Below, piece by piece: positions 1 through 64,000 of a DNA stretch of 64,000 nt. Within the stretch, counting starts at the first letter, position 1. Each line of letters starts with the position of its first letter. The position numbers and the translations under genes were made by a program. Source of the stretch: Rubidibacter lacunae KORDI 51-2 (GTDB lineage Bacteria; Cyanobacteriota; Cyanobacteriia; Cyanobacteriales; Rubidibacteraceae); contig NZ_ASSJ01000055.1 of the NCBI RefSeq assembly GCF_000473895.1, positions 62,001 through 126,000 of the forward strand, given 5' to 3'. Under the pieces are notes generated by a model. That model did no database searches, had not been told where the DNA came from, and worked only from the letters and a program-made list of their open reading frames with translations.

Positions 1-11
1 GAGCCAAGCCA

Positions 12-166
12 GGCTCGGAAGGGCGAGAAGATCCAATTCCGACCGTGTCAGCTTTAACGACCCGATAGGTTTGCATAGACTCGCTTGCTGAAAGCATAGC
101 CTATCGCCCCCCCAACAAGCCAGGCTCTGATGCAACTCCTCAATTGACAAAATAACTGAGGAGAAC
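12..166. repeat. Intergenic dispersed repeat, copy A
   Basis: This segment aligns over its whole length, with a few small gaps, to 3463-3608. Shared blocks include a GGYTCGGAA...TTCCGACC hairpin at the start, a CTTGCT...ATCGCCC block in the middle and a TGAGG(G)GAGAAC end. Copy A also contains a longer inverted repeat, CGATAGG ... CCTATCG, around 63-107. It lies downstream of the minus-strand PARG-like gene. The match is by eye; identity was not computed. It may be a degenerate cassette recombination site or an old miniature element. Confidence 0.6.
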
Positions 167-276
167 GGGCGGAGCATAACGCGAAGTGAAATGGGTGGCT
201 AGGGTTGGCGTTGTTTAAATTTAAATGTGTCGACGATCGGCACTCCGGTTCATGCCGTTGTTAGCCGCTCTACTCA

Positions 277-1347
277 TCAGTTGCCGTCGGGTGTGCCCCA
301 CGGGAATGCAGATGCGACCAGTCGATCGACAACTTTCGCAAGTTTGACTCCAGGACGAAACTTAAATCGACTCTTAAGTTGCAACTCATACTCGGCGATC
401 GAATCTGTTGGATCGGCTCCACAGTAGAATACGATCTCCGAAATTCCAGCTAGCGATGCAGCAATAATTTGAATGGAAATCATCAGCTGCCGATTGCCGC
501 CGTATGCCCCGCAACCCCAATTACTTGTGTGCAGAACGATTGGATTGGTGAATGAACCTGTATACCCCAAGATGAATGCTCTAAATCCCGAGAAGGCCGT
601 ACTTAGTGCTTTCTCGATTTCCGATCGCGTGTAGATGCGATTGCCCGTGGAAATCGGTGCCTCGATAGCAAGAATGTTTGACAACTGAGGTGAGTCGATC
701 GGGTTGATGCTGTCGCGAATCAAGCGATCGCCGGATCGGGCAAACCGTGCTCCGTAGATTTGTCTGGTGTCAATGCTAATGGTTCGCGGTACGGAGCGAA
801 TGATAATCGGCGTTGGAGCGCCATCTTCAACGGTGCTCGGGCGGAGTCGATCCGCACGCGCTAGCATCAATTCTCGAACGGAGGCTAGAAGTGGGTGCTC
901 CGCAACCTGGATTTCATCCTGGGCAAACATGAAATGTCCGTAACCACTGAACAGGTCGTGGTAGGCAAAGTTCATGTGACAGTGGTGCGCGTCCCCGACG
1001 GAGTAACGAAAGTAGCCTTTGCTTGCCTTTACTGCGGTTAGCGGCGAATACGGCTGAAAAGCCTCGGGGATCGGGATCTCATTGAAGCGTTCTACCGTTA
1101 CTTCCGCATTAGGGTGGTTGGCCAAAGCTATATCGAAAACCAGCCGCTTTTTCGCGTTTTCAATCTTCGGTGGGTGGGTGCGGAGAAGTTCTGCAGCGGA
1201 AACCCTGTCAAAGGCAATCCGGTGTCTCGATAGTTCGCGGTCAATACGCTTCCGGTCGTCGGTTAGTGAAACTGACGAGGAGGACGCGCCAAAGAGGTTT
1301 AGTAGAGAACGCAGCAATGTAACTTCCTTGTTGCCTAACGACTGCAT
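277..1347 (-). CDS. PARG-like macrodomain protein (putative ADP-ribosyl glycohydrolase)
   Basis: A 356-residue protein. Residues 276-284 read NWGCGAYGG, followed by a helix rich in I/A/S; this is the conserved C-terminal block of poly(ADP-ribose) glycohydrolases (NWGCGAFGGD in the family). Residues 141-146, FAQDEI, followed by an EHP motif and a helix, align with the catalytic QEE loop of PARG (VQEEIRF...P). The middle Glu of QEE is Asp here and the preceding Gly-Gly-Gly stretch is replaced by SGYGHF, so activity is uncertain. Family members remove ADP-ribose from proteins or nucleic acids. No signal peptide or membrane segment is seen. No clear Shine-Dalgarno precedes the start. It lies just downstream of a 121-residue orphan gene and an RNA-ligase-like gene on the same strand. 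The family call is good; substrate unknown. Confidence 0.72.
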   Translation of the reverse strand: MQSLGNKEVTLLRSLLNLFGASSSSVSLTDDRKRIDRELSRHRIAFDRVSAAELLRTHPPKIENAKKRLVFDIALANHPNAEVTVERFNEIPIPEAFQPYSPLTAVKASKGYFRYSVGDAHHCHMNFAYHDLFSGYGHFMFAQDEIQVAEHPLLASVRELMLARADRLRPSTVEDGAPTPIIIRSVPRTISIDTRQIYGARFARSGDRLIRDSINPIDSPQLSNILAIEAPISTGNRIYTRSEIEKALSTAFSGFRAFILGYTGSFTNPIVLHTSNWGCGAYGGNRQLMISIQIIAASLAGISEIVFYCGADPTDSIAEYELQLKSRFKFRPGVKLAKVVDRLVASAFPWGTPDGN

Positions 1348-1383
1348 TGAGCTGTGAAGGTTGACTGAGGTCAGCTCAAATAC

Positions 1384-1749
1384 CTAGTTGGATCGTTCCT
1401 TCTTGAAAAGACTGCTAATCATATCCACCAAAGATCTCCTTCTTTTTTCCTTCCACTCCAGGTCTTCAATCCATGAATCGTCACCACGGAAGAACCTGAG
1501 AAAATACTGTTCGGCTTCATCTCGTGAAAAGTCTGCCTGGCAAATCTGAAACAAGCCGGCTTGGTTTCCGAGAGTAAGTGAGAAATCTTTTAAATAATTA
1601 CCGGATATAGAGCAAAGTGTTGTTCCGTCGTCTCGAATTAGCGCGTAGAAGTTGCCAGCAACATCTTCCCATTCATCATGAAAAGAGCGTTGGATGTCCT
1701 TCTCCGTCGGATTGTCTACATAACCGATTGTGTTCGACTGGAGTCTCAT
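1384..1749 (-). CDS. Small orphan protein, possibly 5'-truncated by a frameshift
   Basis: A 121-residue acidic protein with a basic C-terminus (KEKRRR, KKERSN); I do not recognise it. It lies between the PARG-like gene (36 bp downstream) and the RNA-ligase-like gene. Immediately upstream, at about 1750-1870 in another minus-strand frame, there is a protein-like stretch containing NKVLFPIAKDLSP and RSIYEIRSLNN, which ends exactly where this reading frame begins. The real gene may therefore be longer, about 160 residues, with a frameshift near 1745. Size and isolation resemble immunity or orphan cassette genes. Function unknown. Confidence 0.5.
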   Translation of the reverse strand: MRLQSNTIGYVDNPTEKDIQRSFHDEWEDVAGNFYALIRDDGTTLCSISGNYLKDFSLTLGNQAGLFQICQADFSRDEAEQYFLRFFRGDDSWIEDLEWKEKRRRSLVDMISSLFKKERSN

Positions 1750-1860
1750 TATTCAGCGATCGAATTTCATAGATCGAACGATTAGGTTCACGTGCCGCCA
1801 TTCGTTGTACTACCGGAGAAAGGTCTTTGGCGATCGGGAACAACACCTTGTTATTTTGCC

Positions 1861-2511
1861 TTATTCCCAGTACGACTCCCAATTTTCTTGGAATGCCTCT
1901 TTGAGTTTGGTCATGTAGGCGTGTGTTTTTATTTTTAGCATCCAAAGGGTATCAGGTGTGCTGCCACCCTTGCAAACTACCCCTTCAACGACATCGTAGC
2001 GACCTTCGCGAACGTCATCAACGAATTTTCCCGTGAGCTTGCCACGGTAGACTACGCGAGCGATGTTGAGATGTGAAAAGTCGTCGATAAATTGTGCTGG
2101 CGGAACGATCGCATCTCCCACAGCTACATCGAACAACACGAGCCGTTTTGGTTCGGCCTCTTTGTGAAGACCAGCAAATGAGCTCGGACCAAAATATTCG
2201 GTGAAAACTAGGATCTCTGGAGCCACGTAAGTTGGGTGACTCAGAAACATCTGGGCGAGCGGATGAGCAAAATCTCGCTCAAAGATCTCAACAGCGTCGG
2301 GGTATCCGGGATGAGCCGCGTGAAATTCCTTGATGCCTGAAGCGTCGAGGTCGTAACGATTACGTCGCATTCCGAAGGCGTACCAACCCAGTTCTCGCTC
2401 CCAAACCCAATGTAGATTTGTACCATCGTATTTCTCGAAGGCAATGCAACGGTCAAGAGGTGCCTGAGAACTGCCGGGAATCTTAGGATATGCTAGTTTG
2501 ACTCGCGCCAT
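1861..2511 (-). CDS. RNA-ligase-family nucleotidyltransferase
   Basis: A 216-residue protein with the covalent nucleotidyltransferase motifs of RNA ligases, in order: motif I EKYDGTN (adenylated Lys at residue 27), motif Ia-like RRNRYD, motif III-like EYFG/VLFDV, motif IV VEGVVCKGG and motif V MLKIKTHAYMTKLK. Such enzymes seal RNA nicks through enzyme-AMP and RNA-adenylate intermediates. There is no room for an extra C-terminal specificity domain, so this is a minimal ligase core. The start is the ATG at 2511, with GGAG nine bases upstream; an in-frame TTG at 2526 is the alternative. The neighbouring PARG-like macrodomain gene hints at RNA repair or reversal of nucleic-acid ADP-ribosylation, which is inference only. 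Confidence 0.75.
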   Translation of the reverse strand: MARVKLAYPKIPGSSQAPLDRCIAFEKYDGTNLHWVWERELGWYAFGMRRNRYDLDASGIKEFHAAHPGYPDAVEIFERDFAHPLAQMFLSHPTYVAPEILVFTEYFGPSSFAGLHKEAEPKRLVLFDVAVGDAIVPPAQFIDDFSHLNIARVVYRGKLTGKFVDDVREGRYDVVEGVVCKGGSTPDTLWMLKIKTHAYMTKLKEAFQENWESYWE

Positions 2512-2768
2512 CGTAGCTGTCTCCAATAGAAAGTGATTACATTGCTGTCATGAAAGCATGGCTTGAGTTCGGCTTGGGAACCAAATGCTCCTCATCAGCG
2601 AATTTGGAGCAAAGCGGAGGATTTTATGGGCTTAATTTCCTTGCTTTACTATGTTCAGATTCAAAGATTAAACGAGCGACAAAAAACCCAGCAAAAACCT
2701 TCTCTTTGTCATGAGAAACCGGACTCGAAAAAACAGTAGCCTGAATCGAGGAAACCATTTTATGAATA

Positions 2769-2935
2769 GTGGAGGTTGTGAAGCACCACGAGGACCAGAA
2801 AGTGTTGGAAGTCTTGCCCAAACGTTGGGTAGTGGAAGGCACCTTTACCTGGGTCGGTCAGTACCGTCGTCAGAGCAAAGATATTGAATATTTGCCGACC
2901 AAGATTTAGATAATGCCTTACCTATCCATGTTTGA
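2769..2935 (+). pseudogene. IS5-family transposase C-terminal fragment
   Basis: The plus-strand translation contains [20 protein letters not shown] and then [10 protein letters not shown], the C-terminal catalytic block of IS5-family (IS5/IS1031-like) transposases, where the glutamate of WVVERTF is the last DDE residue. A stop codon (TAG at 2907) interrupts the frame, and family-like residues (MPYLSM) continue beyond it. Nothing of the N-terminal half is visible upstream, so this is a dead remnant. Confidence 0.8.
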
Positions 2936-2989
2936 GATCATGTTCAACTTCACGATCGAAAGCTTGACAAAACCTTTTCAAATACGTTC

Positions 2990-3424
2990 TCAAAACATGC
3001 GCTTACGAACGCGCTGAAACCATTCGTACCACAAACGATCGTCAATGGGGATAGGGTATTTGTCGAAATACGTCCGATATTGTTCGTCTGACAATGTGGA
3101 TAGCCATTCGCTCCAATGTTGTAAGTACCCGTCTCCGTATCCTTGCCGCCAACCGCCCCATACAGAATCAGATTTAGGATATGCTGCCCATGGAGGGAAC
3201 ATATTTAGTTTGGGGGTGCTTGGTCGGAAATCAACAAAATTTGGCGTCGCTTCGTTGAGCCGAACTGAGGCTAAGCCGATGCAATCATTCGAGTTGTGAT
3301 GTATGAGGTGTTCGACGCATTTGAGCCAGCGTTTTTGTGGGCTGACCTTTAATGGTTCTGGTAAGACAACCTGCCAGTCGTCAGCATACTTGAAAAGGAT
3401 TCTCAGTGTTGTCTCAATATTCAT
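2990..3424 (-). CDS. Orphan protein, immunity-like
   Basis: A 144-residue soluble protein, rich in Trp and Tyr (for example VWGGWRQGYGDGYLQHWSEW), with no recognisable catalytic motif, signal peptide or membrane segment. It begins MNIETTLRILFKYADDW. It is followed downstream by the IS5 remnant and preceded by repeat copy B. Small tryptophan-rich acidic proteins in arrays of unrelated orphans are often immunity proteins of polymorphic toxin systems, but no toxin gene is present here, so this is context-based inference. Confidence 0.5.
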   Translation of the reverse strand: MNIETTLRILFKYADDWQVVLPEPLKVSPQKRWLKCVEHLIHHNSNDCIGLASVRLNEATPNFVDFRPSTPKLNMFPPWAAYPKSDSVWGGWRQGYGDGYLQHWSEWLSTLSDEQYRTYFDKYPIPIDDRLWYEWFQRVRKRMF

Positions 3425-3462
3425 CTGAAGTAGATAACGTCCTGAAGGTTAGCCGCGAGTAA

Positions 3463-3608
3463 GGTTCGGAAGTCCGAGCAGATTCAGTTCCGACCCCCCG
3501 CTCCTGCGCCGAGTAGAGTTACCGGTACTTGCTTGCCGTAAATATAACCGATCGCCCTCCAAATACAATCTCTGAAAAACTCTTATACCAAGTGATTGAG
3601 GGGAGAAC
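3463..3608. repeat. Intergenic dispersed repeat, copy B
   Basis: The second copy of the intergenic repeat seen at 12-166. It begins with GGTTCGGAAG, contains ATTCAGTTCCGACC and CTTGCTTGCC, and ends GATTGAGGGGAGAAC. It lies between two small orphan genes on the minus strand. The imperfect match and small gaps suggest both copies are old. Confidence 0.6.
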
Positions 3609-3697
3609 TTCAGGAAGCATGCTGCTTCGATTCAGCGGCGCGGCTCTGCTCAGCCCTATTTGAATGCACATATTTGTCAGGTGGCAAAGCGAAAATA

Positions 3698-4075
3698 CTA
3701 TTTTCCACTAGAGAGTATCTGCTTAACATCACTCCAAGCTTCTCCAATTAATTTTCGTGTTGCCCCTACAGTCATCAGACCCCAAAGCCTTCTTCCTTTT
3801 TCGTCACCATTCATAACATTCATAATTTGAATCTGTAGCCAGTTTTCCGAGAAACCAGACCATTCCCCAGCTACAATTCTCAAATTATCGGCTAAAGCAG
3901 GGAATACTTCTTCCCAAAGAATTTGTTCGACTTCTGTGACCGAAAAACCTGTATCATTAATTTCTTTCGCAATCAGTCTGTAATCAGATCGTTCCAACTT
4001 TGTATCTAGGAATAGATTTGATAAGGCTCTCCACACCGGCAGCCGGTTCTCAACGAATTCCCGATCGTACTCCAT
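3698..4075 (-). CDS. Small DUF7079-like protein, putative immunity protein
   Basis: A 125-residue soluble protein beginning MEYDREFVENRLPVWRALSN. The pattern RLPVWRALSNLFLDT...LIAKEINDTGFS...EVEQILWEEVFPALADNL...GEWSGFSENWL resembles the DUF7079 family of short bacterial proteins, which I recall as often scattered near toxin-immunity loci. This family call is from memory and unverified. There is no signal peptide or membrane segment. It is followed downstream by repeat copy B and preceded upstream by about 1.2 kb without a gene. Confidence 0.5.
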   Translation of the reverse strand: MEYDREFVENRLPVWRALSNLFLDTKLERSDYRLIAKEINDTGFSVTEVEQILWEEVFPALADNLRIVAGEWSGFSENWLQIQIMNVMNGDEKGRRLWGLMTVGATRKLIGEAWSDVKQILSSGK

Positions 4076-5290
4076 TTTTCAAATTACCTACTAACGATCG
4101 TCAATTATCCTGTACCCCCTTCAATCCCATACTGTTGTAAAGATTAAACTCGGGGTGTTTGGCGAAGCGAAATAGGATGAGAAATGGGCTCAATAAGCAG
4201 CTCGAAACTTACAGAGTGGTTTTTTTTCATACACCTCAAAACCCCTTTGTATTCGTAGGTTGAAAACGCTAGAAACATGGGTAGCTGCAAGCAACCATGA
4301 ATCGGAAAAGTTGACTATGGCGACAGTGTTTATCCGTTCAATTTTTTACATTTTAACGCATCTAGGTTATTGGCTGCAAATCGAGATCCTGAGTACGTAA
4401 CTCCATTTGCTGTTAGCGATTTCACGTGTAACTTCGTTAGTCGAAATACCTTGTCCGCATCAGGCGATGATTCGGCGTCTTGGCATCGAAAAGTTGACGC
4501 TTCCTCCTTGCTGTAGAGCTTCCGCTTGGTACCGAACCTCCTTCACCGTTTCGATCGCGATCGCCATACTCCCAAACATGCCCTTGAGGAGCCTCCAGTC
4601 GAAACGCAAGAGCCAAAGAGGAAAAAGAGCAACCTTCAACCGATTAAGCCAGTAGGCAAGCCTTCCAGTTCTCAGAACTCGCTGCTGTGAACAAACTGAT
4701 TCGAAGTATCTCCATTTCGCACCACATGGAAATAGATAAAGGCAAGGTTTAGCGTTTCTTCCTTTCGATCAATGGCGCTCATTTCATTACCCAGATAGAA
4801 TCAGTTGCGAAAATGCTTGCAGCTGAGCGTAACTCTTCGTTCGTGATACTTCTTATCGAGAAATATTACGAACGAAATGCAGAACCCAACGTCAGAGTAA
4901 CAAGTCATCATTGTTTTTTGGAAACATTGTTTTACCCCGGCCGAACGTCCTTAAACTTATCGCTATAGCTAGAAGTACGAATAAATTCGAAGCACAACAT
5001 CCACGTTTTCTACGGCGATGGCTTAGGCAAAAGCCTACTCGAACATCAGCATTTTAAAGATAGAAAGGACCTAAGAAATTTACGATCTCAGTCCTTCGCA
5101 AAGATGACAGAATTTAAAATTTCTAGGGATGCTTTGCCACAGAAAAAATGTTAAAAGATTGATACAAGTGCCTCAAAGCTTCGCAAGCTCGTGGAGAAAT
5201 TTAAAGGGTTTCAGGAGATATCTCAGTCAGCCAGGTATGGATAATACTGGCAGGTAGATTGGGGGGAAACCATTGTTAGAGGCATCCTTA
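4076..5290. other. Gene-poor stretch, no gene recognised
   Basis: About 1.2 kb with frequent stops in all frames and lower GC than the core genes. Short open frames (for example 4407-4655 plus) have no recognisable motif. The stretch probably contains decayed genes or insertion-element debris, but I could not identify any. Confidence 0.4.
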
Positions 5291-5752
5291 TCATTTCACA
5301 CGGAGAGTGTGTAAGTACTCAATGCACCATTTTGGATTTGGAGAGAACTCATCCTGGTCGTGGGCGTTAATACCTATTGTTTTTGAGTCGAGCACGATGA
5401 AACCAAACAGTTCTACCTCGGTGCCACCACTGCCAACTCCTGAGGTTATAACACTAAATCTGAGCTTGCCTCCTTGGCGAAGACGTATTTGATTATGTGA
5501 GCCCTCTAAGCTAGGGATTTCGGCTGTAAAACGAAGATAGCGATCGGTCCGTTCTCTCGGGGTCCGGAACTCCACGAAAGGTACGTTTGGGTTGCGCTGG
5601 AACTCCGGCGGGAGCGAGATACTAAACGAGCGATCGCCGATCGCAAATTGATGTTGTACCAGAACAGTACGTACTTCCTGAGCACATCCAGTGGACACTA
5701 GGACTGTTAAACCGATTAGGGCAACGGGTAAAGTGAGTCTACGTTTAGCCAT
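5291..5752 (-). CDS. Putative lipoprotein
   Basis: A 153-residue protein with a classical lipoprotein signal: a basic start (MAKRR), a hydrophobic core and the lipobox VSTGC, giving a lipidated Cys near residue 22. The mature part is mostly beta-type (FAIGDRSFSISLPPEFQRN) and ends in WCIEYLHTLRVK. The start at 5752 is preceded by AGGGA five bases upstream; an in-frame ATG at 5797 would disrupt the signal peptide. The end pattern vaguely recalls periplasmic lipoprotein immunity proteins (Tsi-like), but that is a guess. Function unknown. Confidence 0.55.
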   Translation of the reverse strand: MAKRRLTLPVALIGLTVLVSTGCAQEVRTVLVQHQFAIGDRSFSISLPPEFQRNPNVPFVEFRTPRERTDRYLRFTAEIPSLEGSHNQIRLRQGGKLRFSVITSGVGSGGTEVELFGFIVLDSKTIGINAHDQDEFSPNPKWCIEYLHTLRVK

Positions 5753-6524
5753 AATTTCCCTGAGCCTAGCTACAGGATCAAAACCGAGAAGATTCATGAA
5801 GCTTTATTAACCAGGAGGCGACGATACGGCCTATCTCAATTGCTACTGGATTCGCCGCTCTGGCTCTCAATTATTAGCCAACAGCGTCGCCCTTCGACCT
5901 CTATGCTCGGAGCACGGTGAGTGTCACCTTCTATAGCAAAGCTAGATGATTCGCGAGAAAAACAACTTCGAAACTTTGCTTTCCGATGATTATGAGGAGC
6001 TACAACTTCTCAAGTTACCTACGATACTATAGAATAATGATTTCGCACGGGCAAGCAAACTTACCTCGCTGTGCGCAAGAAAGTAGCTGGAGCTGGCAAC
6101 TTAGACTGTACCCGAGATCGGGGGTATCTGAGTTTTCTCCCAAGAGTGAAGTGCCTCTCTGCGTGAGTTCATCGGATTAACTTACTTGTGCTTCATTACA
6201 ACGTTGTTCGATTTTCACGATCGCTCGGTCATAAAAACCAAACTAAATCGGTCCCCAAGCTGTACTGATATTGTAGCTTGCTCCAGTCTCAGAATCGACG
6301 AAATGAATCGACAGCCAGATTATTGGACGCAGTACTGCAATCTTGTTGACTTTGTGAAGTACCTTGTTTGCTTGCCAACAAGTTAAAGGTCCTTAGTACC
6401 TTAGAAAAAGCCCCTTCTCCGCAATCAGAGGGAAGGCCTTCTGTGTCAACCTGAGGCTAGACGGACGCTGTTGCCGATAACATTAGTTTTCAGGGCGGGT
6501 TACTCAAGGAGAAATCCATCGTGC
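5753..6524. other. Gene-poor stretch, no gene recognised
   Basis: About 770 bp between the lipoprotein gene and the IS256 remnant. Open frames are short and motif-free on both strands, and no RNA gene or repeat was recognised. Confidence 0.4.
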
Positions 6525-7159
6525 CTATGCCCGGTGGTGCCAAGTTTTTTGTGTTAGCAAGTAGACCCAGTCAGTGAAACACTCGGGATGCTCGATGGCA
6601 AATTTCGCTAGCGCCGCCTTCCAGTTCGCGAGCGGCATCGTCCATTTCTCGGAAATCTTCTTGAGTGCTAGCCTGGATTATCCATGAACTCTTGTGCGGA
6701 GACCCTAAACCTTTTGCCTTGCAAGACTTGCAGACTGTTCGCTCAATGACAGTGCGCTTCTATACACGTAGATTGGAGCCTCTTCAGAGCAAGGGTTTGA
6801 GGCTTCGTCAAAATCTTCGTGAATATCCCAGACTAGGCAACGTTGACCTTTGGGTATGAGGACGGGCGTGAATTCGCTGCGACGGTCGCGCGGAATCTGC
6901 AGCTCGAGGCTGCCTTGGTTGCTGTGGACGGTTTGGCGCGAGTCGCCGTTACGACTGTTGGGCAGCGCTTCGGGGTTGGCAGTCTAAAGCTAAAGGGGGT
7001 GGGTCAATTCGCCTTGGAGGGCGTGTTCGACCAAGCGAGTGGTGAGAGCTGTTTGAGCAGCCCATTGTCGCCGAGGATTTGCTCGGGACGGGAGTAATGC
7101 TGCAGGAGTGGGTTGAGGCGCTGGTCGGTTTCGGAGGGTTCAGACTTGCGTCTGGGCAT
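6525..7159 (-). pseudogene. IS256-family transposase remnant
   Basis: Reading on the minus strand from ATG 7159, the sequence gives MPRRKSEPSETDQRLNP and GDNGLLKQL. A frameshift then leads to TTRLVEHALQGELTHPL. After stops comes SRNGDSRQTVHSNQGSLELQ with IPRDRRSEFTP and PKGQR, the N-terminal half typical of IS256 transposases. The central catalytic region is absent. The frame resumes at about 6660-6525 with SEKWTMPLANWKAALAKFAI, matching the family C-terminus (KKWTMPIRNW...ALNQFAI), and stops in TAG at 6525. At least one frameshift, internal stops and a large deletion make it non-functional. Confidence 0.82.
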
Positions 7160-7213
7160 GGTTGCAGTCTCCTATTGGGTTATCTCTGACCGCTTACACA
7201 AAAAACTTTACAG
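6537..7213 (-). mobile_element. Internally deleted IS256-family element
   Basis: The two ends carry inverted repeats: AAGTTTTTTGTGTTAGC at 6542-6558 and, on the opposite strand, AAGTTTTTTGTGTAAGC at 7208-7192 (16 of 17 positions identical). Between them are N-terminal and C-terminal pieces of an IS256-type transposase. Full elements are usually about 1.3 kb, so roughly half is missing. I see no clear target-site duplication. Confidence 0.75.
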
Positions 7214-7480
7214 GCTCGTTCTTCAGCGGACTCAGCGATATCGATGTGGAGCTTTCGCGACATGATGACTCATCTCTCGAACCTGACACCTACTACTCGC
7301 ATCACAATATCCCGAATTTTGTATTAGACGGTGTGGGTTTTCTTGCATGTGATGAGGACTTTTCAAATGTCCTTTTAGCATCAGGCAACTGTCGATAAAA
7401 ATTACGACAGTTATAAAACAGCGGATAGGTTTTCTAAATCTGAAGTTCTGCTTTTTCAACCGAAAAAAATCTTGATTCCG
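7160..7480. other. Non-coding, right end of IS256 remnant
   Basis: Contains the right inverted repeat of the IS256 remnant (7192-7208) and about 270 bp with no gene or motif that I recognise. Confidence 0.4.
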
Positions 7481-8005
7481 TCACCCAACTATAGAAGATG
7501 CATCAGGTTCAGCTCTATCTGGCGAACCTAGGGTTCGCGCAACCAAAATCGCTTCATCCGCTGAGTATAAGTTTGCAATTGTTGCGACATGCCTTGCTCC
7601 GAGCGCTCGTTGGTAGAGTCGAAGTGCCGAATTGTCGGTCCGGGTCGACACGGTAATCGCCTTCACCTTGGCCCCACGCCTATCAAGTTCTCGCTTAACA
7701 AGCTCCAAAGATTGTCTAATTAGGAGAGTAGCGATTCCTCTCCGTCGTCGTTCGGGAAGGACAGCTATTTGTTCCAGCTCGAGCACTGCATATGGTCTGA
7801 AACCGCTTTTCTGAGTCCAGATTGCATAGGCAACGATCTCTGTGTCTACCTCACAAACAAACACCATGCACTTTGGATGAGCGGCGAGACTGCACTTCAT
7901 CCACTCGAGGGATCCGGTCTGACGGGGAAAGGCAAGCGCGTGGACGTTCGCGGCGTCGTTCGCGTCGCTGCTTTGCATCGCTCTAACGACAGGGACTAGC
8001 TTCAT
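7481..8005 (-). CDS. GNAT-family N-acetyltransferase
   Basis: A 174-residue protein with the GNAT fold: beta strand LELEQIAVLPE followed by the acetyl-CoA pyrophosphate loop RRRRGIATLL (motif A), then a helix and VSTRTDNSALRLYQRALGA (motif B), where a Tyr precedes an amphipathic helix. This is the RimI-like layout of single-domain acetyltransferases of about 150-170 residues. The acceptor substrate cannot be read from sequence. It stands alone on the minus strand at the edge of the accessory region. An in-frame ATG nine codons downstream is an alternative start. Confidence 0.8.
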   Translation of the reverse strand: MKLVPVVRAMQSSDANDAANVHALAFPRQTGSLEWMKCSLAAHPKCMVFVCEVDTEIVAYAIWTQKSGFRPYAVLELEQIAVLPERRRRGIATLLIRQSLELVKRELDRRGAKVKAITVSTRTDNSALRLYQRALGARHVATIANLYSADEAILVARTLGSPDRAEPDASSIVG

Positions 8006-8359
8006 TGCTGATTTGAAACATAACGCCCCGTATCAGCCCTTATCCCATTCGCGACGCGAATGAGATAATTCGGTCTGCAAGAGCTTGTTTTCGGACTTGA
8101 GCACCCCAATTACCCTCATTGATTTCCTTGATGTTGGGGTGGTTCCCACCAGTGAGGCTTAGTTGTCTGCAGAAGCACAACTGCGCAAGGGTTATTAAAA
8201 ACCATTTCCATTCAGCACTGACTTGCTGATAACGCTAGCCCGACAGATGCGATTGTTGCGTAAACCTCAGGCGTATTTTTGACGGATTGCGTGTAAATGC
8301 GTAGGATCGATCTAAATTCAATCTCAATACTGTTTGCCGACCTACGGTTGGTCTCAGCA
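8006..8359. other. Intergenic; trace of a broken reading frame
   Basis: On the minus strand, 8040-8150 reads TGGNHPNIKEINEGNWGAQV followed by RKQALADRIISFASRMG and a stop. The residue composition is coding-like, but there is no start and no family I recognise. It may be the tail of a lost gene. The rest should hold the promoter of the downstream regulator gene. Confidence 0.3.
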
Positions 8360-8782
8360 ATGGCACCACTCCCCGATCGTCGCCCAAAGCGCCTGGTTCT
8401 CGGCCCCCTCGAAACCGAGATTATGGATATCACCTGGGAGCTGGGCATTGTCACGGTCAAAGACGTTCTCCAGCGCATCCTGAACGACCCCGAACGCGAG
8501 TTAACCGCACCGTCGGTCACAACCGTGCTGCGCCGCCTTACCGAGAAAGGCTGGCTGCAATGCGATCGCTCCGAACGCGCCTTCCGATGGCAACCGGCAA
8601 TTTCTCGCGCTCATGCTAAATCACTTCGTGCCTACGAGCACCTCCAGAATTTTCTGACCGTAGGTACACCCGACGCGATTTCGGCATTTGCCGACGAGCT
8701 AGACCGAGACAGCATCGAGCAACTCGATGCGATCGCCCGCAAGTTAAAAGCTGCTCGCCGGTCTCACTCGGGGGAGATATAA
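8360..8782 (+). CDS. BlaI/MecI/CopY-family transcriptional repressor
   Basis: A 140-residue winged-helix protein. LGPLETEIMDITWELG with VTVKDVLQRI is the first helix pair of the BlaI/MecI/CopY family; SVTTVLRRLTEKGWLQ is the recognition helix, and AFRWQPAISRA starts the dimerisation tail. Repressors of this family bind as dimers and are inactivated by cleavage by a partner BlaR1/MecR1-type protease. That partner is encoded two bases downstream. ATG 8360 is chosen because family homology begins right after it; an upstream in-frame ATG at 8297 would add unrelated residues. The regulated target is not obvious, since no beta-lactamase or copper gene lies nearby. Confidence 0.85.
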   Translation: MAPLPDRRPKRLVLGPLETEIMDITWELGIVTVKDVLQRILNDPERELTAPSVTTVLRRLTEKGWLQCDRSERAFRWQPAISRAHAKSLRAYEHLQNFLTVGTPDAISAFADELDRDSIEQLDAIARKLKAARRSHSGEI

Positions 8783-8784
8783 CC

Positions 8785-9666
8785 ATGCATTTGGTCGTAC
8801 TGGCAGTGGCGATCGCGATCGCCTGGTGCTGGCGTGCGTTTCGAGAGCCGGGCTCCGGATCCTTGTCGGAGCGGTGGTTGTGGGCTCTCACAGATTTCGC
8901 AATGCCGCCAGCGTTGGTGCTGGTGACGGCAATTGCTGTGGCAGTCATGGGTGCGGACGGGCAGATGTTCGGGTTCGCGGTCGGATGGTTGGGTGCGGGC
9001 TCGGCGATCGCGCTGCTGGCTTGGGCCGCCTCGGGCGGTCTGCGGCAGGCGATCGCGCTCGGGCGACTGCGGCGACGCGTGCGATCGCGTCCTTACCTGG
9101 AGGTGTCGGGCCTATCGGGTGCGCCTTGCGCAGACAGTTGTAGCGTGCGCCAGCTCGACCTCGATGCTCCCTTTGCAGCGGCGATCGCGGGGGAAATTAC
9201 GGTCAGTCGCGGGCTGACCGCACTGCTGACGCCGGAGCAGCTTGCTGTCGTGCTCGTTCACGAGTGCGGGCACCTGAAGTTTCGCGATCCGCTGTGGTTT
9301 GCCGGGCTCGGCTGGGTGCGTTGGGTGAGTGCTTGGCTGCCCAACACCTACAAGCTTTGGGAAGAACTGCTCTGCCTGCGCGAGCTGCGCGCCGATCGCT
9401 GGGCAACGCAATACGTCGATCCGCTACTTCTAGCGGAGACATTACTGTTGTTGGCGCAGCAGCCTTTGCCCCCGACCAAACTGCTCTGTGCGGCGTTGAG
9501 CGGCGATACGCCACCCTCGCGACTCGCACAGCGTATTTCCGCGTTGATGGCAGCATCAGACAAGACGGCTGTGGCCGAAGAGTCTCAGAAGCGGATGCGG
9601 TGGTCCATCGGAGCGGCTTGGTCGCCGCTTTTGCTCCCGCTGTTGGTCGTGCCTTTCCACAGCTAG
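8785..9666 (+). CDS. BlaR1-type M56/M48-like membrane metallopeptidase
   Basis: A 293-residue integral membrane protein with hydrophobic segments at the N-terminus (VVLAVAIAIAWCW), near residues 35-80 and at the C-terminus. The gluzincin zinc motif HECGH lies at about residue 158 (VVLVHECGHLKF), with a downstream ELRADRWA glutamate as third ligand, as in M56/M48 peptidases. No C-terminal penicillin-binding sensor domain is present, unlike true BlaR1. It starts two bases after the BlaI-like gene, so the pair is certainly one transcription unit, and it presumably cleaves that repressor. This short two-gene arrangement is common in cyanobacteria. The signal sensed is unknown. Confidence 0.82.
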   Translation: MHLVVLAVAIAIAWCWRAFREPGSGSLSERWLWALTDFAMPPALVLVTAIAVAVMGADGQMFGFAVGWLGAGSAIALLAWAASGGLRQAIALGRLRRRVRSRPYLEVSGLSGAPCADSCSVRQLDLDAPFAAAIAGEITVSRGLTALLTPEQLAVVLVHECGHLKFRDPLWFAGLGWVRWVSAWLPNTYKLWEELLCLRELRADRWATQYVDPLLLAETLLLLAQQPLPPTKLLCAALSGDTPPSRLAQRISALMAASDKTAVAEESQKRMRWSIGAAWSPLLLPLLVVPFHS

Positions 9667-9765
9667 AATCGGCGCAGCTGCGAGACGCGATCGCCCCTCA
9701 TGTCGGTAGAATTTTCGCAGCAAAGTTGGTCCCACGGCTTAAAACGGCCGGTTCAACCATCCGGC

Positions 9766-11349
9766 TCAATCGCCGCCGTAAAGAACGACCGACTCGTCGA
9801 GCGGGCGAATTTTCGTACCGGGATAGTAGAAAGCCAGAATTCGTTCGGGCGACCAACCCAAGCGCGCGAGATTGTAGGATCCATACTGACTCAACCCGGC
9901 ACCGTGACCGAAGCCGCCGCCGACAAAAGTATATCCAGAGAGCGCTCCGCTGGAGTCAGTCAACGGCTCTAGATAGAACAACGTGCTGCGCGGCGGTCCG
10001 AAGGCACTGCGCACCTCGTTTTTCCGCAGCGCCGCGATGCCGAGGTCCGTCAGCGCGTCCAGTTGCAAAATGCGTCCCGACGGCGATCGCTCGACGATTT
10101 CTAGCGTCTTCAGGCGGGCAAAGTTCGCCTTTGGATGACCGGAGCGATCGAGATAGCGGCGCAAGTCGCCGGCCAGTTCGTCGAGACTGCTCTGCCGCCG
10201 CCAGCGGAAAGCACTGGTGCCGCTCTCGTTGAAGCCCTGCTGCAGACTCAGGAATTTGCGGAACGTCTGCTCGTCGGACAAAGGCAGTTGCTGCAAATCC
10301 CACACCTGCCCCGGTGCATCGATCACCGCGCGCAGGTACGGTCGGGGATCGCCGTCCCAGATATCGCTGAAGGGTGCCGTGATGCCGCCAGTCGTCGAGG
10401 AGTACAGGGCGTCTACCAATTCAGAGTCATAGGTCAACACCAGATTGCTCGTGGACGCAATCGCGCGATCGGTTTGGCCGCGGGCGACCCTCACTCCGCG
10501 ATACACCTGACAGTGAACGGTTGCGCAAAGTTCGTAGTCATCGGCCGCAAAGCGGCGCAGATTGCGCATGGCATAGGTACGGGCGACGATCGCCTGGGCG
10601 GCGATCGCGGCGGCCGGCGCTCCCGGTGCGATCTCGTAGGGAACGACACCGCGCAGATAATCCTCCAGGGATACCCGGTTAACGAGGGCGAAGCTGCCGT
10701 AGGCGTCGGGCTGGAGGTGCAAGCTCCCGACGTAAGTGTAAGCATCCTCGGCATTGGCACGCACGCGCACGCGATCGCCCGCTCCGGTAACGGTCAATTG
10801 CTCGGGCAGGTAGCGATCCGCTCCCACTGCGAGCACGACCTGCGGTACGCTCTGTTGCACCTCGGAGATCATAAACGGCAGGTCATAGCCGCGATCGCGC
10901 AGATTTTTAAGTAGCTGCCGGCGCACCAGCGGCGTCGAGTATACGTCGCGCTGCGCCCACACTTGCCAGCGACCGGGTTGGGCAACTTCCACATCGATGC
11001 CCCGTGCTTCCCATTCGCGTGCGCCGGCCTCAGCCGTCTCAAAAGTTGCGTAATCGCCGAGCACCAGTCGCTCAAACAGTTGGGGCTCGGGTAGCGGCTG
11101 AGCTGCAAGCTCCAGCACGGCCGTATTCACCTGCAGCGAAACGGCCTCTCCCCCTTGCTCGAAGGTCAGCGAGAGCGAGCCGTTCGGAGCCACCAACTCC
11201 AGCACGTCTGTGTCCGCTTCGCCGAATCGCTGGACAATTCCAACCTTCAGCAGTCGTTCGGCAACTGCACTGGGTGCAATTACTAGCGCGCTCGCTACCG
11301 CCAGCATTAACCCTAACGTCCTGCTAATACCCATCCCGATCCCGCGCAC
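9766..11349 (-). CDS. SpoIID/LytB-domain protein
   Basis: A 527-residue exported protein. It has a signal peptide (LGLMLAVASALVIAPSAVA) and, in the middle, the SpoIID/LytB block SLEDYLRGVVPYEI...AIAAQAIVARTYA...YRG, then STTGGITAPFSDIW and the closing GGFGHGAGLSQYGSYNLA. SpoIID-type proteins are lytic transglycosylases that act on denuded glycan strands; LytB relatives enhance amidases. In cyanobacteria such proteins are probably periplasmic cell-wall remodelling enzymes. The N-terminal 170 residues include a probable SPOR-like segment (FETAEAGAREWEARG...). It converges with the BlaR1-type gene. Confidence 0.85.
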   Translation of the reverse strand: MRGIGMGISRTLGLMLAVASALVIAPSAVAERLLKVGIVQRFGEADTDVLELVAPNGSLSLTFEQGGEAVSLQVNTAVLELAAQPLPEPQLFERLVLGDYATFETAEAGAREWEARGIDVEVAQPGRWQVWAQRDVYSTPLVRRQLLKNLRDRGYDLPFMISEVQQSVPQVVLAVGADRYLPEQLTVTGAGDRVRVRANAEDAYTYVGSLHLQPDAYGSFALVNRVSLEDYLRGVVPYEIAPGAPAAAIAAQAIVARTYAMRNLRRFAADDYELCATVHCQVYRGVRVARGQTDRAIASTSNLVLTYDSELVDALYSSTTGGITAPFSDIWDGDPRPYLRAVIDAPGQVWDLQQLPLSDEQTFRKFLSLQQGFNESGTSAFRWRRQSSLDELAGDLRRYLDRSGHPKANFARLKTLEIVERSPSGRILQLDALTDLGIAALRKNEVRSAFGPPRSTLFYLEPLTDSSGALSGYTFVGGGFGHGAGLSQYGSYNLARLGWSPERILAFYYPGTKIRPLDESVVLYGGD

Positions 11350-11509
11350 GCTGCTTGGCTCCCGTCAAAATCTGCTCCGCCTTTCCGACCCCACCACACC
11401 GCACTCGAGTTCCCCGCTGCCTTCGCGATCTACTCATCAACTCGCTCCCGCAGAGCCATCCGACCGTCCGCAAAGACAGTGGGCAAAACCGGACTCAAGT
11501 CTTGAGCTT

Positions 11510-14500
11510 TTAGTCCAGCAGGACTTCACCCTCGATCATTCGCTGCGCGGCGTCGAGCAAAACCTCTTCCAAGTATGGTTTGGTGAAGTACCCGCGCGCA
11601 CCGAGTTTCGCTGCCATCTGCCGGTGCCGGTCGGCACCGCGCGATGTCAGCATCCCCACCGGGATCCGCGACAGCACCTCGTCCTGTTGCAAGCGGGAGA
11701 GTAACTCCAGTCCGTCCATGCGCGGCATCTCGATGTCGCAGAAGACGATGTCGCACGGCAATCCAGAACGCAGCTTCTCCCATGCTTCCTGACCGTCTCG
11801 TGCTTGTTCAACGCGAAAACCGGATTTAATGAAACTCACCGACAGTAGTTCGCGCACCGTAATCGAGTCGTCGACAATCAGTACCAGCGGGTCGCTCTCA
11901 ATCTCCGACGCTTCCACCGCATCGAACTCGGGAACGGTCGGCGTCGCGCCACTGCCACAGATGAGATCGAGGCGGAGGCGACCCTGGAACAAATCGACTA
12001 GTTCGAGCGTATCGGCGATCGCCATGACGCTACCATCGCCGAGAACGGTTGCACCGGCGACCCCGGCCGGCTTCGGGATCGGACCGTGGAGCTGCTTGAT
12101 CACTATTTCTTGCTCGCCCATGACCTGATCGACCTCTACAGCAACTAAGCTGCTGGGGCTGCGAAGCAAGACAACCGAAACGTGCCCGTCCTCGCGCTGC
12201 CCGCCGTAGACATTACCGCGTGTTAGCTGGCGGTTGAACGTTAGCAGTTCTGAGAGCGGTTTGAACGGCAGGAGCTGGATCGTGCCATCTGCTTTTTGCC
12301 AGGGCACCATCCGTTCGCCGCTGTCGCGGGTTTGCAAGGCTTCCACCGGCACGTCGAACATGCCCTCAACGCCGTCCATCGGGAAGGCAATACGCGAGTG
12401 CTCGTTTAGGCAGCACAATGCCTTGGTAATGCTCAGGGTTAGCGGCAAGCCGATGGTAAAAGTCGTCCCCTTACCGGGGGTCGAGTCGATCGCGATTGTG
12501 CCGCGCAGCTTACTGAGAGTGCTGCGAACGACGTCCATGCCGACGCCGCGACCGGCAAAGTCATCGGCTTTTTCTTTGGTCGAGAAGCCGGGGTGGAAGA
12601 TGAAGTTGTAGATCTCGAGGTCGCTTAGCTCCCGCGCCTCGGCCTCGCCAACGAGCCCCTTTTCGATGGCCTTAGATCGGATGCGCCCGGGATCGATGCC
12701 CGCACCGTCGTCGGAAATGGCAATCAGCGTCTGGTTGCCTTGGTGCAACGCGCGAATCGTAATATTCCCGTCCGCCGACTTACCGGAGGTCTTGCGCTCG
12801 CCTGGGGACTCGATCCCGTGGGTGATGGCATTGTTTACCAAGTGCGTTAAGGGGTCGTAAAGCTGCTCGAGCAACATCTTGTCTACGAGCGTCTCCTTGC
12901 CATCGACCTCTAATTTGGCCTGTTTTTTCAGTTTGAGGGCAATATCGCGGACGGCGCGCGGTAGCCGATCGGAAATTTGCGAAAAGGGGACCATGCGCGC
13001 CTTAGTCAGGTCTTCCTGCATCTGGGTGGTGACCTGTCGCAGGGTGCGCCCGCCTTTGTCGATCTCGTCCACGAGGAACTCGATATCTGCAGAGGACTCG
13101 CGCACGCGGACGATCATCTCCATCATTTCTTGCGAGATTAGATGGAAACCCGTGAAGCGGTCCATCTCCAACGGGTCGTACTCCGGTGCAACGCGTTCGC
13201 TGTTGCGAATACCACCAGTTCCCACAGCCGGCCGGCCGGCATACTTACTGGCGAGCAGCGAGCTTTCGAGGAGCGAGCGCTCGTAAAGGTCTTGCATCCT
13301 CCCGCCGAGATCGTTGAGGTTCTGCACCTGTTCGAGCAAGTTGTCGAGAAAGCGACGCAAGCGCTCTCGATCCTGCTCGAGATTGTTGCGGCTAACCACT
13401 AACTCTCCCATAAGGTTGCTGAGACCGTCCATGATGCGGACGGGTACCTTCAGAGTTTGTTCGAAGCCGGCAGAGCGTGGGTTACCCGGGGCACCGCGAG
13501 TGCTGCCGAGAGAGGGGGCACTGACCTTGGCGCGACCCGACTCGCTCATCTGCGGCAACAGGCTTTCGAGATCGAAGAAGTCGGCATCCTCGAAGCGCTC
13601 ATCGCCGGTAACGGTCAGCATCTTCGTGGCTTCTAGATCGACGTTGGGTTGCGAGCCGGCGATCGCGATCGCAGGTTTGTCGATCGTTTGCTCGAGGGCT
13701 TCGAAATCGATCGCCGCAGGAGCGGCTGGCTGGGCAATCAAATCATCTAGGGCGTCAAATGTGGGGTAGAACGCCAACGGGAAGCCTGCGAGGGACGCGC
13801 GAGAAGCGGCTGCCACAACCGCTGGATCTTCGTCATCTTGAATAAACGTGTCTTCCGCTTCGTCGGCAAACAGTTCCTCCAGGCTATCGAGGGAATCGCC
13901 ATCACGTTGGGAGGACGTCCCAGACTCCAGCGAGTTCGGACCTTCAAGCGTCGTCAGCCAGTCGACCTCGTCGTCGGTATCGACGGGCGAACCGTCAATG
14001 ATAGTGATAGGGTCGGACTCGCTTCCCCGATCGATCTCGCCTGCAGGCATCACGGCATCCGAGCCATGAGTTCCCCAGTCGGCAATGGCAGCCTCCTCAG
14101 CGATAAGTGGAGCAGATGCCGGTCGCGTTGCCGGGGCAGCATCGGGGTAGTCCTGACCGAACAGCTGTGCGAACTCGTCGCTTTCCTCCATGGCGTTGGC
14201 GTTGCCATGGGGTTTGAGGCTGCCCTCGGAACTCACAAGCAATGAATCGTCCTCGGCTTCATCCCATGCGTCGTAGTCGAAGTCGTCGTCTGCTCGCTCG
14301 CTACCAGCAGCCCGTGCTTCACTCGCTTCGTCAGCGCTCAGAGCCGCAAACATTAAATCTTCATCGATAGTCGGCGCATTTGCCAGGGCATCCTGGATCG
14401 CGAGGTCGTCCAGACTGGATGCTGCGGTGCGCTCCTGAGAAGGCGTAGCGAGTGCTTTCAAGGCTGCGCTGGCACGGATATCGTGGAGGCGGTCTGCCAG

Positions 14501-15220
14501 CAGTAGCTCGCAAGCATGATGGATGTCGGCGATCGCGGCGCGGGCGGCGGTACTGACGGGAAGATCGGTGCGAGCCACTGCGGCACGGGCGGTCTCGAGC
14601 AGGCTGGTCCAGCCGGGAACTCCCTCGCGCTCGCCCAAGAGTCGCAACTGTTGGCAGCGTGCCTGCACTTCAGTCCGGCGGCCGTCGGCACTACTACTCT
14701 CAGCGATCGCCGCTAGGCGCTCGAGTTCCAGACGGACTTTGCCGATGAAGTCGGCGAAGGGCGACTCGGACGTGACTCTGGCTGCTGCCAAGGACTGCTC
14801 GAGAGCTTCCTGCATCTCAACCAACACCGGCTGGATGCTGGCCATGACTTCGCGCTCGACATCTTCTGTTAGGTAAGATGACTCGGGTGCGAGCAGGGCC
14901 ATCTCCTGCATTTCCACCAACCCCTTAAGCGTATCGGCGGCGCGCTGAATCAGCGCCTGCAGACGCGGCGAAACGGGCTCGCCTTGGGCGAGCTGCACGA
15001 CCTGGAAAGCATCTTCAACCCCGCGCGCGAGCGTCTCGATATTTGCCAGCCCGCCGGCCAGGGCGCTGTCGCGGATGCCCCGAGCAGCTTGGCACAGCGC
15101 GCCCGCATCGACGGTGCTTGGAGAATCGCGCAATGCTTGCATCCCGCTTTCGATTGCGGACAGATGCTTTTTGGCTTGCGCCAAGCTGTGCCCGTACTGT
15201 TGTTCCCTATCCGACTGCAT
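11510..15220 (-). CDS. CheA-type histidine kinase with C-terminal REC (PilL-C/Slr0322-like)
   Basis: A 1236-residue signalling protein. N-terminal helices resemble an Hpt domain, but where AAHTLKG is expected the sequence is AARGIRD, so Arg47 replaces the phospho-acceptor His. A second helical module near residues 160-240 also lacks it. A long acidic linker follows (about 260-580). Then come the dimerisation domain (PVRIMDGLSNLMGELVVSRN), the ATPase domain with N-box HLVNNAITHGIE (about residue 797), DDGAGIDPGRIR and GRGVGMDVV, a CheW-like domain, and a receiver domain (about 1112-1232) with VDDS, FCDIEMP (phospho-Asp) and SRG/KP motifs. The layout fits cyanobacterial pili/phototaxis kinases in which the Hpt half is a separate protein, as with Synechocystis Slr0073/Slr0322. 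No chemoreceptor or cheW gene is adjacent. Confidence 0.87.
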   Translation of the reverse strand: MQSDREQQYGHSLAQAKKHLSAIESGMQALRDSPSTVDAGALCQAARGIRDSALAGGLANIETLARGVEDAFQVVQLAQGEPVSPRLQALIQRAADTLKGLVEMQEMALLAPESSYLTEDVEREVMASIQPVLVEMQEALEQSLAAARVTSESPFADFIGKVRLELERLAAIAESSSADGRRTEVQARCQQLRLLGEREGVPGWTSLLETARAAVARTDLPVSTAARAAIADIHHACELLLADRLHDIRASAALKALATPSQERTAASSLDDLAIQDALANAPTIDEDLMFAALSADEASEARAAGSERADDDFDYDAWDEAEDDSLLVSSEGSLKPHGNANAMEESDEFAQLFGQDYPDAAPATRPASAPLIAEEAAIADWGTHGSDAVMPAGEIDRGSESDPITIIDGSPVDTDDEVDWLTTLEGPNSLESGTSSQRDGDSLDSLEELFADEAEDTFIQDDEDPAVVAAASRASLAGFPLAFYPTFDALDDLIAQPAAPAAIDFEALEQTIDKPAIAIAGSQPNVDLEATKMLTVTGDERFEDADFFDLESLLPQMSESGRAKVSAPSLGSTRGAPGNPRSAGFEQTLKVPVRIMDGLSNLMGELVVSRNNLEQDRERLRRFLDNLLEQVQNLNDLGGRMQDLYERSLLESSLLASKYAGRPAVGTGGIRNSERVAPEYDPLEMDRFTGFHLISQEMMEMIVRVRESSADIEFLVDEIDKGGRTLRQVTTQMQEDLTKARMVPFSQISDRLPRAVRDIALKLKKQAKLEVDGKETLVDKMLLEQLYDPLTHLVNNAITHGIESPGERKTSGKSADGNITIRALHQGNQTLIAISDDGAGIDPGRIRSKAIEKGLVGEAEARELSDLEIYNFIFHPGFSTKEKADDFAGRGVGMDVVRSTLSKLRGTIAIDSTPGKGTTFTIGLPLTLSITKALCCLNEHSRIAFPMDGVEGMFDVPVEALQTRDSGERMVPWQKADGTIQLLPFKPLSELLTFNRQLTRGNVYGGQREDGHVSVVLLRSPSSLVAVEVDQVMGEQEIVIKQLHGPIPKPAGVAGATVLGDGSVMAIADTLELVDLFQGRLRLDLICGSGATPTVPEFDAVEASEIESDPLVLIVDDSITVRELLSVSFIKSGFRVEQARDGQEAWEKLRSGLPCDIVFCDIEMPRMDGLELLSRLQQDEVLSRIPVGMLTSRGADRHRQMAAKLGARGYFTKPYLEEVLLDAAQRMIEGEVLLD

Positions 15221-15604
15221 AGCTGATGTCCTCGCTGCGGCTGGCGCGTCGGCGTCCCGTCTGAAACAGAATTCGACCAGAACCTCACGCGTAGCGATCG
15301 AGTTCGAGCGGCTGCGTCCTGCGGCAAGCCTCCGAATCTGCGGACGATCGCGTTAGTTAGCTTCTAATGTACCGAAGATCGTCCCCAACGTCCGTGCGGA
15401 ATGCCCAATTTCTTGGAAGCATTCTAAATGCAAACCGGGCAATGAGGTGGCGATCGAAACGGCATTCGTTCGCGTCGCCAAACCTTGGGTTCTGCGTATA
15501 ATCCCGCAGAGTAAAACGCACCATCGAGCAGGATATTGCCGGGCGAGCTGCGTGCTGCTATCAACTGCATGGAACTCGCTCGCAGCCTTCATCCGCCCCT
15601 GAAT
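15221..15604. other. Intergenic between cheA-like gene and era
   Basis: About 380 bp with only short, motif-free open frames. It should contain the promoter of the cheA-like gene. I see no conserved RNA or repeat. Confidence 0.4.
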
Positions 15605-16663
15605 TCATGCGTCTTCAATGGCATATCCAAAATCGGCCAGTTGGGAGCGCGACTGACGCCATTTGGGCTGTACCCGTACGTATAACTCCAGATAAACCTT
15701 GCCCACAATTAGTTTCTGGATTTGCTCGCGAGCAGCGCTACCGATACTTTTGAGCATGCTGCCGCCTTTGCCGATCAAGATGCCTTTTTGCGATTGGCGT
15801 TCGACGTGAATCGTAGCGAGGATGTTGGCAATGGTCGGGGTTGTTTCAACGGCTTCGACCACAATTGCAACGGAGTGCGGGATCTCCTGACGCGCGTGGA
15901 GAAGAATTTGCTCGCGGATCAGCTCGCCAATAATAAAGCGCTCGGGTCGATCGGTGACGAGGTCCGGTGGGTAGTAATACGGTCCGGGTGTCAGGCGCTC
16001 GTCGAGCTGGGCTAGCAGAGCGTCCAATCCGCTGCCGGTCAGCGCCGAAAAGTCTACCAGCGGCCAGTCGCGATCGCTGCGGAGTTCGGTGTAACTTGCC
16101 GCGATCGCCTCGGCATCAACCTCGGCGCGCCGGTCGATCTTATTGGCACCCAGCACGACCGGCACATCAGCGCGCTGGAGGATCTGGGCGATGAAACGAT
16201 CGCCGCCCCCAGCCGGCACGGAGCCATCGACGACGAAGAGCAGCACGTCCACGGCTTCAACGGTAGCGAGTGCATTCTTGACAATGACGCGACCGAGTTC
16301 GTGGTGGGGTTTGTGGATACCGGGCGTATCGACGAAGATGAACTGCGCGGTCTCGGTGGTGAGAATGCCGCGCAGACGATTGCGCGTGGTTTGAGCGACG
16401 GGCGTGGCGATGGCGATTTTTTGCCCGACGAGTTGGTTCATCAACGTGGACTTGCCGACGTTCGGCCGGCCGACGATGCCGATGAAGCCGGACTTGAAAC
16501 TTTCAGGGGCAATGGGGATCGGTGCGGGCAAGGCGCGGTCGCGCGCGCCGACGTCGGGTCCGGGCACGACGTGCCGCCCGGTAGTTGCCGGACCGGCGTC
16601 CGCGTCAGCTTCAGGGACGTTGGATGCGGTCGGGTTACGGTCGATTGGGGTGGGGTCGATCAC
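15605..16663 (-). CDS. era: GTPase Era
   Basis: A 352-residue ribosome-assembly GTPase. The G domain has G1 GRPNVGKST, G3 DTPGIHKPHH and G4 NKID; the C-terminal KH domain carries the family motif LIGKGGSMLKSIG with RVQPKWR and a terminal FGY. Era binds the 3' end of 16S rRNA and the membrane during small-subunit maturation. The protein has about 50 additional, Pro/Ala/Asp-rich residues before the G domain (residues 1-55). This is longer than the usual 300-residue Era, so the true start could be an internal codon close to the GFIGIVGRP strand. It lies 42 bp downstream of the aspartoacylase-family gene on the same strand. Confidence 0.95.
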   Translation of the reverse strand: MIDPTPIDRNPTASNVPEADADAGPATTGRHVVPGPDVGARDRALPAPIPIAPESFKSGFIGIVGRPNVGKSTLMNQLVGQKIAIATPVAQTTRNRLRGILTTETAQFIFVDTPGIHKPHHELGRVIVKNALATVEAVDVLLFVVDGSVPAGGGDRFIAQILQRADVPVVLGANKIDRRAEVDAEAIAASYTELRSDRDWPLVDFSALTGSGLDALLAQLDERLTPGPYYYPPDLVTDRPERFIIGELIREQILLHARQEIPHSVAIVVEAVETTPTIANILATIHVERQSQKGILIGKGGSMLKSIGSAAREQIQKLIVGKVYLELYVRVQPKWRQSRSQLADFGYAIEDA

Positions 16664-16705
16664 GATAATGGCTGCAGCTCGGGCGTTCGCGCGGCGGGGT
16701 CGGGG

Positions 16706-17899
16706 TTATTTTGACTCATCTTCCAGGATCGATAGTACATAATCGCCTTGGTTGGCCGATTGGTTGACGGCAATGTCGAAAACGAGACCGTCGGCTTCCG
16801 CACGAACATCGTGCATGTGGGGCAGGTTGCCGTCGCGATCGAAGCACTGCAGCCGGTACAGGAGGTCGCCTGCCCGGACAATCGTGCCGAGGTCGAGGCG
16901 ATCGACCGCCATCCCGCCGACCGGTGCGTGATAATGTCGAATCTGCTCGCGAGTGAAAAACCGTACGTCGGGTAGCTCGGCTGCAGGGAGTGGCAAGTCG
17001 GGTAGCGCGAGCATCCCTTTGCGCGCGAGGTAATTGAGTATCCCGCGCGTGCCGAGCGCTCGCGACGCTGGCGCGATCGTGCTGCCCGCACCGAGTTCGA
17101 GGGTCCAAGCCTCGACATCAAACTGCAGGGTGCGTCCGAGGTCGGCAAAGGCTGCTTCCAAGGCAAGCCAGGGTTTCATGAAGGCTTCGTCGAAGGCAAA
17201 TCCATCGTAGGTGGGCATCAACACGCCGCAGTCGATCAGGAAGTCGGGCGCGCTTGCTTCGCGGCTCTGAAAGCAATAGAGATATTCTCGGCCGCGATTG
17301 CTGGACGCGTGCAGGTCGATGAGATAGTTGGCGTCTAAGCACAGCGACTGCAGGCGATAGCGATACCGCTCGCGATAAGGCAGGCTACTGTGACTGCCGA
17401 TGCGTCCGTGGGCGCGATCGCAGGCGGTGCGGATGCGATCGACGAACTCGCCCCGGATGGCATCGGGGTCGCAATCGAGGCGATCGCGGGCGAAGTCCGG
17501 CAAGTCCTTGGCTTCAGCAGTGTAATCCCAGAAGATTCGATTCCAGTCACGTCCGTCGTAGGGGTTGTAACGACCGGTCGAAAAAAAGTGCCCGCGCTGG
17601 TTGGTGGCGGGCGGGTTGCACGTCGGTACCAGCCAGATCTCGCCACACAAGTCTGCCGCGTCAAGGGTGCCGAGATACTCGATTGCGTCAAAGATCGCTG
17701 CATTGCCGACAATTTCGCACCCGTGGAGATTGGCTTGGACGTAAGCTTTTTTGCCGGGTTGCGCGCCGACGAATTTATATACCTGCAGCGCAAGGCGATC
17801 GCCCGAGGCTAATTGCTGCAGCTCGATGGAGGTGATGGTGGGTTGCACGGCAACAAATCGGTTGCGGAAAAACCGCAAGAGTGGAACTCGGGGACACAA
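16706..17899 (-). CDS. Succinylglutamate desuccinylase/aspartoacylase-family zinc carboxypeptidase
   Basis: A 397-residue M14-like protein. After the strand KKAYVQANLHGCEIVGN the HGxE zinc-binding motif is visible; NPPATNQRGHFFSTGRYNPY and DRDW-type residues follow, then NYLIDLHASS with the third zinc histidine, and a C-terminal beta domain. The AstE/AspA family (and its larger M14 relatives) hydrolyses N-acyl amino acids or related amides; the substrate here is not predictable. It is probably cotranscribed with era. No signal peptide is seen, so a cytoplasmic location is expected. Confidence 0.82.
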   Translation of the reverse strand: MCPRVPLLRFFRNRFVAVQPTITSIELQQLASGDRLALQVYKFVGAQPGKKAYVQANLHGCEIVGNAAIFDAIEYLGTLDAADLCGEIWLVPTCNPPATNQRGHFFSTGRYNPYDGRDWNRIFWDYTAEAKDLPDFARDRLDCDPDAIRGEFVDRIRTACDRAHGRIGSHSSLPYRERYRYRLQSLCLDANYLIDLHASSNRGREYLYCFQSREASAPDFLIDCGVLMPTYDGFAFDEAFMKPWLALEAAFADLGRTLQFDVEAWTLELGAGSTIAPASRALGTRGILNYLARKGMLALPDLPLPAAELPDVRFFTREQIRHYHAPVGGMAVDRLDLGTIVRAGDLLYRLQCFDRDGNLPHMHDVRAEADGLVFDIAVNQSANQGDYVLSILEDESK

Positions 17900-18041
17900 T
17901 CAAATTGTCGCGGTTTCAGGCTCGACCGCAACCATTGCCTAGGAACCCGTCAGGTATAGCCGCTCGAACGCAAACCTCATGCAACATTTGTGCCCGAGGT
18001 GCGGCATCGCCAGCAGCCGGGCAAGCGGAGATGTGCCGGCG

Positions 18042-19298
18042 CTAACTCGTGGGAATTACCGGACGCGAGAGGGGTCGCGCGAACAACTGATACAGCGCCC
18101 TCTCGCGATCGAAGTACGACTCTCTGCGCGCCCACCTCCACAGGCTTTCGTAAAAGAAAAAGGATACACCAGAAAAGCCGCGATCGCGGACCGCTTGGAC
18201 TTGCGCTCGCACGACGTTAATTGGCGTCGAGCGATTCTTCAAGCCGCTGAGAATCCCGATCGAAATCGGCACCCGTGCGCGTGCCAAACGGATCTCCGGG
18301 CGATCGAGTTCGGAGACGAAGCGCTGGAGGTCATCGCGGTAGACCTGCAGGACAACCTCATCCACTAAGCCGAGTTCTTGCCAGGTAAACCAGTTTTGTA
18401 GGTGCGAGGTGAGTGCGAACAGAAACGGATTCGGCGAAAGCGAAATAATGCAGTCTGGATGGATCGCCTTTACCTCGTCGTGAAGGCGCTGCATGAACGC
18501 TGTCAGTTCGTTAGCTCGCCACCGCGTCCACTGATGGGCACGTTGGGCATCCGACAGTTTGACACCGTGCAGGCTGTCCTCGAACCGTCGGATTGAAAGG
18601 CGATCGTACCCGAAGTCGATCGGCAAGCTGAAGTGATCGTCGAATTGGATGCCGTCGACGTCGTAGGTCTTGACGGTTTCGAGCACCATATCGAGGATAA
18701 ATTGCTGCACTTCGGGGTTGAACGGATTGAGCCACACCGCGCGGAAGGTGCCGTCGCCCTTGAGCTGAACAAACGACCCGTCGTAGTGGTTGGTCAACCA
18801 ATCGGGGTGTTGTCGGACGAGTTCGGAGTCCTCGGGAGCCATAAATCCGAACTCAAACCAGGGAATGACCGTCATCCCCCGCGCGTGTCCGCCGTCGACC
18901 AATTCGGCAAGCATGTCGCGTCCGCCTTCACTGGTTGCCGGATCGACCGTCACGCCATACTCGCTCTGGGTCACTTGGCTGGGAAACAGGGTGTAGCCGT
19001 TCTGCCATACGGTGGGGTAAATCGTATTAAAGTTCAGCCTAGCCAAGCGATCGAGTGCATCGCGGGTGCCTTTGCTGGAGAATAAAATTTCGCTATCGAC
19101 ATTCGTCAACCATACGCCGCGTAACTCTGCGGCTGGATAGGCAGCCGATGCGGAGCGCGTCGTGTAAATAAAAGAGAGGGTGTAAACCGTCGCGATCGCC
19201 GCAAAACAGAGGGCGAGGAAGCGATGCGGCTTTCGGAATTGCAGCCAGTGCGGGCGTTGTATCCTGCCAAACATTACTCTTTCGCGCGCGAACAACAC
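18042..19298 (-). CDS. GHL10-family glycoside hydrolase (YngK/DUF187-like)
   Basis: A 418-residue protein anchored or secreted by an N-terminal hydrophobic segment (FLALCFAAIATVYTLSFIY). The catalytic-barrel start AELRGVWLTNVDSEILFS is the signature of the GHL10/DUF187 family of glycosylhydrolase-like proteins, followed by RLARLNFNTIYPTVWQNGY, GMTVIPWFEFGF and YDVDGIQFDDHFSLP, where conserved acidic residues (DGIQFDDH) line the barrel. Family proteins are suspected to act on cell-wall or exopolysaccharide glycans; the exact substrate is unknown. The start could also be the Met at residue 9. It is a single gene, divergent from the HAD gene. Confidence 0.85.
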   Translation of the reverse strand: MLFARERVMFGRIQRPHWLQFRKPHRFLALCFAAIATVYTLSFIYTTRSASAAYPAAELRGVWLTNVDSEILFSSKGTRDALDRLARLNFNTIYPTVWQNGYTLFPSQVTQSEYGVTVDPATSEGGRDMLAELVDGGHARGMTVIPWFEFGFMAPEDSELVRQHPDWLTNHYDGSFVQLKGDGTFRAVWLNPFNPEVQQFILDMVLETVKTYDVDGIQFDDHFSLPIDFGYDRLSIRRFEDSLHGVKLSDAQRAHQWTRWRANELTAFMQRLHDEVKAIHPDCIISLSPNPFLFALTSHLQNWFTWQELGLVDEVVLQVYRDDLQRFVSELDRPEIRLARARVPISIGILSGLKNRSTPINVVRAQVQAVRDRGFSGVSFFFYESLWRWARRESYFDRERALYQLFARPLSRPVIPTS

Positions 19299-19472
19299 GT
19301 GGGTTATAGCACAAAGGTTGGATCCGCGTGTAAGGGAACTCTAAAGGGTTGCCCCAGCGCGCGATCGTCACCTGCGCCGTTCGAGTTGCTCAGCTGGACT
19401 TAAAGGTCGCCGAGCGCGTTCGCGCGTCTGCCGGTAGGCTGATAGCGGTAAGCGCTGGCACCAGCAAGATTA

Positions 19473-20312
19473 ATGACTATGGGTGACTGTAACGATCCAA
19501 CGGATATCCAGCTCCTCGTGCTCGATATCGACGGCACCATCGCGGGCGAATCCAACGACGTACGGCCCCATGTGCGAGCGGCAGTCCGAGCCGCTCGGGA
19601 GCGGGGTATTTGCGTAACGATCGCAACCGGGCGCATGTACCACTCGGCCCGGCGCTTCGCCGAGGTTCTCGCAATCGACCAACCGCTAGTGGCATATAAC
19701 GGAGCGTGGATCCAAGACTTGAGAAAGCAACAGCGGCTATATCACCTGGGACTGCCGTCCGCGCTTGCACTGCAGCTGCTAGAGGTCTGCGAACAAATGC
19801 CGCTCCCGTTGGGGGTGCATCTCTACGTAGACGACACGCTGCACGTCCAACACCTCTGTCCTGCTACCGAGGCCTACCGACAGCGCAGCAACACCGATAT
19901 CGTCGTTAGCGACTTACGCGCGCTGCTGGTAACCTCCGAGCCGACTAAGCTCCTGGCGTTGAGCGAAGACCCCGAGGCAATCTCGCAGCTGTTCGATCGC
20001 TTGCAGCAGTGCTATACGCCGGCCGAGATGTATCTCACACAATCGACAGCAACATTTTTTGAGGCCTGTCATCCGCAGGTCAATAAGGGTGCGGCCGTGC
20101 GCTACCTAGCGGAGGATTTGCTCGGTCTCGACGCCAGCCAAGTGATGGCGATCGGCGACAACTTTAACGATTTGGAAATGTTGCAATACGCTGGTGTCGC
20201 CGTAGCGATGGGCAGCGCCCCCGACACCGTCCGCCGCGTTGCCGACTGGGTTGCCCCCGATGTCGAAGCCGATGGCGCTGCGGTCGCGATCGATCGCTTT
20301 CTTCTGCGCTAA
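19473..20312 (+). CDS. Cof-type HAD-superfamily phosphatase
   Basis: A 279-residue HAD hydrolase of the Cof/YidA (IIB cap) type. Motif I is LVLDIDGTIAGES (nucleophile and acid Asp), motif II is VTIATGR, the Lys of motif III is in QVNKGAAVRYLAEDL, and motif IV is VMAIGDNFNDLEML. The PYNGAWIQD-like strand (VAYNGAWIQD) opens the cap domain. These enzymes dephosphorylate small phosphorylated metabolites (sugar phosphates, PLP, FMN), and specificity cannot be read here. It is transcribed divergently from the GHL10 gene, with a 174-bp intergenic region. Confidence 0.88.
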   Translation: MTMGDCNDPTDIQLLVLDIDGTIAGESNDVRPHVRAAVRAARERGICVTIATGRMYHSARRFAEVLAIDQPLVAYNGAWIQDLRKQQRLYHLGLPSALALQLLEVCEQMPLPLGVHLYVDDTLHVQHLCPATEAYRQRSNTDIVVSDLRALLVTSEPTKLLALSEDPEAISQLFDRLQQCYTPAEMYLTQSTATFFEACHPQVNKGAAVRYLAEDLLGLDASQVMAIGDNFNDLEMLQYAGVAVAMGSAPDTVRRVADWVAPDVEADGAAVAIDRFLLR

Positions 20313-20548
20313 CAGCATTTCCAACGTATCCAATGCAGCTTGCGTCCGTGCAGCAAGCGATACCTGTTGTAGATGTCAGTCCACTTGCCGGACGATCGAC
20401 CGGACCGCCTCCCGTCGGTTCGCTCAATGCTCTGCAAAGCACGGACGCGGGTCGCTGAGTTCGCAAGCTAGAATTGAGTTTGCTTCCGCCTCCCTCAAGT
20501 GGCGTACGTTACTACTACAGCGTTGTGAGTGTCTGCGACCGACCCATC

Positions 20549-21721
20549 ATGCTCAACCCAAACCTCGACGCGATCGAACTCGGTAAAGAAGAATTCGAGC
20601 GCTACTCCCGCCACATTATTCTCCCGGAAGTCGGGCTGGAAGGGCAGAAGCGCCTCAAATCTGCCAGCGTTTGCTGCATCGGTACGGGCGGACTCGGTTC
20701 GCCACTGCTCCTCTATCTCGCCGCTGCTGGCATCGGTCGTATCGGCATCGTCGATTTCGACATCGTCGATCGCTCCAACCTCCAGCGCCAAATCATCCAC
20801 GGCACGTCCTGGGTTGGCAAGCGCAAGATCGAGTCGGCTAAAAACCGCATTCTCGACATCAACCCATACTGCCAGGTCGACCTCTTCGAAACCCGCCTGA
20901 GCTCGGAAAACGCGTTTAGCATCCTCGAACCCTATGACGTCATCGTCGACGGCACCGACAACTTCCCAACGCGCTACCTCGTTAACGACGCGTGCGTCCT
21001 CCTGAACAAACCCAACGTCTACGGTTCGATTTTCCGCTTCGAGGGTCAAGCCTCTGTCTTCAACTACCAGGAGGGTCCGAACTACCGCGACCTTTTCCCC
21101 GAGCCGCCCCCGCCCGGGATGGTGCCCTCCTGCGCTGAAGGCGGCGTCCTCGGTGTCCTCTGCGGCATCATCGGCACCATTCAAGCCACCGAGACCGTCA
21201 AGATTATTCTCGGCACCGGCAATACGCTCAGCGGCCGCCTCCTGCTCTATAACGCGCTGAACATGAGCTTTCGCGAGCTGAAGCTCCGCCGCAACCCCGA
21301 GCGCCCCGTCATTGAAAAGCTCATCGACTACGAACAGTTCTGCGGCATTCCCCAAGCCCAAGCGCAAGCCCAGCAAGCTAGCGCCCAGCTTAGCGAAATG
21401 ACCGTCCAAGAACTCAAGCAAATTCTCGACTCCGGCACCGACGATTACGTGCTCGTCGACGTTCGCAACCCCAACGAATACGCGATCGCCAATATTCCCG
21501 GCGCGAAGCTGGTACCTCTCTCAGAGGTTGAGAGTGGTGCAGGCATCGAGCGCGTCAAGGAACTCGTCAACGGGCACCAATTGATCGTCCATTGCAAAAT
21601 GGGTGGGCGCTCGGCAAAGGCGCTGGGACTCTTGAAGGAAGCGGGTATTGAGGGCACAAACCTTAAAGGCGGCATCCTCGCGTGGAGCCGAGAGATTGAC
21701 CCATCGGTCCCAGAGTATTAA
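20549..21721 (+). CDS. moeB: MoeB/ThiF-type adenylyltransferase with rhodanese domain
   Basis: A 390-residue protein from ATG 20549. The E1-like domain has RYSRHIILPEVGLEGQKRL, the nucleotide loop CIGTGGLGSPLLLYLAAAG, the acidic strand IVDFDIVDRSNLQRQ and the DGTDNFPTRYLVNDAC block. A zinc/catalytic Cys region lies around MVPSCAEGGVLGVLCG. A C-terminal rhodanese domain ends with the active-site loop HCKMGGRSA. This fused form activates the C-terminus of MoaD/ThiS-like sulfur carriers by adenylation and transfers sulfur for molybdopterin or thio-cofactor synthesis. The longer in-frame reading from 20474 adds residues without homology. The gene precedes, and may share a transcript with, the Cys-repeat and glycerophosphodiesterase genes. 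Confidence 0.92.
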   Translation: MLNPNLDAIELGKEEFERYSRHIILPEVGLEGQKRLKSASVCCIGTGGLGSPLLLYLAAAGIGRIGIVDFDIVDRSNLQRQIIHGTSWVGKRKIESAKNRILDINPYCQVDLFETRLSSENAFSILEPYDVIVDGTDNFPTRYLVNDACVLLNKPNVYGSIFRFEGQASVFNYQEGPNYRDLFPEPPPPGMVPSCAEGGVLGVLCGIIGTIQATETVKIILGTGNTLSGRLLLYNALNMSFRELKLRRNPERPVIEKLIDYEQFCGIPQAQAQAQQASAQLSEMTVQELKQILDSGTDDYVLVDVRNPNEYAIANIPGAKLVPLSEVESGAGIERVKELVNGHQLIVHCKMGGRSAKALGLLKEAGIEGTNLKGGILAWSREIDPSVPEY

Positions 21722-21761
21722 TGTTTTCTCGGGCATCCTTCTTCATCTTTGGGCAAGTGCC

Positions 21762-22268
21762 ATGCATGTGAATCGTTATGTCCGCCGCACGACCTTCGGC
21801 GCGTTTGCCGCGCTGCAAATCGGTTGGATGGCTGTCGCGCTCTATGCGCCTGCGGCTAACGCCAAACGCAATCCCTTCCGGACCTGCTCGAAAGAGCTGC
21901 TCGAAGCCGGACTTTCGTCCGATGATGCCTCGGCTGCCTGCGGGCAAGCGTTGATTCCGGACGACCTTTCACTCTGCGTTCTCAGCATGAACAAAGACGC
22001 CGGCGTCGCTGCCGAGGCAGCGCTGTCGGCATGCTTCCAAGTGCGACGCCCGCTGGAATTGGCAACCTGCGTCCTGGAAATCAACGACCGCGTTCCGGTC
22101 GAGCTCGATATTGCCGTCGAGAACTGCCAGAGGAGTTTGCTCCCGCTCCGCTTTTCCGACTGCGTCGTCGGTGTGGTCGAGCTCGCGACCGAGCCAGCAG
22201 AAATTGCCGTCAGGGATTGCATCTCCGCCGAGATGTTTCCCCTCGACCTCACGCCCATTCCGGAATAG
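21762..22268 (+). CDS. Secreted protein with Cys-containing helical repeats
   Basis: A 168-residue exported protein. MHVNRYVRRTTFGAF...ANA looks like a signal peptide ending near residue 28. The mature part is built of four or five repeats of about 25-30 residues, each having a C...L...A...C pattern (TCSKELLEAGLS, ACGQALIPDDLSLCVLSM, ACFQVRRPLELATCVLEI, NCQRSLLPLRFSDCVVGV, DCISAEMFP). Paired cysteines probably form disulphides in the periplasm. Similar proteins are widespread in cyanobacteria without assigned function. It lies 40 bp after moeB and 14 bp before the glycerophosphodiesterase gene, so the three are likely cotranscribed. Confidence 0.7.
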   Translation: MHVNRYVRRTTFGAFAALQIGWMAVALYAPAANAKRNPFRTCSKELLEAGLSSDDASAACGQALIPDDLSLCVLSMNKDAGVAAEAALSACFQVRRPLELATCVLEINDRVPVELDIAVENCQRSLLPLRFSDCVVGVVELATEPAEIAVRDCISAEMFPLDLTPIPE

Positions 22269-22282
22269 CACGGGCGATCGCC

Positions 22283-22993
22283 ATGCAGCTCATCGCCCAC
22301 CGGGGCTATTCGGCGATCGCGCCGGAAAATACGCTGGCGGCCTTTAAAGCTGCTGTCGAAGCTGGAGCGGCGGGGGTAGAGTTTGACGTTCGGCTGTCGG
22401 CGGATGGCGTACCTGTAGTACTGCACGACCCGTCTCTGGAGCGCACGACTGATGGGTGCGGACCGGTATCGGGCATTGAAGCCGTAGCCCTGCGATCGCT
22501 GGATGCGGGTTCGTGGTTCGCTGCGGAGTTTGCCGCCGAGAGCGTTCCGACGCTTGCGGACGTCCTGACACTGCTTGCCCCGTCGTCGTTGCGGTTGTTT
22601 CCCGAAGTCAAGCAAGCCGATGGCTGGCCGTCGGTGGCGATCGCGTCGCTGTTGGCGCAGCTCGATGGCACGTGGCGCGATCGGGCAGTCGTGGCATCAT
22701 TCAACTATGAATTTTTACAGAAGCTGCGCGGTCGGGCCCCTTGGGTCGCGCTCGGCTTTAACATTGCCCGACCGGATGAGTTTGTCCCTGCCTTGCAATC
22801 TGCGGTTCGTGTCGGTAACGCTGTATTGATGTGTGCCTACGACATACTCCTTAGCGATCTGTCTCGCATTGCGGAAGCAGCAACTGCTGGTGTGGAGATC
22901 GTTGCGTGGACGGTGGACGATCGTGCGATCGCAACGCAATTGGATGCCCTCGGCATTCACAAGATAATCAGCAATACCCTGCTCATGGAATAA
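22283..22993 (+). CDS. Glycerophosphodiester phosphodiesterase
   Basis: A 236-residue protein with GDPD-family motifs: LIAHRGYSAIAPENTLAA (catalytic His and the E-N-T motif), FDVRLSADGVPVVLHDPSL (metal-binding Asp and second catalytic His), LFPEVKQADGW (metal-binding Glu) and, near the end, VVAWTVDD (the W-T-V motif). These enzymes hydrolyse deacylated phospholipids to glycerol-3-phosphate and an alcohol, using a divalent metal. No signal peptide is visible, so it is cytoplasmic. ATG 22283 is the start; in-frame sequence upstream is the shadow of the Cys-repeat gene. It overlaps nothing and is followed by a 390-bp intergenic region. Confidence 0.92.
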   Translation: MQLIAHRGYSAIAPENTLAAFKAAVEAGAAGVEFDVRLSADGVPVVLHDPSLERTTDGCGPVSGIEAVALRSLDAGSWFAAEFAAESVPTLADVLTLLAPSSLRLFPEVKQADGWPSVAIASLLAQLDGTWRDRAVVASFNYEFLQKLRGRAPWVALGFNIARPDEFVPALQSAVRVGNAVLMCAYDILLSDLSRIAEAATAGVEIVAWTVDDRAIATQLDALGIHKIISNTLLME

Positions 22994-23040
22994 TCCACGA
23001 CTCCACCCCTCCGCACTCGGCTGCCACGTAAGGTTTTTAC

Positions 23041-23134
23041 CGCAGCAGTCAAGGAGCTGGTTCAAACATTTCAAGCTTGAAACGACGGTGCTATCAAGAC
23101 TTCCGTTTTAAAAGTTGTCCTGACACTCCCTTCC
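23041..23134 (+). repeat. 94-bp intergenic repeat, copy 1
   Basis: Aligns without gaps to 40721-40814, with about 68 of 94 positions identical by eye. Identity is concentrated at both ends (GAGCTGGTTC, CATTTCAAGC, ACTTCCGTT, TGTCC, GACACTCCC), while the centre (about 23081-23100) has diverged. It lies upstream of the DUF1269 gene. Conserved ends with a variable middle suggest a small mobile element or a structured RNA/regulatory unit. Confidence 0.7.
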
Positions 23135-23383
23135 CCGGCTATACAAGCAGTTTGCACTTGCCCTGCTTGTTGAAAACCATCGTTCGGCGTGCTCTCTGCA
23201 ATTTGCTATCCGTGTATGATATTGGCAATGCGAACTGCGGCTTAGTTGTCATGACGCGGCCTGCTGTCCTAACAACCAGTCATTTCAAGCTTGTTCGCTC
23301 GATTTGCAACAGCAATAGCGAGTTGTAAATTGGCTAAATAGCTTCAAAGATCCACTCATTACCGATTGCAAGGAGCACCATTC

Positions 23384-23884
23384 ATGGCCGATCTTACTGT
23401 CTGGAAATTCGATACTCCGAACGGCGCAGAACAGGCACTTTCGAAACTAGCGGAGTTGCAAAAGCAGCACCTCATTAAAATCTCAGATGCCGCGATCGTG
23501 TCGTGGAAATCTGGCAAGAGGAAGCCCAAGACCCGTCAAGCAGTCAATCTCGTTGGCATCTCGGCCCTCGACGGAGCCTTCTGGGGTTTGCTCTTTGGCA
23601 TCCTGTTTTTTGTGCCGATCTTCGGTTTGGTAATCGGAACGGCTATGGGTATGTTCTCGGGCAGCCTCGCCGACTACGGTATCGACGACGACTTCATTAA
23701 CGAAGTGCGTTCAAAAGTTACAGAAGGCACATCGGCTCTGTTTCTCTTGACGACGGAAGTCACTATCGACAAAGTTCAGGCCGCCTTCACCGGACAGAAG
23801 ATGGAGCTTATCCAGTCCAATCTTTCTACCGAGCAGGAAACATCCTTGCGCGATCACTTCCAGCACGAAGAAGTAATGGCTTAA
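23384..23884 (+). CDS. DUF1269-family membrane protein
   Basis: A 166-residue protein. The N-terminal domain starts MADLTVWKFDTPNGAEQAL, followed by a glycine-rich hydrophobic hairpin (ALDGAFWGLLFGILFFVPIFG...IGTAMGMFSGSL) and a soluble C-terminal domain (VRSKVTEGTSALFLLTTEVTI). This is the DUF1269 layout, seen in stress-associated bacterial membrane proteins of unknown biochemical role. A good ribosome-binding site, AGGAG, precedes ATG 23384. A 12-bp perfect stem-loop follows the stop codon, so it is probably monocistronic. The 94-bp repeat is about 250 bp upstream. Confidence 0.85.
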   Translation: MADLTVWKFDTPNGAEQALSKLAELQKQHLIKISDAAIVSWKSGKRKPKTRQAVNLVGISALDGAFWGLLFGILFFVPIFGLVIGTAMGMFSGSLADYGIDDDFINEVRSKVTEGTSALFLLTTEVTIDKVQAAFTGQKMELIQSNLSTEQETSLRDHFQHEEVMA

Positions 23885-23906
23885 TTCCGGTTTGTTGAAG
23901 TCCATC

Positions 23907-23947
23907 GCAATCGCTAGTAATTGACCCGTGTTAACACTAGCGATTGC
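23907..23947 (+). terminator. Stem-loop after the DUF1269 gene
   Basis: A perfect 12-bp inverted repeat, GCAATCGCTAGT / ACTAGCGATTGC, separated by 17 bases, starts 23 bp after the stop codon at 23884. The downstream tract ATTTACTTTAA is only moderately T-rich, so it may terminate transcription weakly or protect the transcript end. Confidence 0.5.
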
Positions 23948-24472
23948 ATTTACTTTAACTGCACCTTAGCTCGACTTGAGTCATTTTGCTGAGGCATGCC
24001 AGCAAACTAGCTACTGACAGGATAGAAAAATCCTGATTTAGCTCCCGACCGATGGATTTCCCACAGCTCCTGCTAATAATCGACCCGCTCCTCGACCGCG
24101 CTGCTCGGTCTAGTTTCGTTGGGGGTGCTGCAGGCGCACCGGAGTCAGAAAGACGGTAACGGGGAACGGCCCCAGACAGCGCGGTACCGAAAAGAGCAAC
24201 CGACATTTTTTGATGTGCTGGGACTGCTGCAGCGGCAGTAATGGGCGAAGGAACTTTTGCTTAGGTCTCCCTGCGTAGTTCTCTCGGTGGCAGGAAGTCG
24301 GGAAAAGTCCGGCAGGAGCTGTGGGCGTGCTCGTCCTAACTTGCTTTGCTTACACCACCTACTGGCAATAGCCAATCTGAGATACTGCCTGCTGGTTAGC
24401 GACTCGCGGATTAGTTGTTGAAATACCAATTGGACAGAATCGTTTGCGCTCGGGAGCGCTAGGATACGGCAG
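23948..24472. other. Intergenic, no gene recognised
   Basis: About 525 bp with no motif-bearing open frame on either strand. No RNA gene or repeat was recognised. Confidence 0.4.
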
Positions 24473-25411
24473 ATGAGCGCCTCCAGCGATGTGCCGTTCC
24501 GGGAACATCAGTCCATGCAGGTCACGGGTCGCCTAGCCCCGACGCCATCAGGACAGCTACACTTGGGCAATATTTGTGCCTTCGCAGCCGCGTGGCTGTC
24601 GGCGCGATCGCAGCAGGGACGCTTGTTACTGCGCATAGAGGATCTCGATACAACTCGCGCCCGCCCCGCTGTAGAAGCCGACCAGCGGCACGACCTCGAA
24701 TGGTTGGGGTTGACGTGGGATGTGGAAACGCCGCGGCAGCAAGCACGCGATTACGAGGTGGTGCGCGAGCGCCTCAGCGACCGCACCTACTTCTGCCGCT
24801 GCACGCGTGCGCAAATTCGGGCGGGCGGCGGTACCTATCCCGGAACCTGTCGCGATCTCGGGCTGACGGCAGGTACCTTGCGCTTCCGACTGCCCCCCGG
24901 GGCGGTAGCGTTTCGCGATCGCTGTTGGGGCGAGCGTCGCATCGATCCCGGTCGCTTCGGCGACCCAGTGTTGCAGCGCCGCGACGGCATCTACAGCTAT
25001 AACCTGGCGGTCGTTGCCGATGACTGGCGCGATCGCGTCACCGAGGTCGTACGCGGAGCCGACTTACTGGATTTTACCGCCGTCCAAATGCGCTTGTGGG
25101 AAGCGCTGGGCGCGCCGCCGCCTACGTGGTTGCACGCGCCGCTAGTCGTTGGGGCAAACGGCTGCAAGCTTTCCAAATCCCACAATGGTCTGGCGATCGC
25201 AGCCCTGCGCGCAGCCGGTTGGGAACCGGCACGCGTTTGGCAGTTGATACTGCCTTGGTTGGGATTGGCCGGCGAGTCCCTTGCCGACGCGCTCGAACTG
25301 TTCCAGCCCGAGCAGATGCGGCGCGGCCCGATCGTCCTTGTAGATTTAGTAGACGATCGCGTACCGGCGCCACAGGAGGACATGCGCTGGCGCGACGCTT
25401 TAGCGCCGTAG
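24473..25411 (+). CDS. gluQ: Glutamyl-Q tRNA(Asp) synthetase
   Basis: A 312-residue truncated class I aminoacyl-tRNA synthetase. The HIGH-type motif is in RLAPTPSGQLHLGNI, followed by LLRIEDLDTTRARP, and the KMSKS-type motif is KLSKSHNG. The anticodon-binding domain of GltX is missing, which defines GluQ-RS (YadB). The enzyme attaches glutamate to queuosine in the anticodon wobble position of tRNA(Asp). The zinc-binding cysteines, FCRC...YPGTC, are present. The start at 24473 has AGGA upstream; an in-frame ATG at 24515 is an alternative. Its last 12 bases overlap the end of the convergent Deg protease gene. Confidence 0.92.
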   Translation: MSASSDVPFREHQSMQVTGRLAPTPSGQLHLGNICAFAAAWLSARSQQGRLLLRIEDLDTTRARPAVEADQRHDLEWLGLTWDVETPRQQARDYEVVRERLSDRTYFCRCTRAQIRAGGGTYPGTCRDLGLTAGTLRFRLPPGAVAFRDRCWGERRIDPGRFGDPVLQRRDGIYSYNLAVVADDWRDRVTEVVRGADLLDFTAVQMRLWEALGAPPPTWLHAPLVVGANGCKLSKSHNGLAIAALRAAGWEPARVWQLILPWLGLAGESLADALELFQPEQMRRGPIVLVDLVDDRVPAPQEDMRWRDALAP

Positions 25412-26608
25412 GGCTGTCGGGTCGAGTTCGCCCGGACTGACTGTCAAGCGCAGGGTTTGACCGCCACGCTGGATGGCAATGTCCAGCGGCTGCCCGATCG
25501 GCGTGGCTTCCACGATGTCTTGCAACCGTCCTGCATCGGTAATACGTTCGCCGCCGACTTCGATCGCCACGTCACCCGGTTGAACGCCCGCCTGAGCGGC
25601 CGGGCTGTTCGGGAGAACGCGGACAACCAATACCCCGTTCGTCTCCGGTAGAGGTGGGCTCAGCTCGAACTCGGCCGTTAGATCCCTCGCGGTATCCGGC
25701 GTCAGGGTCATCATGCGGATGCCGATGAACGGGTAGCGAATGCGCTCGCCCTGCGCCAATCGATCTTTGATGGCTTTCGCGCGATCGATCGCGATGGCAA
25801 AGCCGATGCCCTGGCCGTCGCTGCGGATCGCCGTATTGATGCCCACGACCTCGCCGCGATCGTTGAGCAGCGGTCCGCCGGAGTTGCCGGGGTTGATCGC
25901 CGCGTCAGTTTGGATTAAATCCAGGCGCTTGTCCGGGATGCCGACATCGCTGCTCGAGCGATCGAGCATGCTGACAATTCCCAACGTCACGGTGTTATCC
26001 AATCCCAGAGGGTTGCCGACCGCGATCGCCCAGTCGCCAACGCTGACTTGCGAGGAGTTGCCCAGTGGGGCAACCGGCAGGTCGGACCCGTCGATTTTCA
26101 CGACAGCTAGGTCTGATAGCTGGTCGAGGCCGCGGACTCGACCTTGGAAACGACGGCCGTCCCGCAGCACGACCGTCACGGCATCGACACCGCTCACCAC
26201 GTGGGCATTGGTCAGGACGATACCGCTGCTGTCGATGATAAAACCCGAGCCCTGACCGACTTCCCGGCGCGCGCGTTGCTGTGGCGGTGGGAAGTTGCGA
26301 TCGGAGAAGAACCGGCGGAAGAACGGGTCGTCGTCGAACGGGTTGGCTTGGGCAACCGTGCGCTCGGTATTGATGCGGACGACGGCCGGACCTACCCGTC
26401 GGACAGCCGCGGCGACGAAATTACGCGTGCCGCTCGAAGAGGGGGCTTGGGCGACCTCGACCGGTGCGGATGCGCGATCGCCACTGTCCGCGATCGCGGG
26501 TGCGAATCCACCGGGAACGCCGTGCAACCCGATCGACGTCAGCACGACACTGAGGATGGCAACGACCAGATAGCTGCCGAGTTGACGAACGGCTTTGGGA
26601 ATTAACAT
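25400..26608 (-). CDS. Deg/HtrA-family serine protease (HhoA-like)
   Basis: A 402-residue periplasmic or lumenal protease. It has a membrane-spanning export signal (YLVVAILSVVLTSIGLHGV), a trypsin-like domain with catalytic His in VLTNAHVVSG, Asp in QLSDLAVVKI and Ser in INPGNSGGPLL, and one C-terminal PDZ domain (VLVVRVLPNSPAAQAGVQPG...LTVSPGEL). A single PDZ domain is the arrangement of the cyanobacterial HhoA, HhoB and HtrA proteins, which handle damaged extracytoplasmic proteins. Which of the three paralogues this is cannot be decided by eye. It is convergent with gluQ. Confidence 0.9.
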   Translation of the reverse strand: MLIPKAVRQLGSYLVVAILSVVLTSIGLHGVPGGFAPAIADSGDRASAPVEVAQAPSSSGTRNFVAAAVRRVGPAVVRINTERTVAQANPFDDDPFFRRFFSDRNFPPPQQRARREVGQGSGFIIDSSGIVLTNAHVVSGVDAVTVVLRDGRRFQGRVRGLDQLSDLAVVKIDGSDLPVAPLGNSSQVSVGDWAIAVGNPLGLDNTVTLGIVSMLDRSSSDVGIPDKRLDLIQTDAAINPGNSGGPLLNDRGEVVGINTAIRSDGQGIGFAIAIDRAKAIKDRLAQGERIRYPFIGIRMMTLTPDTARDLTAEFELSPPLPETNGVLVVRVLPNSPAAQAGVQPGDVAIEVGGERITDAGRLQDIVEATPIGQPLDIAIQRGGQTLRLTVSPGELDPTALRR

Positions 26609-26863
26609 AGCTTGGGATACCTCCAGGATCTGAATTGAGCTGACGCAACTGCAGCAACGCAGCCGGCCGAGTGCTCGCTGTCAAAGACTCGATGGTATGA
26701 ACTGAGTGTTCTGACCGGTTCGCCACGACTGCAGTTCGGAGTTCGCTGGTATCTGTCGGACCGAACAGCTGATTACACCATGCCAAAGATCGGAAGCTTT
26801 CTACCGGGCGAATTGTTGGTAGGCGACTGGTCGGCGATGCCGAAATACGTTACTTTGGCCGCT

Positions 26864-27619
26864 ATGTATGATGATGACGACCCGATCGTACTCGCCGTCG
26901 ATGACGAGCTCGACAGCCCGCTAGATCGGCTCGAGCCCGCCGACAGCGAGTCAGAACCGTTGCCCGATCCGGAGGCAATGCTCCTGCTGCTAGCCTCTCC
27001 GGAGGCAGCACAGCGGATGCAGGCTGCGCGAGCGTTTTGCGAAGTTGCCGATGAAAGAGCCGTAGTGCCGTTGATTGCGCTTCTCGACGACGTTTGTCCG
27101 CTCGTGCGCGTGAGCGTTGCCTATGCCCTGGGTCACAATCCCAGTCCGCATGCAGTCGAACCGCTGATCGCGCAGTTGGCAAGTGATTGGAACGGCTACG
27201 TGCGCAAAGGGTTGGTGTGGGCATTGGGGAACTGCCGCGATCGCCGCTCCCTGCAACCGCTGCTGCAGGCGTTAAGCACCGATGTAGCGGCCGTGCGCCT
27301 CTGGGCGGCGAGTGCACTGGTGCAGTTGATACAATTGAGCTACGAAGATTTAGTAATGGCAGTGCCGCCGACGATCGAAGCCCTGCGACGGGACGAGGTA
27401 GCTGCCGTTCGCAGTAACTGCGCTTGGACGCTGGGTCAGCTCTGCCGCGAGTTGCCGGGTAATGTGATTTACGCGACGGCCGTCGACGCGCTGCTCGAGG
27501 CCATGGTAGAAGACGAAGACTTGGGCGTGCAGGAGGATGCCAAAGCTGCCCTGCTGCGACTCGGCGACCCGCGTGGATTGCAAACGATCGAGGAACTGGA
27601 GCTTGAAGGGTTGTGTTGA
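26864..27619 (+). CDS. HEAT-repeat protein
   Basis: A 251-residue protein with an acidic N-terminus (MYDDDDPIVLAVDDELD), then about five HEAT/PBS-lyase-type repeats: AMLLLLASPEAAQRMQAARA, AVVPLIALLDDVCPLVRVSV, AVEPLIAQLASDWNGYVRKG, SLQPLLQALSTDVAAVRLWA and later copies ending in DLGVQEDAKAALLRLGDPRG. In cyanobacteria such proteins serve as protein-protein scaffolds or as phycobilin-lyase relatives; no lyase-specific catalytic residues are claimed here. ATG 26864 is preferred because the acidic start is typical; an in-frame ATG at 26780 adds 28 residues. It is divergent from the Deg protease gene. Confidence 0.8.
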   Translation: MYDDDDPIVLAVDDELDSPLDRLEPADSESEPLPDPEAMLLLLASPEAAQRMQAARAFCEVADERAVVPLIALLDDVCPLVRVSVAYALGHNPSPHAVEPLIAQLASDWNGYVRKGLVWALGNCRDRRSLQPLLQALSTDVAAVRLWAASALVQLIQLSYEDLVMAVPPTIEALRRDEVAAVRSNCAWTLGQLCRELPGNVIYATAVDALLEAMVEDEDLGVQEDAKAALLRLGDPRGLQTIEELELEGLC

Positions 27620-27763
27620 TGATCTCGCAGCAGTTCCCGTGCAGTAGCGGCTGCAGTGCGTCCGCAGACCGCCATGCAGCTATCCGATCTGCCTCAAACG
27701 CCTTCCCTAGACAGCCGCGATCGCCTCAAATCTGTTTGCCTCCGCTTGTCAGGCAGTCCTACC

Positions 27764-28732
27764 TCAATCTTCGCTCAGCTGAGCCGCCAACTCGCGCAGT
27801 AGCGTTTCCGGCGATCGCGGCTGCCATTGCAACTCCTGCCTTGCTTTGCTCGCGTCCACGCGCACGCAGCGATCGTAGAGATAATGCACCCGCTCGCGGC
27901 TGAGCGGTGGCTGCCAGCCCGTTAGCCGTCCGATCGGGTCGAGAATAGTGCCGAGTGTACGGACCAACCAACGCGGAATTTCGCGCGGACCCGGAATTCC
28001 GCGATCGCTGCCGGCAATCTCGAACATCGCTCGCGTTGTAAGCTCGCCCGCCGAGATAATATAGCGATCCCCCGCACGTCCTACCTCCGCTGCCCGCAGC
28101 ATGGCATCAACTAAATCGTCGACGTGAACCACTCCCGTCGGGCGATCGCCGCCGGCCCAAACCGGTAGTTTGCCGCGCAAAAACAGCTGTAAGATCTTGC
28201 CGAAGTGCGGGTCGTCTGCACCTAGGATGCCGGCCGGCAAGACGCTAACCACTGGCAAGCCTGCTGCCGCGAACTCGTCGGCAACCTCCTGCGCGCGCAA
28301 CTTGGTGCGATCGTAGGCAGAAGAAAAACCCGCCTGCTGGCGCTGAAAGGTTTCGTCTACAACGCGACCGCCCGTGTCGCCGAGGACGCCGATCGTGCTG
28401 CAATAAATCACTTTGCAAACGCCTGCGTCACGTGCTGCTTCCAACACCGCGCGCGTACCGTCTATGTTCGCGCGCTCCATGGCTATTTCGTCTACGATGC
28501 CGAGTTCGACATACGCTGCCGTATGGAACACAACGTCAGCCCCTGCGACCCCCCGTGCCAACGCGGCGCGATCGCCCAAGTCGCCCTCGATCGATTCCAC
28601 TGGCAATCCTGACAGCCGCTGGCGATCGCTACTCGCTCGGACCAAACAGACAACCGTTGCTCCGTCGGCGAGTAAACGCGCGACTAAATGCGAACCGGTG
28701 AAGCCCGTAGCTCCCGTAACGAATGCCTTCAT
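27764..28732 (-). CDS. NAD-dependent epimerase/dehydratase-family reductase (CerR-like candidate)
   Basis: A 322-residue extended SDR protein. It begins MKAFVTGATGFTGSHLVARL (Rossmann TGxxGxxG), with VFHTAAYVELG and the catalytic Tyr-Lys in SSAYDRTKLRAQEVA. VVSVLPAGILGADDP and GVVHVDDLVDAML are typical of HpnA/dihydroflavonol-reductase-like SDRs. It is the last gene of a three-gene minus-strand operon after an alpha-oxoamine synthase and a large GNAT. In Caulobacter the 3-keto reductase of ceramide synthesis (CerR) is of this SDR class, so by context it may reduce a 3-ketosphinganine-type or 3-oxo-ceramide intermediate. The family is certain; the substrate is inference. The start is the ATG at 28732; upstream in-frame codons have no homology. 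Confidence 0.82.
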   Translation of the reverse strand: MKAFVTGATGFTGSHLVARLLADGATVVCLVRASSDRQRLSGLPVESIEGDLGDRAALARGVAGADVVFHTAAYVELGIVDEIAMERANIDGTRAVLEAARDAGVCKVIYCSTIGVLGDTGGRVVDETFQRQQAGFSSAYDRTKLRAQEVADEFAAAGLPVVSVLPAGILGADDPHFGKILQLFLRGKLPVWAGGDRPTGVVHVDDLVDAMLRAAEVGRAGDRYIISAGELTTRAMFEIAGSDRGIPGPREIPRWLVRTLGTILDPIGRLTGWQPPLSRERVHYLYDRCVRVDASKARQELQWQPRSPETLLRELAAQLSED

Positions 28733-28788
28733 AGAACTACCTTCCGTATGAATGCAGGTGACGGCTGTCGCGGGGACAAAAGCCGCGC

Positions 28789-29934
28789 TCAAAGCGGCTT
28801 TTCATAGGCGCGGTAGGTTTTTGAGATCGTGCCGCCGGCGGCTTCGATCAGGCGCCGCGAGGGCGAGTTGTTGGCGAACACAAAGCCTAGCTCCGCCGTT
28901 TGGTAGCCTTTGTTCTCGCGCGTGCCGCCGATAAAGGCAAGGTAAATCAGTGCCAGCGGAACCATCTTGCGGCGGTACTCAGGGAGCGAACACAGTACGA
29001 GCACCCGGACGCGATCGATCTGGCGGCGAAACCATAAAAACTTCAGCAGCCCCCAAAGATTCAACCGGCCGTCGACGTGCTTGAGCGCCTGGTTATAGTC
29101 CGGCAGCGCCATGAAAAAACCCACCATCTGACCGTCACACTCGGCGATCGGGAAAATATCCGGATCGACCAGTGATTGAAGCGATCGCGCCTCCTCCATA
29201 AAATCCTCGCGCGTCCGCGGGGCCGAACTCCAGTTGTTGGCAAATGCGCGGGTAAAGAGGTCATACAGTGCGTTGACGTCTTCCTCAAACTCTTTGCCTC
29301 GCAACCGCAGCGGTCGGAAGGTCACGCCCGAAGTGATTGCCACGCGGTAGGCGCGAGCAAACATCTCCCGCGACATGCTGTCGGACCCGAATCGATACGA
29401 GTAGGCATCGATCGCCTGCATCCAGCCCGCCCTCTCCCAGAATTCGGCATAATAGGGCGGGTTATACGGCATCATCACGAACGGCTGCTCGAAGCCATCG
29501 ACCAACTGCAAGCAGCGGATGTGGGTCGAGAGGTCGATCGGACCGCGCGCCAATTCCATCCCGCGCTCCCGCAGCCAGTCGCACGCTGCCGAAAGCAGCG
29601 CGTCGGCAACGGCAAACTCCGGCACGCACTCGAAATACCCGACTAGCCCAACGGAGCGCTCTTCGCGCTCGATCAACCGCCGGTCGATCGCCACGCCAAC
29701 CCGCCCGATCGCCTCGGCATTCGGCTCGGCTGCTACCAGCGCGACGAAGAACTGACGCTCGCTGTCGTCGTCAGACGGTCGCTCGGGAGCGATTTCCTTG
29801 GCAATCGTGCTCCGCAGCGGCGGCACCCAGTTGGGGTCGTCGCGATACACGCGGGCAGGAACGTCTAAGAAGCGCTCGCGCTCTGCAGCCGTTGTCACCG
29901 GCTGGATCCGAATCTGTGGTGCTACTGCCGCCAT
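28789..29934 (-). CDS. Large GNAT-fold acyltransferase (bacterial ceramide synthase-like candidate)
   Basis: A 381-residue protein that begins MAAVAPQIRIQPVTT, then FLDVPARVYRDDPNWVPPL, a hallmark of a family of 370-390-residue GNAT-fold proteins often annotated as hypothetical N-acetyltransferases. FIDLSTH-like (GPIDLSTHIRCLQL) and MMPYNPPYYAEFWERAGW follow. The Caulobacter N-acyltransferase of ceramide synthesis (bCerS, CC_1154) is, to my knowledge, of this GNAT-type class. The gene sits 24-57 bp from its operon partners, an alpha-oxoamine synthase upstream and an SDR reductase downstream. ATG 29934 has GAGAGGA just upstream; an in-frame TTG at 29967 is less likely. It is soluble, without a signal peptide. 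The acylation role is inferred from context. Confidence 0.72.
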   Translation of the reverse strand: MAAVAPQIRIQPVTTAAERERFLDVPARVYRDDPNWVPPLRSTIAKEIAPERPSDDDSERQFFVALVAAEPNAEAIGRVGVAIDRRLIEREERSVGLVGYFECVPEFAVADALLSAACDWLRERGMELARGPIDLSTHIRCLQLVDGFEQPFVMMPYNPPYYAEFWERAGWMQAIDAYSYRFGSDSMSREMFARAYRVAITSGVTFRPLRLRGKEFEEDVNALYDLFTRAFANNWSSAPRTREDFMEEARSLQSLVDPDIFPIAECDGQMVGFFMALPDYNQALKHVDGRLNLWGLLKFLWFRRQIDRVRVLVLCSLPEYRRKMVPLALIYLAFIGGTRENKGYQTAELGFVFANNSPSRRLIEAAGGTISKTYRAYEKPL

Positions 29935-29991
29935 TTGAGTCCTCTCTTCAGCCCTCGCGATCGCCAAACGCCCAGCGCGACGCAGTAAGAT

Positions 29992-31272
29992 CTAGGCGCT
30001 GATGACCGGCTTATAGAGACGCTCGCGTGTGGCAACCATCGCGCTGACCAAACGGTCCATTTCCTCTTTGGTGTGCAGGGCGTTTGCCGTAATCCTCAGG
30101 CGGGGCTTGGCAATAAACCAAATTGGCGAAACCCAGATACCGTATTCGGACAGTAACGTGCGTCCGAAGTCCTTCGGGTTGAGTTCGCCGGGTAACAGCA
30201 CCGGAATCACGTTGGTCTCGCCGATGGCGTGGAAGCCTGCGTCTTGCAAACGCGATCGCAAGTAGTGGGTGTTTTCCTGGAGGCGGCGTACCAGTTCGGG
30301 GCGGCTCATTACCTGGCGGATGCTCTCCAGGGCAGCTGCTGTCAGCGGCGGTGCCAGGGAAATCGTCCCGATCGAGGTGGGCGAGACATTTAGCAGTGGC
30401 ACGAGTTCGGCAACGTGGGTGCTGATTGCCGCGCCTGCCGAGGCGGCAAACTTAGAGAAGGTCGTCATGATCAGAGGGATGACGCCGCGCTCGATTGCCT
30501 GTTGGGGCAGTAGCCCAAAATGGTCAAAAATACCGCCTCCGGACGGGCCGAGCGCGCCACTCGCGTGGGCTTCGTCTAATAGCAAGACACTGCCGTCATA
30601 GTTTTGCAGCACCTCAAGCATCTCCGGTAGCGGTGCGATGTCGCCATCCATCGAGAACACGGAGTCGGTAACAACTAATATACGATCGCCTGGTTTTACA
30701 TAGCGGCGTAACTTGCGTGCCAAATCATCCGGATTGCAGTGGCGGTAGGACTTAACACGTACGTCGGGACTGTAGCCGAAGACTTTACCGGAGCGCGTAC
30801 TGGAATTGGAGACTGCCGAGACGATGCAGCCGTGATTGAGCACGTCGGTTAGGATCAGGGTTTCGCGGGTGTGTTGGAACCCTGGCACCGGAATCGCGAG
30901 GTGGCAAAAGGCATCGACTAGAGCTTGAGCTGCCATCCACGCATTAATAAAAAGCTGCGTGTGGGGCAAGTGCTTGAATTCCGAAATCGTCGATTCGAGC
31001 TGGCGGTGCAAGTCAATGCGCCCGCTCAGCACCGAGCAAGAACTATTCGAGGTGCCAAGCTGTTCGATCGAGGCGATCGCTGCCTTGCGGACGGACGGTT
31101 CCTGTACTAAACCGAGAACGTCATTCGTGCAGAAAGTCGTAACTGTATGACGCTCTCCAGTCTCTGCTGCTTCGATTTCGACTAAGTTGCCATCTTTCCG
31201 GTGACAAATATATTCATCTGGATCGAGATCGCTTTCATACCAGCGCCGCACGTATTCCTTTACAACTTGCAC
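29992..31272 (-). CDS. Alpha-oxoamine synthase, serine palmitoyltransferase-like
   Basis: A 426-residue class II PLP enzyme of the KBL/BioF/SPT group. FCTNDVLGL opens the PLP fold, VLTDVLNHGCIVSAV-type residues (LTDVLNHGCI) follow, VVTDSVFSMDGDIAPLPEM and LLLDEAHASGALGPSGGG give the PLP-binding Asp and His, and TTFSKFAASAGAA contains the Schiff-base Lys. The family condenses an acyl thioester with an amino acid and decarboxylates: BioF (Ala), Kbl (Gly), HemA (Gly) or SPT (Ser). It is the first gene of the operon. BioF is possible but other biotin genes are absent; the GNAT and SDR partners favour a sphingoid-base synthase. It lacks the usual SPT start and aligns from residue 20. Confidence 0.78.
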   Translation of the reverse strand: MQVVKEYVRRWYESDLDPDEYICHRKDGNLVEIEAAETGERHTVTTFCTNDVLGLVQEPSVRKAAIASIEQLGTSNSSCSVLSGRIDLHRQLESTISEFKHLPHTQLFINAWMAAQALVDAFCHLAIPVPGFQHTRETLILTDVLNHGCIVSAVSNSSTRSGKVFGYSPDVRVKSYRHCNPDDLARKLRRYVKPGDRILVVTDSVFSMDGDIAPLPEMLEVLQNYDGSVLLLDEAHASGALGPSGGGIFDHFGLLPQQAIERGVIPLIMTTFSKFAASAGAAISTHVAELVPLLNVSPTSIGTISLAPPLTAAALESIRQVMSRPELVRRLQENTHYLRSRLQDAGFHAIGETNVIPVLLPGELNPKDFGRTLLSEYGIWVSPIWFIAKPRLRITANALHTKEEMDRLVSAMVATRERLYKPVISA

Positions 31273-31643
31273 GAGTCCACTCCTCTCTCCGGGTCGTAGC
31301 CGCCTTATGCGGCGCGGTCTGGCTGCGGAAATCAGCTTCTTAGTTAGGCTAGCGTATTGTGTGGCGAAAACGTAATAAATAAGGCAAAATACGCCTCACA
31401 TATCGCCCATGGTGGGCATCCTACGCGCGCCCCTTAGCCCTGTCTGTTCATGTGTGACAGTTCAAAAGCTGGTCGCCGTCGGGCAAAACGAGCGTCGGGC
31501 CGCTATTGCAGGTGCTGTCGGCAAGCTATTCCCTCCGGCAACATCGCGGCCTGCTCTAGCAGCTTCAACCCCGATCGTTGGCTTCCTCTTTTCCTAACGT
31601 TAAGACTCATTTTTCCTCGATTATCTGCAGTTATCTACATCAT
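31273..31643. promoter_or_regulatory. Upstream region of the ceramide-type operon
   Basis: A 371-bp non-coding region preceding the alpha-oxoamine synthase gene. An inverted repeat, GCGTATT / AATACGC, with 29 bases between the arms (31352-31394), lies about 80-120 bp upstream of its start, and a GCCCATGGTGGGC palindrome follows near 31405. Either could be an operator, but both are short and could be chance. No gene is recognised. Confidence 0.3.
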
Positions 31644-32681
31644 TTAGAGCAAGCCATCGGCTTCCTCGATTAGCACCTGGAGGGCTTCTTGCATGGCAGT
31701 AGTTGAGGTTGTTGCCGTCCCAAACTGTCGGACGACTAAGCTAGCAGCGAGGTTGCCGAGAATGGCAGCCTCCCAGAAGTTGCCGCCCGCACAAATAGCT
31801 AAGGTTAACGCCGCAATAACGGTGTCGCCCGCTCCCGTGACGTCAAATACATCGGTGCGGTTGAATGCGGGAATATGCTCGACGGGGCGATCGCGCTGAA
31901 AGAGACTCATGCCGTCCTCACCGCGCGTGATCAAAATAGCTTCGGCGCGGGTGAGTGCGAGCAGATCGCAACCAGCGCGTACCAAACTGTCCGCATCGAC
32001 GATCCCGTAGCCAACGGACTGCTCGGCTTCGGGCAAGTTGGGGGTAAAAATTGTGGCCCCAGCATAACGGTGCAAGCCAGTTTGGGCATCAACGGCAACG
32101 AGATTGCCTTGCAGCGCCGCAGCGATCGTGGGCGGGGAAAGCGCGCCGTCGCCATAGTCGGAGCAAACAACCGCATCGGTGTCTGCCAATTGTTCCCCAA
32201 CGCGCGCGGCCAGTTCCCTTTGGAGGTCGGGAGCGGGCGGGTCGTCGGATTTGCGATCGATACGGACGATCTGCTGGGTAACGGATTGACGGGCGTGTCC
32301 GGAAATGCGCGTTTTGGTGACAGTGGGTCGGTCGCGATCGCTCAGAATACTGCGGGTGTCGATGTTGGCAGTCCCCAGCAGGTCGCGGAGCGCATCCCCC
32401 TGACTGTCGGCACCAATGTATCCAGCCGCGGTCACGTGCGCGTTGAGTTTAGCCAGGTTGTAGATGGCATTGGCCCCACCGCCGGGGATTTGACGGGTTA
32501 CTTCGTGGCGCAGGATCAACACGGGAGCCTCGCGTGACAAGCGTTCGACTTGCCCGAAGAGGAACTCGTCGAGGGTGAGATCGCCGATGGCGAGCACGCG
32601 CGCGCGACTGAAACCATCCATCAGGTCCAGCAAACGCGGTTTGGCATCTGCCAGCCGGGTCCAAAAGTTCAAGTCGGTCAT
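31644..32681 (-). CDS. PfkB-family kinase, HldE/RfaE kinase-domain-like
   Basis: A 345-residue ribokinase-family enzyme. ARVLAIGDLTLDEFLFGQV (an N-terminal strand with D-x-x-x-D), PGGGANAIYNLAKL (the GG hinge of PfkB signature 1), VCSDYGDGALS, AILITRGEDGMSLF and the catalytic DVTGAGDTVIAALTLAI (signature 2) are all present. It most resembles the ADP-heptose pathway kinase domain (RfaE1/HldE-N), which phosphorylates D-glycero-D-manno-heptose-7-phosphate. The C-terminal cytidylyl/adenylyltransferase domain of bifunctional HldE is absent. A heptose role is likely but not certain. It is a single gene upstream of the ceramide-type operon on the same strand, separated from it by 371 bp. Confidence 0.8.
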   Translation of the reverse strand: MTDLNFWTRLADAKPRLLDLMDGFSRARVLAIGDLTLDEFLFGQVERLSREAPVLILRHEVTRQIPGGGANAIYNLAKLNAHVTAAGYIGADSQGDALRDLLGTANIDTRSILSDRDRPTVTKTRISGHARQSVTQQIVRIDRKSDDPPAPDLQRELAARVGEQLADTDAVVCSDYGDGALSPPTIAAALQGNLVAVDAQTGLHRYAGATIFTPNLPEAEQSVGYGIVDADSLVRAGCDLLALTRAEAILITRGEDGMSLFQRDRPVEHIPAFNRTDVFDVTGAGDTVIAALTLAICAGGNFWEAAILGNLAASLVVRQFGTATTSTTAMQEALQVLIEEADGLL

Positions 32682-32971
32682 GGCGCGAGCGGTCCCAATT
32701 CAAGCGGATCGAGGCGATCCTGCTTCTGCTTGGCAGGTCGAAGGGGCGAGCGGACAAGTTCCCCTAGCTGAGGACTCCAAGCAACATTTCGAGCGACACT
32801 GATTGGCTGCTCGCAACCACCAGCGTTGTCGCTTACAAATCGGCCTTACCCCAGCTGGCTCAACACATGATTCTCGAGGCACAGATATATCCATTATCTG
32901 GGTGGGAAAGCTGCATCCCAGTCCGGCAAGCATCCGTTAGTCTGAAGTATTAGCAGAATACAGGAGTTGTT
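32682..32971. other. Intergenic
   Basis: A divergent intergenic region between the PfkB kinase and the cupin gene. It presumably holds two promoters; none is obvious. A strong ribosome-binding site (AGGAG) precedes the cupin start. Confidence 0.35.
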
Positions 32972-33256
32972 ATGGTAGACGTCATGGAGATTCAAGTCGA
33001 ACGTCAGCCAGCGCAGGAACGATTGGAAGAACTGGGCGTGGGGAACTGGCCGATCTGGACCAAAGCCATTTCTCAGTTCCGCTGGACCTACGACTCGCCG
33101 GAAACTTGCTACTTTTTGGCAGGCGATGTCATTGTCACTCCAGACGGCGGCGAAGCTGTACGCGTTGGCACAGGAGATCTTGTTACGTTCCCGGCTGGAA
33201 TGTCCTGTACCTGGGATATCCGCAGCGGCGTGAAAAAGCACTATAAATTCAGCTGA
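32972..33256 (+). CDS. Small cupin protein
   Basis: A 94-residue single-domain cupin of the DUF861 (ureidoglycine-aminohydrolase cupin) type. WTKAISQFRWTYDSPETCYFL, AGDVIVTPDGGEAVRVGTGD and LVTFPAGMSCTWDI give the two cupin motifs, followed by VKKHYKFS. Metal ligands of motif 1 are mostly non-histidine (the C-Y-F-L strand), so it may not bind a metal. Function unknown. AGGAG lies just before the ATG. The 3' end overlaps the convergent Rieske gene by 16 bp. Confidence 0.85.
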   Translation: MVDVMEIQVERQPAQERLEELGVGNWPIWTKAISQFRWTYDSPETCYFLAGDVIVTPDGGEAVRVGTGDLVTFPAGMSCTWDIRSGVKKHYKFS

Positions 33257-34482
33257 GCGCGGCCGCCTGCACGACGGCTGCTAGCTGCATCCCGCGTCGC
33301 CTCTTGATCGCTTGCAGGCTTTGCGCTCAGATGCGATCGCCATAGGTCCTGATGGTGCAGAATACGAACTTCTAAGCCGTTCGCAATGCCGCTGGAGTAA
33401 ACGCCGCTAGCATATCCGCGCTGTACCGCCTCCGTCACGACCAAGTCTTCTTGAATAAATGAGTCAAAAAAAGCGACTAGTTTATCGACCGATTCTGTTA
33501 GGTCCTGAATACCGTAGATCTCGACGCTGACCTGGCAGGTATCCGCATTCACTGGGTCGATGCGAATCCACGCCAAGCTGCCATTTGGCATGGCAACCAA
33601 GTGTAAATTCGGGAAGATTCCGTATGTCAGCAATTGGGTGCTGGCTCGATTGCTCAATCCCGCCAATACGGTATTGCCCGCTCGCCACTCCGGCGACACA
33701 AGCGAGTACAGCAGGTTAACGTACTTATCGAATTCATAACGATAGCCATCCACCGGTCCTTGGAGCGGGCTCAGGGTTCTGGGATGTACGATCTCGACGT
33801 GATAGTCGCACAACGTATTGTCGTGATAGACCTTCCAGTTGCAACGCGGATAGTATTGCTTCCTTACCAGCAACTGGGTCTTCGGGTGGTGCACGCCCGC
33901 AAGATCCCGTGCCAAAATTCCTAGGTATGTTTGCGGTGGCGCGGCCGTACCGTCTAAGTTGACAAACAGAAAGCCTTCCCACACCTCCACTCGCACCGGT
34001 GTCAATCCATAGTCCTCGCGCCGGAAGCTCTCAGGAAAGCGATCTTCCGCAGGCACCCCCCGCAGTTGCCCGTCCAGCCCAAAAGTCCAGGCATGATAGG
34101 GGCAAACCAGCCGGTGGCATTTCTGCAGGCCGGGTTGCAAGCAAATCTGCGCGGCGCGATGCGTGCAAACGTTGTGGAAGGCGCGCAGTTGACCGCCGCG
34201 ATCGCGCGTCACGATCGTGCTCAGTCCCGCCACATCTCCAACCCACACGTCTCCCGGTTCCTGCAGACCACTAGCATCGCCAGCATAGATCCAAGCTGCC
34301 GGGAATACGCGCTCGCGCTCTAGTGCAAGCACGTTGGGATCGGTGTAAGTCCAGGCAGGCAGAAAGCGCGCTGAGCTGCGATCGCGCAAGGTAGCAAACT
34401 GCTCGGGTGACATGGCTTCTAGGGGACGGATAAATTTAATTTGAAAACGCGATCGAGCTGTCGGTAATATCGATCGCAACAT
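33241..34482 (-). CDS. Rieske [2Fe-2S] non-heme-iron oxygenase, alpha subunit
   Basis: A 413-residue ring-hydroxylating-type oxygenase. The Rieske cluster ligands are in NVCTHRAAQ (C-x-H) and RLVCPYHAW (C-x2-H). The catalytic domain has CNWKVYHDNTLCDYHVEIVH, with the bridging Asp and the two iron-binding His (D-x2-H-x4-H). Members hydroxylate aromatic rings or demethylate N-methyl groups of small quaternary amines. The gene follows the ABC ATPase of the guanidine operon by 79 bp on the same strand, which suggests, without proof, a role in oxidising a guanidine derivative or another nitrogenous solute. The ATG at 34482 or an internal ATG at 34413 (MSPEQFATL) are both possible starts. No ferredoxin or reductase gene is adjacent. 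Confidence 0.85.
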   Translation of the reverse strand: MLRSILPTARSRFQIKFIRPLEAMSPEQFATLRDRSSARFLPAWTYTDPNVLALERERVFPAAWIYAGDASGLQEPGDVWVGDVAGLSTIVTRDRGGQLRAFHNVCTHRAAQICLQPGLQKCHRLVCPYHAWTFGLDGQLRGVPAEDRFPESFRREDYGLTPVRVEVWEGFLFVNLDGTAAPPQTYLGILARDLAGVHHPKTQLLVRKQYYPRCNWKVYHDNTLCDYHVEIVHPRTLSPLQGPVDGYRYEFDKYVNLLYSLVSPEWRAGNTVLAGLSNRASTQLLTYGIFPNLHLVAMPNGSLAWIRIDPVNADTCQVSVEIYGIQDLTESVDKLVAFFDSFIQEDLVVTEAVQRGYASGVYSSGIANGLEVRILHHQDLWRSHLSAKPASDQEATRDAASSRRAGGRAQLNL

Positions 34483-34561
34483 TACGGCAATTTCCAGAGA
34501 GGATACTTGCAGAACCGGTCGCTAGCACCACAGCCCCCGTACCGATAGCACCGCGCCCCCC

Positions 34562-35344
34562 TCAAACTGCCAAGGCACCTGAGTTTCCACGCAAGAGTCC
34601 GGCAATCTCTTCGCGGTAATCGTTGAACCGTGGCAGTCCGCGCGCGGAAAACGGTCGCAGTCCGGTTTTGTCCTGGGGTAACTGCACGTGGACTTCGCGC
34701 TGAACCCTACCGGGTTGCGCGCTCAACACGTAGATTCGCTGTGCCAGATAAACGGCTTCTTCGATGTCGTGAGTGATCGTCAATATAGTAGTGCCGGTTC
34801 GCCGCCAGATTGATAAGAGAAACTGCTGCATCGTCTCTTTGGTTTGAACGTCCAGTGCACCAAACGGTTCGTCCATTAGCAACACCCGCGGTTCGCAAGC
34901 TAACGCTCGTGCGATTGCCACCCGCTGCTTCATACCGCCAGAGAGGGCTTTAGGATGGGCGCGGGCAAACCGAGTTAATCCGACGATGTCGAGATAGTAG
35001 CGGACGCGCTCGCGTCGTTCCAAGCGGGGCAGTCCTTGTAGTTTCAGCCCGAACTCCACATTCTGTGCCACCGATAGCCACGGATAAAGCGTGTAACGCT
35101 GGAAGACCATGCCGCGATCGCTGCCCGGACCGATAACGCGCGCGCCATCGACGGAAATCTCGCCCGACGTCGGCCGCTCAAGACCGGCAATCAGCCGGAG
35201 CAGCGTCGATTTTCCCGAGCCAGATGCACCGACCGCGCAGACGAACTCGCCGGTTTCGATATGCAAGTTGATGTCGTCAAGAGCGCGAATCGTCCCGTGT
35301 TTGGTTGGGAATTCCTTAAAGAGATGGCTGACTTCTAAATGCAC
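34562..35344 (-). CDS. ABC transporter ATP-binding protein (guanidine operon)
   Basis: A 260-residue ATPase of the nitrate/sulfonate/taurine group. Walker A GASGSGKSTLLRL, Q-loop VFQRYTLYPW, signature LSGGMKQRVAIARALA, Walker B VLLMDEPFGALD and H-loop LTITHDIEEAVYLA are all intact. A SsuB/TauB-like protein normally works with a TauC-type permease and a TauA-type binding protein, and both are encoded immediately upstream. In Synechocystis an equivalent ABC system accompanies the guanidine hydrolase genes, so guanidine (or a related cation) is the likely substrate here. Confidence 0.9.
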   Translation of the reverse strand: MHLEVSHLFKEFPTKHGTIRALDDINLHIETGEFVCAVGASGSGKSTLLRLIAGLERPTSGEISVDGARVIGPGSDRGMVFQRYTLYPWLSVAQNVEFGLKLQGLPRLERRERVRYYLDIVGLTRFARAHPKALSGGMKQRVAIARALACEPRVLLMDEPFGALDVQTKETMQQFLLSIWRRTGTTILTITHDIEEAVYLAQRIYVLSAQPGRVQREVHVQLPQDKTGLRPFSARGLPRFNDYREEIAGLLRGNSGALAV

Positions 35345-35493
35345 GATTTCGATCTCGCAATTGTAGTGTCGGAATTACAGTGTCGGAATTACAGCTTGGG
35401 AGAAAGTCAGCACCGCTTGCAGTTGGTTGCGATCGCGATCGCTCCTGTGGACGTTGAGGCGATTGCCTGCCGCAGGGTGCAAGCTTACAACTC

Positions 35494-36342
35494 TTACTCA
35501 GTCGACCATCTGCACGTGGCGCGTAACAAGCCGCGGAACGACAGATCGATCGCCACACCAATTGCGCCGAGTACGATCAAGCACGCGAAGATCTCGTCGG
35601 TGTTGAGGAATTTCTGAGCGATGAGAATGCGCTTGCCCAAGCCTTGTTCTGCAGCAACCAGCTCGGCAACCACGACTAAACTCCAAGAGGTAGCAATGTT
35701 GATGCGGAAGGTGTCGATAATGTTGGGGACGACATAGGGAGCGATCGCCCACAACAGCACCTGCAAGCGCGATCCGCCAAGCGTATAAGCGGTCTCGATC
35801 AGTTCTTTCGGCACGAACTTCACGGCATCCATAATCATCAGGATGTTGAAGAATACCGTTCCGATGAAAATTAGAGCGATCTTCGGTTCCTCACCGACCC
35901 CGAGATAAATAATCAGCAGCGGTACGAATGCCGGCGCGGGCATGTATCGCAACAGTCCGGAGAGCGGTTCTACTAACGCGCGGATGCTGGCGAATGCGCC
36001 CATGGTAATTCCGAGCGGGACCGACAGCAGCGCTGCCAACCCAAAGCCAGCGGCAACGCGCAAGCAGCTGGCAAGGGTATCCTGCAGAAGATGTCCTTCA
36101 GCGTACAGTCGTCCGAAGGCTCCAACCACTTGCTGTGGTGTCGGCAGGAAGGCAGAGTTGATGCCCGTGAAATTGGAGAGCGCCCACCACGCAGCAAACG
36201 GCAGCGCGATCGATAACCCGGCAAGGACATAGGACAGCGCTTTCGGAATCTCTTCGGCGATGCCCCAGAGTAACGTGGGCGGCAACCCGCGCAGCAGCGG
36301 CTGCGATCGCTCGGATGCGGTTTTCGGGATAGTCTCCATCAC
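35494..36342 (-). CDS. ABC transporter permease (guanidine operon)
   Basis: A 282-residue TauC/SsuC-type inner-membrane permease. About six hydrophobic helices are visible (for example YVLAGLSIALPFAAWWALS, VAAGFGLAALLSVPLGITMG and LIIYLGVGEEPKIALIFIG). The EAA-type cytoplasmic loop is ETAYTLGGSRLQVLLWAIAP, which docks on the ATPase. It lies between the binding-protein and ATPase genes, all on the minus strand. An alternative start a few codons downstream is possible. Substrate assignment rests on operon context. Confidence 0.88.
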   Translation of the reverse strand: MMETIPKTASERSQPLLRGLPPTLLWGIAEEIPKALSYVLAGLSIALPFAAWWALSNFTGINSAFLPTPQQVVGAFGRLYAEGHLLQDTLASCLRVAAGFGLAALLSVPLGITMGAFASIRALVEPLSGLLRYMPAPAFVPLLIIYLGVGEEPKIALIFIGTVFFNILMIMDAVKFVPKELIETAYTLGGSRLQVLLWAIAPYVVPNIIDTFRINIATSWSLVVVAELVAAEQGLGKRILIAQKFLNTDEIFACLIVLGAIGVAIDLSFRGLLRATCRWSTE

Positions 36343-36423
36343 AATCGCTGCGTCTCCATTCGTGGGTCGGTCTGGAGCTGGCGATGGCTAAACGAGCTCG
36401 ACGCCACTATCTTCGGTACGCTA

Positions 36424-37485
36424 TCAGTCCCCATTGCGCTCCGCGAAATTGCGTACGAAGCGATCGTCGAACAATCGACTCATGTCGGGCTTTTCAGGGA
36501 TGAAATCGACGCTCACCATAAAGTCCGCCATGCGTTCGGCCGCAAAAGGCATGTTCGCCATCGAATCGCCGTCACTAAAGGCTTCGAGATTTTCCTCGAT
36601 GGTGAAAATCTTCGTACCTTCTTTAAGGAGCTGCAGTTCTTCAACACTGACTTCTGCTCGCTTGGCCATAATCTCATCGGCACGTTCGGGATTCTGCTCG
36701 ATGAAATTCAAGACGGCAAACCAAGTATCGACCAGCGCTTGGACCTGGTCGGGTCGCTCGTCGATCAACGTTTGACTGGTGACCAATAAGTCCGGAATCG
36801 CGCCGGGAAACTCGGCTGAGGTCACGAGTTCTTTGCTCCCTTCACGCTTGAGCGCTGTCAGATAAAACGGAGCGTATACGGCTACCGCATCGACTTTCTC
36901 GGCTGCAAAAGCAGCGGCAGCAGCCCCCGTCTCCAAGTTGACGATATCCACCTCGCTGCGAGCGTATCCGTTTTCTTCGAGGGCTAGCGTCAGCAAAAAG
37001 TCACCCACAACACCTTCTTCAAGTGCGATCTGTTTGCCCAGTAAATCCTCTAAAGAGTCGATCTCATCAGTGACGATAACCTTGTCGTTGCCGAACGAAT
37101 TGTCGTTCACTAAAACGACGACTTCACCCTTCACAGCAGCATCGAGAAACGAAACCGTGTCGTTCAGCGTTTGGCAGTTGGCATCGAGCTGACCGGCTGC
37201 CATCGCTTCCAGCGATGATAGATAGCCATCAAACCAGCGGAGTTCGACATTGGCACCATTGGCTTCGAACAATCCTTCCTCTTCGGCGATCGCCCACGGC
37301 CACCAGCCAGCCCAGCTGCTATAGCCCATTACCACGGGAGGCCCGTTGTCAACGGCCGAAGCTGACGTTGATTCGGAACCAGGAGCGGTCTCGGCAGGCG
37401 GCTCGCTCGATGAGTTGCAGCTCGCAACGAGCATCAAACTCGCTAAAAACAAGGCACAGCGGGAGAAGAATTTGTTGCGTCTCAT
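36424..37485 (-). CDS. Lipoprotein substrate-binding protein (guanidine operon)
   Basis: A 353-residue periplasmic binding protein of the NMT1/TauA type. Signal and lipobox: FFSRCALFLASLMLVASC, giving a lipidated Cys near residue 23. A Ser/Glu-rich spacer follows, then VVMGYSSWAGWWPWAIAEEEGLF, which opens the type II fold. NDTVSFLDAAVKGEVVVLVN and IVNLETGAAAAAFAAEKVDA are typical ligand-pocket loops. The tryptophan-rich start (WAGWWPW) would suit binding of a cationic guanidinium or amine ligand through cation-pi contacts, which is inference. It is placed after the HypB-like gene in the operon. Confidence 0.88.
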   Translation of the reverse strand: MRRNKFFSRCALFLASLMLVASCNSSSEPPAETAPGSESTSASAVDNGPPVVMGYSSWAGWWPWAIAEEEGLFEANGANVELRWFDGYLSSLEAMAAGQLDANCQTLNDTVSFLDAAVKGEVVVLVNDNSFGNDKVIVTDEIDSLEDLLGKQIALEEGVVGDFLLTLALEENGYARSEVDIVNLETGAAAAAFAAEKVDAVAVYAPFYLTALKREGSKELVTSAEFPGAIPDLLVTSQTLIDERPDQVQALVDTWFAVLNFIEQNPERADEIMAKRAEVSVEELQLLKEGTKIFTIEENLEAFSDGDSMANMPFAAERMADFMVSVDFIPEKPDMSRLFDDRFVRNFAERNGD

Positions 37486-37569
37486 GGTGCATGTTGGGTT
37501 AAGTTTTCGATTGCGATGCGGAGAATTAAGTACCTAGATGCGAGGGGAAGTTTGCGCTCGGGAGTCGCT

Positions 37570-38268
37570 TTAGTGGGGAGCGATCGCGCGTTTGGAACCG
37601 CGAGCAACACAGCTGCGTACCCAGTCGAACCACACATTCAATCCGCTGCTGGTTTTAACCGAAACGGGCACGATCGTGGCATGGGGGTTGACTTGTCGGA
37701 CGTTTGCAGCAATCCGTTTCGGGTCTGCATCGAGGTACGGTGCAAGATCGATTTTGGTAATTAGCAAGCAGTCGGCTTCGCGAAACATAATGGGATATTT
37801 CAGCGGTTTGTCTTCACCTTCGGTAACGCTTAACAGCGCAACTTTGGCATGCTCGCCGACTTCAAACTCTGCCGGACAAACGAGATTGCCAACGTTCTCC
37901 ACGAACACTAAGTCGAGATTGCTGGGATCGCACTCGCGCTCGAGTTGATGCAGCCCGCCAGCGACCATCTTCGAATCGAGGTGGCAAGCCCGCCCAGTCG
38001 TAATTGCCACGACCGGACCCCCAAAACGGCGCAGGCGATCGGCGTCGAGTTCGGTGGTCATATCGCCTGCAATTACCCCAATTGCAAACTCAGCGCTCAA
38101 CGCCGCGAGCGTTTTTTCTAACAGTGCTGTCTTGCCTGCACCGGGACCGCTCATGACATTGAGACACGTAATTCCCCATGCATCGAAGTGCGCGCGGTTG
38201 TGGTCTGCTCCGGCCTGGTTGGCGTGGAGGAGGTTTATTTCGAGAGCGGCATCAAGGGTTTGGTGCAT
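37570..38268 (-). CDS. ghaB: HypB-like nickel GTPase, guanidine-hydrolase activator
   Basis: A 232-residue SIMIBI GTPase. The P-loop is [17 protein letters not shown] (GxxGxGKT), followed by [35 protein letters not shown] (G3-type N-V-G-N-L-V-C-P with a nickel-binding Cys) and [12 protein letters not shown] (G4). It is a HypB paralogue without the N-terminal His-rich stretch. In Synechocystis the HypB-like protein encoded beside the guanidine hydrolase (GhaB) is needed to load nickel into GdmH. Here it lies in the same riboswitch-headed operon, and no hydrogenase structural gene is present, so that role is favoured. Confidence 0.87.
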
Positions 38269-38375
38269 GGTGGCGACGATCGCGGGCGATCGGACGGAAA
38301 TTCATCGTTTAGCTGAGAGACTTGCGTAACCGGTGCGGTCTGGGAGTGACTCAACCGGAACGCTGCCGAGCCGGA

Positions 38376-38747
38376 CTACCCTGCAGCTCGACCAACTGCT
38401 AGCGCGGTATACTCGACGCGCTCGATTTTGAGCTCGCGACCGGATCGAATATCGTCCATGGGAGCGTTACACATCGGGCACTCATAGTGCCGTCCGATTT
38501 CGGGTTCGTATTCCGCTTGGCAGCTATGACAGAACGCGATGAGGGGGGTCGTGCGAATGGCGAGCGAGGCGCGATCGAGGAACGTGCCTCGCGTGTGAGC
38601 AGCGAAGGCAAACTGCAGGCTCTCCGGTTCGACACAAGTAAAATCCCCCACGACGAGATGCAGCGTTTCAATGTGCGGGCGGCCTTCAACTTCCCACCAG
38701 TCTCTTATGGTGTGGATGAGGGCTTTGGTCATGTCTGTTTCGTGCAT
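38376..38747 (-). CDS. ghaA: HypA-like nickel chaperone, guanidine-hydrolase activator
   Basis: A 123-residue protein. MHETDMTKALI carries the nickel-binding N-terminal MHE motif of HypA; the zinc ribbon has FCHSCQAEYEP and YECPMCNAP (two CxxC pairs). It is the partner of the HypB-like GTPase encoded downstream. The equivalent Synechocystis protein, GhaA, assists nickel insertion into guanidine hydrolase. It is separated from gdmH by 45 bp, and the order gdmH-ghaA-ghaB is that of the known cyanobacterial operon. Confidence 0.87.
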   Translation of the reverse strand: MHETDMTKALIHTIRDWWEVEGRPHIETLHLVVGDFTCVEPESLQFAFAAHTRGTFLDRASLAIRTTPLIAFCHSCQAEYEPEIGRHYECPMCNAPMDDIRSGRELKIERVEYTALAVGRAAG

Positions 38748-38792
38748 GGTTGCTCGTGAGGTAAAGCAAATCGCAATCGCCCGGCTGGAAAT

Positions 38793-39977
38793 TTAAACCC
38801 AATCGCTGCCCAAGTCGGGTTGCGGTTCGGTATGGATGTAGCCCGGGCGCTCGCGGCGCGGCAATTGACCCGACAGCACGAGATGGGCCATCGCGTCGCA
38901 GATGACCCGCGTTGCCATCAGCGACGTGACGTCGCTGATGTCGAAGGGCGGCGAAACTTCAACGATCTCGAGCCCGCACACCGGTGCGCGACCGACGATT
39001 TTGCCGAGCAACGCCAATGCTTCGCGCGGCAACAAGCCGCCCGGCTCCGGCCAGCCCGTGCCGGGGACAAACCCGGCATCAATACAATCGATATCGAAGC
39101 TGATGTAGACGCAGTCGGTGCCGTCGAGCGCCCGCTCCAGGGCGAACTCGACTGCCGCATCGATTCCCATTTCCGTGATATCCGTGACGGTAAGGATATT
39201 CGTGGCGCGATCGCGGCAGACCTTCACCCCCGGGCGCGGCACCTGCCAGCCGCCGATGCCGAGCTGGACTAGGTTTTTGGCCGGAGCGTTCTTCATGTTC
39301 GTGGCGTGAAACCACGGACAGGTGTGCATGCGCTCGTCGAGGTCGGTTTCTTGGGTGTCTACGTGGCGATCGAAGTGAATGATACCGACTTTCTTGTCGC
39401 CGAGGTGCCGACAGACTCCGCGGACGGTGGGGAATCCGATCGAATGGTCGCCGCCCAAGATAATTGGAAATGCACCGGAGGCGAAGACGTGAGCGACCCC
39501 GCGCGAAATCTGATCGAACGACTTCTCGTTATTAGCCGGGATCGTAAAAATATCGCCTACATCGCAAAGTGTAATCTGCTCGCGCAAGTCGACGCCTAGC
39601 TCGAAGTTGTAGGGCGTATACAGGGCCGAAATACGGCGAATTCCCTGGGGACCGAACCGCGTTCCCGGTCGATAAGTCGTACCCGAATCGTGCGGTACGC
39701 CTACGATCGCGACGTCGTAATTGCCAACCTCGCGGACGTCTTCGAGATAGGGTGCCTTCAAGAAAGTATTGATTCCCGCATAATGAGGGAGCTCGCCACG
39801 TGAAAAAGTGGGAATCGAGCGATCGCGAATGCTATCGGCAGCTTCCAAACCGAATTCCAAGCCGCGATCGACCTCTTGTTGCCACCCGGTCAAGGGCAAC
39901 TGGGCCTCGCGAGCGAGCGCGCGATTGGCTTCGGTGTCGCCGCCATCCGGCGGCTGAAAGGGTGGGGATCCGGTCAT
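38793..39977 (-). CDS. gdmH: Nickel-dependent guanidine hydrolase (ureohydrolase family)
   Basis: A 394-residue ureohydrolase from ATG 39977. Metal-binding motifs: ILGGDHSIGFP, IIHFDRHVDTQ (family HFDAHxD) and YISFDIDCIDAGFVPGTGWP, followed by GLEIVEVSPPFD. Family relatives are arginase and agmatinase, as which such genes were formerly annotated. The Synechocystis homologue (Sll1077) is a nickel enzyme that hydrolyses free guanidine to urea and ammonia, and the gene is regularly paired with HypA/HypB-like activators. Both appear here directly downstream, and a guanidine-I riboswitch lies upstream. The longer in-frame reading to 40067 would run into the riboswitch expression platform and is rejected. 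Confidence 0.92.
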   Translation of the reverse strand: MTGSPPFQPPDGGDTEANRALAREAQLPLTGWQQEVDRGLEFGLEAADSIRDRSIPTFSRGELPHYAGINTFLKAPYLEDVREVGNYDVAIVGVPHDSGTTYRPGTRFGPQGIRRISALYTPYNFELGVDLREQITLCDVGDIFTIPANNEKSFDQISRGVAHVFASGAFPIILGGDHSIGFPTVRGVCRHLGDKKVGIIHFDRHVDTQETDLDERMHTCPWFHATNMKNAPAKNLVQLGIGGWQVPRPGVKVCRDRATNILTVTDITEMGIDAAVEFALERALDGTDCVYISFDIDCIDAGFVPGTGWPEPGGLLPREALALLGKIVGRAPVCGLEIVEVSPPFDISDVTSLMATRVICDAMAHLVLSGQLPRRERPGYIHTEPQPDLGSDWV

Positions 39978-40039
39978 TATCTGATTGCAGTAGGCTTTGG
40001 GTCTGGGCAACTCTATCAACTGAACGAAACCAATCCAAC

Positions 40040-40121
40040 AAAAAAAACCGCGGGCAGACAATAGCAAGTCACACGAGGTTTCGCGTGCATGCCATCAATC
40101 TCTCCCGGGCTTTTGTCCCGC
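40040..40121 (-). terminator. Candidate riboswitch-controlled terminator
   Basis: On the minus strand a run of eight T (40047-40040) follows TGTCTGCCCGCGG. The segment 40060-40050 can pair, with a three-base bulge, with GCGGGACA at 40121-40114, which is itself part of the conserved riboswitch core. Such mutually exclusive pairing would terminate transcription without guanidine. The pairing is read by eye; the long loop makes it tentative. Confidence 0.4.
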
Positions 40122-40212
40122 CGTGTAACCTGCCGGGGCGATCGCGCCCGATGGCAAGCTGGCTTCTCTCGGACCAGACATTCGAAACCGTTCGAACCGG
40201 AACCCTAGAAGC
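40098..40212 (-). promoter_or_regulatory. Guanidine-I (ykkC) riboswitch
   Basis: Read on the minus strand, the segment begins CTAGGGTTCCGG, continues CTGGTCCGAGAGAAGCCAGC, and after a variable stem ends ACACGGCGGGACAAAAGCCC and GGGAGAGA. These are the strictly conserved blocks of the guanidine-I riboswitch, in order and at normal spacing. It precedes gdmH by about 120 bp. Guanidine binding should switch on the hydrolase, activator and transporter genes. Confidence 0.95.
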
Positions 40213-40907
40213 AATCTTATTGTGCCAACCTAGTCCCCCTTATTACGCTTGGAATGCCGCTAAAACTCGCAAGCATTGCAAACAGAGCAAAACACTCTGT
40301 TGGAGCGTAAAAAATGTGTTAGGGGGACACAGTTTAGAAACAACATGATGTTGGCTTCAGCATAATCATTCTCGCTGCTTTGTAAAGTAGTCTTTGCTAC
40401 AAAGCTTGTTGATACATCACAACGGGACTGTTAACCTGATGTTCAATTCCTTCGCGTTCCGTCCGAGCAACCTCAGCAGGACGACCAACATCGCCGAATG
40501 GGGCGCGCGTGCCCCAACACAAACTGACTGCAGCCCAATATTGAGCTTAGTCTCGCTCCGGGAAATTTTTACAAATTTGCGCTCAGATGCGACTTTGTCA
40601 CGAAACCCTGGCTCGCCTAACCAGTCTTTCGATTTGCGTGTGGGGAGCACAGACTTGCATTCTTATTTGCTGCACGAGCAAACAGCGCAGACCTCAGCCT
40701 AGATGTAACTGGTGTGTTGGCGTAGCAGTTGAGGAGCTGGTTCGAGCATTTCAAGCCTGAATCGAACGAAGATTTGTAACTTCCGTTCTGGAGACTGTCC
40801 AGACACTCCCTTTCGTTGTCATCGCAGTTCCGACGGCGATCGCGTTGGGTATACTACTTGAGAAACGATAGGCTTACGGTCCCGCCCGCGCGTCGGGGTT
40901 ACTTGCG
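40213..40907. other. Intergenic with hairpin and repeat
   Basis: About 700 bp without a recognised gene. It holds a perfect 8-bp inverted repeat (GCTTTGTA...TACAAAGC, 40377-40405) and, at 40721-40814, the second copy of the 94-bp repeat. The open frame 40394-40702 has no recognisable motif. Confidence 0.4.
40721..40814 (+). repeat. 94-bp intergenic repeat, copy 2
   Basis: Gapless partner of 23041-23134. The best-conserved blocks are GAGGAGCTGGTTC, CATTTCAAGC, AACTTCCGTT, TGTCC and GACACTCCCTTT. It lies about 95 bp upstream of the small zinc-ribbon membrane protein gene, in the same orientation relative to the following gene as copy 1. Confidence 0.7.
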
Positions 40908-41276
40908 ATGCCGCTGAAGCTCCACGCCCTTTTGACCGTTGTCTTGCACGTTGCCGGTAAGCTTACCGGTCTTGTCGGCGCGCTGTACTATGGAGCGTGG
41001 CTGTTGGAGTGGTTGGATAATCCACCTCCGTTGCCGGGCAGACTGCCGACGCCACTTGTCGGTCTCATCTTAGCCCTGGGGATGCCGCTGTTCATCTTGC
41101 TGGGTGGAGCAATTCCAGTCCAGATCTGCAAGCGGCTGCTCCCGGCACGTTGCCCGAGTTGCGGGGGGGCGACGTTTGCCTTTCGGGTCAATCCGCGTTT
41201 TTCTTATTGCTGTCGCTCGTGCTCGAGCGTTCGCTCGGTGGGGTTCAAGCTCGCCCGCAGTTGGTTTTATCGCTAG
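40908..41276 (+). CDS. Small membrane protein with zinc ribbon
   Basis: A 122-residue protein with two hydrophobic segments (VVLHVAGKLTGLVGALYYGAW and LVGLILALGMPLFILLGGAI), followed by a cytoplasmic four-cysteine ribbon: CPSCGG...CCRSC, with an aromatic loop (FRVNPRFSY). I do not recognise the family. The cysteine pairs predict a zinc site. It is a single gene, convergent with the secreted-protein gene downstream. The 94-bp repeat lies upstream. Confidence 0.6.
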   Translation: MPLKLHALLTVVLHVAGKLTGLVGALYYGAWLLEWLDNPPPLPGRLPTPLVGLILALGMPLFILLGGAIPVQICKRLLPARCPSCGGATFAFRVNPRFSYCCRSCSSVRSVGFKLARSWFYR

Positions 41277-41328
41277 TCTTCGTGATAACTCCCCGGTCGG
41301 CTAGCGGTCGGCTCGGCAACCGGTTAAT

Positions 41329-41793
41329 TCAGCGACTGACCGTCACGTCAAAAGCAAACTCGAAAGGCGTAAAGTCCTCCCCGGCTTGAGGCGAGCCGCT
41401 GAGCTGCAAGCGATAGGCACCGGGATCGGGAAAGGTAAGTTCGGCTCCGGGAATGCCTGCGTAACGTTCGGCGTCGACGGGCTGCAGCGGTGGCGTTAGT
41501 AATGGCGGTTCACCGGCGTTAAGCGGCAAGGCATACACTGCCAGCGAACAGTCGCATTGTGACAGTGGGATCGTGCGACCGCCTCGGCGCGTCAGCGCGA
41601 ACCACGCTAGGGTCGGCCGGCCAGCCTGCGGCGTGTCGTCGGGCTCGATGTGGAGCGTGGCACCGACGTCGTTCTGAATCTCGACTTGATGCGCGCTACC
41701 GGGAACAGACGCGATCGCGCCCCAGCCCACAACCAACCCGACGATCGCGGAGGCGATCGCGTTATGACGGCGTCTGATCTGTACCATCGGCAT
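41329..41793 (-). CDS. Small secreted protein, function unknown
   Basis: A 154-residue exported protein. NAIASAIVGLVVGWGAIASV is a signal peptide with probable cleavage after SAH. The mature part is beta-rich (VEIQNDVGATLHIEPDD, GRPTLAWFALTRRGG, PDPGAYRLQL), of the general shape of small periplasmic copper or FixH/YtkA-like domains, but without an obvious metal-binding cluster. Its first codons overlap the end of the TauE-ferric-reductase gene by about 32 bp, so the two are translationally coupled and likely act together. Confidence 0.6.
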   Translation of the reverse strand: MPMVQIRRRHNAIASAIVGLVVGWGAIASVPGSAHQVEIQNDVGATLHIEPDDTPQAGRPTLAWFALTRRGGRTIPLSQCDCSLAVYALPLNAGEPPLLTPPLQPVDAERYAGIPGAELTFPDPGAYRLQLSGSPQAGEDFTPFEFAFDVTVSR

Positions 41794-43021
41794 CTCCACG
41801 GATAAATAACGATGTGAACCAAACCGATCGTGCGAGAAAAACTGCAGCTGTGCCACCCACCAGCAGAACGACACGCGCTCGGGTGCCAAGAGTATCGCGC
41901 GACGAACCGAGATAGTGCGACCCCACCAGCAACGCATGGGCTGCTACCAATCCCAACGCCGGAACGCTCAACAGGTGCAGCCGCCGCCAGTTCGGGCCGA
42001 GCCACTTTTGGGCGCGATCGCAACTGGTAAGGGCAGCAGGCGTGAGCAGGAGCAACGCGACAATCCCGAAGAGCACGCCCCACCGGTGCAGCGGCAGCAG
42101 AAACGCGATCGCCTGCGGGTTCCAATTCAGCGCGTGCTCGCTGGTGTGGGCGGCGTGAACCAAGGCAAGGATATAAGCACCGACGCCGAGCGCGCGACGG
42201 AAGTGCAGCGGGGCTGCCCAAAGACGGGACAGGGGGCGAGCGGCAAGTGCCAACCCCAGCAGCAGCAGCGAAGCGTGACCGGAGTAATCGGTCATTTCAT
42301 TGCCGGAGCGCACCAGCATTAGGATGCCGATACCGAGTGCGATCCAGCTGCCCAAGCGAAACAGTTGACTGCGACGATCGCGGCTAAGGCGCGCGGCGAC
42401 CGTCCCGACGCCAACCATCATCGGCAGGGTGCCGGCTCCGAAGGCAAACATTGTGGCAGCACCGAGCCAGACACTTCCAGTTTGGGCGGCGGTAATTTGG
42501 GCGGCGTAGAGAAAGCCGCAGGGAATTAACCCCCACACTGCGCCCAGTCCGAGCGGCGTCCACCAGTGCGTCGATCGCGCTAGGGTTCCCATCCCCAAAT
42601 GCAAGCGCTCCTGCAGTCGGGCAGCCAGCGGGTGTAGCAGTGGCACCCGCGGCAGGACGTCCGGTGCGAGCTGGGCGATCGCCCACCAGATCAATAACAG
42701 ACCGGTGGCAATTGTCAAAAGCTGCCGCAGGTCGCTGCCGACACCGGCCATCTGACCGCCGGCAACCAGTACCGAGCCGAGTCCGCCGATTGCCGCGCCG
42801 ACGACAGCATAGCTGGCAAGACGGCCGAGATTGAGCAGCAGGTGGAACCGCCATGCGCTAGCAGCAGTCGGGGCTGACGACTTAGCTGTTGTGGGGGTTG
42901 CATCATCGGCCGAGCCCGCGCGGGTTAGGGAAAACGCCACGGTCAGGGGGCCGCACATGCCCGCGCAATGTCCGAAGCTTCCTAAAAATCCCAGCAACGC
43001 GATCGCGAGTAAGTCGAGCAC
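41762..43021 (-). CDS. TauE/UreH-like transporter fused to a ferric-reductase-like domain
   Basis: A 419-residue polytopic membrane protein. The N-terminal half is of the UreH/DsbD-TauE type: LLGFLGSFGHCAGMCGPLTV with the family HCxGMCG motif, then GLGAVWGLIPCGFLYAA with a second conserved Cys. The C-terminal half (about residues 240-400) has four to five further helices with spaced histidines (LALVHAAHTSEHALNW, LHLLSVPALGLVAAHALLV), resembling the ferric-reductase/MsrQ-type heme-binding bundle. The N-terminal family moves nickel, sulfite or reductant across membranes or helps oxidase assembly. The combined role could be metal handling or electron transfer for cytochrome assembly. Function is uncertain. 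Confidence 0.72.
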   Translation of the reverse strand: MLDLLAIALLGFLGSFGHCAGMCGPLTVAFSLTRAGSADDATPTTAKSSAPTAASAWRFHLLLNLGRLASYAVVGAAIGGLGSVLVAGGQMAGVGSDLRQLLTIATGLLLIWWAIAQLAPDVLPRVPLLHPLAARLQERLHLGMGTLARSTHWWTPLGLGAVWGLIPCGFLYAAQITAAQTGSVWLGAATMFAFGAGTLPMMVGVGTVAARLSRDRRSQLFRLGSWIALGIGILMLVRSGNEMTDYSGHASLLLLGLALAARPLSRLWAAPLHFRRALGVGAYILALVHAAHTSEHALNWNPQAIAFLLPLHRWGVLFGIVALLLLTPAALTSCDRAQKWLGPNWRRLHLLSVPALGLVAAHALLVGSHYLGSSRDTLGTRARVVLLVGGTAAVFLARSVWFTSLFIRGDADGTDQTPS

Positions 43022-43213
43022 GAACCTCGAGTTTTTCTCTTTCGCTTTTCCTGACTATCTTGGCACGAAGGTCGAGATACAGGAGGACGGTCCGCATTGA
43101 AGGCACACTCTACCCAGATGACAATCGCGCGACTACTCCCGCATACCCTTCGTTAGGGGATAGACAACTGAACCGTGTTGCCCGGGTATCGCGACTCGCA
43201 AGACCCTTGCCCG

Positions 43214-43919
43214 ATGAGCAATTCCTCCCAGCGCGGCCGCTTCCCGGCAGAAATCATTTCCGCTTGCGTTTGGCTCTAAGATTCCTTCCCCCTCGGCTTC
43301 CGCGACATTGAGATGATGATGTTCTACCGCCGCATCCAGGTCATTGTCTAGTCAATTTGGAAGTGGGCCGCAAGTTCGCCCAAGCTGACGCCAACCAAAT
43401 TCGTCGCCATCGCCTCAGACCCGCCGACAAGGTACAGCTTGACGAAGCCGTCATCAAAATCAAACGCAAACAGGACTATTTCTGGCGAGCTGTCAACCGG
43501 CAATGTCAGGTCATCGACATCCGGTCATCGACAATCTAATACAGAGCCAACGATATGAGGCAGCCGCCGACACGTTCTTTCGCAAACTCCTCAAGCCTCA
43601 AGATCGTCCTCTTCGAGTGCTCGTCACAAACAAACTCAAGAGCCAGGGTGCGCCGAAGCAGAAGCTGCTTGGAAAGGTGGAGCACTAACAGCACATGAGC
43701 TTGAACAATCGAGCGGAGAACCCGCACCGAGTAACGCGAGTGAGGGTAAGGCGGATAGCTCGGTTCAAATCTCGAGGTCAGGCTAGGGCTTCCGGTCAGC
43801 CTTCGAACCAATACGAGGATATTTCCACCCTCATCAACACAAACTTTGCACAATATCGGGAAGTCAGCCAACGATGTGAAAGTTGGCAGAATTTGACAGG
43901 AATGAGCGCGGCTGCGTAA
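43214..43919 (+). pseudogene. IS6-family transposase remnant
   Basis: Three frames together trace an IS6/IS26-type transposase. From ATG 43214: MSNSSQRGRFPAEIISACVW, stop, then FRDIEMMMFYRRIQV, stop. In another frame: GRKFAQ...RLRPADKVQLDEAVIKI (the second catalytic Asp region) and DYFWRAVN. Then EAAADTFFRKLLKPQDRPLR, VLVTNKLKSQGAPKQ and GKVEH, stop. Finally MSLNNRAENPHRVTR (with the catalytic Glu, NRAENSH in the family), ARFKSRGQARA and further degenerate residues to 43919. At least two frameshifts and several stops make it dead. Terminal repeats were not recognised. Confidence 0.85.
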
Positions 43920-44154
43920 CGAACGACCCGAGGCATTCATCCGAAAAATATGGTCGATTTTCTGATGCACGCCCGTTCAATTGACAATACCCTTTTGCTG
44001 GTACCGCCGCTTGCCCGGCTACTTTGCCGCAGGGCGGCCAGGGAACCCAAAGACGCGATCGCGGTGCGGTCTCCACTGACTGCATTCGAACGGTAGACTC
44101 GATAGGTCCGCGCGGTTTGCCACCGTTCGCCCACTTGCCATACGAGGATTTGCC

Positions 44155-45795
44155 GTGCCGGAATCGTCTTCTAAATCTTCTCCTGCCAAGCGATCGCTAA
44201 CTGGAATTGCCGGGATCGTCGCGATTGCCACGCTCGTCAGCAAAGTGTTCGGGCTCGTGCGCGAACAAGCGATCGCGGCTGCGTTCGGTGTCGGTCCGGT
44301 GGTCAACGCCTACGCCTACGCCTACATTGTGCCGGGATTCTTGTTGATATTGCTCGGCGGCATCAACGGTCCGTTTCACAGCGCCCTGGTCAGCGTCCTG
44401 TCGCGACGCGATCGCTCCGAAGCCGCGCCGCTCGTGGAAGCCGTTACGACGCTAGTCGGCTCGCTGTTGCTGGTGGTGGCGATCGCGTTGATCTTCTTTG
44501 CCGGATTTTTCATCGATCTCGTCGCGCCCGGTTTAAGCCAAACGCCAGAAGGCGTGCAAGTCCGCTCCGTCGCTATCCTGCAGTTGCGGATTATGGCTCC
44601 AATGGCGGTGCTGGCTGGCGCGATCGGTATCGGCTTCGGCACCCTCAACGCCTCCGATCGATACTGGCTGCCGAGCGTGAGTCCGCTGTTTTCCAGCCTG
44701 ACCGTCATCGTCGGTTTGGGTGGATTGGTTTGGTACTTGGGCGACGATTTGCTCGATCCGTCAGCGGCGCGATTGGGGGGGATCGTGCTTGCTGCGTGTA
44801 CTTTACTCGGGGCGGTTTGGCAGTGGTTGATGCAGCTGCAGGCTCAGTGGCGATCGGGTATGGGGTCGCTGCGGTTGAACTTCAACTGGCGCACTCCGGG
44901 CGTCCGCGAGGTGGCAAACGTGATGGCTCCGGCAACGCTGTCATCGGGCATGCTGCATATCAACGTTTACACCGACTTGTTTTTTGCGTCCTATATCGAA
45001 GGTGCCGCAGCCGCGATGAAGTACGCCAACCTCATCGTGCTGACGCCGCTCGGCATCATTTCCAATGCCCTGCTCGTGCCGATGTTACCCGTGCTGTCGC
45101 GCCTGACCGCACCCGAAAGCCGCACCGACCTCAAGCTGCGCATCCGACAAGGGATCGTGCTTTCGGCGCTGACGATGCTGCCGCTGACGGCCGTATTTCT
45201 ATCGCTGTCCCAACCGATTGTGCGGTTAATCTACCAACGTTACGCCTTCGATGCTGCGGCTACGGACTTTGTGACGCCGGTGCTGATGGTCTACGGCTTG
45301 GGGATGTTTTTCTATCTCGGTCGCGACGTGCTCGTGCGCGTGTTCTATGCCCTTGGCGACGGTGCAACTCCCTTTCGCATCAGCATTGCCAACATCTTCC
45401 TCAACGCCGTTCTCGACTTCTTCCTCGTTCGCGCCCTCGCGACGCCAGGATTGGTACTAGCGACCATCGGGGTCAACATCACGTCCATGGCCATGCTGCT
45501 GTGGATTTTGCACCGCCGACTGGGTGGGTTGCCGTTGCTGGATTGGAACGGAACGATCGCGGCTCTGTGCGGCTGTAGCGCGATCGCAGCGGGAGCGAGC
45601 TGGGGGGCAAGTCAGCTGTGGGAACGCGTCCTCGGCAGCGAGCAGTGGTGGCTGCAAGCCCTGGAGCTGGGAGTTTGTGCGGGGCTAGCGATCGCGCTTT
45701 TCGGCATCCTCGTCTTACAACTACGGCTTCCGGAAATGCAGATTCTCACCGCGCGGCTGTCGCCAATACTGCAGCGTTTCAGTCGCCGTCGCTAG
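44155..45795 (+). CDS. murJ: Lipid II flippase MurJ
   Basis: A 546-residue inner-membrane protein with about 14 hydrophobic helices. MurJ/MviN features include IAGIVAIATLVSKVFGLVRE at the start (with the conserved Arg in helix 1), PGFLLILLGGINGPFHSALV, NVYTDLFFASYIEGAAAAMK and LIYQRYAFDAAATDF. MurJ flips lipid II across the membrane for peptidoglycan synthesis. The start is a GTG at 44155, with GAGGA upstream. It lies upstream of, and on the same strand as, a FemAB-like gene (134 bp gap). Confidence 0.93.
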   Translation: MPESSSKSSPAKRSLTGIAGIVAIATLVSKVFGLVREQAIAAAFGVGPVVNAYAYAYIVPGFLLILLGGINGPFHSALVSVLSRRDRSEAAPLVEAVTTLVGSLLLVVAIALIFFAGFFIDLVAPGLSQTPEGVQVRSVAILQLRIMAPMAVLAGAIGIGFGTLNASDRYWLPSVSPLFSSLTVIVGLGGLVWYLGDDLLDPSAARLGGIVLAACTLLGAVWQWLMQLQAQWRSGMGSLRLNFNWRTPGVREVANVMAPATLSSGMLHINVYTDLFFASYIEGAAAAMKYANLIVLTPLGIISNALLVPMLPVLSRLTAPESRTDLKLRIRQGIVLSALTMLPLTAVFLSLSQPIVRLIYQRYAFDAAATDFVTPVLMVYGLGMFFYLGRDVLVRVFYALGDGATPFRISIANIFLNAVLDFFLVRALATPGLVLATIGVNITSMAMLLWILHRRLGGLPLLDWNGTIAALCGCSAIAAGASWGASQLWERVLGSEQWWLQALELGVCAGLAIALFGILVLQLRLPEMQILTARLSPILQRFSRRR

Positions 45796-45929
45796 CAATC
45801 TGTCGAATGCATCATCGGCATTCTCGCTCAAGAAACCGAATAAGCCGAGGCGCGCCCCGCCCTCGAACAGCGGTACGCCGCGATCGACGCCCTGCCCGAC
45901 TGGCTGAGCACTACCGCGCGATCGCCCGC

Positions 45930-47312
45930 ATGGCTCTTGAAGACAACCCGCAGGTGCTTGTCGCCCTTGGTTTCTGCCTCCCGGCAACGCCCGCCGCGAT
46001 CGCCGCGATCGAAGAATGCTTCCACCCGATTGCAATCGGCACGACCGCAGAAGATTGGATTAGGCTGTACGTACCTACCGCTGCCGAAGAAACGATGCTC
46101 GGACAACGCAACGCAGGCTACACCGCCAGTTGGGTCGCGCAAATTGCCGATATTCCCCAGCTCGAATGGGACGAACTCGCCGCTCCCCTGGCAACCCCCT
46201 TCCTGGAATGGGAGTGGCTGCACAACCTGGAAACCTCCGGTTGTGCAACCCCGCGCGAGGGTTGGCAGCCCGTCCATCTGGTCGTCCGCCGCGATCGCCA
46301 ATTAGTGGCAGCGGCTCCGCTGTACGTCAAAGGCCATAGCTACGGCGAGTTTGTCTTCGACCACCAGTGGGCCGAACTTGCCTACCGACTCGGCGCGCGT
46401 TACTATCCCAAGCTCCTAGGCATGACGCCGTTCACCCCGGCTGTCGGCTACCGGTTCCTAATCGCACCTGGCGAAGACGAAGCCGCCCTGACCGCGCTGA
46501 TCGTTGCAGAAATCGATCGCTTTTGCGATCGCGAGCAGCTCGGCGGCTGTCACTTTTTATTCGTCGATCCCGACTGGCGATCGCTGCTAGAAACCCTGGG
46601 CTTCAGCAGTTGGATGCACCACAGCTACATTTGGGGCAACAACAACTATCAAGGCTTTGACGACTACTTGCAAACCTTTAATGCCAATCAGCGTCGCAAC
46701 ATCAAAAAAGAGCGCAAGAAAGTGATGAATGCCGGGTTGCGCGTGGAGGCTCATGTCGGGGAAGAGATCCCACGCAGCTTTTATCCGCTAATTTATCGAT
46801 TCTACAGCCACACCTGCGATCGGTTTTTCAGTTCGAGCAAATACCTGACGCGCCAGTTCTTCGAACAGCTCTATCCCAACTACCGCGATCGCGTTGTGAC
46901 CTTCGTCGCCTACCCCGAAGACGAACCGCATCCCGTTGGGCTGTCTTTCTGCATCCGCAAGGGCGATCGCCTTTATGGGCGTTACTGGGGTTGCTTCGAA
47001 GACTACGATTGCCTGCACTTCGAAGCATGTTATTACAAGCCAATTGAATGGGGAATTGCACAGGGCATCAACTCCTTCGACCCCGGGGCGGGCGGCCGTC
47101 ACAAACGGCGACGAGGCTTCCCGGCAACGCCCAACTTCAGCCTGCACCGCTTCACCGATCCGCGCATGGCGCAGATCCTGCAGCACTACATCGGCGAGAT
47201 CGACGCCGCCGAGCAAGAGGCGATCGACGCCATCAACGACGAGCTACCCTTCAGCAAACGTGAAGTCGCCCTCGATCCAGAAGCACTTTCGGAACGGGCG
47301 CCATCGAAGTAA
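45930..47312 (+). CDS. FemAB-like / GNAT-fold protein (PF04339 type)
   Basis: A 460-residue soluble protein. After an acidic N-terminal segment come TPFLEWEWLHNLETSGCATP, VRRDRQLVAAAPLYVKGHSY, FDHQWAELAYRLG, YYPKLLGMTPFTPAVGYRFL and NQRRNIKKERKKV. At the end is FDPGAGGRHKRRRGFPATPN, the signature of the FemAB-like/DUF482 family (peptidogalycan biosynthesis-like). Related to FemABX peptidyltransferases by fold; the in vivo reaction is not established. ATG 45930 is the first Met in a homologous context, and the reading extends upstream without a clear start. Gene order after murJ hints at cell-envelope work. Confidence 0.78.
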   Translation: MALEDNPQVLVALGFCLPATPAAIAAIEECFHPIAIGTTAEDWIRLYVPTAAEETMLGQRNAGYTASWVAQIADIPQLEWDELAAPLATPFLEWEWLHNLETSGCATPREGWQPVHLVVRRDRQLVAAAPLYVKGHSYGEFVFDHQWAELAYRLGARYYPKLLGMTPFTPAVGYRFLIAPGEDEAALTALIVAEIDRFCDREQLGGCHFLFVDPDWRSLLETLGFSSWMHHSYIWGNNNYQGFDDYLQTFNANQRRNIKKERKKVMNAGLRVEAHVGEEIPRSFYPLIYRFYSHTCDRFFSSSKYLTRQFFEQLYPNYRDRVVTFVAYPEDEPHPVGLSFCIRKGDRLYGRYWGCFEDYDCLHFEACYYKPIEWGIAQGINSFDPGAGGRHKRRRGFPATPNFSLHRFTDPRMAQILQHYIGEIDAAEQEAIDAINDELPFSKREVALDPEALSERAPSK

Positions 47313-48092
47313 AAGCAATTCCCTAGAAAAACCAGAGCTGCTAAGTCTATTTCCTAAACCAGGTCGAGATCGTCAAAATGTCAAAATACTGAGGAGCAAA
47401 GCTTCCATATCCAGTATCAAGCAAGACTGATGGGAGTACTGGGACAATGTGGACATGGTACTTTTCGAGATTTTGAAAGAGAACTTTCCGAAGGGTACTT
47501 CGAACAATTGCCGGATTGAGGCGTCCCGGCGGCTGAAATAGCCTTGATGCCATGCCAACCTTCGGTCGCGGGCGAATTAATTGAGGTGCCCAGAAGCAAG
47601 ACAATGAGGAAGATAGGCAAGGGAAATCCTCCCAGAAGACAAGGTTGAGAAGATGGGATGCGCCGAGTTCCCCAGAAGACACGGTAGAATTCCTGACCCC
47701 ACACATTGCTTCAGTCAGGAAAAGTCCGAAACGTAACCCAGCTTTACTCTAGAGTTTTTCTTAAGGAGCCTGCTGAATAATCCAGGGCAAGGCATTCCTC
47801 TCGGTACAGAAACTTGGAGACGTGGGCGATTGTCTGTAGAATACCTGCCGCATCCAGCTTGGAAGCACTATTTTTCCAGAAGCTTCTATTACCGATCGAA
47901 AGGTGATTTAACCGGTTAACGTAAATTAAATTAAGACTTTGCAAGGATGTTTCGCTTGCCTATTCGTAACTATGCTTCAGAGATTTGATACGACTCCGAC
48001 GGCGTCGGTCCAATACCTCCAGCGGTCGGCGCGATCGCGTCCCGTCGGCTGGTAAATTGGCAGGTGTAAACTCACCCCACACCATTTGCACC
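47313..48092. other. Intergenic, no gene recognised
   Basis: About 780 bp. Minus-strand open frames around 47347-47706 have no recognisable motif. Composition is lower in GC than neighbouring genes, and it may contain decayed mobile DNA that I could not identify. Confidence 0.35.
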
Positions 48093-48236
48093 ATGGTTAG
48101 AGTAGACCGCAAACGCCTTATCCTCGACCACGTCAGCCGTTCGCTAAGCCTCGGTTCGACACCCTCATCCCGCCCGTTAGAGAAAGACATTCGCAAGCAA
48201 CGCGTTATGGACCATATTCGCCGCACGCGCGGCTAA
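48093..48236 (+). CDS. Short basic protein
   Basis: A 47-residue basic peptide beginning MVRVDRKRLILDHVSRSLSL and ending in MDHIRRTRG. It is followed after 75 bp by a strong Rho-independent terminator, which supports a real transcription unit. No family is recognised with confidence. The upstream in-frame extension to 47985 is less convincing. It could be a conserved cyanobacterial small protein. Confidence 0.5.
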   Translation: MVRVDRKRLILDHVSRSLSLGSTPSSRPLEKDIRKQRVMDHIRRTRG

Positions 48237-48310
48237 TCTGCCCCAACCGCGTTCGCTCGATTTCTCAATTTGTTTCTCAATTCCTCAACTCTCAATTGGT
48301 TTGAAAAGCA

Positions 48311-48339
48311 GACAGCATCGTTCTCGGTGCTGTTTTTTT
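48311..48339 (+). terminator. Rho-independent terminator
   Basis: The stem ACAGCATCG / CGGTGCTGT (nine pairs, one G-T) with the four-base loop TTCT is followed directly by seven T residues. It is a textbook intrinsic terminator for the plus strand, after the 47-residue gene. Confidence 0.88.
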
Positions 48340-48619
48340 ATGACTTCGCGGGAAATCACGGTTAGCCTTCAGGAGGGCGAACGGCATTTCTCTCACACCG
48401 AGTGCTGCCACGGTTAGATTAAGCTGGTAGTACGAACGATCTTGGTAGAATTGTGCTAGTGCCTGAAATTTAAAGTTTGGGGCACTATATCTGTTAAGTT
48501 TTCGCCACATTCCCCAGGATCGACTCTAGCTGCGGGATGTCATCCGCGCGTCGCGCGATCGCGCGTACTGCAAACCCTCATTTCCTCGTTGTACGTCACC
48601 TGCAGCGTCAAAAGTAGGA

Positions 48620-48648
48620 TTGACAGCGTTTCTGACCCTAAATATAGT
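48620..48648 (+). promoter_or_regulatory. Sigma-70-type promoter of nrdJ
   Basis: The -35 TTGACA (48620-48625), a 17-base spacer and the -10 TATAGT (48643-48648) are close to consensus. Transcription would start near 48655, only about 10 bases before the nrdJ ATG at 48665. No Shine-Dalgarno is visible between them and no B12 riboswitch fits, so the leader is very short. Confidence 0.75.
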
Positions 48649-48664
48649 GGAGCTCTAGCCACAA

Positions 48665-51600
48665 ATGCAGTCAGATGATTTCGATATGGTTAAAGAGCTG
48701 AAAATGAGACGGCAGCGCACTGCCGATTTTCCTGCGTCGGCCCCGGCCGCAAATCCGGTATTTTTTCGGACCTACAGTCGGCGCAACCAGGGCGTCCGCG
48801 AGAGCTGGCAGCAGGTGTGCGATCGCGCCCTGGGTGGTTTGATCGAGCTCGGTCAGTTGACCGATGCTGAAGCCGATCTGGTCGAGCGCATGATGCGATC
48901 GCTGCGAAGCCTGCCCTCCGGTCGCTGGCTATGGGTGGGCGGTACGCAATGGTTGGAGAACCCGCAGAATTTTTCGGGAGCTTACAACTGCACGTCGACG
49001 GACGTGGTGGACTGGGATGCCTTCGGCTTGATGATGGATTTGGCAATGATGGGGTGCGGGACGGGTGCCGTCTTGGAGCGCCGCTATATCAGCCAACTGC
49101 CATCGATTCGCAACCGCCTGAACGTGAGTGCGATCCGCGAGATCGGTCGGGTGTCGCCAGCGGAGCGCCGCGAAACGACTGACGTGCGCGTTGAAAGCGC
49201 AGATCGCGTCAATATCTGCGCGGGTGACAGCCGCCTGGGTTGGGTGAAAGCCTATCAAGCACTGCTGGAGTTGTCGTCGGACGATCGCTTCGCCGCCGAG
49301 ATCGAGGTGGGGATCGACCTCGGGCACATCCGACCGGCTGGGGAAACCCTCAAGGGCTTCGGTGGCATGGCCAATCCGGTGAAGCTACCGCAACTGTTCC
49401 CGCGTGCGGCCCGGATTTTGAATCGCGCGATCGGCCGGCAGCTCGATGCAGAGGAGTGCTGCTTGCTCATTGACGAAGCTGCGGCGACGATCGTGGCCGG
49501 GAATATCCGCCGCAGTGCGGGGATGCGTCAGTTCGAGGGAGATTCGCCACTGCTGAAGCAGAATCTGTGGCAGCCGGACGAAAACGGCAACTGGCGCATC
49601 GACCCCGATCGCGATGCCCTGCGCATGGCTAACCACACGCGGGTGTTCCATCAGAAGCCCAGCGAAGCCGAAATCGTCGAGGCCGTCCGTACTCAGTATC
49701 ACTCCGGCGAAGGTGCAATTCAGTGGGCCGGTGAGGCGATCGCTCGCGGTAATGCCGACCTTATCAGCTCCCACGAGGAGAAGCGCGCGTTCATCCGCGC
49801 CTACGAAGCCGGAACGGCTGAAGCCTTTCTGCGCGCGCGGCTGCCGGGCGACGTCAGCGATCGCGAGCTCGAACATCGCCTCCAGCGCTACGGACTCAAT
49901 CCTTGCCTGACGGCCGACACCTGGGTACATACCGAATTCGGCGCGCGCCAGATCAAAGAATTGCTCGGACAACCCACGCGCGTGTACGTCAACGGCAAGC
50001 TGTTCGATACCACTGCTGATGGTTTCTTCGCGACCGGGGTTAAGCCGATCTTCCAGCTCGCCACGCGCGAAGGGTATTCCTTGCGCCTGACGGGCAACCA
50101 CCAAGTTTTGAAGGTAACCGCTCAAACCCAGCAGCGTCAGTACGCCGAGTGGGTTGAAGCCGAAGCCCTCAAGCCCGGCGACAAAGTGCTGATCCACAAC
50201 CACTCCGGTTTGCAACCGTGGGCCGGTAAGGGCAACTTCCAAGATGGCTGGTTGTTGGGCAGCTTGGTCGGCGACGGGTGCTTCACCGAGCGCCGCCGCG
50301 ATCGCGCTACGGCGGTCTTGCGCTACTCCGGAGAGTCGCGGGCGACCATGGCGCTGCATGCCATCGAGTCGATTCAGGGCATTACGGGCACGGCATTGGC
50401 AGCAATTAGCAACGATGCCAATCGCACCTATGTTGGCGCGGCGAACCTCGATCGCCTTGCCGCCGCTCACGGGATCGAGCGCGACTGCTTGACGGTGACG
50501 CCAGAGATCGAGCGCGGGAGCTACGAGTTTTATCGCGGCTTCTTGCGAGGGTTGTTCGATGCCAGCAGCACGCTGCGCGGTGCGTCCAAAGGGGCTGCCA
50601 GCATCCGGCTTCAGCACAGCAATCCGCAGTTGCTCGAAGCCGTGCAGCGGATGTTGCTGCGATTGGGGGTGGCCTCGGCGATCGCCGATCGCCGATCGAG
50701 TACGCGGCTATTCGGCGGCAACCCGGAGCGCGAGCTAGCGATTACGAAGGATAACTTGTGCCGCTTCGAGCAAGTGGTCGGGTTCCGGGAACCGAGCAAG
50801 CGCAACAAACTGGCGCAGTGCCTGGAGCGCGGCCGCTGGAGTGGGGAGCAATTTGCGGTAACGGTTGCGAGCTTGACCCCAGATGGCATCGAGCCGGTCT
50901 TCGATTGCACCGTACCGGCCGTATCGCGCTTCGATGCCAATGGTTTTGTCGTGCACAATTGCGGCGAGATTATCGGGGCGGATTTCCATTGCAATCTGGC
51001 TGAAATCCACCTCAATCAGCTCGACCCCCACGACTTCGACGAACAGCGCGAGGCCTTTGCGGCTGGCGGCATTGCTGTTGCGGCGCTGCTCAACCACCGT
51101 TTTATCGAGCCGCGCTATCAGTACAGTCGCGAACTCGATCCGATCGTGGGGGTGTCCTTCACGGGGCTGTTTGACTTTTGCGTGCGCGCGTTCGGCGTCA
51201 ACTGGCTGCATTGGTGGGCAGACGGTCGCCCGGAAACCCTCGCAGGACAGCAGTTCAAGCAGCAAGAACGCGAGTACCTGGAGCGGTGGCGCGACACCGT
51301 TTGCAAAGCCGTGTGGGAGTATTGCGATCGCCGCGGCATCAAGCGTCCCAACCGCTGTACGACGGTTCAACCGAGCGGGACGAAGTCGCTGCTGTCGGGG
51401 GCGTCGCCGGGCTGGCATCCGCCGAAGGCCGTTCGCTTCATACGCCGCGTCACCTTCCGCAAGAACGATCCAGTCGCACTGGCATGCATCGACTACGGCT
51501 ATACCGTCGTTCCGTCGCAGTCGGACAAGGACGATCGCGGTCATCTGTTGGACGATCCTTTCGATCCGCGTTGCACGGAGTGGTTGGTGGAGATCCCCGT

Positions 51601-52039
51601 GGCCGTGCCTTGGGCGGACCTGCCCGGTGCCGACGCGATCGACGTGTCGCAGTTTTCGGCGCTAGCTCAATTCGATTTCTCAATGCAGGTACAGCGGCAT
51701 TACGTAACGCACAATACCTCGTCGACGCTGGAGTTGCGCGCGCATGAGGTCGAAGACCTGGGCAAGCGGATCCATCAGTCGATCGCCAATGATGAGGGCT
51801 ACATCTCGGCAGCGTTACTGGCACGATTCGATGACCTACAAACGTTCCCGCGTTTGCCATTCGAGCCCATCGATCGTGCGACCTACGAACGGCTGATGGA
51901 GATGGTGCTGGTGCGCCGTCAGACGGACGACTTTCACGCCGCGCTCGCGAAGTACGACACGGCGGAACTCGTGGAGGCCGGTCCGGCGGGTTGCGATTCG
52001 GATAAATGCATGCTGCCCGAAGCCAAGCCTAAGAGCTAG
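48665..52039 (+). CDS. nrdJ: Adenosylcobalamin-dependent ribonucleotide reductase with intein
   Basis: A 1124-residue precursor; about 772 residues remain after splicing. The extein has the monomeric class II RTPR layout: FFRTYSRR near the start, SGAYNCTSTDV (first redox Cys, about residue 108), MMGCGTGAVLERRY, then the active-site NP-C-GEIIGADFHCNL (thiyl-radical Cys, general-base Asn and Glu, and second redox Cys), TTVQPSGTKSLLSGASPGWH and a C-terminal CDSDKC thiol pair. It reduces ribonucleotides to deoxyribonucleotides using coenzyme B12 and needs no oxygen. The intein (residues 414-765) interrupts the sequence between Pro and the thiyl Cys. The gene is driven by its own promoter and is monocistronic. 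Confidence 0.95.
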   Translation: MQSDDFDMVKELKMRRQRTADFPASAPAANPVFFRTYSRRNQGVRESWQQVCDRALGGLIELGQLTDAEADLVERMMRSLRSLPSGRWLWVGGTQWLENPQNFSGAYNCTSTDVVDWDAFGLMMDLAMMGCGTGAVLERRYISQLPSIRNRLNVSAIREIGRVSPAERRETTDVRVESADRVNICAGDSRLGWVKAYQALLELSSDDRFAAEIEVGIDLGHIRPAGETLKGFGGMANPVKLPQLFPRAARILNRAIGRQLDAEECCLLIDEAAATIVAGNIRRSAGMRQFEGDSPLLKQNLWQPDENGNWRIDPDRDALRMANHTRVFHQKPSEAEIVEAVRTQYHSGEGAIQWAGEAIARGNADLISSHEEKRAFIRAYEAGTAEAFLRARLPGDVSDRELEHRLQRYGLNPCLTADTWVHTEFGARQIKELLGQPTRVYVNGKLFDTTADGFFATGVKPIFQLATREGYSLRLTGNHQVLKVTAQTQQRQYAEWVEAEALKPGDKVLIHNHSGLQPWAGKGNFQDGWLLGSLVGDGCFTERRRDRATAVLRYSGESRATMALHAIESIQGITGTALAAISNDANRTYVGAANLDRLAAAHGIERDCLTVTPEIERGSYEFYRGFLRGLFDASSTLRGASKGAASIRLQHSNPQLLEAVQRMLLRLGVASAIADRRSSTRLFGGNPERELAITKDNLCRFEQVVGFREPSKRNKLAQCLERGRWSGEQFAVTVASLTPDGIEPVFDCTVPAVSRFDANGFVVHNCGEIIGADFHCNLAEIHLNQLDPHDFDEQREAFAAGGIAVAALLNHRFIEPRYQYSRELDPIVGVSFTGLFDFCVRAFGVNWLHWWADGRPETLAGQQFKQQEREYLERWRDTVCKAVWEYCDRRGIKRPNRCTTVQPSGTKSLLSGASPGWHPPKAVRFIRRVTFRKNDPVALACIDYGYTVVPSQSDKDDRGHLLDDPFDPRCTEWLVEIPVAVPWADLPGADAIDVSQFSALAQFDFSMQVQRHYVTHNTSSTLELRAHEVEDLGKRIHQSIANDEGYISAALLARFDDLQTFPRLPFEPIDRATYERLMEMVLVRRQTDDFHAALAKYDTAELVEAGPAGCDSDKCMLPEAKPKS
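49904..50959 (+). other. Intein with LAGLIDADG homing endonuclease in nrdJ
   Basis: A 352-residue intein. Block A is CLTADTWVHTEFG (Cys1); block B is LRLTGNHQVLKV (T-x-x-H type). An endonuclease core follows, with WLLGSLVGDGCF (first LAGLIDADG helix, acidic residue intact) and FLRGLFDASSTLRG (second helix; the catalytic Asp position is Ser). Block F is IEPVFDCTV and block G is FDANGFVVHN, followed by the +1 Cys of the extein. All splicing residues (Cys1, block B His, penultimate His, terminal Asn, +1 Cys) are present, so splicing is expected. Endonuclease activity is doubtful. Confidence 0.93.
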
Positions 52040-52899
52040 ACCCGAGTCTAATAATCACCTGAGCTTGCTCCCCTCGGTGAACGTTGCCGAAGCTTCATGT
52101 CCACAAAACTGAAGTTTCGGCATTTTTACGATCTAGCTTTCAGATATGCTCGCGATCGCATTTTAAGTCAGTGGCGATTCAAGTACGAGGCGATCGCCAC
52201 CTTGATGTAGTCAATGTCGAGACTGAAGGGATGTTGATATTCAGGTTGTGCAACTCCCAACAGTCCCAAAACGATGGCGATCCCCCGTTGAGGAGCGAGG
52301 AAGGGTGCTGTGCGATCGCTCTGTCTTTTTGCCAACCGCCAGGTAACCGCACGTGCTCGTGAGGTCTCTGAAGAAAACTGGCAAGCGATGTTCACAAACT
52401 GGGGCGTGAATACGTTAATTACTTTGGGAATTGAATGGCTTCTGCTTGCAGTAAGTAAGCCCTTGGGAAACTAACTCTGCTACTTTGCGCACCTTCGAAA
52501 CGGAATACTCTCGTCCTTCTTCTATTGCCACGGCTCAACTTTTGGACGGCAAACTGCAAGAGCAAGCTCCTCCAGTACGCACATCCATCTCAAACTGCCA
52601 GGATGGATCTCCACTTGGCTGACAATCGCAACTATTTCAACTTTTATGAAGAAATTGACACTCTGATATGTGCATGCTAAATTTATAAATATTATTTTTG
52701 TCCAGATTGCAGGTTCTGCGAACATATGTTCTGTGTTGTCCTTAAATGTATAGTTAGCAATAAGTTTAGTGAGTTCAAAGATGTTTTTTGATATATGACG
52801 AAGAAACATGAACTTTGGACTTGGTTGCGAAGAGTGCGCTGAATTGTCTCTTCGAACAACAATTTTGCGGAAATCTGGTTTTATCAGCGATTTTTAGGC
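52040..52899. other. Intergenic, becoming AT-rich
   Basis: About 860 bp without a recognised gene. GC falls from about 52.5 kb onward, marking the left border of the dynamin-gene island. The last HIP1 octamer I see before the island is near 52313. No terminal repeats or integrase are visible. Confidence 0.4.
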
Positions 52900-52928
52900 T
52901 TGACACTTGGGATTCTAGTAAACAATTA
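52900..52928 (+). promoter_or_regulatory. Candidate promoter of the dynamin-like gene
   Basis: TTGACA (52900-52905), a 17-base spacer and CAATTA (52923-52928) precede the ATG at 52948; the -10 is only a partial match. GAAAGAAA before the ATG can serve as ribosome-binding site. Confidence 0.45.
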
Positions 52929-52947
52929 GCTTGTTGGACGAAAGAAA

Positions 52948-55089
52948 ATGAAAAATGGTTTACGCGAAATAGATAGTAGTGTTTTTGATCGCAAAAATCC
53001 CTACGAAAAGTATGATAGAAATCTGCGTCTCCTTAAATCTTATATTGAGACTATCCCGAATATAGAAGTAGATGATTCATCAGGGAATACGTATGCCAGT
53101 TTATCAAATAGTCTAATTAGAGAGATAGATAGAAAACCAAGCGTTTGCATCCTCGGGAATTTTGACTCAGGCAAGTCAACCCTTGCAAACGCATTGCTTG
53201 GTAACAATATCATACCTACAAATATCCTTCCAACCACATGCTTACCAACCTTCATCAAGCATGTCGATGAAAGACCGCGTTGGATGCAAGGAGACGTAAT
53301 TATTTTGCGTCACGGTTTCAATCCGCGCCTATGGAAGGATCCTGCTCACACTAAAAATTACATATGGATGCAAGGGACGCTTGCAATACTTGAGGAATTT
53401 GTTACACACAAAAAAAGTAAAAGTAAACTTGAGGAGCTGGTCGATCTTACAGCTGAACAACTTATTGGCAAAGAGAAAGAGCATGAATTTAATAAGGAGT
53501 CTGAGTATGCAATCGTTTTCCTAGATTCTCCTGTTCTAAGATGTTGTGAGATAGTGGATTATCCTGGCTTTGGAAATGATGATTTTGATAACGAGAAAGC
53601 AGAATCATACCAAAATATTATGGATGGTGCTTTCTACTTATCAACAATCACTGGCTTTTTGCTCTCCTATGAAATTCGCAGGCTAGGTCAAATCATTCAA
53701 TCTCTTGATAAATTTGAGTTGATCGATCCTGATTTTCCTACACTTGGTGGACTATTTGTATTAGCTACTCATGCCGATCCTGATAAATATGATGAAAATA
53801 CATTGGAAGAAATTGCCGTCAAAGAAACAAAGCGAATTTTCAAGCAGTTAGGAGAAACCAAGATCCACGAGAGAGTAGCTCTCACAAATCGCGAAATCAC
53901 ACCATATGATGTTGCATCAAAAATTCATGCATTTTGGTACGATAGCAATCTTAACAAAAAGAATCTAGGCACTTCAACAAAAATGTTCGGTAGTTTCATG
54001 GAGGACTTTGCTAAGTTCGCAATGGAACATTTGCCTCGCTTTTGGGAGATAAGAGCGGAAAAACTTGTTGCAGATTTTGCATTACATGAAGAGAATGCTT
54101 TGACAATACAGATAGAATCTTATCAAAATAGACTTGATGAAATCAAAAATCTTGAGAGCATATACGCAGAGTATATGAATCAAGAACAGGAAAGAAAGTC
54201 TATAAAATCATTAAAACATAGCCTAATTAGAGAGAAGATTAAAGATTTCAAAGTCCAAAGCCTAAATGAATTCGAATCTTCATATGAAAGAATTCTTGAC
54301 GAAAAAAAAATAGAACAAGTCATCAAGAGTAAGTATGAAAACAACAAAAAAGAAGCACAAGAATACACTATGGGTTATCTACTTGAAAAATTAGAAGAAT
54401 CTGTAAAAAACATTCTTATTCCGAAAACAGAATACATTAAACAGCAAACTGATGATTTTATCTCGGAGTACTCGAATGCAAGCAAACTTTCTGGAGAGAG
54501 CGTTCAATTGGGAATTACAATAGATGGTGTTGGAGCTTTTGCAGCAGGCTTAGCCAAGGTTACCTTCTTAGGGGCGATGGCTGCTTGGGGAGCGGCTACC
54601 GGAGCAGCATATCTTGGTGCAGCACTTGCACTCTCTGGTAATGCAACTATTGCTGCAATCGGCTCTGGGTTGCTTGCTGGCTCTGCTGTCGCTGCTTCGA
54701 TAGGTAATGGATTGGCTGTAGCTTGGACAGTAGCTACGGGACCTATTGGCCTAGGAGTTATAGCTACTGTTTCATTGGCTGCCATAGCGATGAAGACGTT
54801 TGGACCATCCTGGCAATTGAGGCTTGCCCGAAAAATCAGAAGCGAGATAGATAAAAATACGATAAAAGAAAAATTCAATGATTCAATGTGCGCGTATTGG
54901 GACTCATCATTGTTTGCTTTTAATGAAGGTGCCAAATCGATTGAGGAGAAATGGCTAAAAAAACTTGATGAGCTGCGTAGACAAGTTGAGCAACCTGAAG
55001 AAGAAGGGAAAAAGGAAATCGAAGGAATACTTGAAAATCTTGAGAATATGCGAAGTTTTTTTGCTAAGCTCTACTGGGACGGAGCTTAG
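52948..55089 (+). CDS. Bacterial dynamin-like GTPase
   Basis: A 713-residue large GTPase. G1 CILGNFDSGKSTLAN (Lys76), G2 within PTTCLPTFI, G3 EIVDYPGFGND (about residue 204) and G4 ATHADPDK (a T-H-A-D variant of NKxD). A long charged helical region (about 380-500) follows, then an Ala/Gly-rich hydrophobic stretch (about 526-620) that could insert in or bend membranes, and a helical C-terminus. This is the layout of bacterial dynamin-like proteins, which remodel or fuse membranes and in some cases take part in phage or toxin responses. The gene is markedly AT-rich, lacks HIP1 sites and uses AT-ending codons unlike its neighbours, so recent transfer is likely. No partner gene is adjacent. Confidence 0.8.
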   Translation: MKNGLREIDSSVFDRKNPYEKYDRNLRLLKSYIETIPNIEVDDSSGNTYASLSNSLIREIDRKPSVCILGNFDSGKSTLANALLGNNIIPTNILPTTCLPTFIKHVDERPRWMQGDVIILRHGFNPRLWKDPAHTKNYIWMQGTLAILEEFVTHKKSKSKLEELVDLTAEQLIGKEKEHEFNKESEYAIVFLDSPVLRCCEIVDYPGFGNDDFDNEKAESYQNIMDGAFYLSTITGFLLSYEIRRLGQIIQSLDKFELIDPDFPTLGGLFVLATHADPDKYDENTLEEIAVKETKRIFKQLGETKIHERVALTNREITPYDVASKIHAFWYDSNLNKKNLGTSTKMFGSFMEDFAKFAMEHLPRFWEIRAEKLVADFALHEENALTIQIESYQNRLDEIKNLESIYAEYMNQEQERKSIKSLKHSLIREKIKDFKVQSLNEFESSYERILDEKKIEQVIKSKYENNKKEAQEYTMGYLLEKLEESVKNILIPKTEYIKQQTDDFISEYSNASKLSGESVQLGITIDGVGAFAAGLAKVTFLGAMAAWGAATGAAYLGAALALSGNATIAAIGSGLLAGSAVAASIGNGLAVAWTVATGPIGLGVIATVSLAAIAMKTFGPSWQLRLARKIRSEIDKNTIKEKFNDSMCAYWDSSLFAFNEGAKSIEEKWLKKLDELRRQVEQPEEEGKKEIEGILENLENMRSFFAKLYWDGA

Positions 55090-55247
55090 TGTAGCGTGTG
55101 AGAGAGTGTCAAACTAATCTTTGCAAGAATGCCCTTAGATTTATGAGCTTTTCGAATATTTTCAAGCTTAAATTCACCTTTCAATTGATAAGTCGAAACT
55201 AAACCTTTCGAAAAGTATTACATGCCACAACTCACCTTTTGGTGGAA

Positions 55248-55315
55248 GCGGCAAGGCACAAGGAGAATCCAAACTCGTTCTTTAATTACCATGAGCGCTC
55301 CTAGGTGCCTTGCGC
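55248..55315. repeat. Long inverted repeat downstream of the dynamin-like gene
   Basis: The left arm GCGGCAAGGCACAAGGAG (55248-55265) and right arm CTCCTAGGTGCCTTGCGC (55298-55315) are nearly complementary, with a few mismatches and about 30 bases between them. No T-tract follows. It may be a bidirectional transcription barrier between the convergent dynamin and relA genes, or a relic at the island's right border. Confidence 0.55.
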
Positions 55316-55359
55316 GTTGACCAGAAAGGGCCAGTACTTTAATAGACTATCTATTAAGT

Positions 55360-57648
55360 CTAGACGGGGCTAGTTGCCGCTCCAAGGCGCCGTAGGTTGA
55401 GCACGTCACTCATCTGGCGAATTTGAGTGATGCTGTGCTTGAGTTGGGCGCTGTCGCGAACCTCGATACAGAGGGAAATCAGTGCCGGCTTACCCTGGCT
55501 GGTTTTAACGCCGGCTTCACGGACGTTGATGTTTTGATCGCTCAGACGCGCCAAGATATCCTTGAAGACGCCGACCCGGTCGATCACTTCGATCTGCACC
55601 TCCACTGGATAAGTCTGCGCGCAACGGGCGGTCTCGGCATTATCGGCCGGACGGTTCCAGCTCACCGGAATCAGGCGATCGCCCTCGACGTGCTCGACAT
55701 TTGGGCAGCCCTGGCGGTGGATGGAAATGCCGCGCATCCGCGTCACCGCTCCGATAATCGGTTCGCCCGGCAGCGGCTTGCAACACCCGGCGATCGAGTA
55801 CATCAACCCCTCAATACCTGCGATTGGAGACCGACTTGACGGTTTGGATGCCGTCGAACGCGGCGTTGTCGTCGGCAGCGGCTGCACCATGCTGGCGGTA
55901 TTGGTTGCTGCCGGCGCGCTCGCTGCTTTGGGCTGGCGGGCGATCGTTTCCTCGCGCAGCTTGTTGGCGATCGAGTTCAGAGTTACCTCGCCATATCCGA
56001 GCGCGGCTAGGAGATCGTCAACGTTCGCGTAGTTGCAGCGCTCGGCCGCAGCCTGCATCGGTTCGGATTTCAGGAGAGCTTCAAAGCCACTCTTGCCCAA
56101 TTCGCGCTCCAGCATGCTGCGACCGCGGGCGAGGTTTTCGTCGCGGTGCGAGCGCTTGTACCACTGACGGATGCGGTTGCGAGCGCTCGGTGTCGCCGCA
56201 TAGTTGAGCCAGTCGAGACTGGGATGGCTGCTCTTGTTGGTCAGGATCTCGACAATATCGCCGTTTTTGAGCGGCGCGTCCAGCACCGTCCAGCGACCGT
56301 TCACCCGCGCGCCCTTCATATGATTGCCCACCTCGGTGTGGATTCGGTAGGCAAAGTCTACGGGCGTCGCACCGCGGGCTAGCGCGATGACGTCCCCACC
56401 GGGCGTAAAGACATAGACGTCGTCCTCAAAGAGGTTGTCCTTGAGGCTGTCGATATATTCCTGGGCATCTTTAAGGTCGTTTTGCCACTCCAACAGCTGG
56501 CGCAGCCAGGTGAACTTCTCGTCCTCAGCGGTTACCTGCACGTTGCTGGAGCCACCGCTCTCTTTGTACACCCAGTGAGCGGCAATCCCGTATTCCGCTA
56601 CTTGGTGCATTTCTTCTGTGCGGATTTGCACTTCCAGCGGCCGCCCCGTCGTCCCGATCGCCGTTGTGTGGAGGGATTGATAGCGGTTGGGTTTGGGCAA
56701 GCCAATGTAGTCTTTGAAGCGTCCTGGCATCGGCTTGAAAGCATCGTGAACCACGGCTAGCGCTCGATAGCAATCGACGTTGGTGTCGACGATAATCCGT
56801 ATGCCCGCTAAGTCGTAGATTTCCTCAAATGCCTTTTGCTGCTGCTGCATCTTGCGGTAAATCCCGTAGAGATGCTTCGGACGGCCGTTAAGCTCGCGCA
56901 GGCCGATGTTCTCTGCCAGGAGGCGATCGCGCAGCGTCTCCGTCAAATGCTTGATGCGCGCCTCGCGATCGGCCCGGCGCTCGGCGACGAGAGACTGAAT
57001 CTGTCGGTATTCTTGAGGTTCGAGGTACTTGAAGGCGAGGTCTTCGAGTTCCCATTTAAAGCGCCCGATCCCGAGGCGGTTGGCAAGCGGCGCAAAAATT
57101 TCGCGAGTTTCAAGAGCAATGCGTCGCTGTTTGGCAGGTGGCAGGTGCTCCAACGTGCGCATATTGTGCAGGCGATCGGCAAGCTTGACGACGATGACGC
57201 GAATGTCCTTCGCCATCGCGACGAACATGCGACGGAAGTTCTCTGCAGCGCGCTCGGTCTTGCTGGAAAAATTGAACTGGGAGAGCTTGGTAACGCCTTC
57301 GACCAGCGATCGCACTTGCAAACCGAACCGCTCCTCGAGTTCCTCGGGTGTCACATCCGTGTCTTCAACTACGTCATGTAACAACCCGGCAGCCACCATG
57401 GCGCTGTCGCCGCCAAGATCGTGCAGCAACTCCGCTACCGCCACGGGATGGGCGATATAGGGCTCGCCCGATTTGCGCCGCTGATCTTTATGAAGGTCGT
57501 AGGCCAACTCGAACGCACCGGCAATGAGGTCGGACTCCAGATCGGCCGTACCGCCTTGTCGGTCGCGCAGACAAGTCTTCAGCCATTTGGGAAGCTGGAG
57601 CTGAGGAAAGTCTGGCGCAAAGGCGATCGCGTCCATAAGGGTTGGCAT
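55360..57648 (-). CDS. RelA/SpoT-type (p)ppGpp synthetase/hydrolase
   Basis: A 762-residue long RSH protein. The hydrolase HD domain has YIAHPVAVAELLHDLGGD and GLLHDVVEDTD, with KLADRLHNMRTLEHL. The synthetase domain contains RFKDYIGLPKPNRYQSLHT and EVQIRTEEMH. Then come the TGS domain (VYVFTPGGDVIALARGATP), a zinc-finger-like CCKPLPGEPIIG and a C-terminal ACT domain (VIDRVGVFKDIL). Intact HD residues indicate a bifunctional enzyme, as in most cyanobacteria. It makes and degrades the stringent-response alarmone. Transcribed alone on the minus strand. Confidence 0.94.
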   Translation of the reverse strand: MPTLMDAIAFAPDFPQLQLPKWLKTCLRDRQGGTADLESDLIAGAFELAYDLHKDQRRKSGEPYIAHPVAVAELLHDLGGDSAMVAAGLLHDVVEDTDVTPEELEERFGLQVRSLVEGVTKLSQFNFSSKTERAAENFRRMFVAMAKDIRVIVVKLADRLHNMRTLEHLPPAKQRRIALETREIFAPLANRLGIGRFKWELEDLAFKYLEPQEYRQIQSLVAERRADREARIKHLTETLRDRLLAENIGLRELNGRPKHLYGIYRKMQQQQKAFEEIYDLAGIRIIVDTNVDCYRALAVVHDAFKPMPGRFKDYIGLPKPNRYQSLHTTAIGTTGRPLEVQIRTEEMHQVAEYGIAAHWVYKESGGSSNVQVTAEDEKFTWLRQLLEWQNDLKDAQEYIDSLKDNLFEDDVYVFTPGGDVIALARGATPVDFAYRIHTEVGNHMKGARVNGRWTVLDAPLKNGDIVEILTNKSSHPSLDWLNYAATPSARNRIRQWYKRSHRDENLARGRSMLERELGKSGFEALLKSEPMQAAAERCNYANVDDLLAALGYGEVTLNSIANKLREETIARQPKAASAPAATNTASMVQPLPTTTPRSTASKPSSRSPIAGIEGLMYSIAGCCKPLPGEPIIGAVTRMRGISIHRQGCPNVEHVEGDRLIPVSWNRPADNAETARCAQTYPVEVQIEVIDRVGVFKDILARLSDQNINVREAGVKTSQGKPALISLCIEVRDSAQLKHSITQIRQMSDVLNLRRLGAATSPV

Positions 57649-58018
57649 CGAGCGTTGTCTGACTGTGAGGGCTTAAGAGGGTTGCGGAGCGAAAACTAAA
57701 TAGTCGATCGGCGAGTCGGCACGAAGGTGCCGGGACAAGGTCGGGAACGCAAAGAGCGCGTATTATCCGCCAGCTTTTTAAGCCTTTATTTCAGACTCAG
57801 AGCAAATTTCGCGAAGGACAATTTCCGTCGAGGCAACCGCACGTCCGGCATCGACAATGCATGGGATTTGCTTTTAGGGCAGCACCTGCACGTTCGCGCG
57901 CGGTAATTAAAAACGTGATGTATGCCAACTACTCTAAACTCGAACCCCAGCCGGGAGTGTTAAAGTCTGGACTAAACATTACACCTGTTTACAGAATTTT
58001 AACTGACTCTGGCCGGCA
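57649..58018. other. Divergent intergenic region
   Basis: About 370 bp between the relA/spoT gene and the patD-like gene. It should contain two promoters; none is clear by eye. No gene is recognised. Confidence 0.35.
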
Positions 58019-58402
58019 ATGTTACCTCAATCACATCGCAACTGTTACGAATGTCTCTTAGCAGCGCTGGAACAGTTGCAGGCGGAAGTCGAGTCATCGG
58101 AGTCATCCGCTGCACCAAGCGAACTGATTCGGCAATGGCAGCAGGTCCAACAGGAGTTCCAATTGGCGGCATCGCCAGCCGCGATCGCCTCGGCTCAGCC
58201 TCCGGAGCTAGATGGGGAGCTGCAAGCTCGGTGGCAAGCACTGCATACCGAAATCCACCGCGATCTACGGTTGCTGCAAGCCGATATCCTGTACCTGCAG
58301 GCCTCGCGCCAAGCGGCCACAGCGGCTGAACGGCGCCACACCGTCCGCGATCGCCTCGAACGTCTGCTGGCGCTCGTGCGCGCATTGTTGCAGTCGGACT
58401 AG
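58019..58402 (+). CDS. patD: PatD-like heterocyst-frequency control protein
   Basis: A 127-residue helical protein. MLPQSHRNCYECLLAALEQL, IRQWQQVQQEFQ, RWQALHTEIHRDLRLLQADI and LYLQASRQAATAAERRHTV match the pattern of the cyanobacterial PatD family, small proteins that in Anabaena influence heterocyst frequency and interact with FtsZ. The family occurs also in non-heterocystous cyanobacteria, so its presence does not prove that this organism forms heterocysts. The identification is from memory and is not search-verified. Confidence 0.65.
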   Translation: MLPQSHRNCYECLLAALEQLQAEVESSESSAAPSELIRQWQQVQQEFQLAASPAAIASAQPPELDGELQARWQALHTEIHRDLRLLQADILYLQASRQAATAAERRHTVRDRLERLLALVRALLQSD

Positions 58403-58502
58403 CACCGCAACCTGCAGTCGTCGGTCAACCTGCAGATCGAACCTGCAGAACCACTGTGCTTTTACCCGGAATCCCCAACCGTGCTTGACGAACGCCCGAC
58501 CT

Positions 58503-60188
58503 ATGACCAGCCATTCGAGTCCCGCCGGTTCGAGCGCGTCGAACCACCCAGAGACATCCCCCTTGCTCGCGATTGACGACTTGCGCGTTGCCTATACCAG
58601 TCGTTCCGACCGGCAACAATCGACCCGAGCAATTGATGGCGTATCGCTGGAGCTGGCGGCAGGGGAACGGCTGGGGCTGGTGGGTGAGTCTGGCTGCGGC
58701 AAAAGCACGCTCGGCCGGGCAGCCGTTCGGCTGCTCCCCAATGCCTGCCTAGAGGGCAGCATTCGCTTCCGAGGTGAGTCCGTATTGGACTTCTCGCCCG
58801 CGCGCTTGCGGCAGTTTCGAGGAGAAGCGATCGCGTTGGTCTTTCAGGACCCGATGACGCGGCTCGATCCGCTAATGACCATCGGCGAGCACTGCCTGGA
58901 GACGCTGCACGCCCATCAGCCGCACCTGTCGTACCAGCAGGCTAAAACCAAAGCACTACAAACGCTTTTGGCCGTGAAGATTCCTGCCGAGCGGTGGGCG
59001 CAATATCCCCATGAGTTCAGCGGCGGGATGCGACAGCGGGTGGCGATCGCGCTGGCGTTGCTGCTCGACCCGCAGCTGATCGTGGCGGACGAGCCAACGA
59101 CGAGCTTGGATGTGACAGTGGCCGCGGAGATTTTACAAGAGCTGACGCGCTTGTGCCGGGAGCGACAGTTGGGGTTGTTGTTGATTTCCCACGATTTGGC
59201 CATGGTGGCGGAATACTGCGATCGCGTTGCCGTAATGCATACAGGCAAGATCGTGGAGATCGGACCCGCGCGGCAAATCCTCGGCCAGCCGCAGCACGAC
59301 TACACGCGATCGCTGCTGCAAGCCGCACGGCAAATCCAAGTCGTTTCCCCTGAAGAATATCGCCCGCCGGAGGCGCAAACGCCACTGCTGCGCGTCCGCG
59401 ACTTACACCAACACTTCACCCTCGAGCAGACCTTTTTGCAGCGCTTTGTGGCCGGACCCCCCGCAGCGATCGAAGCCGTCAATGGCGTCAGTTTCGATCT
59501 CCTGCCCGGAGAGGTGTTCGGATTAGTGGGCGAATCGGGCTGCGGCAAAAGCACGCTGTCGCGAACGATTTTGCAGCTCCTCCAAGCAACCTCCGGCAGC
59601 GTCGAGTTTTGCGGGCAGGACCTAACCCAGTTGTCGATGTCGGAGCTGCGATTGCTGCGCCGGCAAATGCAGATGATCTTCCAAGATCCCCTGGCCTGCC
59701 TCAATCCACAAATGCGCGTGGGCGACGCGATCGCCGATCCGCTTTTCGTTCACGGATTAGCTACAGCAGCCGAGGCCAAACAACAGGTTGCCGCGATGCT
59801 CGAGCGCGTGGGATTGACACCCGTGGAAGACTACGCCCACCGCTTCCCGCGCAACTTGTCCGGCGGACAGCAGCAGCGCGTGGCGATCGCGCGCGCGCTG
59901 ATTCTGCGACCGCGCTTGTTGATCTGCGACGAGCCCGTGAGCATGCTCGATGCCAGCGTCCAAACGCAGGTGCTGCAACTGATGCAAGAGCTTCGGGACG
60001 AGTTCGAACTCACGTATTTGTTCATCACCCACGACCTGTGGGTCGCGCGCTATTTGTGCGATCGCATTGCCGTTATGTATCGCGGCAAAGTTGTCGAGTT
60101 GGGACCGACCGAAGATATCTTCCAGCGGGCACAACACCCTTACACCCAAAAACTGCTCGGTGCCGCGCCACAGCTGTCGGTAGCTTAG
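58503..60188 (+). CDS. Double-ATPase ABC transporter protein (DppD-DppF/YejF type)
   Basis: A 561-residue protein with two complete ABC modules. Module 1: Walker A GESGCGKSTLGR, signature FSGGMRQRVAIALALL, Walker B LIVADEPTTSLD. Module 2: GESGCGKSTLSR, LSGGQQQRVAIARAL, LLICDEPVSMLDAS. Each has the oligopeptide/dipeptide-family extension, and AQHPYTQKLLGA ends the second. Fused ATPases of this type power oligopeptide, microcin or nickel/peptide importers; permease and binding-protein genes are not in the window. The start is ATG 58503; the in-frame extension to 58212 is a shadow of the patD-like gene. Confidence 0.93.
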   Translation: MTSHSSPAGSSASNHPETSPLLAIDDLRVAYTSRSDRQQSTRAIDGVSLELAAGERLGLVGESGCGKSTLGRAAVRLLPNACLEGSIRFRGESVLDFSPARLRQFRGEAIALVFQDPMTRLDPLMTIGEHCLETLHAHQPHLSYQQAKTKALQTLLAVKIPAERWAQYPHEFSGGMRQRVAIALALLLDPQLIVADEPTTSLDVTVAAEILQELTRLCRERQLGLLLISHDLAMVAEYCDRVAVMHTGKIVEIGPARQILGQPQHDYTRSLLQAARQIQVVSPEEYRPPEAQTPLLRVRDLHQHFTLEQTFLQRFVAGPPAAIEAVNGVSFDLLPGEVFGLVGESGCGKSTLSRTILQLLQATSGSVEFCGQDLTQLSMSELRLLRRQMQMIFQDPLACLNPQMRVGDAIADPLFVHGLATAAEAKQQVAAMLERVGLTPVEDYAHRFPRNLSGGQQQRVAIARALILRPRLLICDEPVSMLDASVQTQVLQLMQELRDEFELTYLFITHDLWVARYLCDRIAVMYRGKVVELGPTEDIFQRAQHPYTQKLLGAAPQLSVA

Positions 60189-60307
60189 GGGAACCTTGAC
60201 ATCCGGCTCTGCAAGCGACCCCCCTGCCTCCCAAAGGTCGACTGACAACCAACCTTGACGAGTTAGACTGACCGCTTAGCAAGCAACGCGATGTATCGGC
60301 ACGATGT

Positions 60308-61486
60308 GTGGACTCTATGAAGCTAGTCAATACGCCCGAATGTCTGCGGAGTAGCGAAGAACCGAACGTCGATCTCGTCGCGATCGCCAATCAGTTCGGA
60401 GCGACTGTGAACGTTCGCGAACTGGGCGATGGCAACATTAACGATACGTTTCTAGCCTTTCCCGACTCCCAGTCGCCAGCACTGAATAGTGCGCGGTCTG
60501 CCACTCCCTTTGTTCTGCAGCGCATTAACACCCAGGTGTTTCAGCAGCCGGAGCTGGTAATGCAAAACATGCAGGCTGTCACCCGACATCTGCACGATCG
60601 CTTGCAATCCGACACCCGACCCCAGTTGCTAGCCGATCGCCGTTGGGAAGTTCCGCACGTCTTGCCAACCATCAACGGCGACAATCACTGGATTGCCAAA
60701 GACGGATCGTTTTGGCGCGCGATCGCGTTTGTTCCCAACGCAAACTGTGCAGATGCTTTAGACAACTGCGACTGCGCGCGCGAGGTCGGCACGGCTCTGG
60801 GCATTTTCCACGCCTTACTGAGCGATCTGCCAGCAACAACCTTGGTCGACACCTTGCCGGGGTTTCACGTGACGCCACAATACCTACAAACCTACGATCG
60901 GGTTGCGGATACCGCCGTACCTACGCGATCGCCAGAAGTCGAGTTTTGCCGGCGTTTCATTGAAGCTCGCCGGGCAAATGCCGACGTTCTGGAAGCGGCA
61001 AAAGCTCGCGGGCATCTGCCAACGCGTCCGATGCATGGCGACCCGAAGGCGAACAATATTTTGACGGATGCGGTTACGGGACGGGCAGTTAGCGTGATCG
61101 ACCTCGACACCGTCAAACCCGGCTTAATTCACTACGACATCGGCGACTGCTTGCGATCGGGCTGCAACCCCTTAGGCGAAGAAACCGACTGTTGGGAATC
61201 CGTATGCTTCGAACCCGAGTTGGGCGTATCGCTGTTGCAAGGATACTTGTTCGTTGCTCGCAGCTTCTTGACCGTAAACGATCGCGAGTACATCTACGAC
61301 GCCATTCGTCTGATTGCGTTTGAGTTGGGATTGCGATTCTTTACCGATTACCTGGCAGGAAACACCTACTTTAAGGTCAAATATCCCGAGCACAACCTCG
61401 CCCGATCGCTCGTGCAGTTCAAGCTAGCAGAAAGCATCGAAGCTCAAGAACCAACGATTCGTGCGATCGTTCGCGACTTGTCATGA
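60308..61486 (+). CDS. APH-family kinase (NahK-like)
   Basis: A 392-residue kinase of the aminoglycoside-phosphotransferase superfamily. FVLQRINTQVFQQPELVMQN, RPMHGDPKANNILTD (the catalytic Brenner-type H-G-D-x-K-x-x-N) and VSVIDLDTVKPGLIHYDIGDCL (metal-binding D-x-D) are visible, and WRAIAFVPNA precedes them. This pattern is that of the N-acetylhexosamine-kinase/homoserine-kinase-like branch. Substrate unverified; a sugar is most likely. An in-frame ATG at 60317 is an alternative start. It lies alone after the ABC gene. Confidence 0.82.
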   Translation: MDSMKLVNTPECLRSSEEPNVDLVAIANQFGATVNVRELGDGNINDTFLAFPDSQSPALNSARSATPFVLQRINTQVFQQPELVMQNMQAVTRHLHDRLQSDTRPQLLADRRWEVPHVLPTINGDNHWIAKDGSFWRAIAFVPNANCADALDNCDCAREVGTALGIFHALLSDLPATTLVDTLPGFHVTPQYLQTYDRVADTAVPTRSPEVEFCRRFIEARRANADVLEAAKARGHLPTRPMHGDPKANNILTDAVTGRAVSVIDLDTVKPGLIHYDIGDCLRSGCNPLGEETDCWESVCFEPELGVSLLQGYLFVARSFLTVNDREYIYDAIRLIAFELGLRFFTDYLAGNTYFKVKYPEHNLARSLVQFKLAESIEAQEPTIRAIVRDLS

Positions 61487-62326
61487 CCGTCCCGGTATTT
61501 GGCAGTGAACCAGAGAAGTGAGGGATCGCTCATGGAAGAGACCCCGATCGATCTCGCTGCCATGCAATGCCCCAGCTGCGGCCATCCCAAATCTCACAAA
61601 CACGCGAGTTCGACTGTGCGCGAGATAGCGAGATCTTTGCTGGAAGTGGCTTTTCGCGATCGCAATGCGTTCGCTTTTGCTCAATAGCAGAACGCGGGCT
61701 TTACCGGCAGACGCACAAACGATCTCGGGAGCGTGCATCGCCGCACTGTTGCAAGCAATTGCCGACTGAATGAAACGTTCGCTGGCTTTGGGTATGCCGT
61801 CCAGCTCGGGTCGTGTAAAACAGCCGGCACGGCGATCGCGCCCTCTTCAACAGTCGAGGCAATCGCGGCAGCAGCCCTGCGGCGGTCGGGCAGCGAGGTC
61901 AACCGCTGCCACAGCTCGGGAGCAAAACGCTTGCAGCAATAAGATTGGAGGAACTGCAGCCGTCGCAACTTGCCAATGCCGGGGTCGCCGAGCCCGATCG
62001 TCGCGCGATCGAGCAGATCGGCACGATCGCCGTTGAGCGCCTGGAGGCACTAGTAGATCGGGTCGTGCCTGCCGACGAACGGGTTGCGCGGGGGGGAGCC
62101 GCGATCGCTCGAAGTGATGGGGTTCATCGCGGTTGTGGTACGGGCGCTGGTTGATGACGATCTTAGAAGCAGCTCGAGCCTGCAGCGACAACGCGATCGT
62201 GACAAATGGCTTTTCGGCGCGTGCGACCGAACGGCTTGAAGTCTCGCGTCGTTAAGATCGGGCCGGGTCGCGGAATCCCTCCTAGGCGCGATCTCGTGCA
62301 TCGGTCATGATTGAAGATGTGAAGTT
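61487..62326. other. Intergenic with coding-like traces
   Basis: About 840 bp. On the minus strand, 62040-61681 reads through ALNGDRADLLDRATIGLGDP, GIGKLRRLQFLQSYCCKRFA and EGAIAVPAVLHDPSWTAYPK without a stop, but it lacks a start and a family I recognise. The plus-strand frame 61532-61687 contains MQCPSCGHPKSHKHAS, which resembles a zinc-ribbon transposase start but ends early. These look like remnants of broken genes. Confidence 0.3.
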
Positions 62327-62344
62327 TTGGTAGAAATCCTGCTG

Positions 62345-62635
62345 ATGAAATTTCCCATGCAGTCGGTCTATACCTGGTATCGCCATACGCTCCGCAATCC
62401 CAAGTACCGCATGTGGATCGTAGCGGGCACGCTCGTTTATCTACTCAGCCCGCTGGATATTGCCCCGGACGTGTTCCCCATCGTGGGCCAGATCGACGAC
62501 TTCGCCGTGCTTGCAATTTTCGTCAGCGAAGTATCGGGATTGTTGTTCGATGCGATGAAATCGCGCAAACCCAATCCAAACGAAGCGTCACCCGGCCAGC
62601 AGACGGTCGACGTCGATGCCGTTTCGGTTGATTGA
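62345..62635 (+). CDS. DUF1232 (YkvA-family) membrane protein
   Basis: A 96-residue protein. WYRHTLRNPKYRMWIVAGTL, VYLLSPLDIAPDVFPIVGQI and DDFAVLAIFVSEVSGLLFDA are the complete DUF1232/YkvA signature (YLLSPIDLIPD). It has about two hydrophobic segments with a polar, acidic C-terminus. Function unknown. ATG 62345 is preferred; an in-frame TTG at 62327 is possible. Confidence 0.85.
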   Translation: MKFPMQSVYTWYRHTLRNPKYRMWIVAGTLVYLLSPLDIAPDVFPIVGQIDDFAVLAIFVSEVSGLLFDAMKSRKPNPNEASPGQQTVDVDAVSVD

Positions 62636-62742
62636 GGTCGAGCGAGCGAGTCAAGCCAATCGCGATCGCGGCCAACCGCGGTCGTTCACTGACGCGATCG
62701 CCTGCCACGAGAGCAAGTGAAGCAACCACAACAAACCGCTCC

Positions 62743-63486
62743 TCAGCGATCGTCCGTCGCGTCGGCAACCGACCCCTCAGCCTTCACTTCAGCAGAGGGA
62801 CAGAGAGCGTTGAGCTCACAGACCGCACAGTCCGGTTTGCGCGCCTTGCAAACCTGCCGCCCGTGATAGATCAGGCGAATCGACCAATTTTCCCAGTCCG
62901 GTTGCGGCAAGAGCTGCATCAAGTCTTTCTCGATCCCGCCCGGATCGTCTCGTTGCGTTAGTCCCAAGCGACGGCTCAGGCGTTTAACGTGCGTATCGAC
63001 CGTAACACCGCCGATGATACCAAACCCGTGAGCGAGCACGACGTTCGCGGTTTTGCGTGCTACGCCTGCCAGCGTCAACAACGCTTCCATGTTCGACGGG
63101 ACTTCACCGCCAAAGTCGCTGACTATCCGCGCACAAGCCGCTTGGATGTTTTTGGCTTTATTGCGATAGAAGCCGGTCGAGCGCACATAAGGTTCGATAT
63201 CTGCCGAGGTCGCGATCGCGAAGGCAGTCGCGTCGGGAAAGCGCGCGAAGAGTTCGGGCGTCACTTTGTTAACGCGCTCGTCCGTACACTGCGCGGACAA
63301 AATGGTTGCCACCAACAATTGCAGCGGCGTGTCGTAGTCGAGCGTGCAGGTAGCGTTGGGATATAGCTGTTTGAGGCGCTCCAGAACTGCTAGCGCTCGC
63401 TGGCGCCGTACCGAAGCAACGCGAGTTGATGCCTGGCGACCTGTCTTGCGGCTCGAGGCTTGACTTGCTGCTTTGCGAGGTGACAC
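62743..63486 (-). CDS. nth: Endonuclease III
   Basis: A 247-residue HhH-GPD DNA glycosylase/AP lyase. The helix-hairpin-helix reads LLTLAGVARKTANVVLAHGF (with the catalytic Lys), the catalytic Asp is in GVTVDTHVKRLSRRLGL, and the C-terminal cluster is CKARKPDCAVCELNALC (C-x6-C-x2-C-x5-C, [4Fe-4S]). It removes oxidised pyrimidines in base-excision repair. A basic, Ser/Arg-rich N-terminus of about 25 residues is longer than in E. coli. It lies upstream of the DUF1232 gene on the opposite strand. Confidence 0.94.
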   Translation of the reverse strand: MSPRKAASQASSRKTGRQASTRVASVRRQRALAVLERLKQLYPNATCTLDYDTPLQLLVATILSAQCTDERVNKVTPELFARFPDATAFAIATSADIEPYVRSTGFYRNKAKNIQAACARIVSDFGGEVPSNMEALLTLAGVARKTANVVLAHGFGIIGGVTVDTHVKRLSRRLGLTQRDDPGGIEKDLMQLLPQPDWENWSIRLIYHGRQVCKARKPDCAVCELNALCPSAEVKAEGSVADATDDR

Positions 63487-63597
63487 GTTCGGTTTATGTC
63501 CGTTTGCCTGCTGTTATTCCCCACTATGCGTGCGACGATCGCTCTGTATCGTCGCGTCCGCCGCGATCGCGACGGTTGGTTATCCCAGCTCGGCATG

Positions 63598-64000
63598 CTA
63601 ATTGTTGAACATTTCTTGAACGGCTCCCAAATTCGCCGTATCGCGAATCACCAAGAAAATTGCCAGCCCCAGCAACATCACCACGCCCGTTTGCATGATG
63701 CCCTCGCGAATCTTACTCGGTAGCGGCTTCCCACGCAGAGCTTCGATGCCCAGGAATACGAGCTGACCCCCGTCGAGTACCGGTAGCGGCAGGATGTTGA
63801 TGATGCCGAGATTGATGCTGATGAGGGCGGCAAAGCGGAAAAGTCCGCCAGCGTCATTACTGGCGATATTCGCCCCCACAGCCACGATCGCGACCGGTCC
63901 AGCAATTTGGTCTGCCGACTCGCTGAAGTTGCCGATCAGCCGGCCGAAACCCTCAAATGTCAACTGAAAAATGCGCTGGTATTCGGCCGCGCCAGCGGCA
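63598..64000 (-). CDS. rseP: Site-2 protease RseP, C-terminal part, cut by the window edge
   Basis: The visible 134 codons read in from the right edge (AAGAAEYQRIFQLTFEGFGR), then continue with the intramembrane zinc Asp motif in LGIINILPLPVLDGGQLV (LDG) and a hydrophobic end (VMLLGLAIFLVIRDTANLG). This is the C-terminal third of the RseP/M50 intramembrane metalloprotease. The HExxH motif and PDZ domains lie outside the window. The internal TTG start near 63963 is not genuine. The enzyme cleaves transmembrane segments of anti-sigma factors or signal peptides. Confidence 0.9.
   Translation of the reverse strand, partial: AAGAAEYQRIFQLTFEGFGRLIGNFSESADQIAGPVAIVAVGANIASNDAGGLFRFAALISINLGIINILPLPVLDGGQLVFLGIEALRGKPLPSKIREGIMQTGVVMLLGLAIFLVIRDTANLGAVQEMFNN

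Follow-up and report, generated by a model that had tools for sequence, protein, structure and literature searches.

A three-gene locus and its distribution

The window analysed here, a stretch of 64,000 nucleotides of the Rubidibacter lacunae KORDI 51-2 genome, contains three consecutive, intact genes encoding an alpha-oxoamine synthase (AOS), a GNAT-fold N-acyltransferase and an extended SDR with a YxxxK motif (Table 1). Profile searches placed the AOS in the Aminotran_1_2/alpha-oxoamine synthase family and the SDR in the Epimerase/3Beta_HSD type, with a weak PF00583 match for the GNAT, and the start codon of each gene is preceded by a purine-rich site; a TTG codon at 29967 is a possible alternative start for the GNAT, giving a longer protein. 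The genes are separated by 57 bp (AOS-GNAT, 29935-29991) and 56 bp (GNAT-SDR, 28733-28788). The positions, families, GNAT length and spacing agree with an earlier sequence-only reading of this DNA, which had given gaps of about 57 bp each. That reading had also noted that no biotin or threonine-degradation genes lie nearby, and none were present among the window proteins scanned (six and eight in two profile scans).

Table 1. Genes of the AOS-GNAT-SDR locus and two other genes of the window
Gene product	Position	Strand	Start codon	Length
AOS (alpha-oxoamine synthase)	29992-31272	minus	GTG at 31272	426 aa
GNAT-fold N-acyltransferase	28789-29934	minus	ATG at 29934	381 aa
Extended SDR with YxxxK	27764-28732	minus	ATG at 28732	322 aa
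Upstream kinase	31644-32681
Rieske protein	33241-34482

The search was expanded to 386 genomes of one phylum, taken to be the Cyanobacteriota from ten named loci, all of which are cyanobacterial. Co-occurrence of the three genes across cyanobacterial genomes had been suggested as a check, and close orthologs of all three were found together in 28/386 genomes (GNAT at least 53% and SDR at least 54% identity, with the AOS orthologs sharing 69-79%). The GNAT and SDR accompany the AOS in every one of these 28 genomes, and the sole other close matches are in a genome (G296) with the GNAT and SDR but without the AOS, giving 29 positive genomes. Such conservation and joint inheritance go beyond what chance would produce. 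The AOS and GNAT genes are at most 500 bp apart in 19/28 genomes, and all three genes are within 500 bp in 11/28. The ten named cyanobacterial AOS loci match at 68-78% and the next at 34% or less (best 80 of 592 stretches listed), so that within this sampling the AOS subfamily is confined to cyanobacteria. Leptolyngbya sp. Heron Island J (L148) is one of its carriers. An MFS gene adjoins many of the AOS genes.

Relationships of the GNAT, AOS and SDR proteins

The GNAT aligned over its full length with the GNAT of the Sphingomonas parapaucimobilis spt locus (30% identity, E 6e-48), with E. coli YghO (27%, E 4e-45) and with the GNATs of two AOS-GNAT-SDR operons, from Rubrobacter (34%) and Streptomyces (33%); these few-sequence comparisons spanned query residues 19-392, and Sphingomonas, Pseudomonas and E. 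coli loci served as references in place of the Caulobacter proteins. In a tree of 28 rows, which has some long branches and includes eight of the 28 available cyanobacterial relatives (L070 was omitted as too short), it groups at 100/100 with the Sphingomonas, YghO, Rubrobacter and Streptomyces GNATs, whose loci are known or probable sphingolipid loci, and apart from ten distant homologs whose retrieved surroundings contain no AOS. The GNATs of Tunicatimonas and locus L066 have no AOS nearby and still fall inside the bCerS-type group. As one of the eight plasmid loci read (Tunicatimonas) has no annotated AOS near the GNAT, and no AOS lies near the distant GNATs of the phylum at 12/12 loci, membership of the GNAT family at large does not imply a neighboring AOS. 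In E. coli K-12, yghO is present with no AOS gene in the 25 kb read; BL21 has an spt cluster of its own (PMC9386255). The window GNAT is the only member of its family in this genome at E ≤1e-10. It gave no meaningful match in a PDB sequence search (one at E 0.88), and its structure model is mediocre (mean pLDDT 71), for which a glucosamine N-acetyltransferase is the first fold match (Z 15.7, rmsd 5.5 over 280), with a tandem GNAT also ranking near the top; the fold matches listed include no ceramide synthase, which excludes nothing. YghO is the homolog of Caulobacter CC_1154 (PMC9386255), and the full-length homology together with the grouping supports both the kinship with bCerS proposed from the sequence and membership of a bCerS/Aca/YghO group with a putative N-acyltransferase role.

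The catalytic residues of the AOS (H147, D233, H236, K274 and R393) align with H159, D231, H234, K265 and R390 of SpSPT, and the set (PLP lysine, stacking histidine, Asp-His pair and substrate arginine), which is common to all AOS, is complete. The AOS scored below the cut-offs of the curated SPT models (NF047600 158/640, NF047599 155/500 and NF047603 114/670 bits), as well as those for bioF (TIGR00858, 226/426), Kbl (183/460 and 157/493) and ALAS (167/339). In the controls the Sphingomonas SPT passed two SPT models and that of E. coli one; the cut-offs are strict, as the Caulobacter vibrioides control matches NF047603 yet stays under its cut-off. Of the three AOS encoded in this genome, that of the window has the lowest NF047603 score (111 versus 217 and 167 bits in a scan of the genome). 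When single proteins were compared, the Rubrobacter AOS was nearest (2e-49), followed by E. coli Kbl (6e-40) and, behind it, three proteobacterial SPTs (E 4e-36 to 4e-30), while SPTs were the best sequence matches among solved structures (E 9e-37), with other AOS classes nearly as good.

In the phylogenetic tree the AOS forms its own clade (100/100) outside the SPT clade, at the end of a long and not firmly placed branch (about 2.1 changes per site), and a topology joining 18 cyanobacterial AOS rows to six SPT or SPT-like rows was not rejected in this long-branched tree (p-AU 0.386). Relative to the other AOS aligned, the protein carries three insertions and its C-terminal loop is shorter; in the pocket region V52 replaces the tyrosine of NxYLG, C79 is the equivalent of S102 and the loop is shortened. 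SPT 3a2b (Z 46.6, rmsd 2.0 over 378) and Kbl 1fc4 (46.9) tie as matches to the predicted fold, and the list also includes a cysteate acyltransferase; with Kbl, SPT, ALAS and BioF chains all at Z 44-47, fold comparison was discarded as a guide to the AOS subclass. Prediction of the amino acid from pocket residues was likewise abandoned: the position of SpSPT R378 is not conserved even among SPTs, so that nothing follows on the amino acid used by the AOS. The comparison of this protein with Spt in the earlier reading thus holds for the AOS class, while its identity as Spt is not established: all three SPT models are missed, and it stands outside the SPT clade in a tree in which the union is not rejected.

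For the SDR, the best matches to SDRs in the CerR position were at E 1e-23 (Streptomyces), 6e-18 (E. coli) and 3e-15 (Sphingomonas), values from few-sequence comparisons, which flatter E. These do not reach the CerR filter given in PMC11334938 (E ≤1e-30, coverage ≥50%). When the Sphingomonas CerR homolog was searched against this genome, another SDR came first and the window SDR fourth; with the Rubrobacter SDR, the window SDR came first. The best NCBIfam models are HpnA (215 bits, cut-off 368) and SdmB (134 bits, cut-off 600), and the CerR-position SDRs of sphingolipid loci likewise match HpnA, with no nearer model at E ≤1e-20. The protein is an extended SDR, as in the Caulobacter pathway, and its link to CerR itself is weak.

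Partner genes elsewhere in the genomes

Orthologs of three further genes, all encoded on other contigs in this genome, co-occur with the locus. A GH3-type amide synthetase is present in 23/29 positive genomes and 0/357 others (at least 49% identity), a PF04116 hydroxylase in 26/29 positive versus 0/21 negative genomes at 65% identity or more, and a Rieske oxygenase in 19/29 versus 0/21 at 56% or more. The hydroxylase is not exclusive, with six genomes outside the 28 AOS genomes having one at 50-65%, and it had no match in a PDB sequence search. The Rieske gene lies at most 3 kb from the AOS gene in 14/18 genomes carrying both, and its best NCBIfam model is the 4beta-methylsterol monooxygenase SdmA (229 and 236 bits, cut-off 600). 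The only NCBIfam model matched by the GH3 protein is OlsH, the GH3-type N-acyl ornithine synthetase of planctomycetes described in PMC12493201; the two systems differ in that the GH3 protein here is far below the cut-off (76 versus 620 bits) and has other partner genes.

Three neighbors within the window were considered as pathway members and rejected: the upstream kinase, the window's own Rieske gene and the cupin had no 60-bit match in the 40 relative loci searched, and the Rieske ortholog which does co-occur is the one on contig C1. Replacement of LPS by the amide lipid was also rejected, since lpxC is above cut-off in 50/50 genomes tested, positives included, and LPS synthesis is thus probably kept there.

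A proposed amide-lipid pathway and its alternatives

As the GNAT belongs to the bCerS/Aca/YghO group and all three genes are passed on as a unit, ceramide-type chemistry is the best reading of the locus, and we consider it probable that the operon produces a ceramide-type amide-lipid core, with this AOS subfamily catalysing the first step. The AOS, a PLP enzyme, would condense an amino acid (a priori most likely serine) with a long acyl thioester, with loss of CO2, yielding a 3-keto long-chain amine. The GNAT would then N-acylate this amine or its 3-keto form, adding a further acyl chain, and the SDR may reduce the 3-keto group using NAD(P)H, a CerR-like role. Tailoring of the product or provision of acyl groups is the probable role of the hydroxylase, of the GH3 protein as ATP-dependent amide synthetase and of the Rieske oxygenase. 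We infer these reactions, and the order of N-acylation and reduction, from gene content, AOS residues, GNAT clade and co-occurrence.

The ceramide gene set of Caulobacter and other Rhodobacteria, consisting of spt (CC_1162), aca (CC_1154), epi (CC_1164), acpR and aasR, shares with this locus an AOS, a GNAT N-acyltransferase and an extended SDR, and the GNAT clade is shared with the GNATs of the Sphingomonas, E. coli and Roseomonas sphingolipid loci. No genes like those for the specialised ACP (AcpR) and acyl-ACP synthetase (AasR) were noticed among the 45 largest shared-neighbor families. The gene order differs, being AOS-GNAT-SDR here, whereas in Caulobacter aca/bCerS is CC_1154 and spt is CC_1162 (PMC9386255); the AOS is over no SPT model, the SDR tie is weak, and the three partner genes co-occur here. 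The Caulobacter-type reading put forward from the sequence is thus partly supported, through the GNAT group and the joint inheritance, while the AOS as Spt and the SDR as CerR are not established. The same tight gene order is found in putative, plasmid-borne sphingolipid operons, one in Rubrobacter radiotolerans (NZ_CP007515.1) and one in Streptomyces sp. NBC_01001 (NZ_CP108712.1), the AOS of which are much nearer to SPT (444 and 377 versus 158 bits for NF047600), but still below the cut-off of 640.

Two sphingolipid compounds had been reported from cyanobacteria, with no genetic basis reported by 2022, and N. punctiforme, which has a single AOS annotated as BioF, was tested and found to contain no long-chain bases or ceramides (PMC8895605). 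Whether cyanobacteria synthesise their own sphingolipids is unsettled, and our analysis provides a concrete three-gene core, three partners and a list of genomes with and without them, with the AOS as a single gene that could be expressed or deleted. An AOS so far below the usual SPT limits in a bCerS-type operon also suggests that the spread of bacterial amide lipids may be underestimated.

Within the ceramide-type reading, it is quite possible, if short of an even chance, that the AOS is a true SPT whose divergence is confined to its sequence, and that an ordinary serine-based ceramide is made, as in Caulobacter. The enzyme classes are those of dihydroceramide synthesis, the GNAT is within the bCerS clade, SPTs lead the solved-structure matches, the AOS-SPT union is not rejected, the strict cut-offs fail even the Caulobacter control, and both Scytonema julianum and Moorea producens have been reported to yield ceramide-type lipids (PMC8895605). 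However, all three SPT models are missed by a wide margin, with an NF047600 score far below those of Rubrobacter and Streptomyces, other AOS classes are near-equal by sequence and fold, the insertions and shorter loop set the protein apart, and the reported lipids could stem from attached bacteria, as Sphingomonadales are described in xenic cyanobacterial cultures (PMC13028669). More tentatively, and in our view rather unlikely, this AOS lineage may found its own ceramide-like class, with a non-serine amino acid or unusual chain followed by bCerS-type N-acylation, reduction and tailoring by a dedicated hydroxylase, Rieske oxygenase and GH3 amide synthetase; if so, approximately 7% of the sampled genomes (28/386) would make it, and it would tend to escape surveys that look for SPT-like sequences. 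Use of another amino acid in the same three steps (alanine or glycine giving a 1-deoxy product, cysteate a sulfonolipid, or others) would fit the separate AOS clade with its own pocket residues (V52, C79 and the short loop), and other AOS, including the cysteate acyltransferase among the fold matches, make such lipids; no residue pattern tested predicts the amino acid, however, nothing noticed in the neighborhood suggests cysteate synthesis, and we regard such an analog as unlikely.

Outside lipid-backbone synthesis, the AOS, SDR and Rieske proteins could act on a terpenoid or specialised metabolite, with the GNAT N-acylating an AOS-made amine. The SdmA, HpnA and SdmB matches and a condensation-domain gene following the Streptomyces operon point in this direction, but these models are far from their cut-offs, the CerR-position SDRs of sphingolipid loci match HpnA too, and the GNAT clade with the co-occurring hydroxylase and GH3 proteins fits lipids, making this improbable. 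Least probable by far is a role of the AOS as an additional BioF or Kbl beside incidental neighbors: its best NCBIfam model is indeed bioF, a match which the sequence-only reading had counted as evidence against itself, and E. coli Kbl is second-best among the single references, but the protein is below both cut-offs and its gene is always accompanied by the GNAT and SDR genes. The likelier BioF of this genome, judged from its grouping with the AOS of two other cyanobacteria, is another AOS at C17:93653, a probable member of the cyanobacterial BioF homologs of the Npun_R3567 type (PMC8895605), which belong to the same superfamily as the window AOS; the C17 protein is 31% identical to it and falls in a separate clade (100/100).

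The operon and its distribution in the phylum

The sequence-only reading of three consecutive genes in positions 27764-31272, encoding an alpha-oxoamine synthase (AOS), a GNAT-fold N-acyltransferase and an extended short-chain reductase (SDR), was borne out by the open reading frames and the domain matches, with 57 bp and 56 bp between consecutive genes. Domain and model searches assigned the first protein to the alpha-oxoamine synthases, gave a weak Acetyltransf_1 match and nothing else for the GNAT, and typed the SDR as Epimerase/3Beta_HSD.

Features of the operon and its partner genes (G, sampled genome; C, contig of such a genome)
Feature	Location	Coordinates	Strand	Remarks
AOS	window	31272-29992	minus	426 aa, GTG start with purine-rich upstream site
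GNAT	window	29934-28789	minus	381 aa, ATG start with purine-rich upstream site
SDR	window	28732-27764	minus	322 aa, ATG start with purine-rich upstream site
Rieske partner	window genome, C1	92325-93368		
PF04116 partner	window genome, C70	146513-146998		
GH3 partner	window genome, C66	12882-14519		
PF04116 + GH3 linked pair	G308, C1	1469803-1472032		example
PF04116 + GH3 linked pair	G062, C12	11069-13597		example

Co-occurrence of the three genes, raised as a check in that reading, was followed in 386 genomes, namely the window's own (4.15 Mb, 99.6% complete) and an even sample of 385 more from the same phylum. The AOS was present at ≥69% identity in 28/386 genomes (20/143 genera) and the SDR at ≥54% in 29/386, while the GNAT was matched at E ≤ 1e-10 in 46/386; 29 of these matches group together at ≥53% identity, and the remaining 17 reach at most 34%. 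These gene sets coincide, with all three genes together in 28/386 genomes, counted irrespective of the kinship of the genomes; in one further genome of about 150 contigs (G296) the AOS was not found, although GNAT and SDR are present. Linkage is looser than co-occurrence, with AOS and GNAT no more than 500 bp apart in 19/28 genomes, GNAT and SDR in 15/29, and all three genes in 11/28. Since they are inherited jointly even where unlinked, the three genes most likely serve one pathway.

The proposed role of the SDR is based on this co-occurrence and on its position in the operon. It contains a YxxxK motif and scores highest with the NCBIfam model HpnA (215 bits vs a cut-off of 368), which is also the sole NCBIfam match at E ≤ 1e-20 of the SDRs in the CerR position of Sphingomonas, E. 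coli and Rubrobacter; the Streptomyces counterpart matches both HpnA and OleD at this threshold. Direct similarity between the window SDR and these proteins is weak, and reciprocal comparisons disagree with each other.

Relatives of the acyltransferase

The window GNAT matched 44 plasmid records, and in 7 of the 8 plasmid loci examined there is an AOS within about 10 kb of the GNAT, these GNATs being 25-34% identical to that of the window over nearly the full length. The Rubrobacter and Streptomyces loci are AOS-GNAT-SDR operons, and the Sphingomonas parapaucimobilis locus is an spt locus, its AOS being near-identical to the solved SPT 2jg2 and scoring over two curated SPT models. An AOS is also nearby in Pseudomonas veronii, E. 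coli PN43, Roseomonas marmotae (cut off by the stretch end) and Nonomuraea gerenzanensis (match split in two pieces), while none is annotated in the stretch examined of the Tunicatimonas locus. In the available text of PMC9386255, the homologue of Caulobacter CC_1154, the bCerS gene, is given as yghO in E. coli BL21.

In a 28-row tree the cyanobacterial GNATs and all eight plasmid-locus GNATs group at 100/100, with ten distant homologues apart; no AOS was found in any of 12 distant GNAT loci inspected (10-20 kb each). Two rows without an AOS seen nearby still fall inside this bCerS-type group, namely Tunicatimonas and a GNAT from the same phylum (G278:C165:58926-60038, locus L066) with no AOS within 20 kb.

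Further genes follow two of the plasmid operons. In Rubrobacter (L132:8749-14341) the next gene is of the LTA-synthase family, and its product might attach a head group of the phosphoglycerol type to the lipid; in Streptomyces a condensation-domain gene (L133:12042-13289) overlaps the operon end by 4 bp.

Placement of the oxoamine synthase

Alignment showed that the catalytic positions of the window AOS are all retained (H147, D233, H236, K274, R393). Roles for H159 and K265 of SpSPT, equivalent to H147 and K274, are given in the available text of PMC8895605. Three insertions set the whole family apart (behind residues 125, 157 and 254, approximately), and its NxYLG motif has V or I where the tyrosine would stand; the C-terminal loop is shortened by 4 residues relative to most aligned AOS and by 2 relative to the BioF-like rows of cyanobacteria.

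The AOS stays below the curated cut-offs for bioF (226/426 bits), Kbl (183/460, 157/493) and ALAS (167/339), and below all three for SPT (158/640, 155/500, 114/670), which are strict, as a Caulobacter vibrioides control matches NF047603 yet stays under its cut-off. Among the three AOS of the window genome, that of the window scores lowest with NF047603 (111 bits vs 217 and 167). Of the solved structures, SPT is the best sequence match (9e-37), followed by ALAS (4e-34) and Kbl (3e-33), while in single comparisons the Rubrobacter AOS is nearest (2e-49), ahead of E. coli Kbl (6e-40), another AOS of the same genome (3e-37) and the SPTs (4e-36 to 4e-30). With such values, and judged with the SPTs compared here, the window AOS would fall short of the E ≤ 1e-70 filter of a Black Sea survey (available text of PMC11334938).

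In a 46-row tree the family of the window AOS is recovered as a clade at 100/100, its branch measuring about 2.1, and the SPTs form a separate clade (99/91) with the Rubrobacter and Streptomyces AOS; joining the two was not rejected (p-AU 0.386) in this tree with long branches. A scan of named genomes gave, among the best 80 of 592 stretches, ten cyanobacterial loci at 68-78% identity, including Symploca, Nostoc sp. WHI, Spirulina and Leptolyngbya sp. Heron Island J among the matches listed, and 70 loci from many phyla at ≤34%. The proposal of a Caulobacter-type ceramide operon is correct in its general type, which the GNAT clade and the co-occurrence favour, and unproven in its particulars: the operon would be ceramide-type, with an AOS subfamily so far seen, among the matches listed, only in cyanobacteria, which on present evidence cannot be filed as SPT.

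An additional AOS of the window genome (G000:C17:86804-87853; L002; L237:6721-8121) has 435 aa and is 23% identical to that of the window; it has no close relative in the 46-row tree (end branch 2.9), and a urease-type gene was noted nearby by eye.

Partner genes and proposed chemistry

Clustering of the ORFs from 38 operon loci and the window, together with gene maps, showed that genes for a Rieske oxygenase, an MFS transporter, a GH3-family protein and a PF04116 protein (168 codons) recur on the upstream side of the AOS. Partners were compared between the 29 genomes with close GNAT and SDR and 21 comparison genomes. The Rieske protein (≥56% identity) is present in 19/29 vs 0/21, and lies ≤3 kb from the AOS in 14/18 genomes having both; weaker homologues (≤38%) are common, with any match at E ≤ 1e-20 in 39/50 genomes. 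The PF04116 protein (≥65%) is present in 26/29 vs 0/21, with 3/21 comparison genomes at 50-58%. It is associated with the operon and not exclusive to AOS genomes, since of 24 matches in 244 phylum genomes 18 are in AOS genomes and 6 (50-65%) outside. GH3 (≥49%) is present in 23/29 vs 0/21, and at E ≤ 1e-30 in 30/386 genomes phylum-wide, the 23 at ≥49% all belonging to the positive set and 7 reaching 27-33%. In some genomes PF04116 and GH3 are linked to each other (≤3 kb in 9/22 with both), mostly away from the AOS, and the window genome carries all three partners away from the operon (coordinates rechecked). As the sole NCBIfam match of GH3 is OlsH (76 bits vs a cut-off of 620), which makes N-acyl ornithine using ATP (available text of PMC12493201), GH3 might by analogy form an amide in parallel to the GNAT, or attach an amino-acid group.

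In the most likely chemistry, the AOS would condense an amino acid with an acyl thioester to a 3-keto long-chain amine, the GNAT would N-acylate this product, the SDR would reduce the keto group, and the partner enzymes would carry out later hydroxylation or other tailoring. Gene position within the operon does not fix the order of N-acylation and reduction, which is disputed even for Caulobacter-type enzymes (available text of PMC11087976).

A Moorea cerebroside is reportedly the subject of one paper (PMC6272925), and no description of this operon was found in the open-licence literature searched for cyanobacterial sphingolipid genes. According to the available text of PMC8895605, Nostoc punctiforme, whose single AOS is annotated BioF, yielded neither long-chain bases nor ceramides. 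The two cyanobacteria for which ceramides have been described apparently carry more than one AOS, and testing them is urged there.

Upstream of the operon, a PfkB kinase (window 31644-32681) resembles the HldE heptose-kinase domain (325 bits vs a cut-off of 345), and was not found beside the operon in relatives' loci. Window 33241-37485 encodes a Rieske ring-hydroxylating oxygenase followed by an apparent ABC transporter (ATPase, permease and substrate-binding protein, by eye). These genes may serve uptake and degradation, and a cupin gene (32972-33256) lies on the opposite strand. G+C is 43.5% in window 52001-56000 and about 47.5% in 1-8000, vs 57-62% in the rest, and these two stretches are possible acquired segments.
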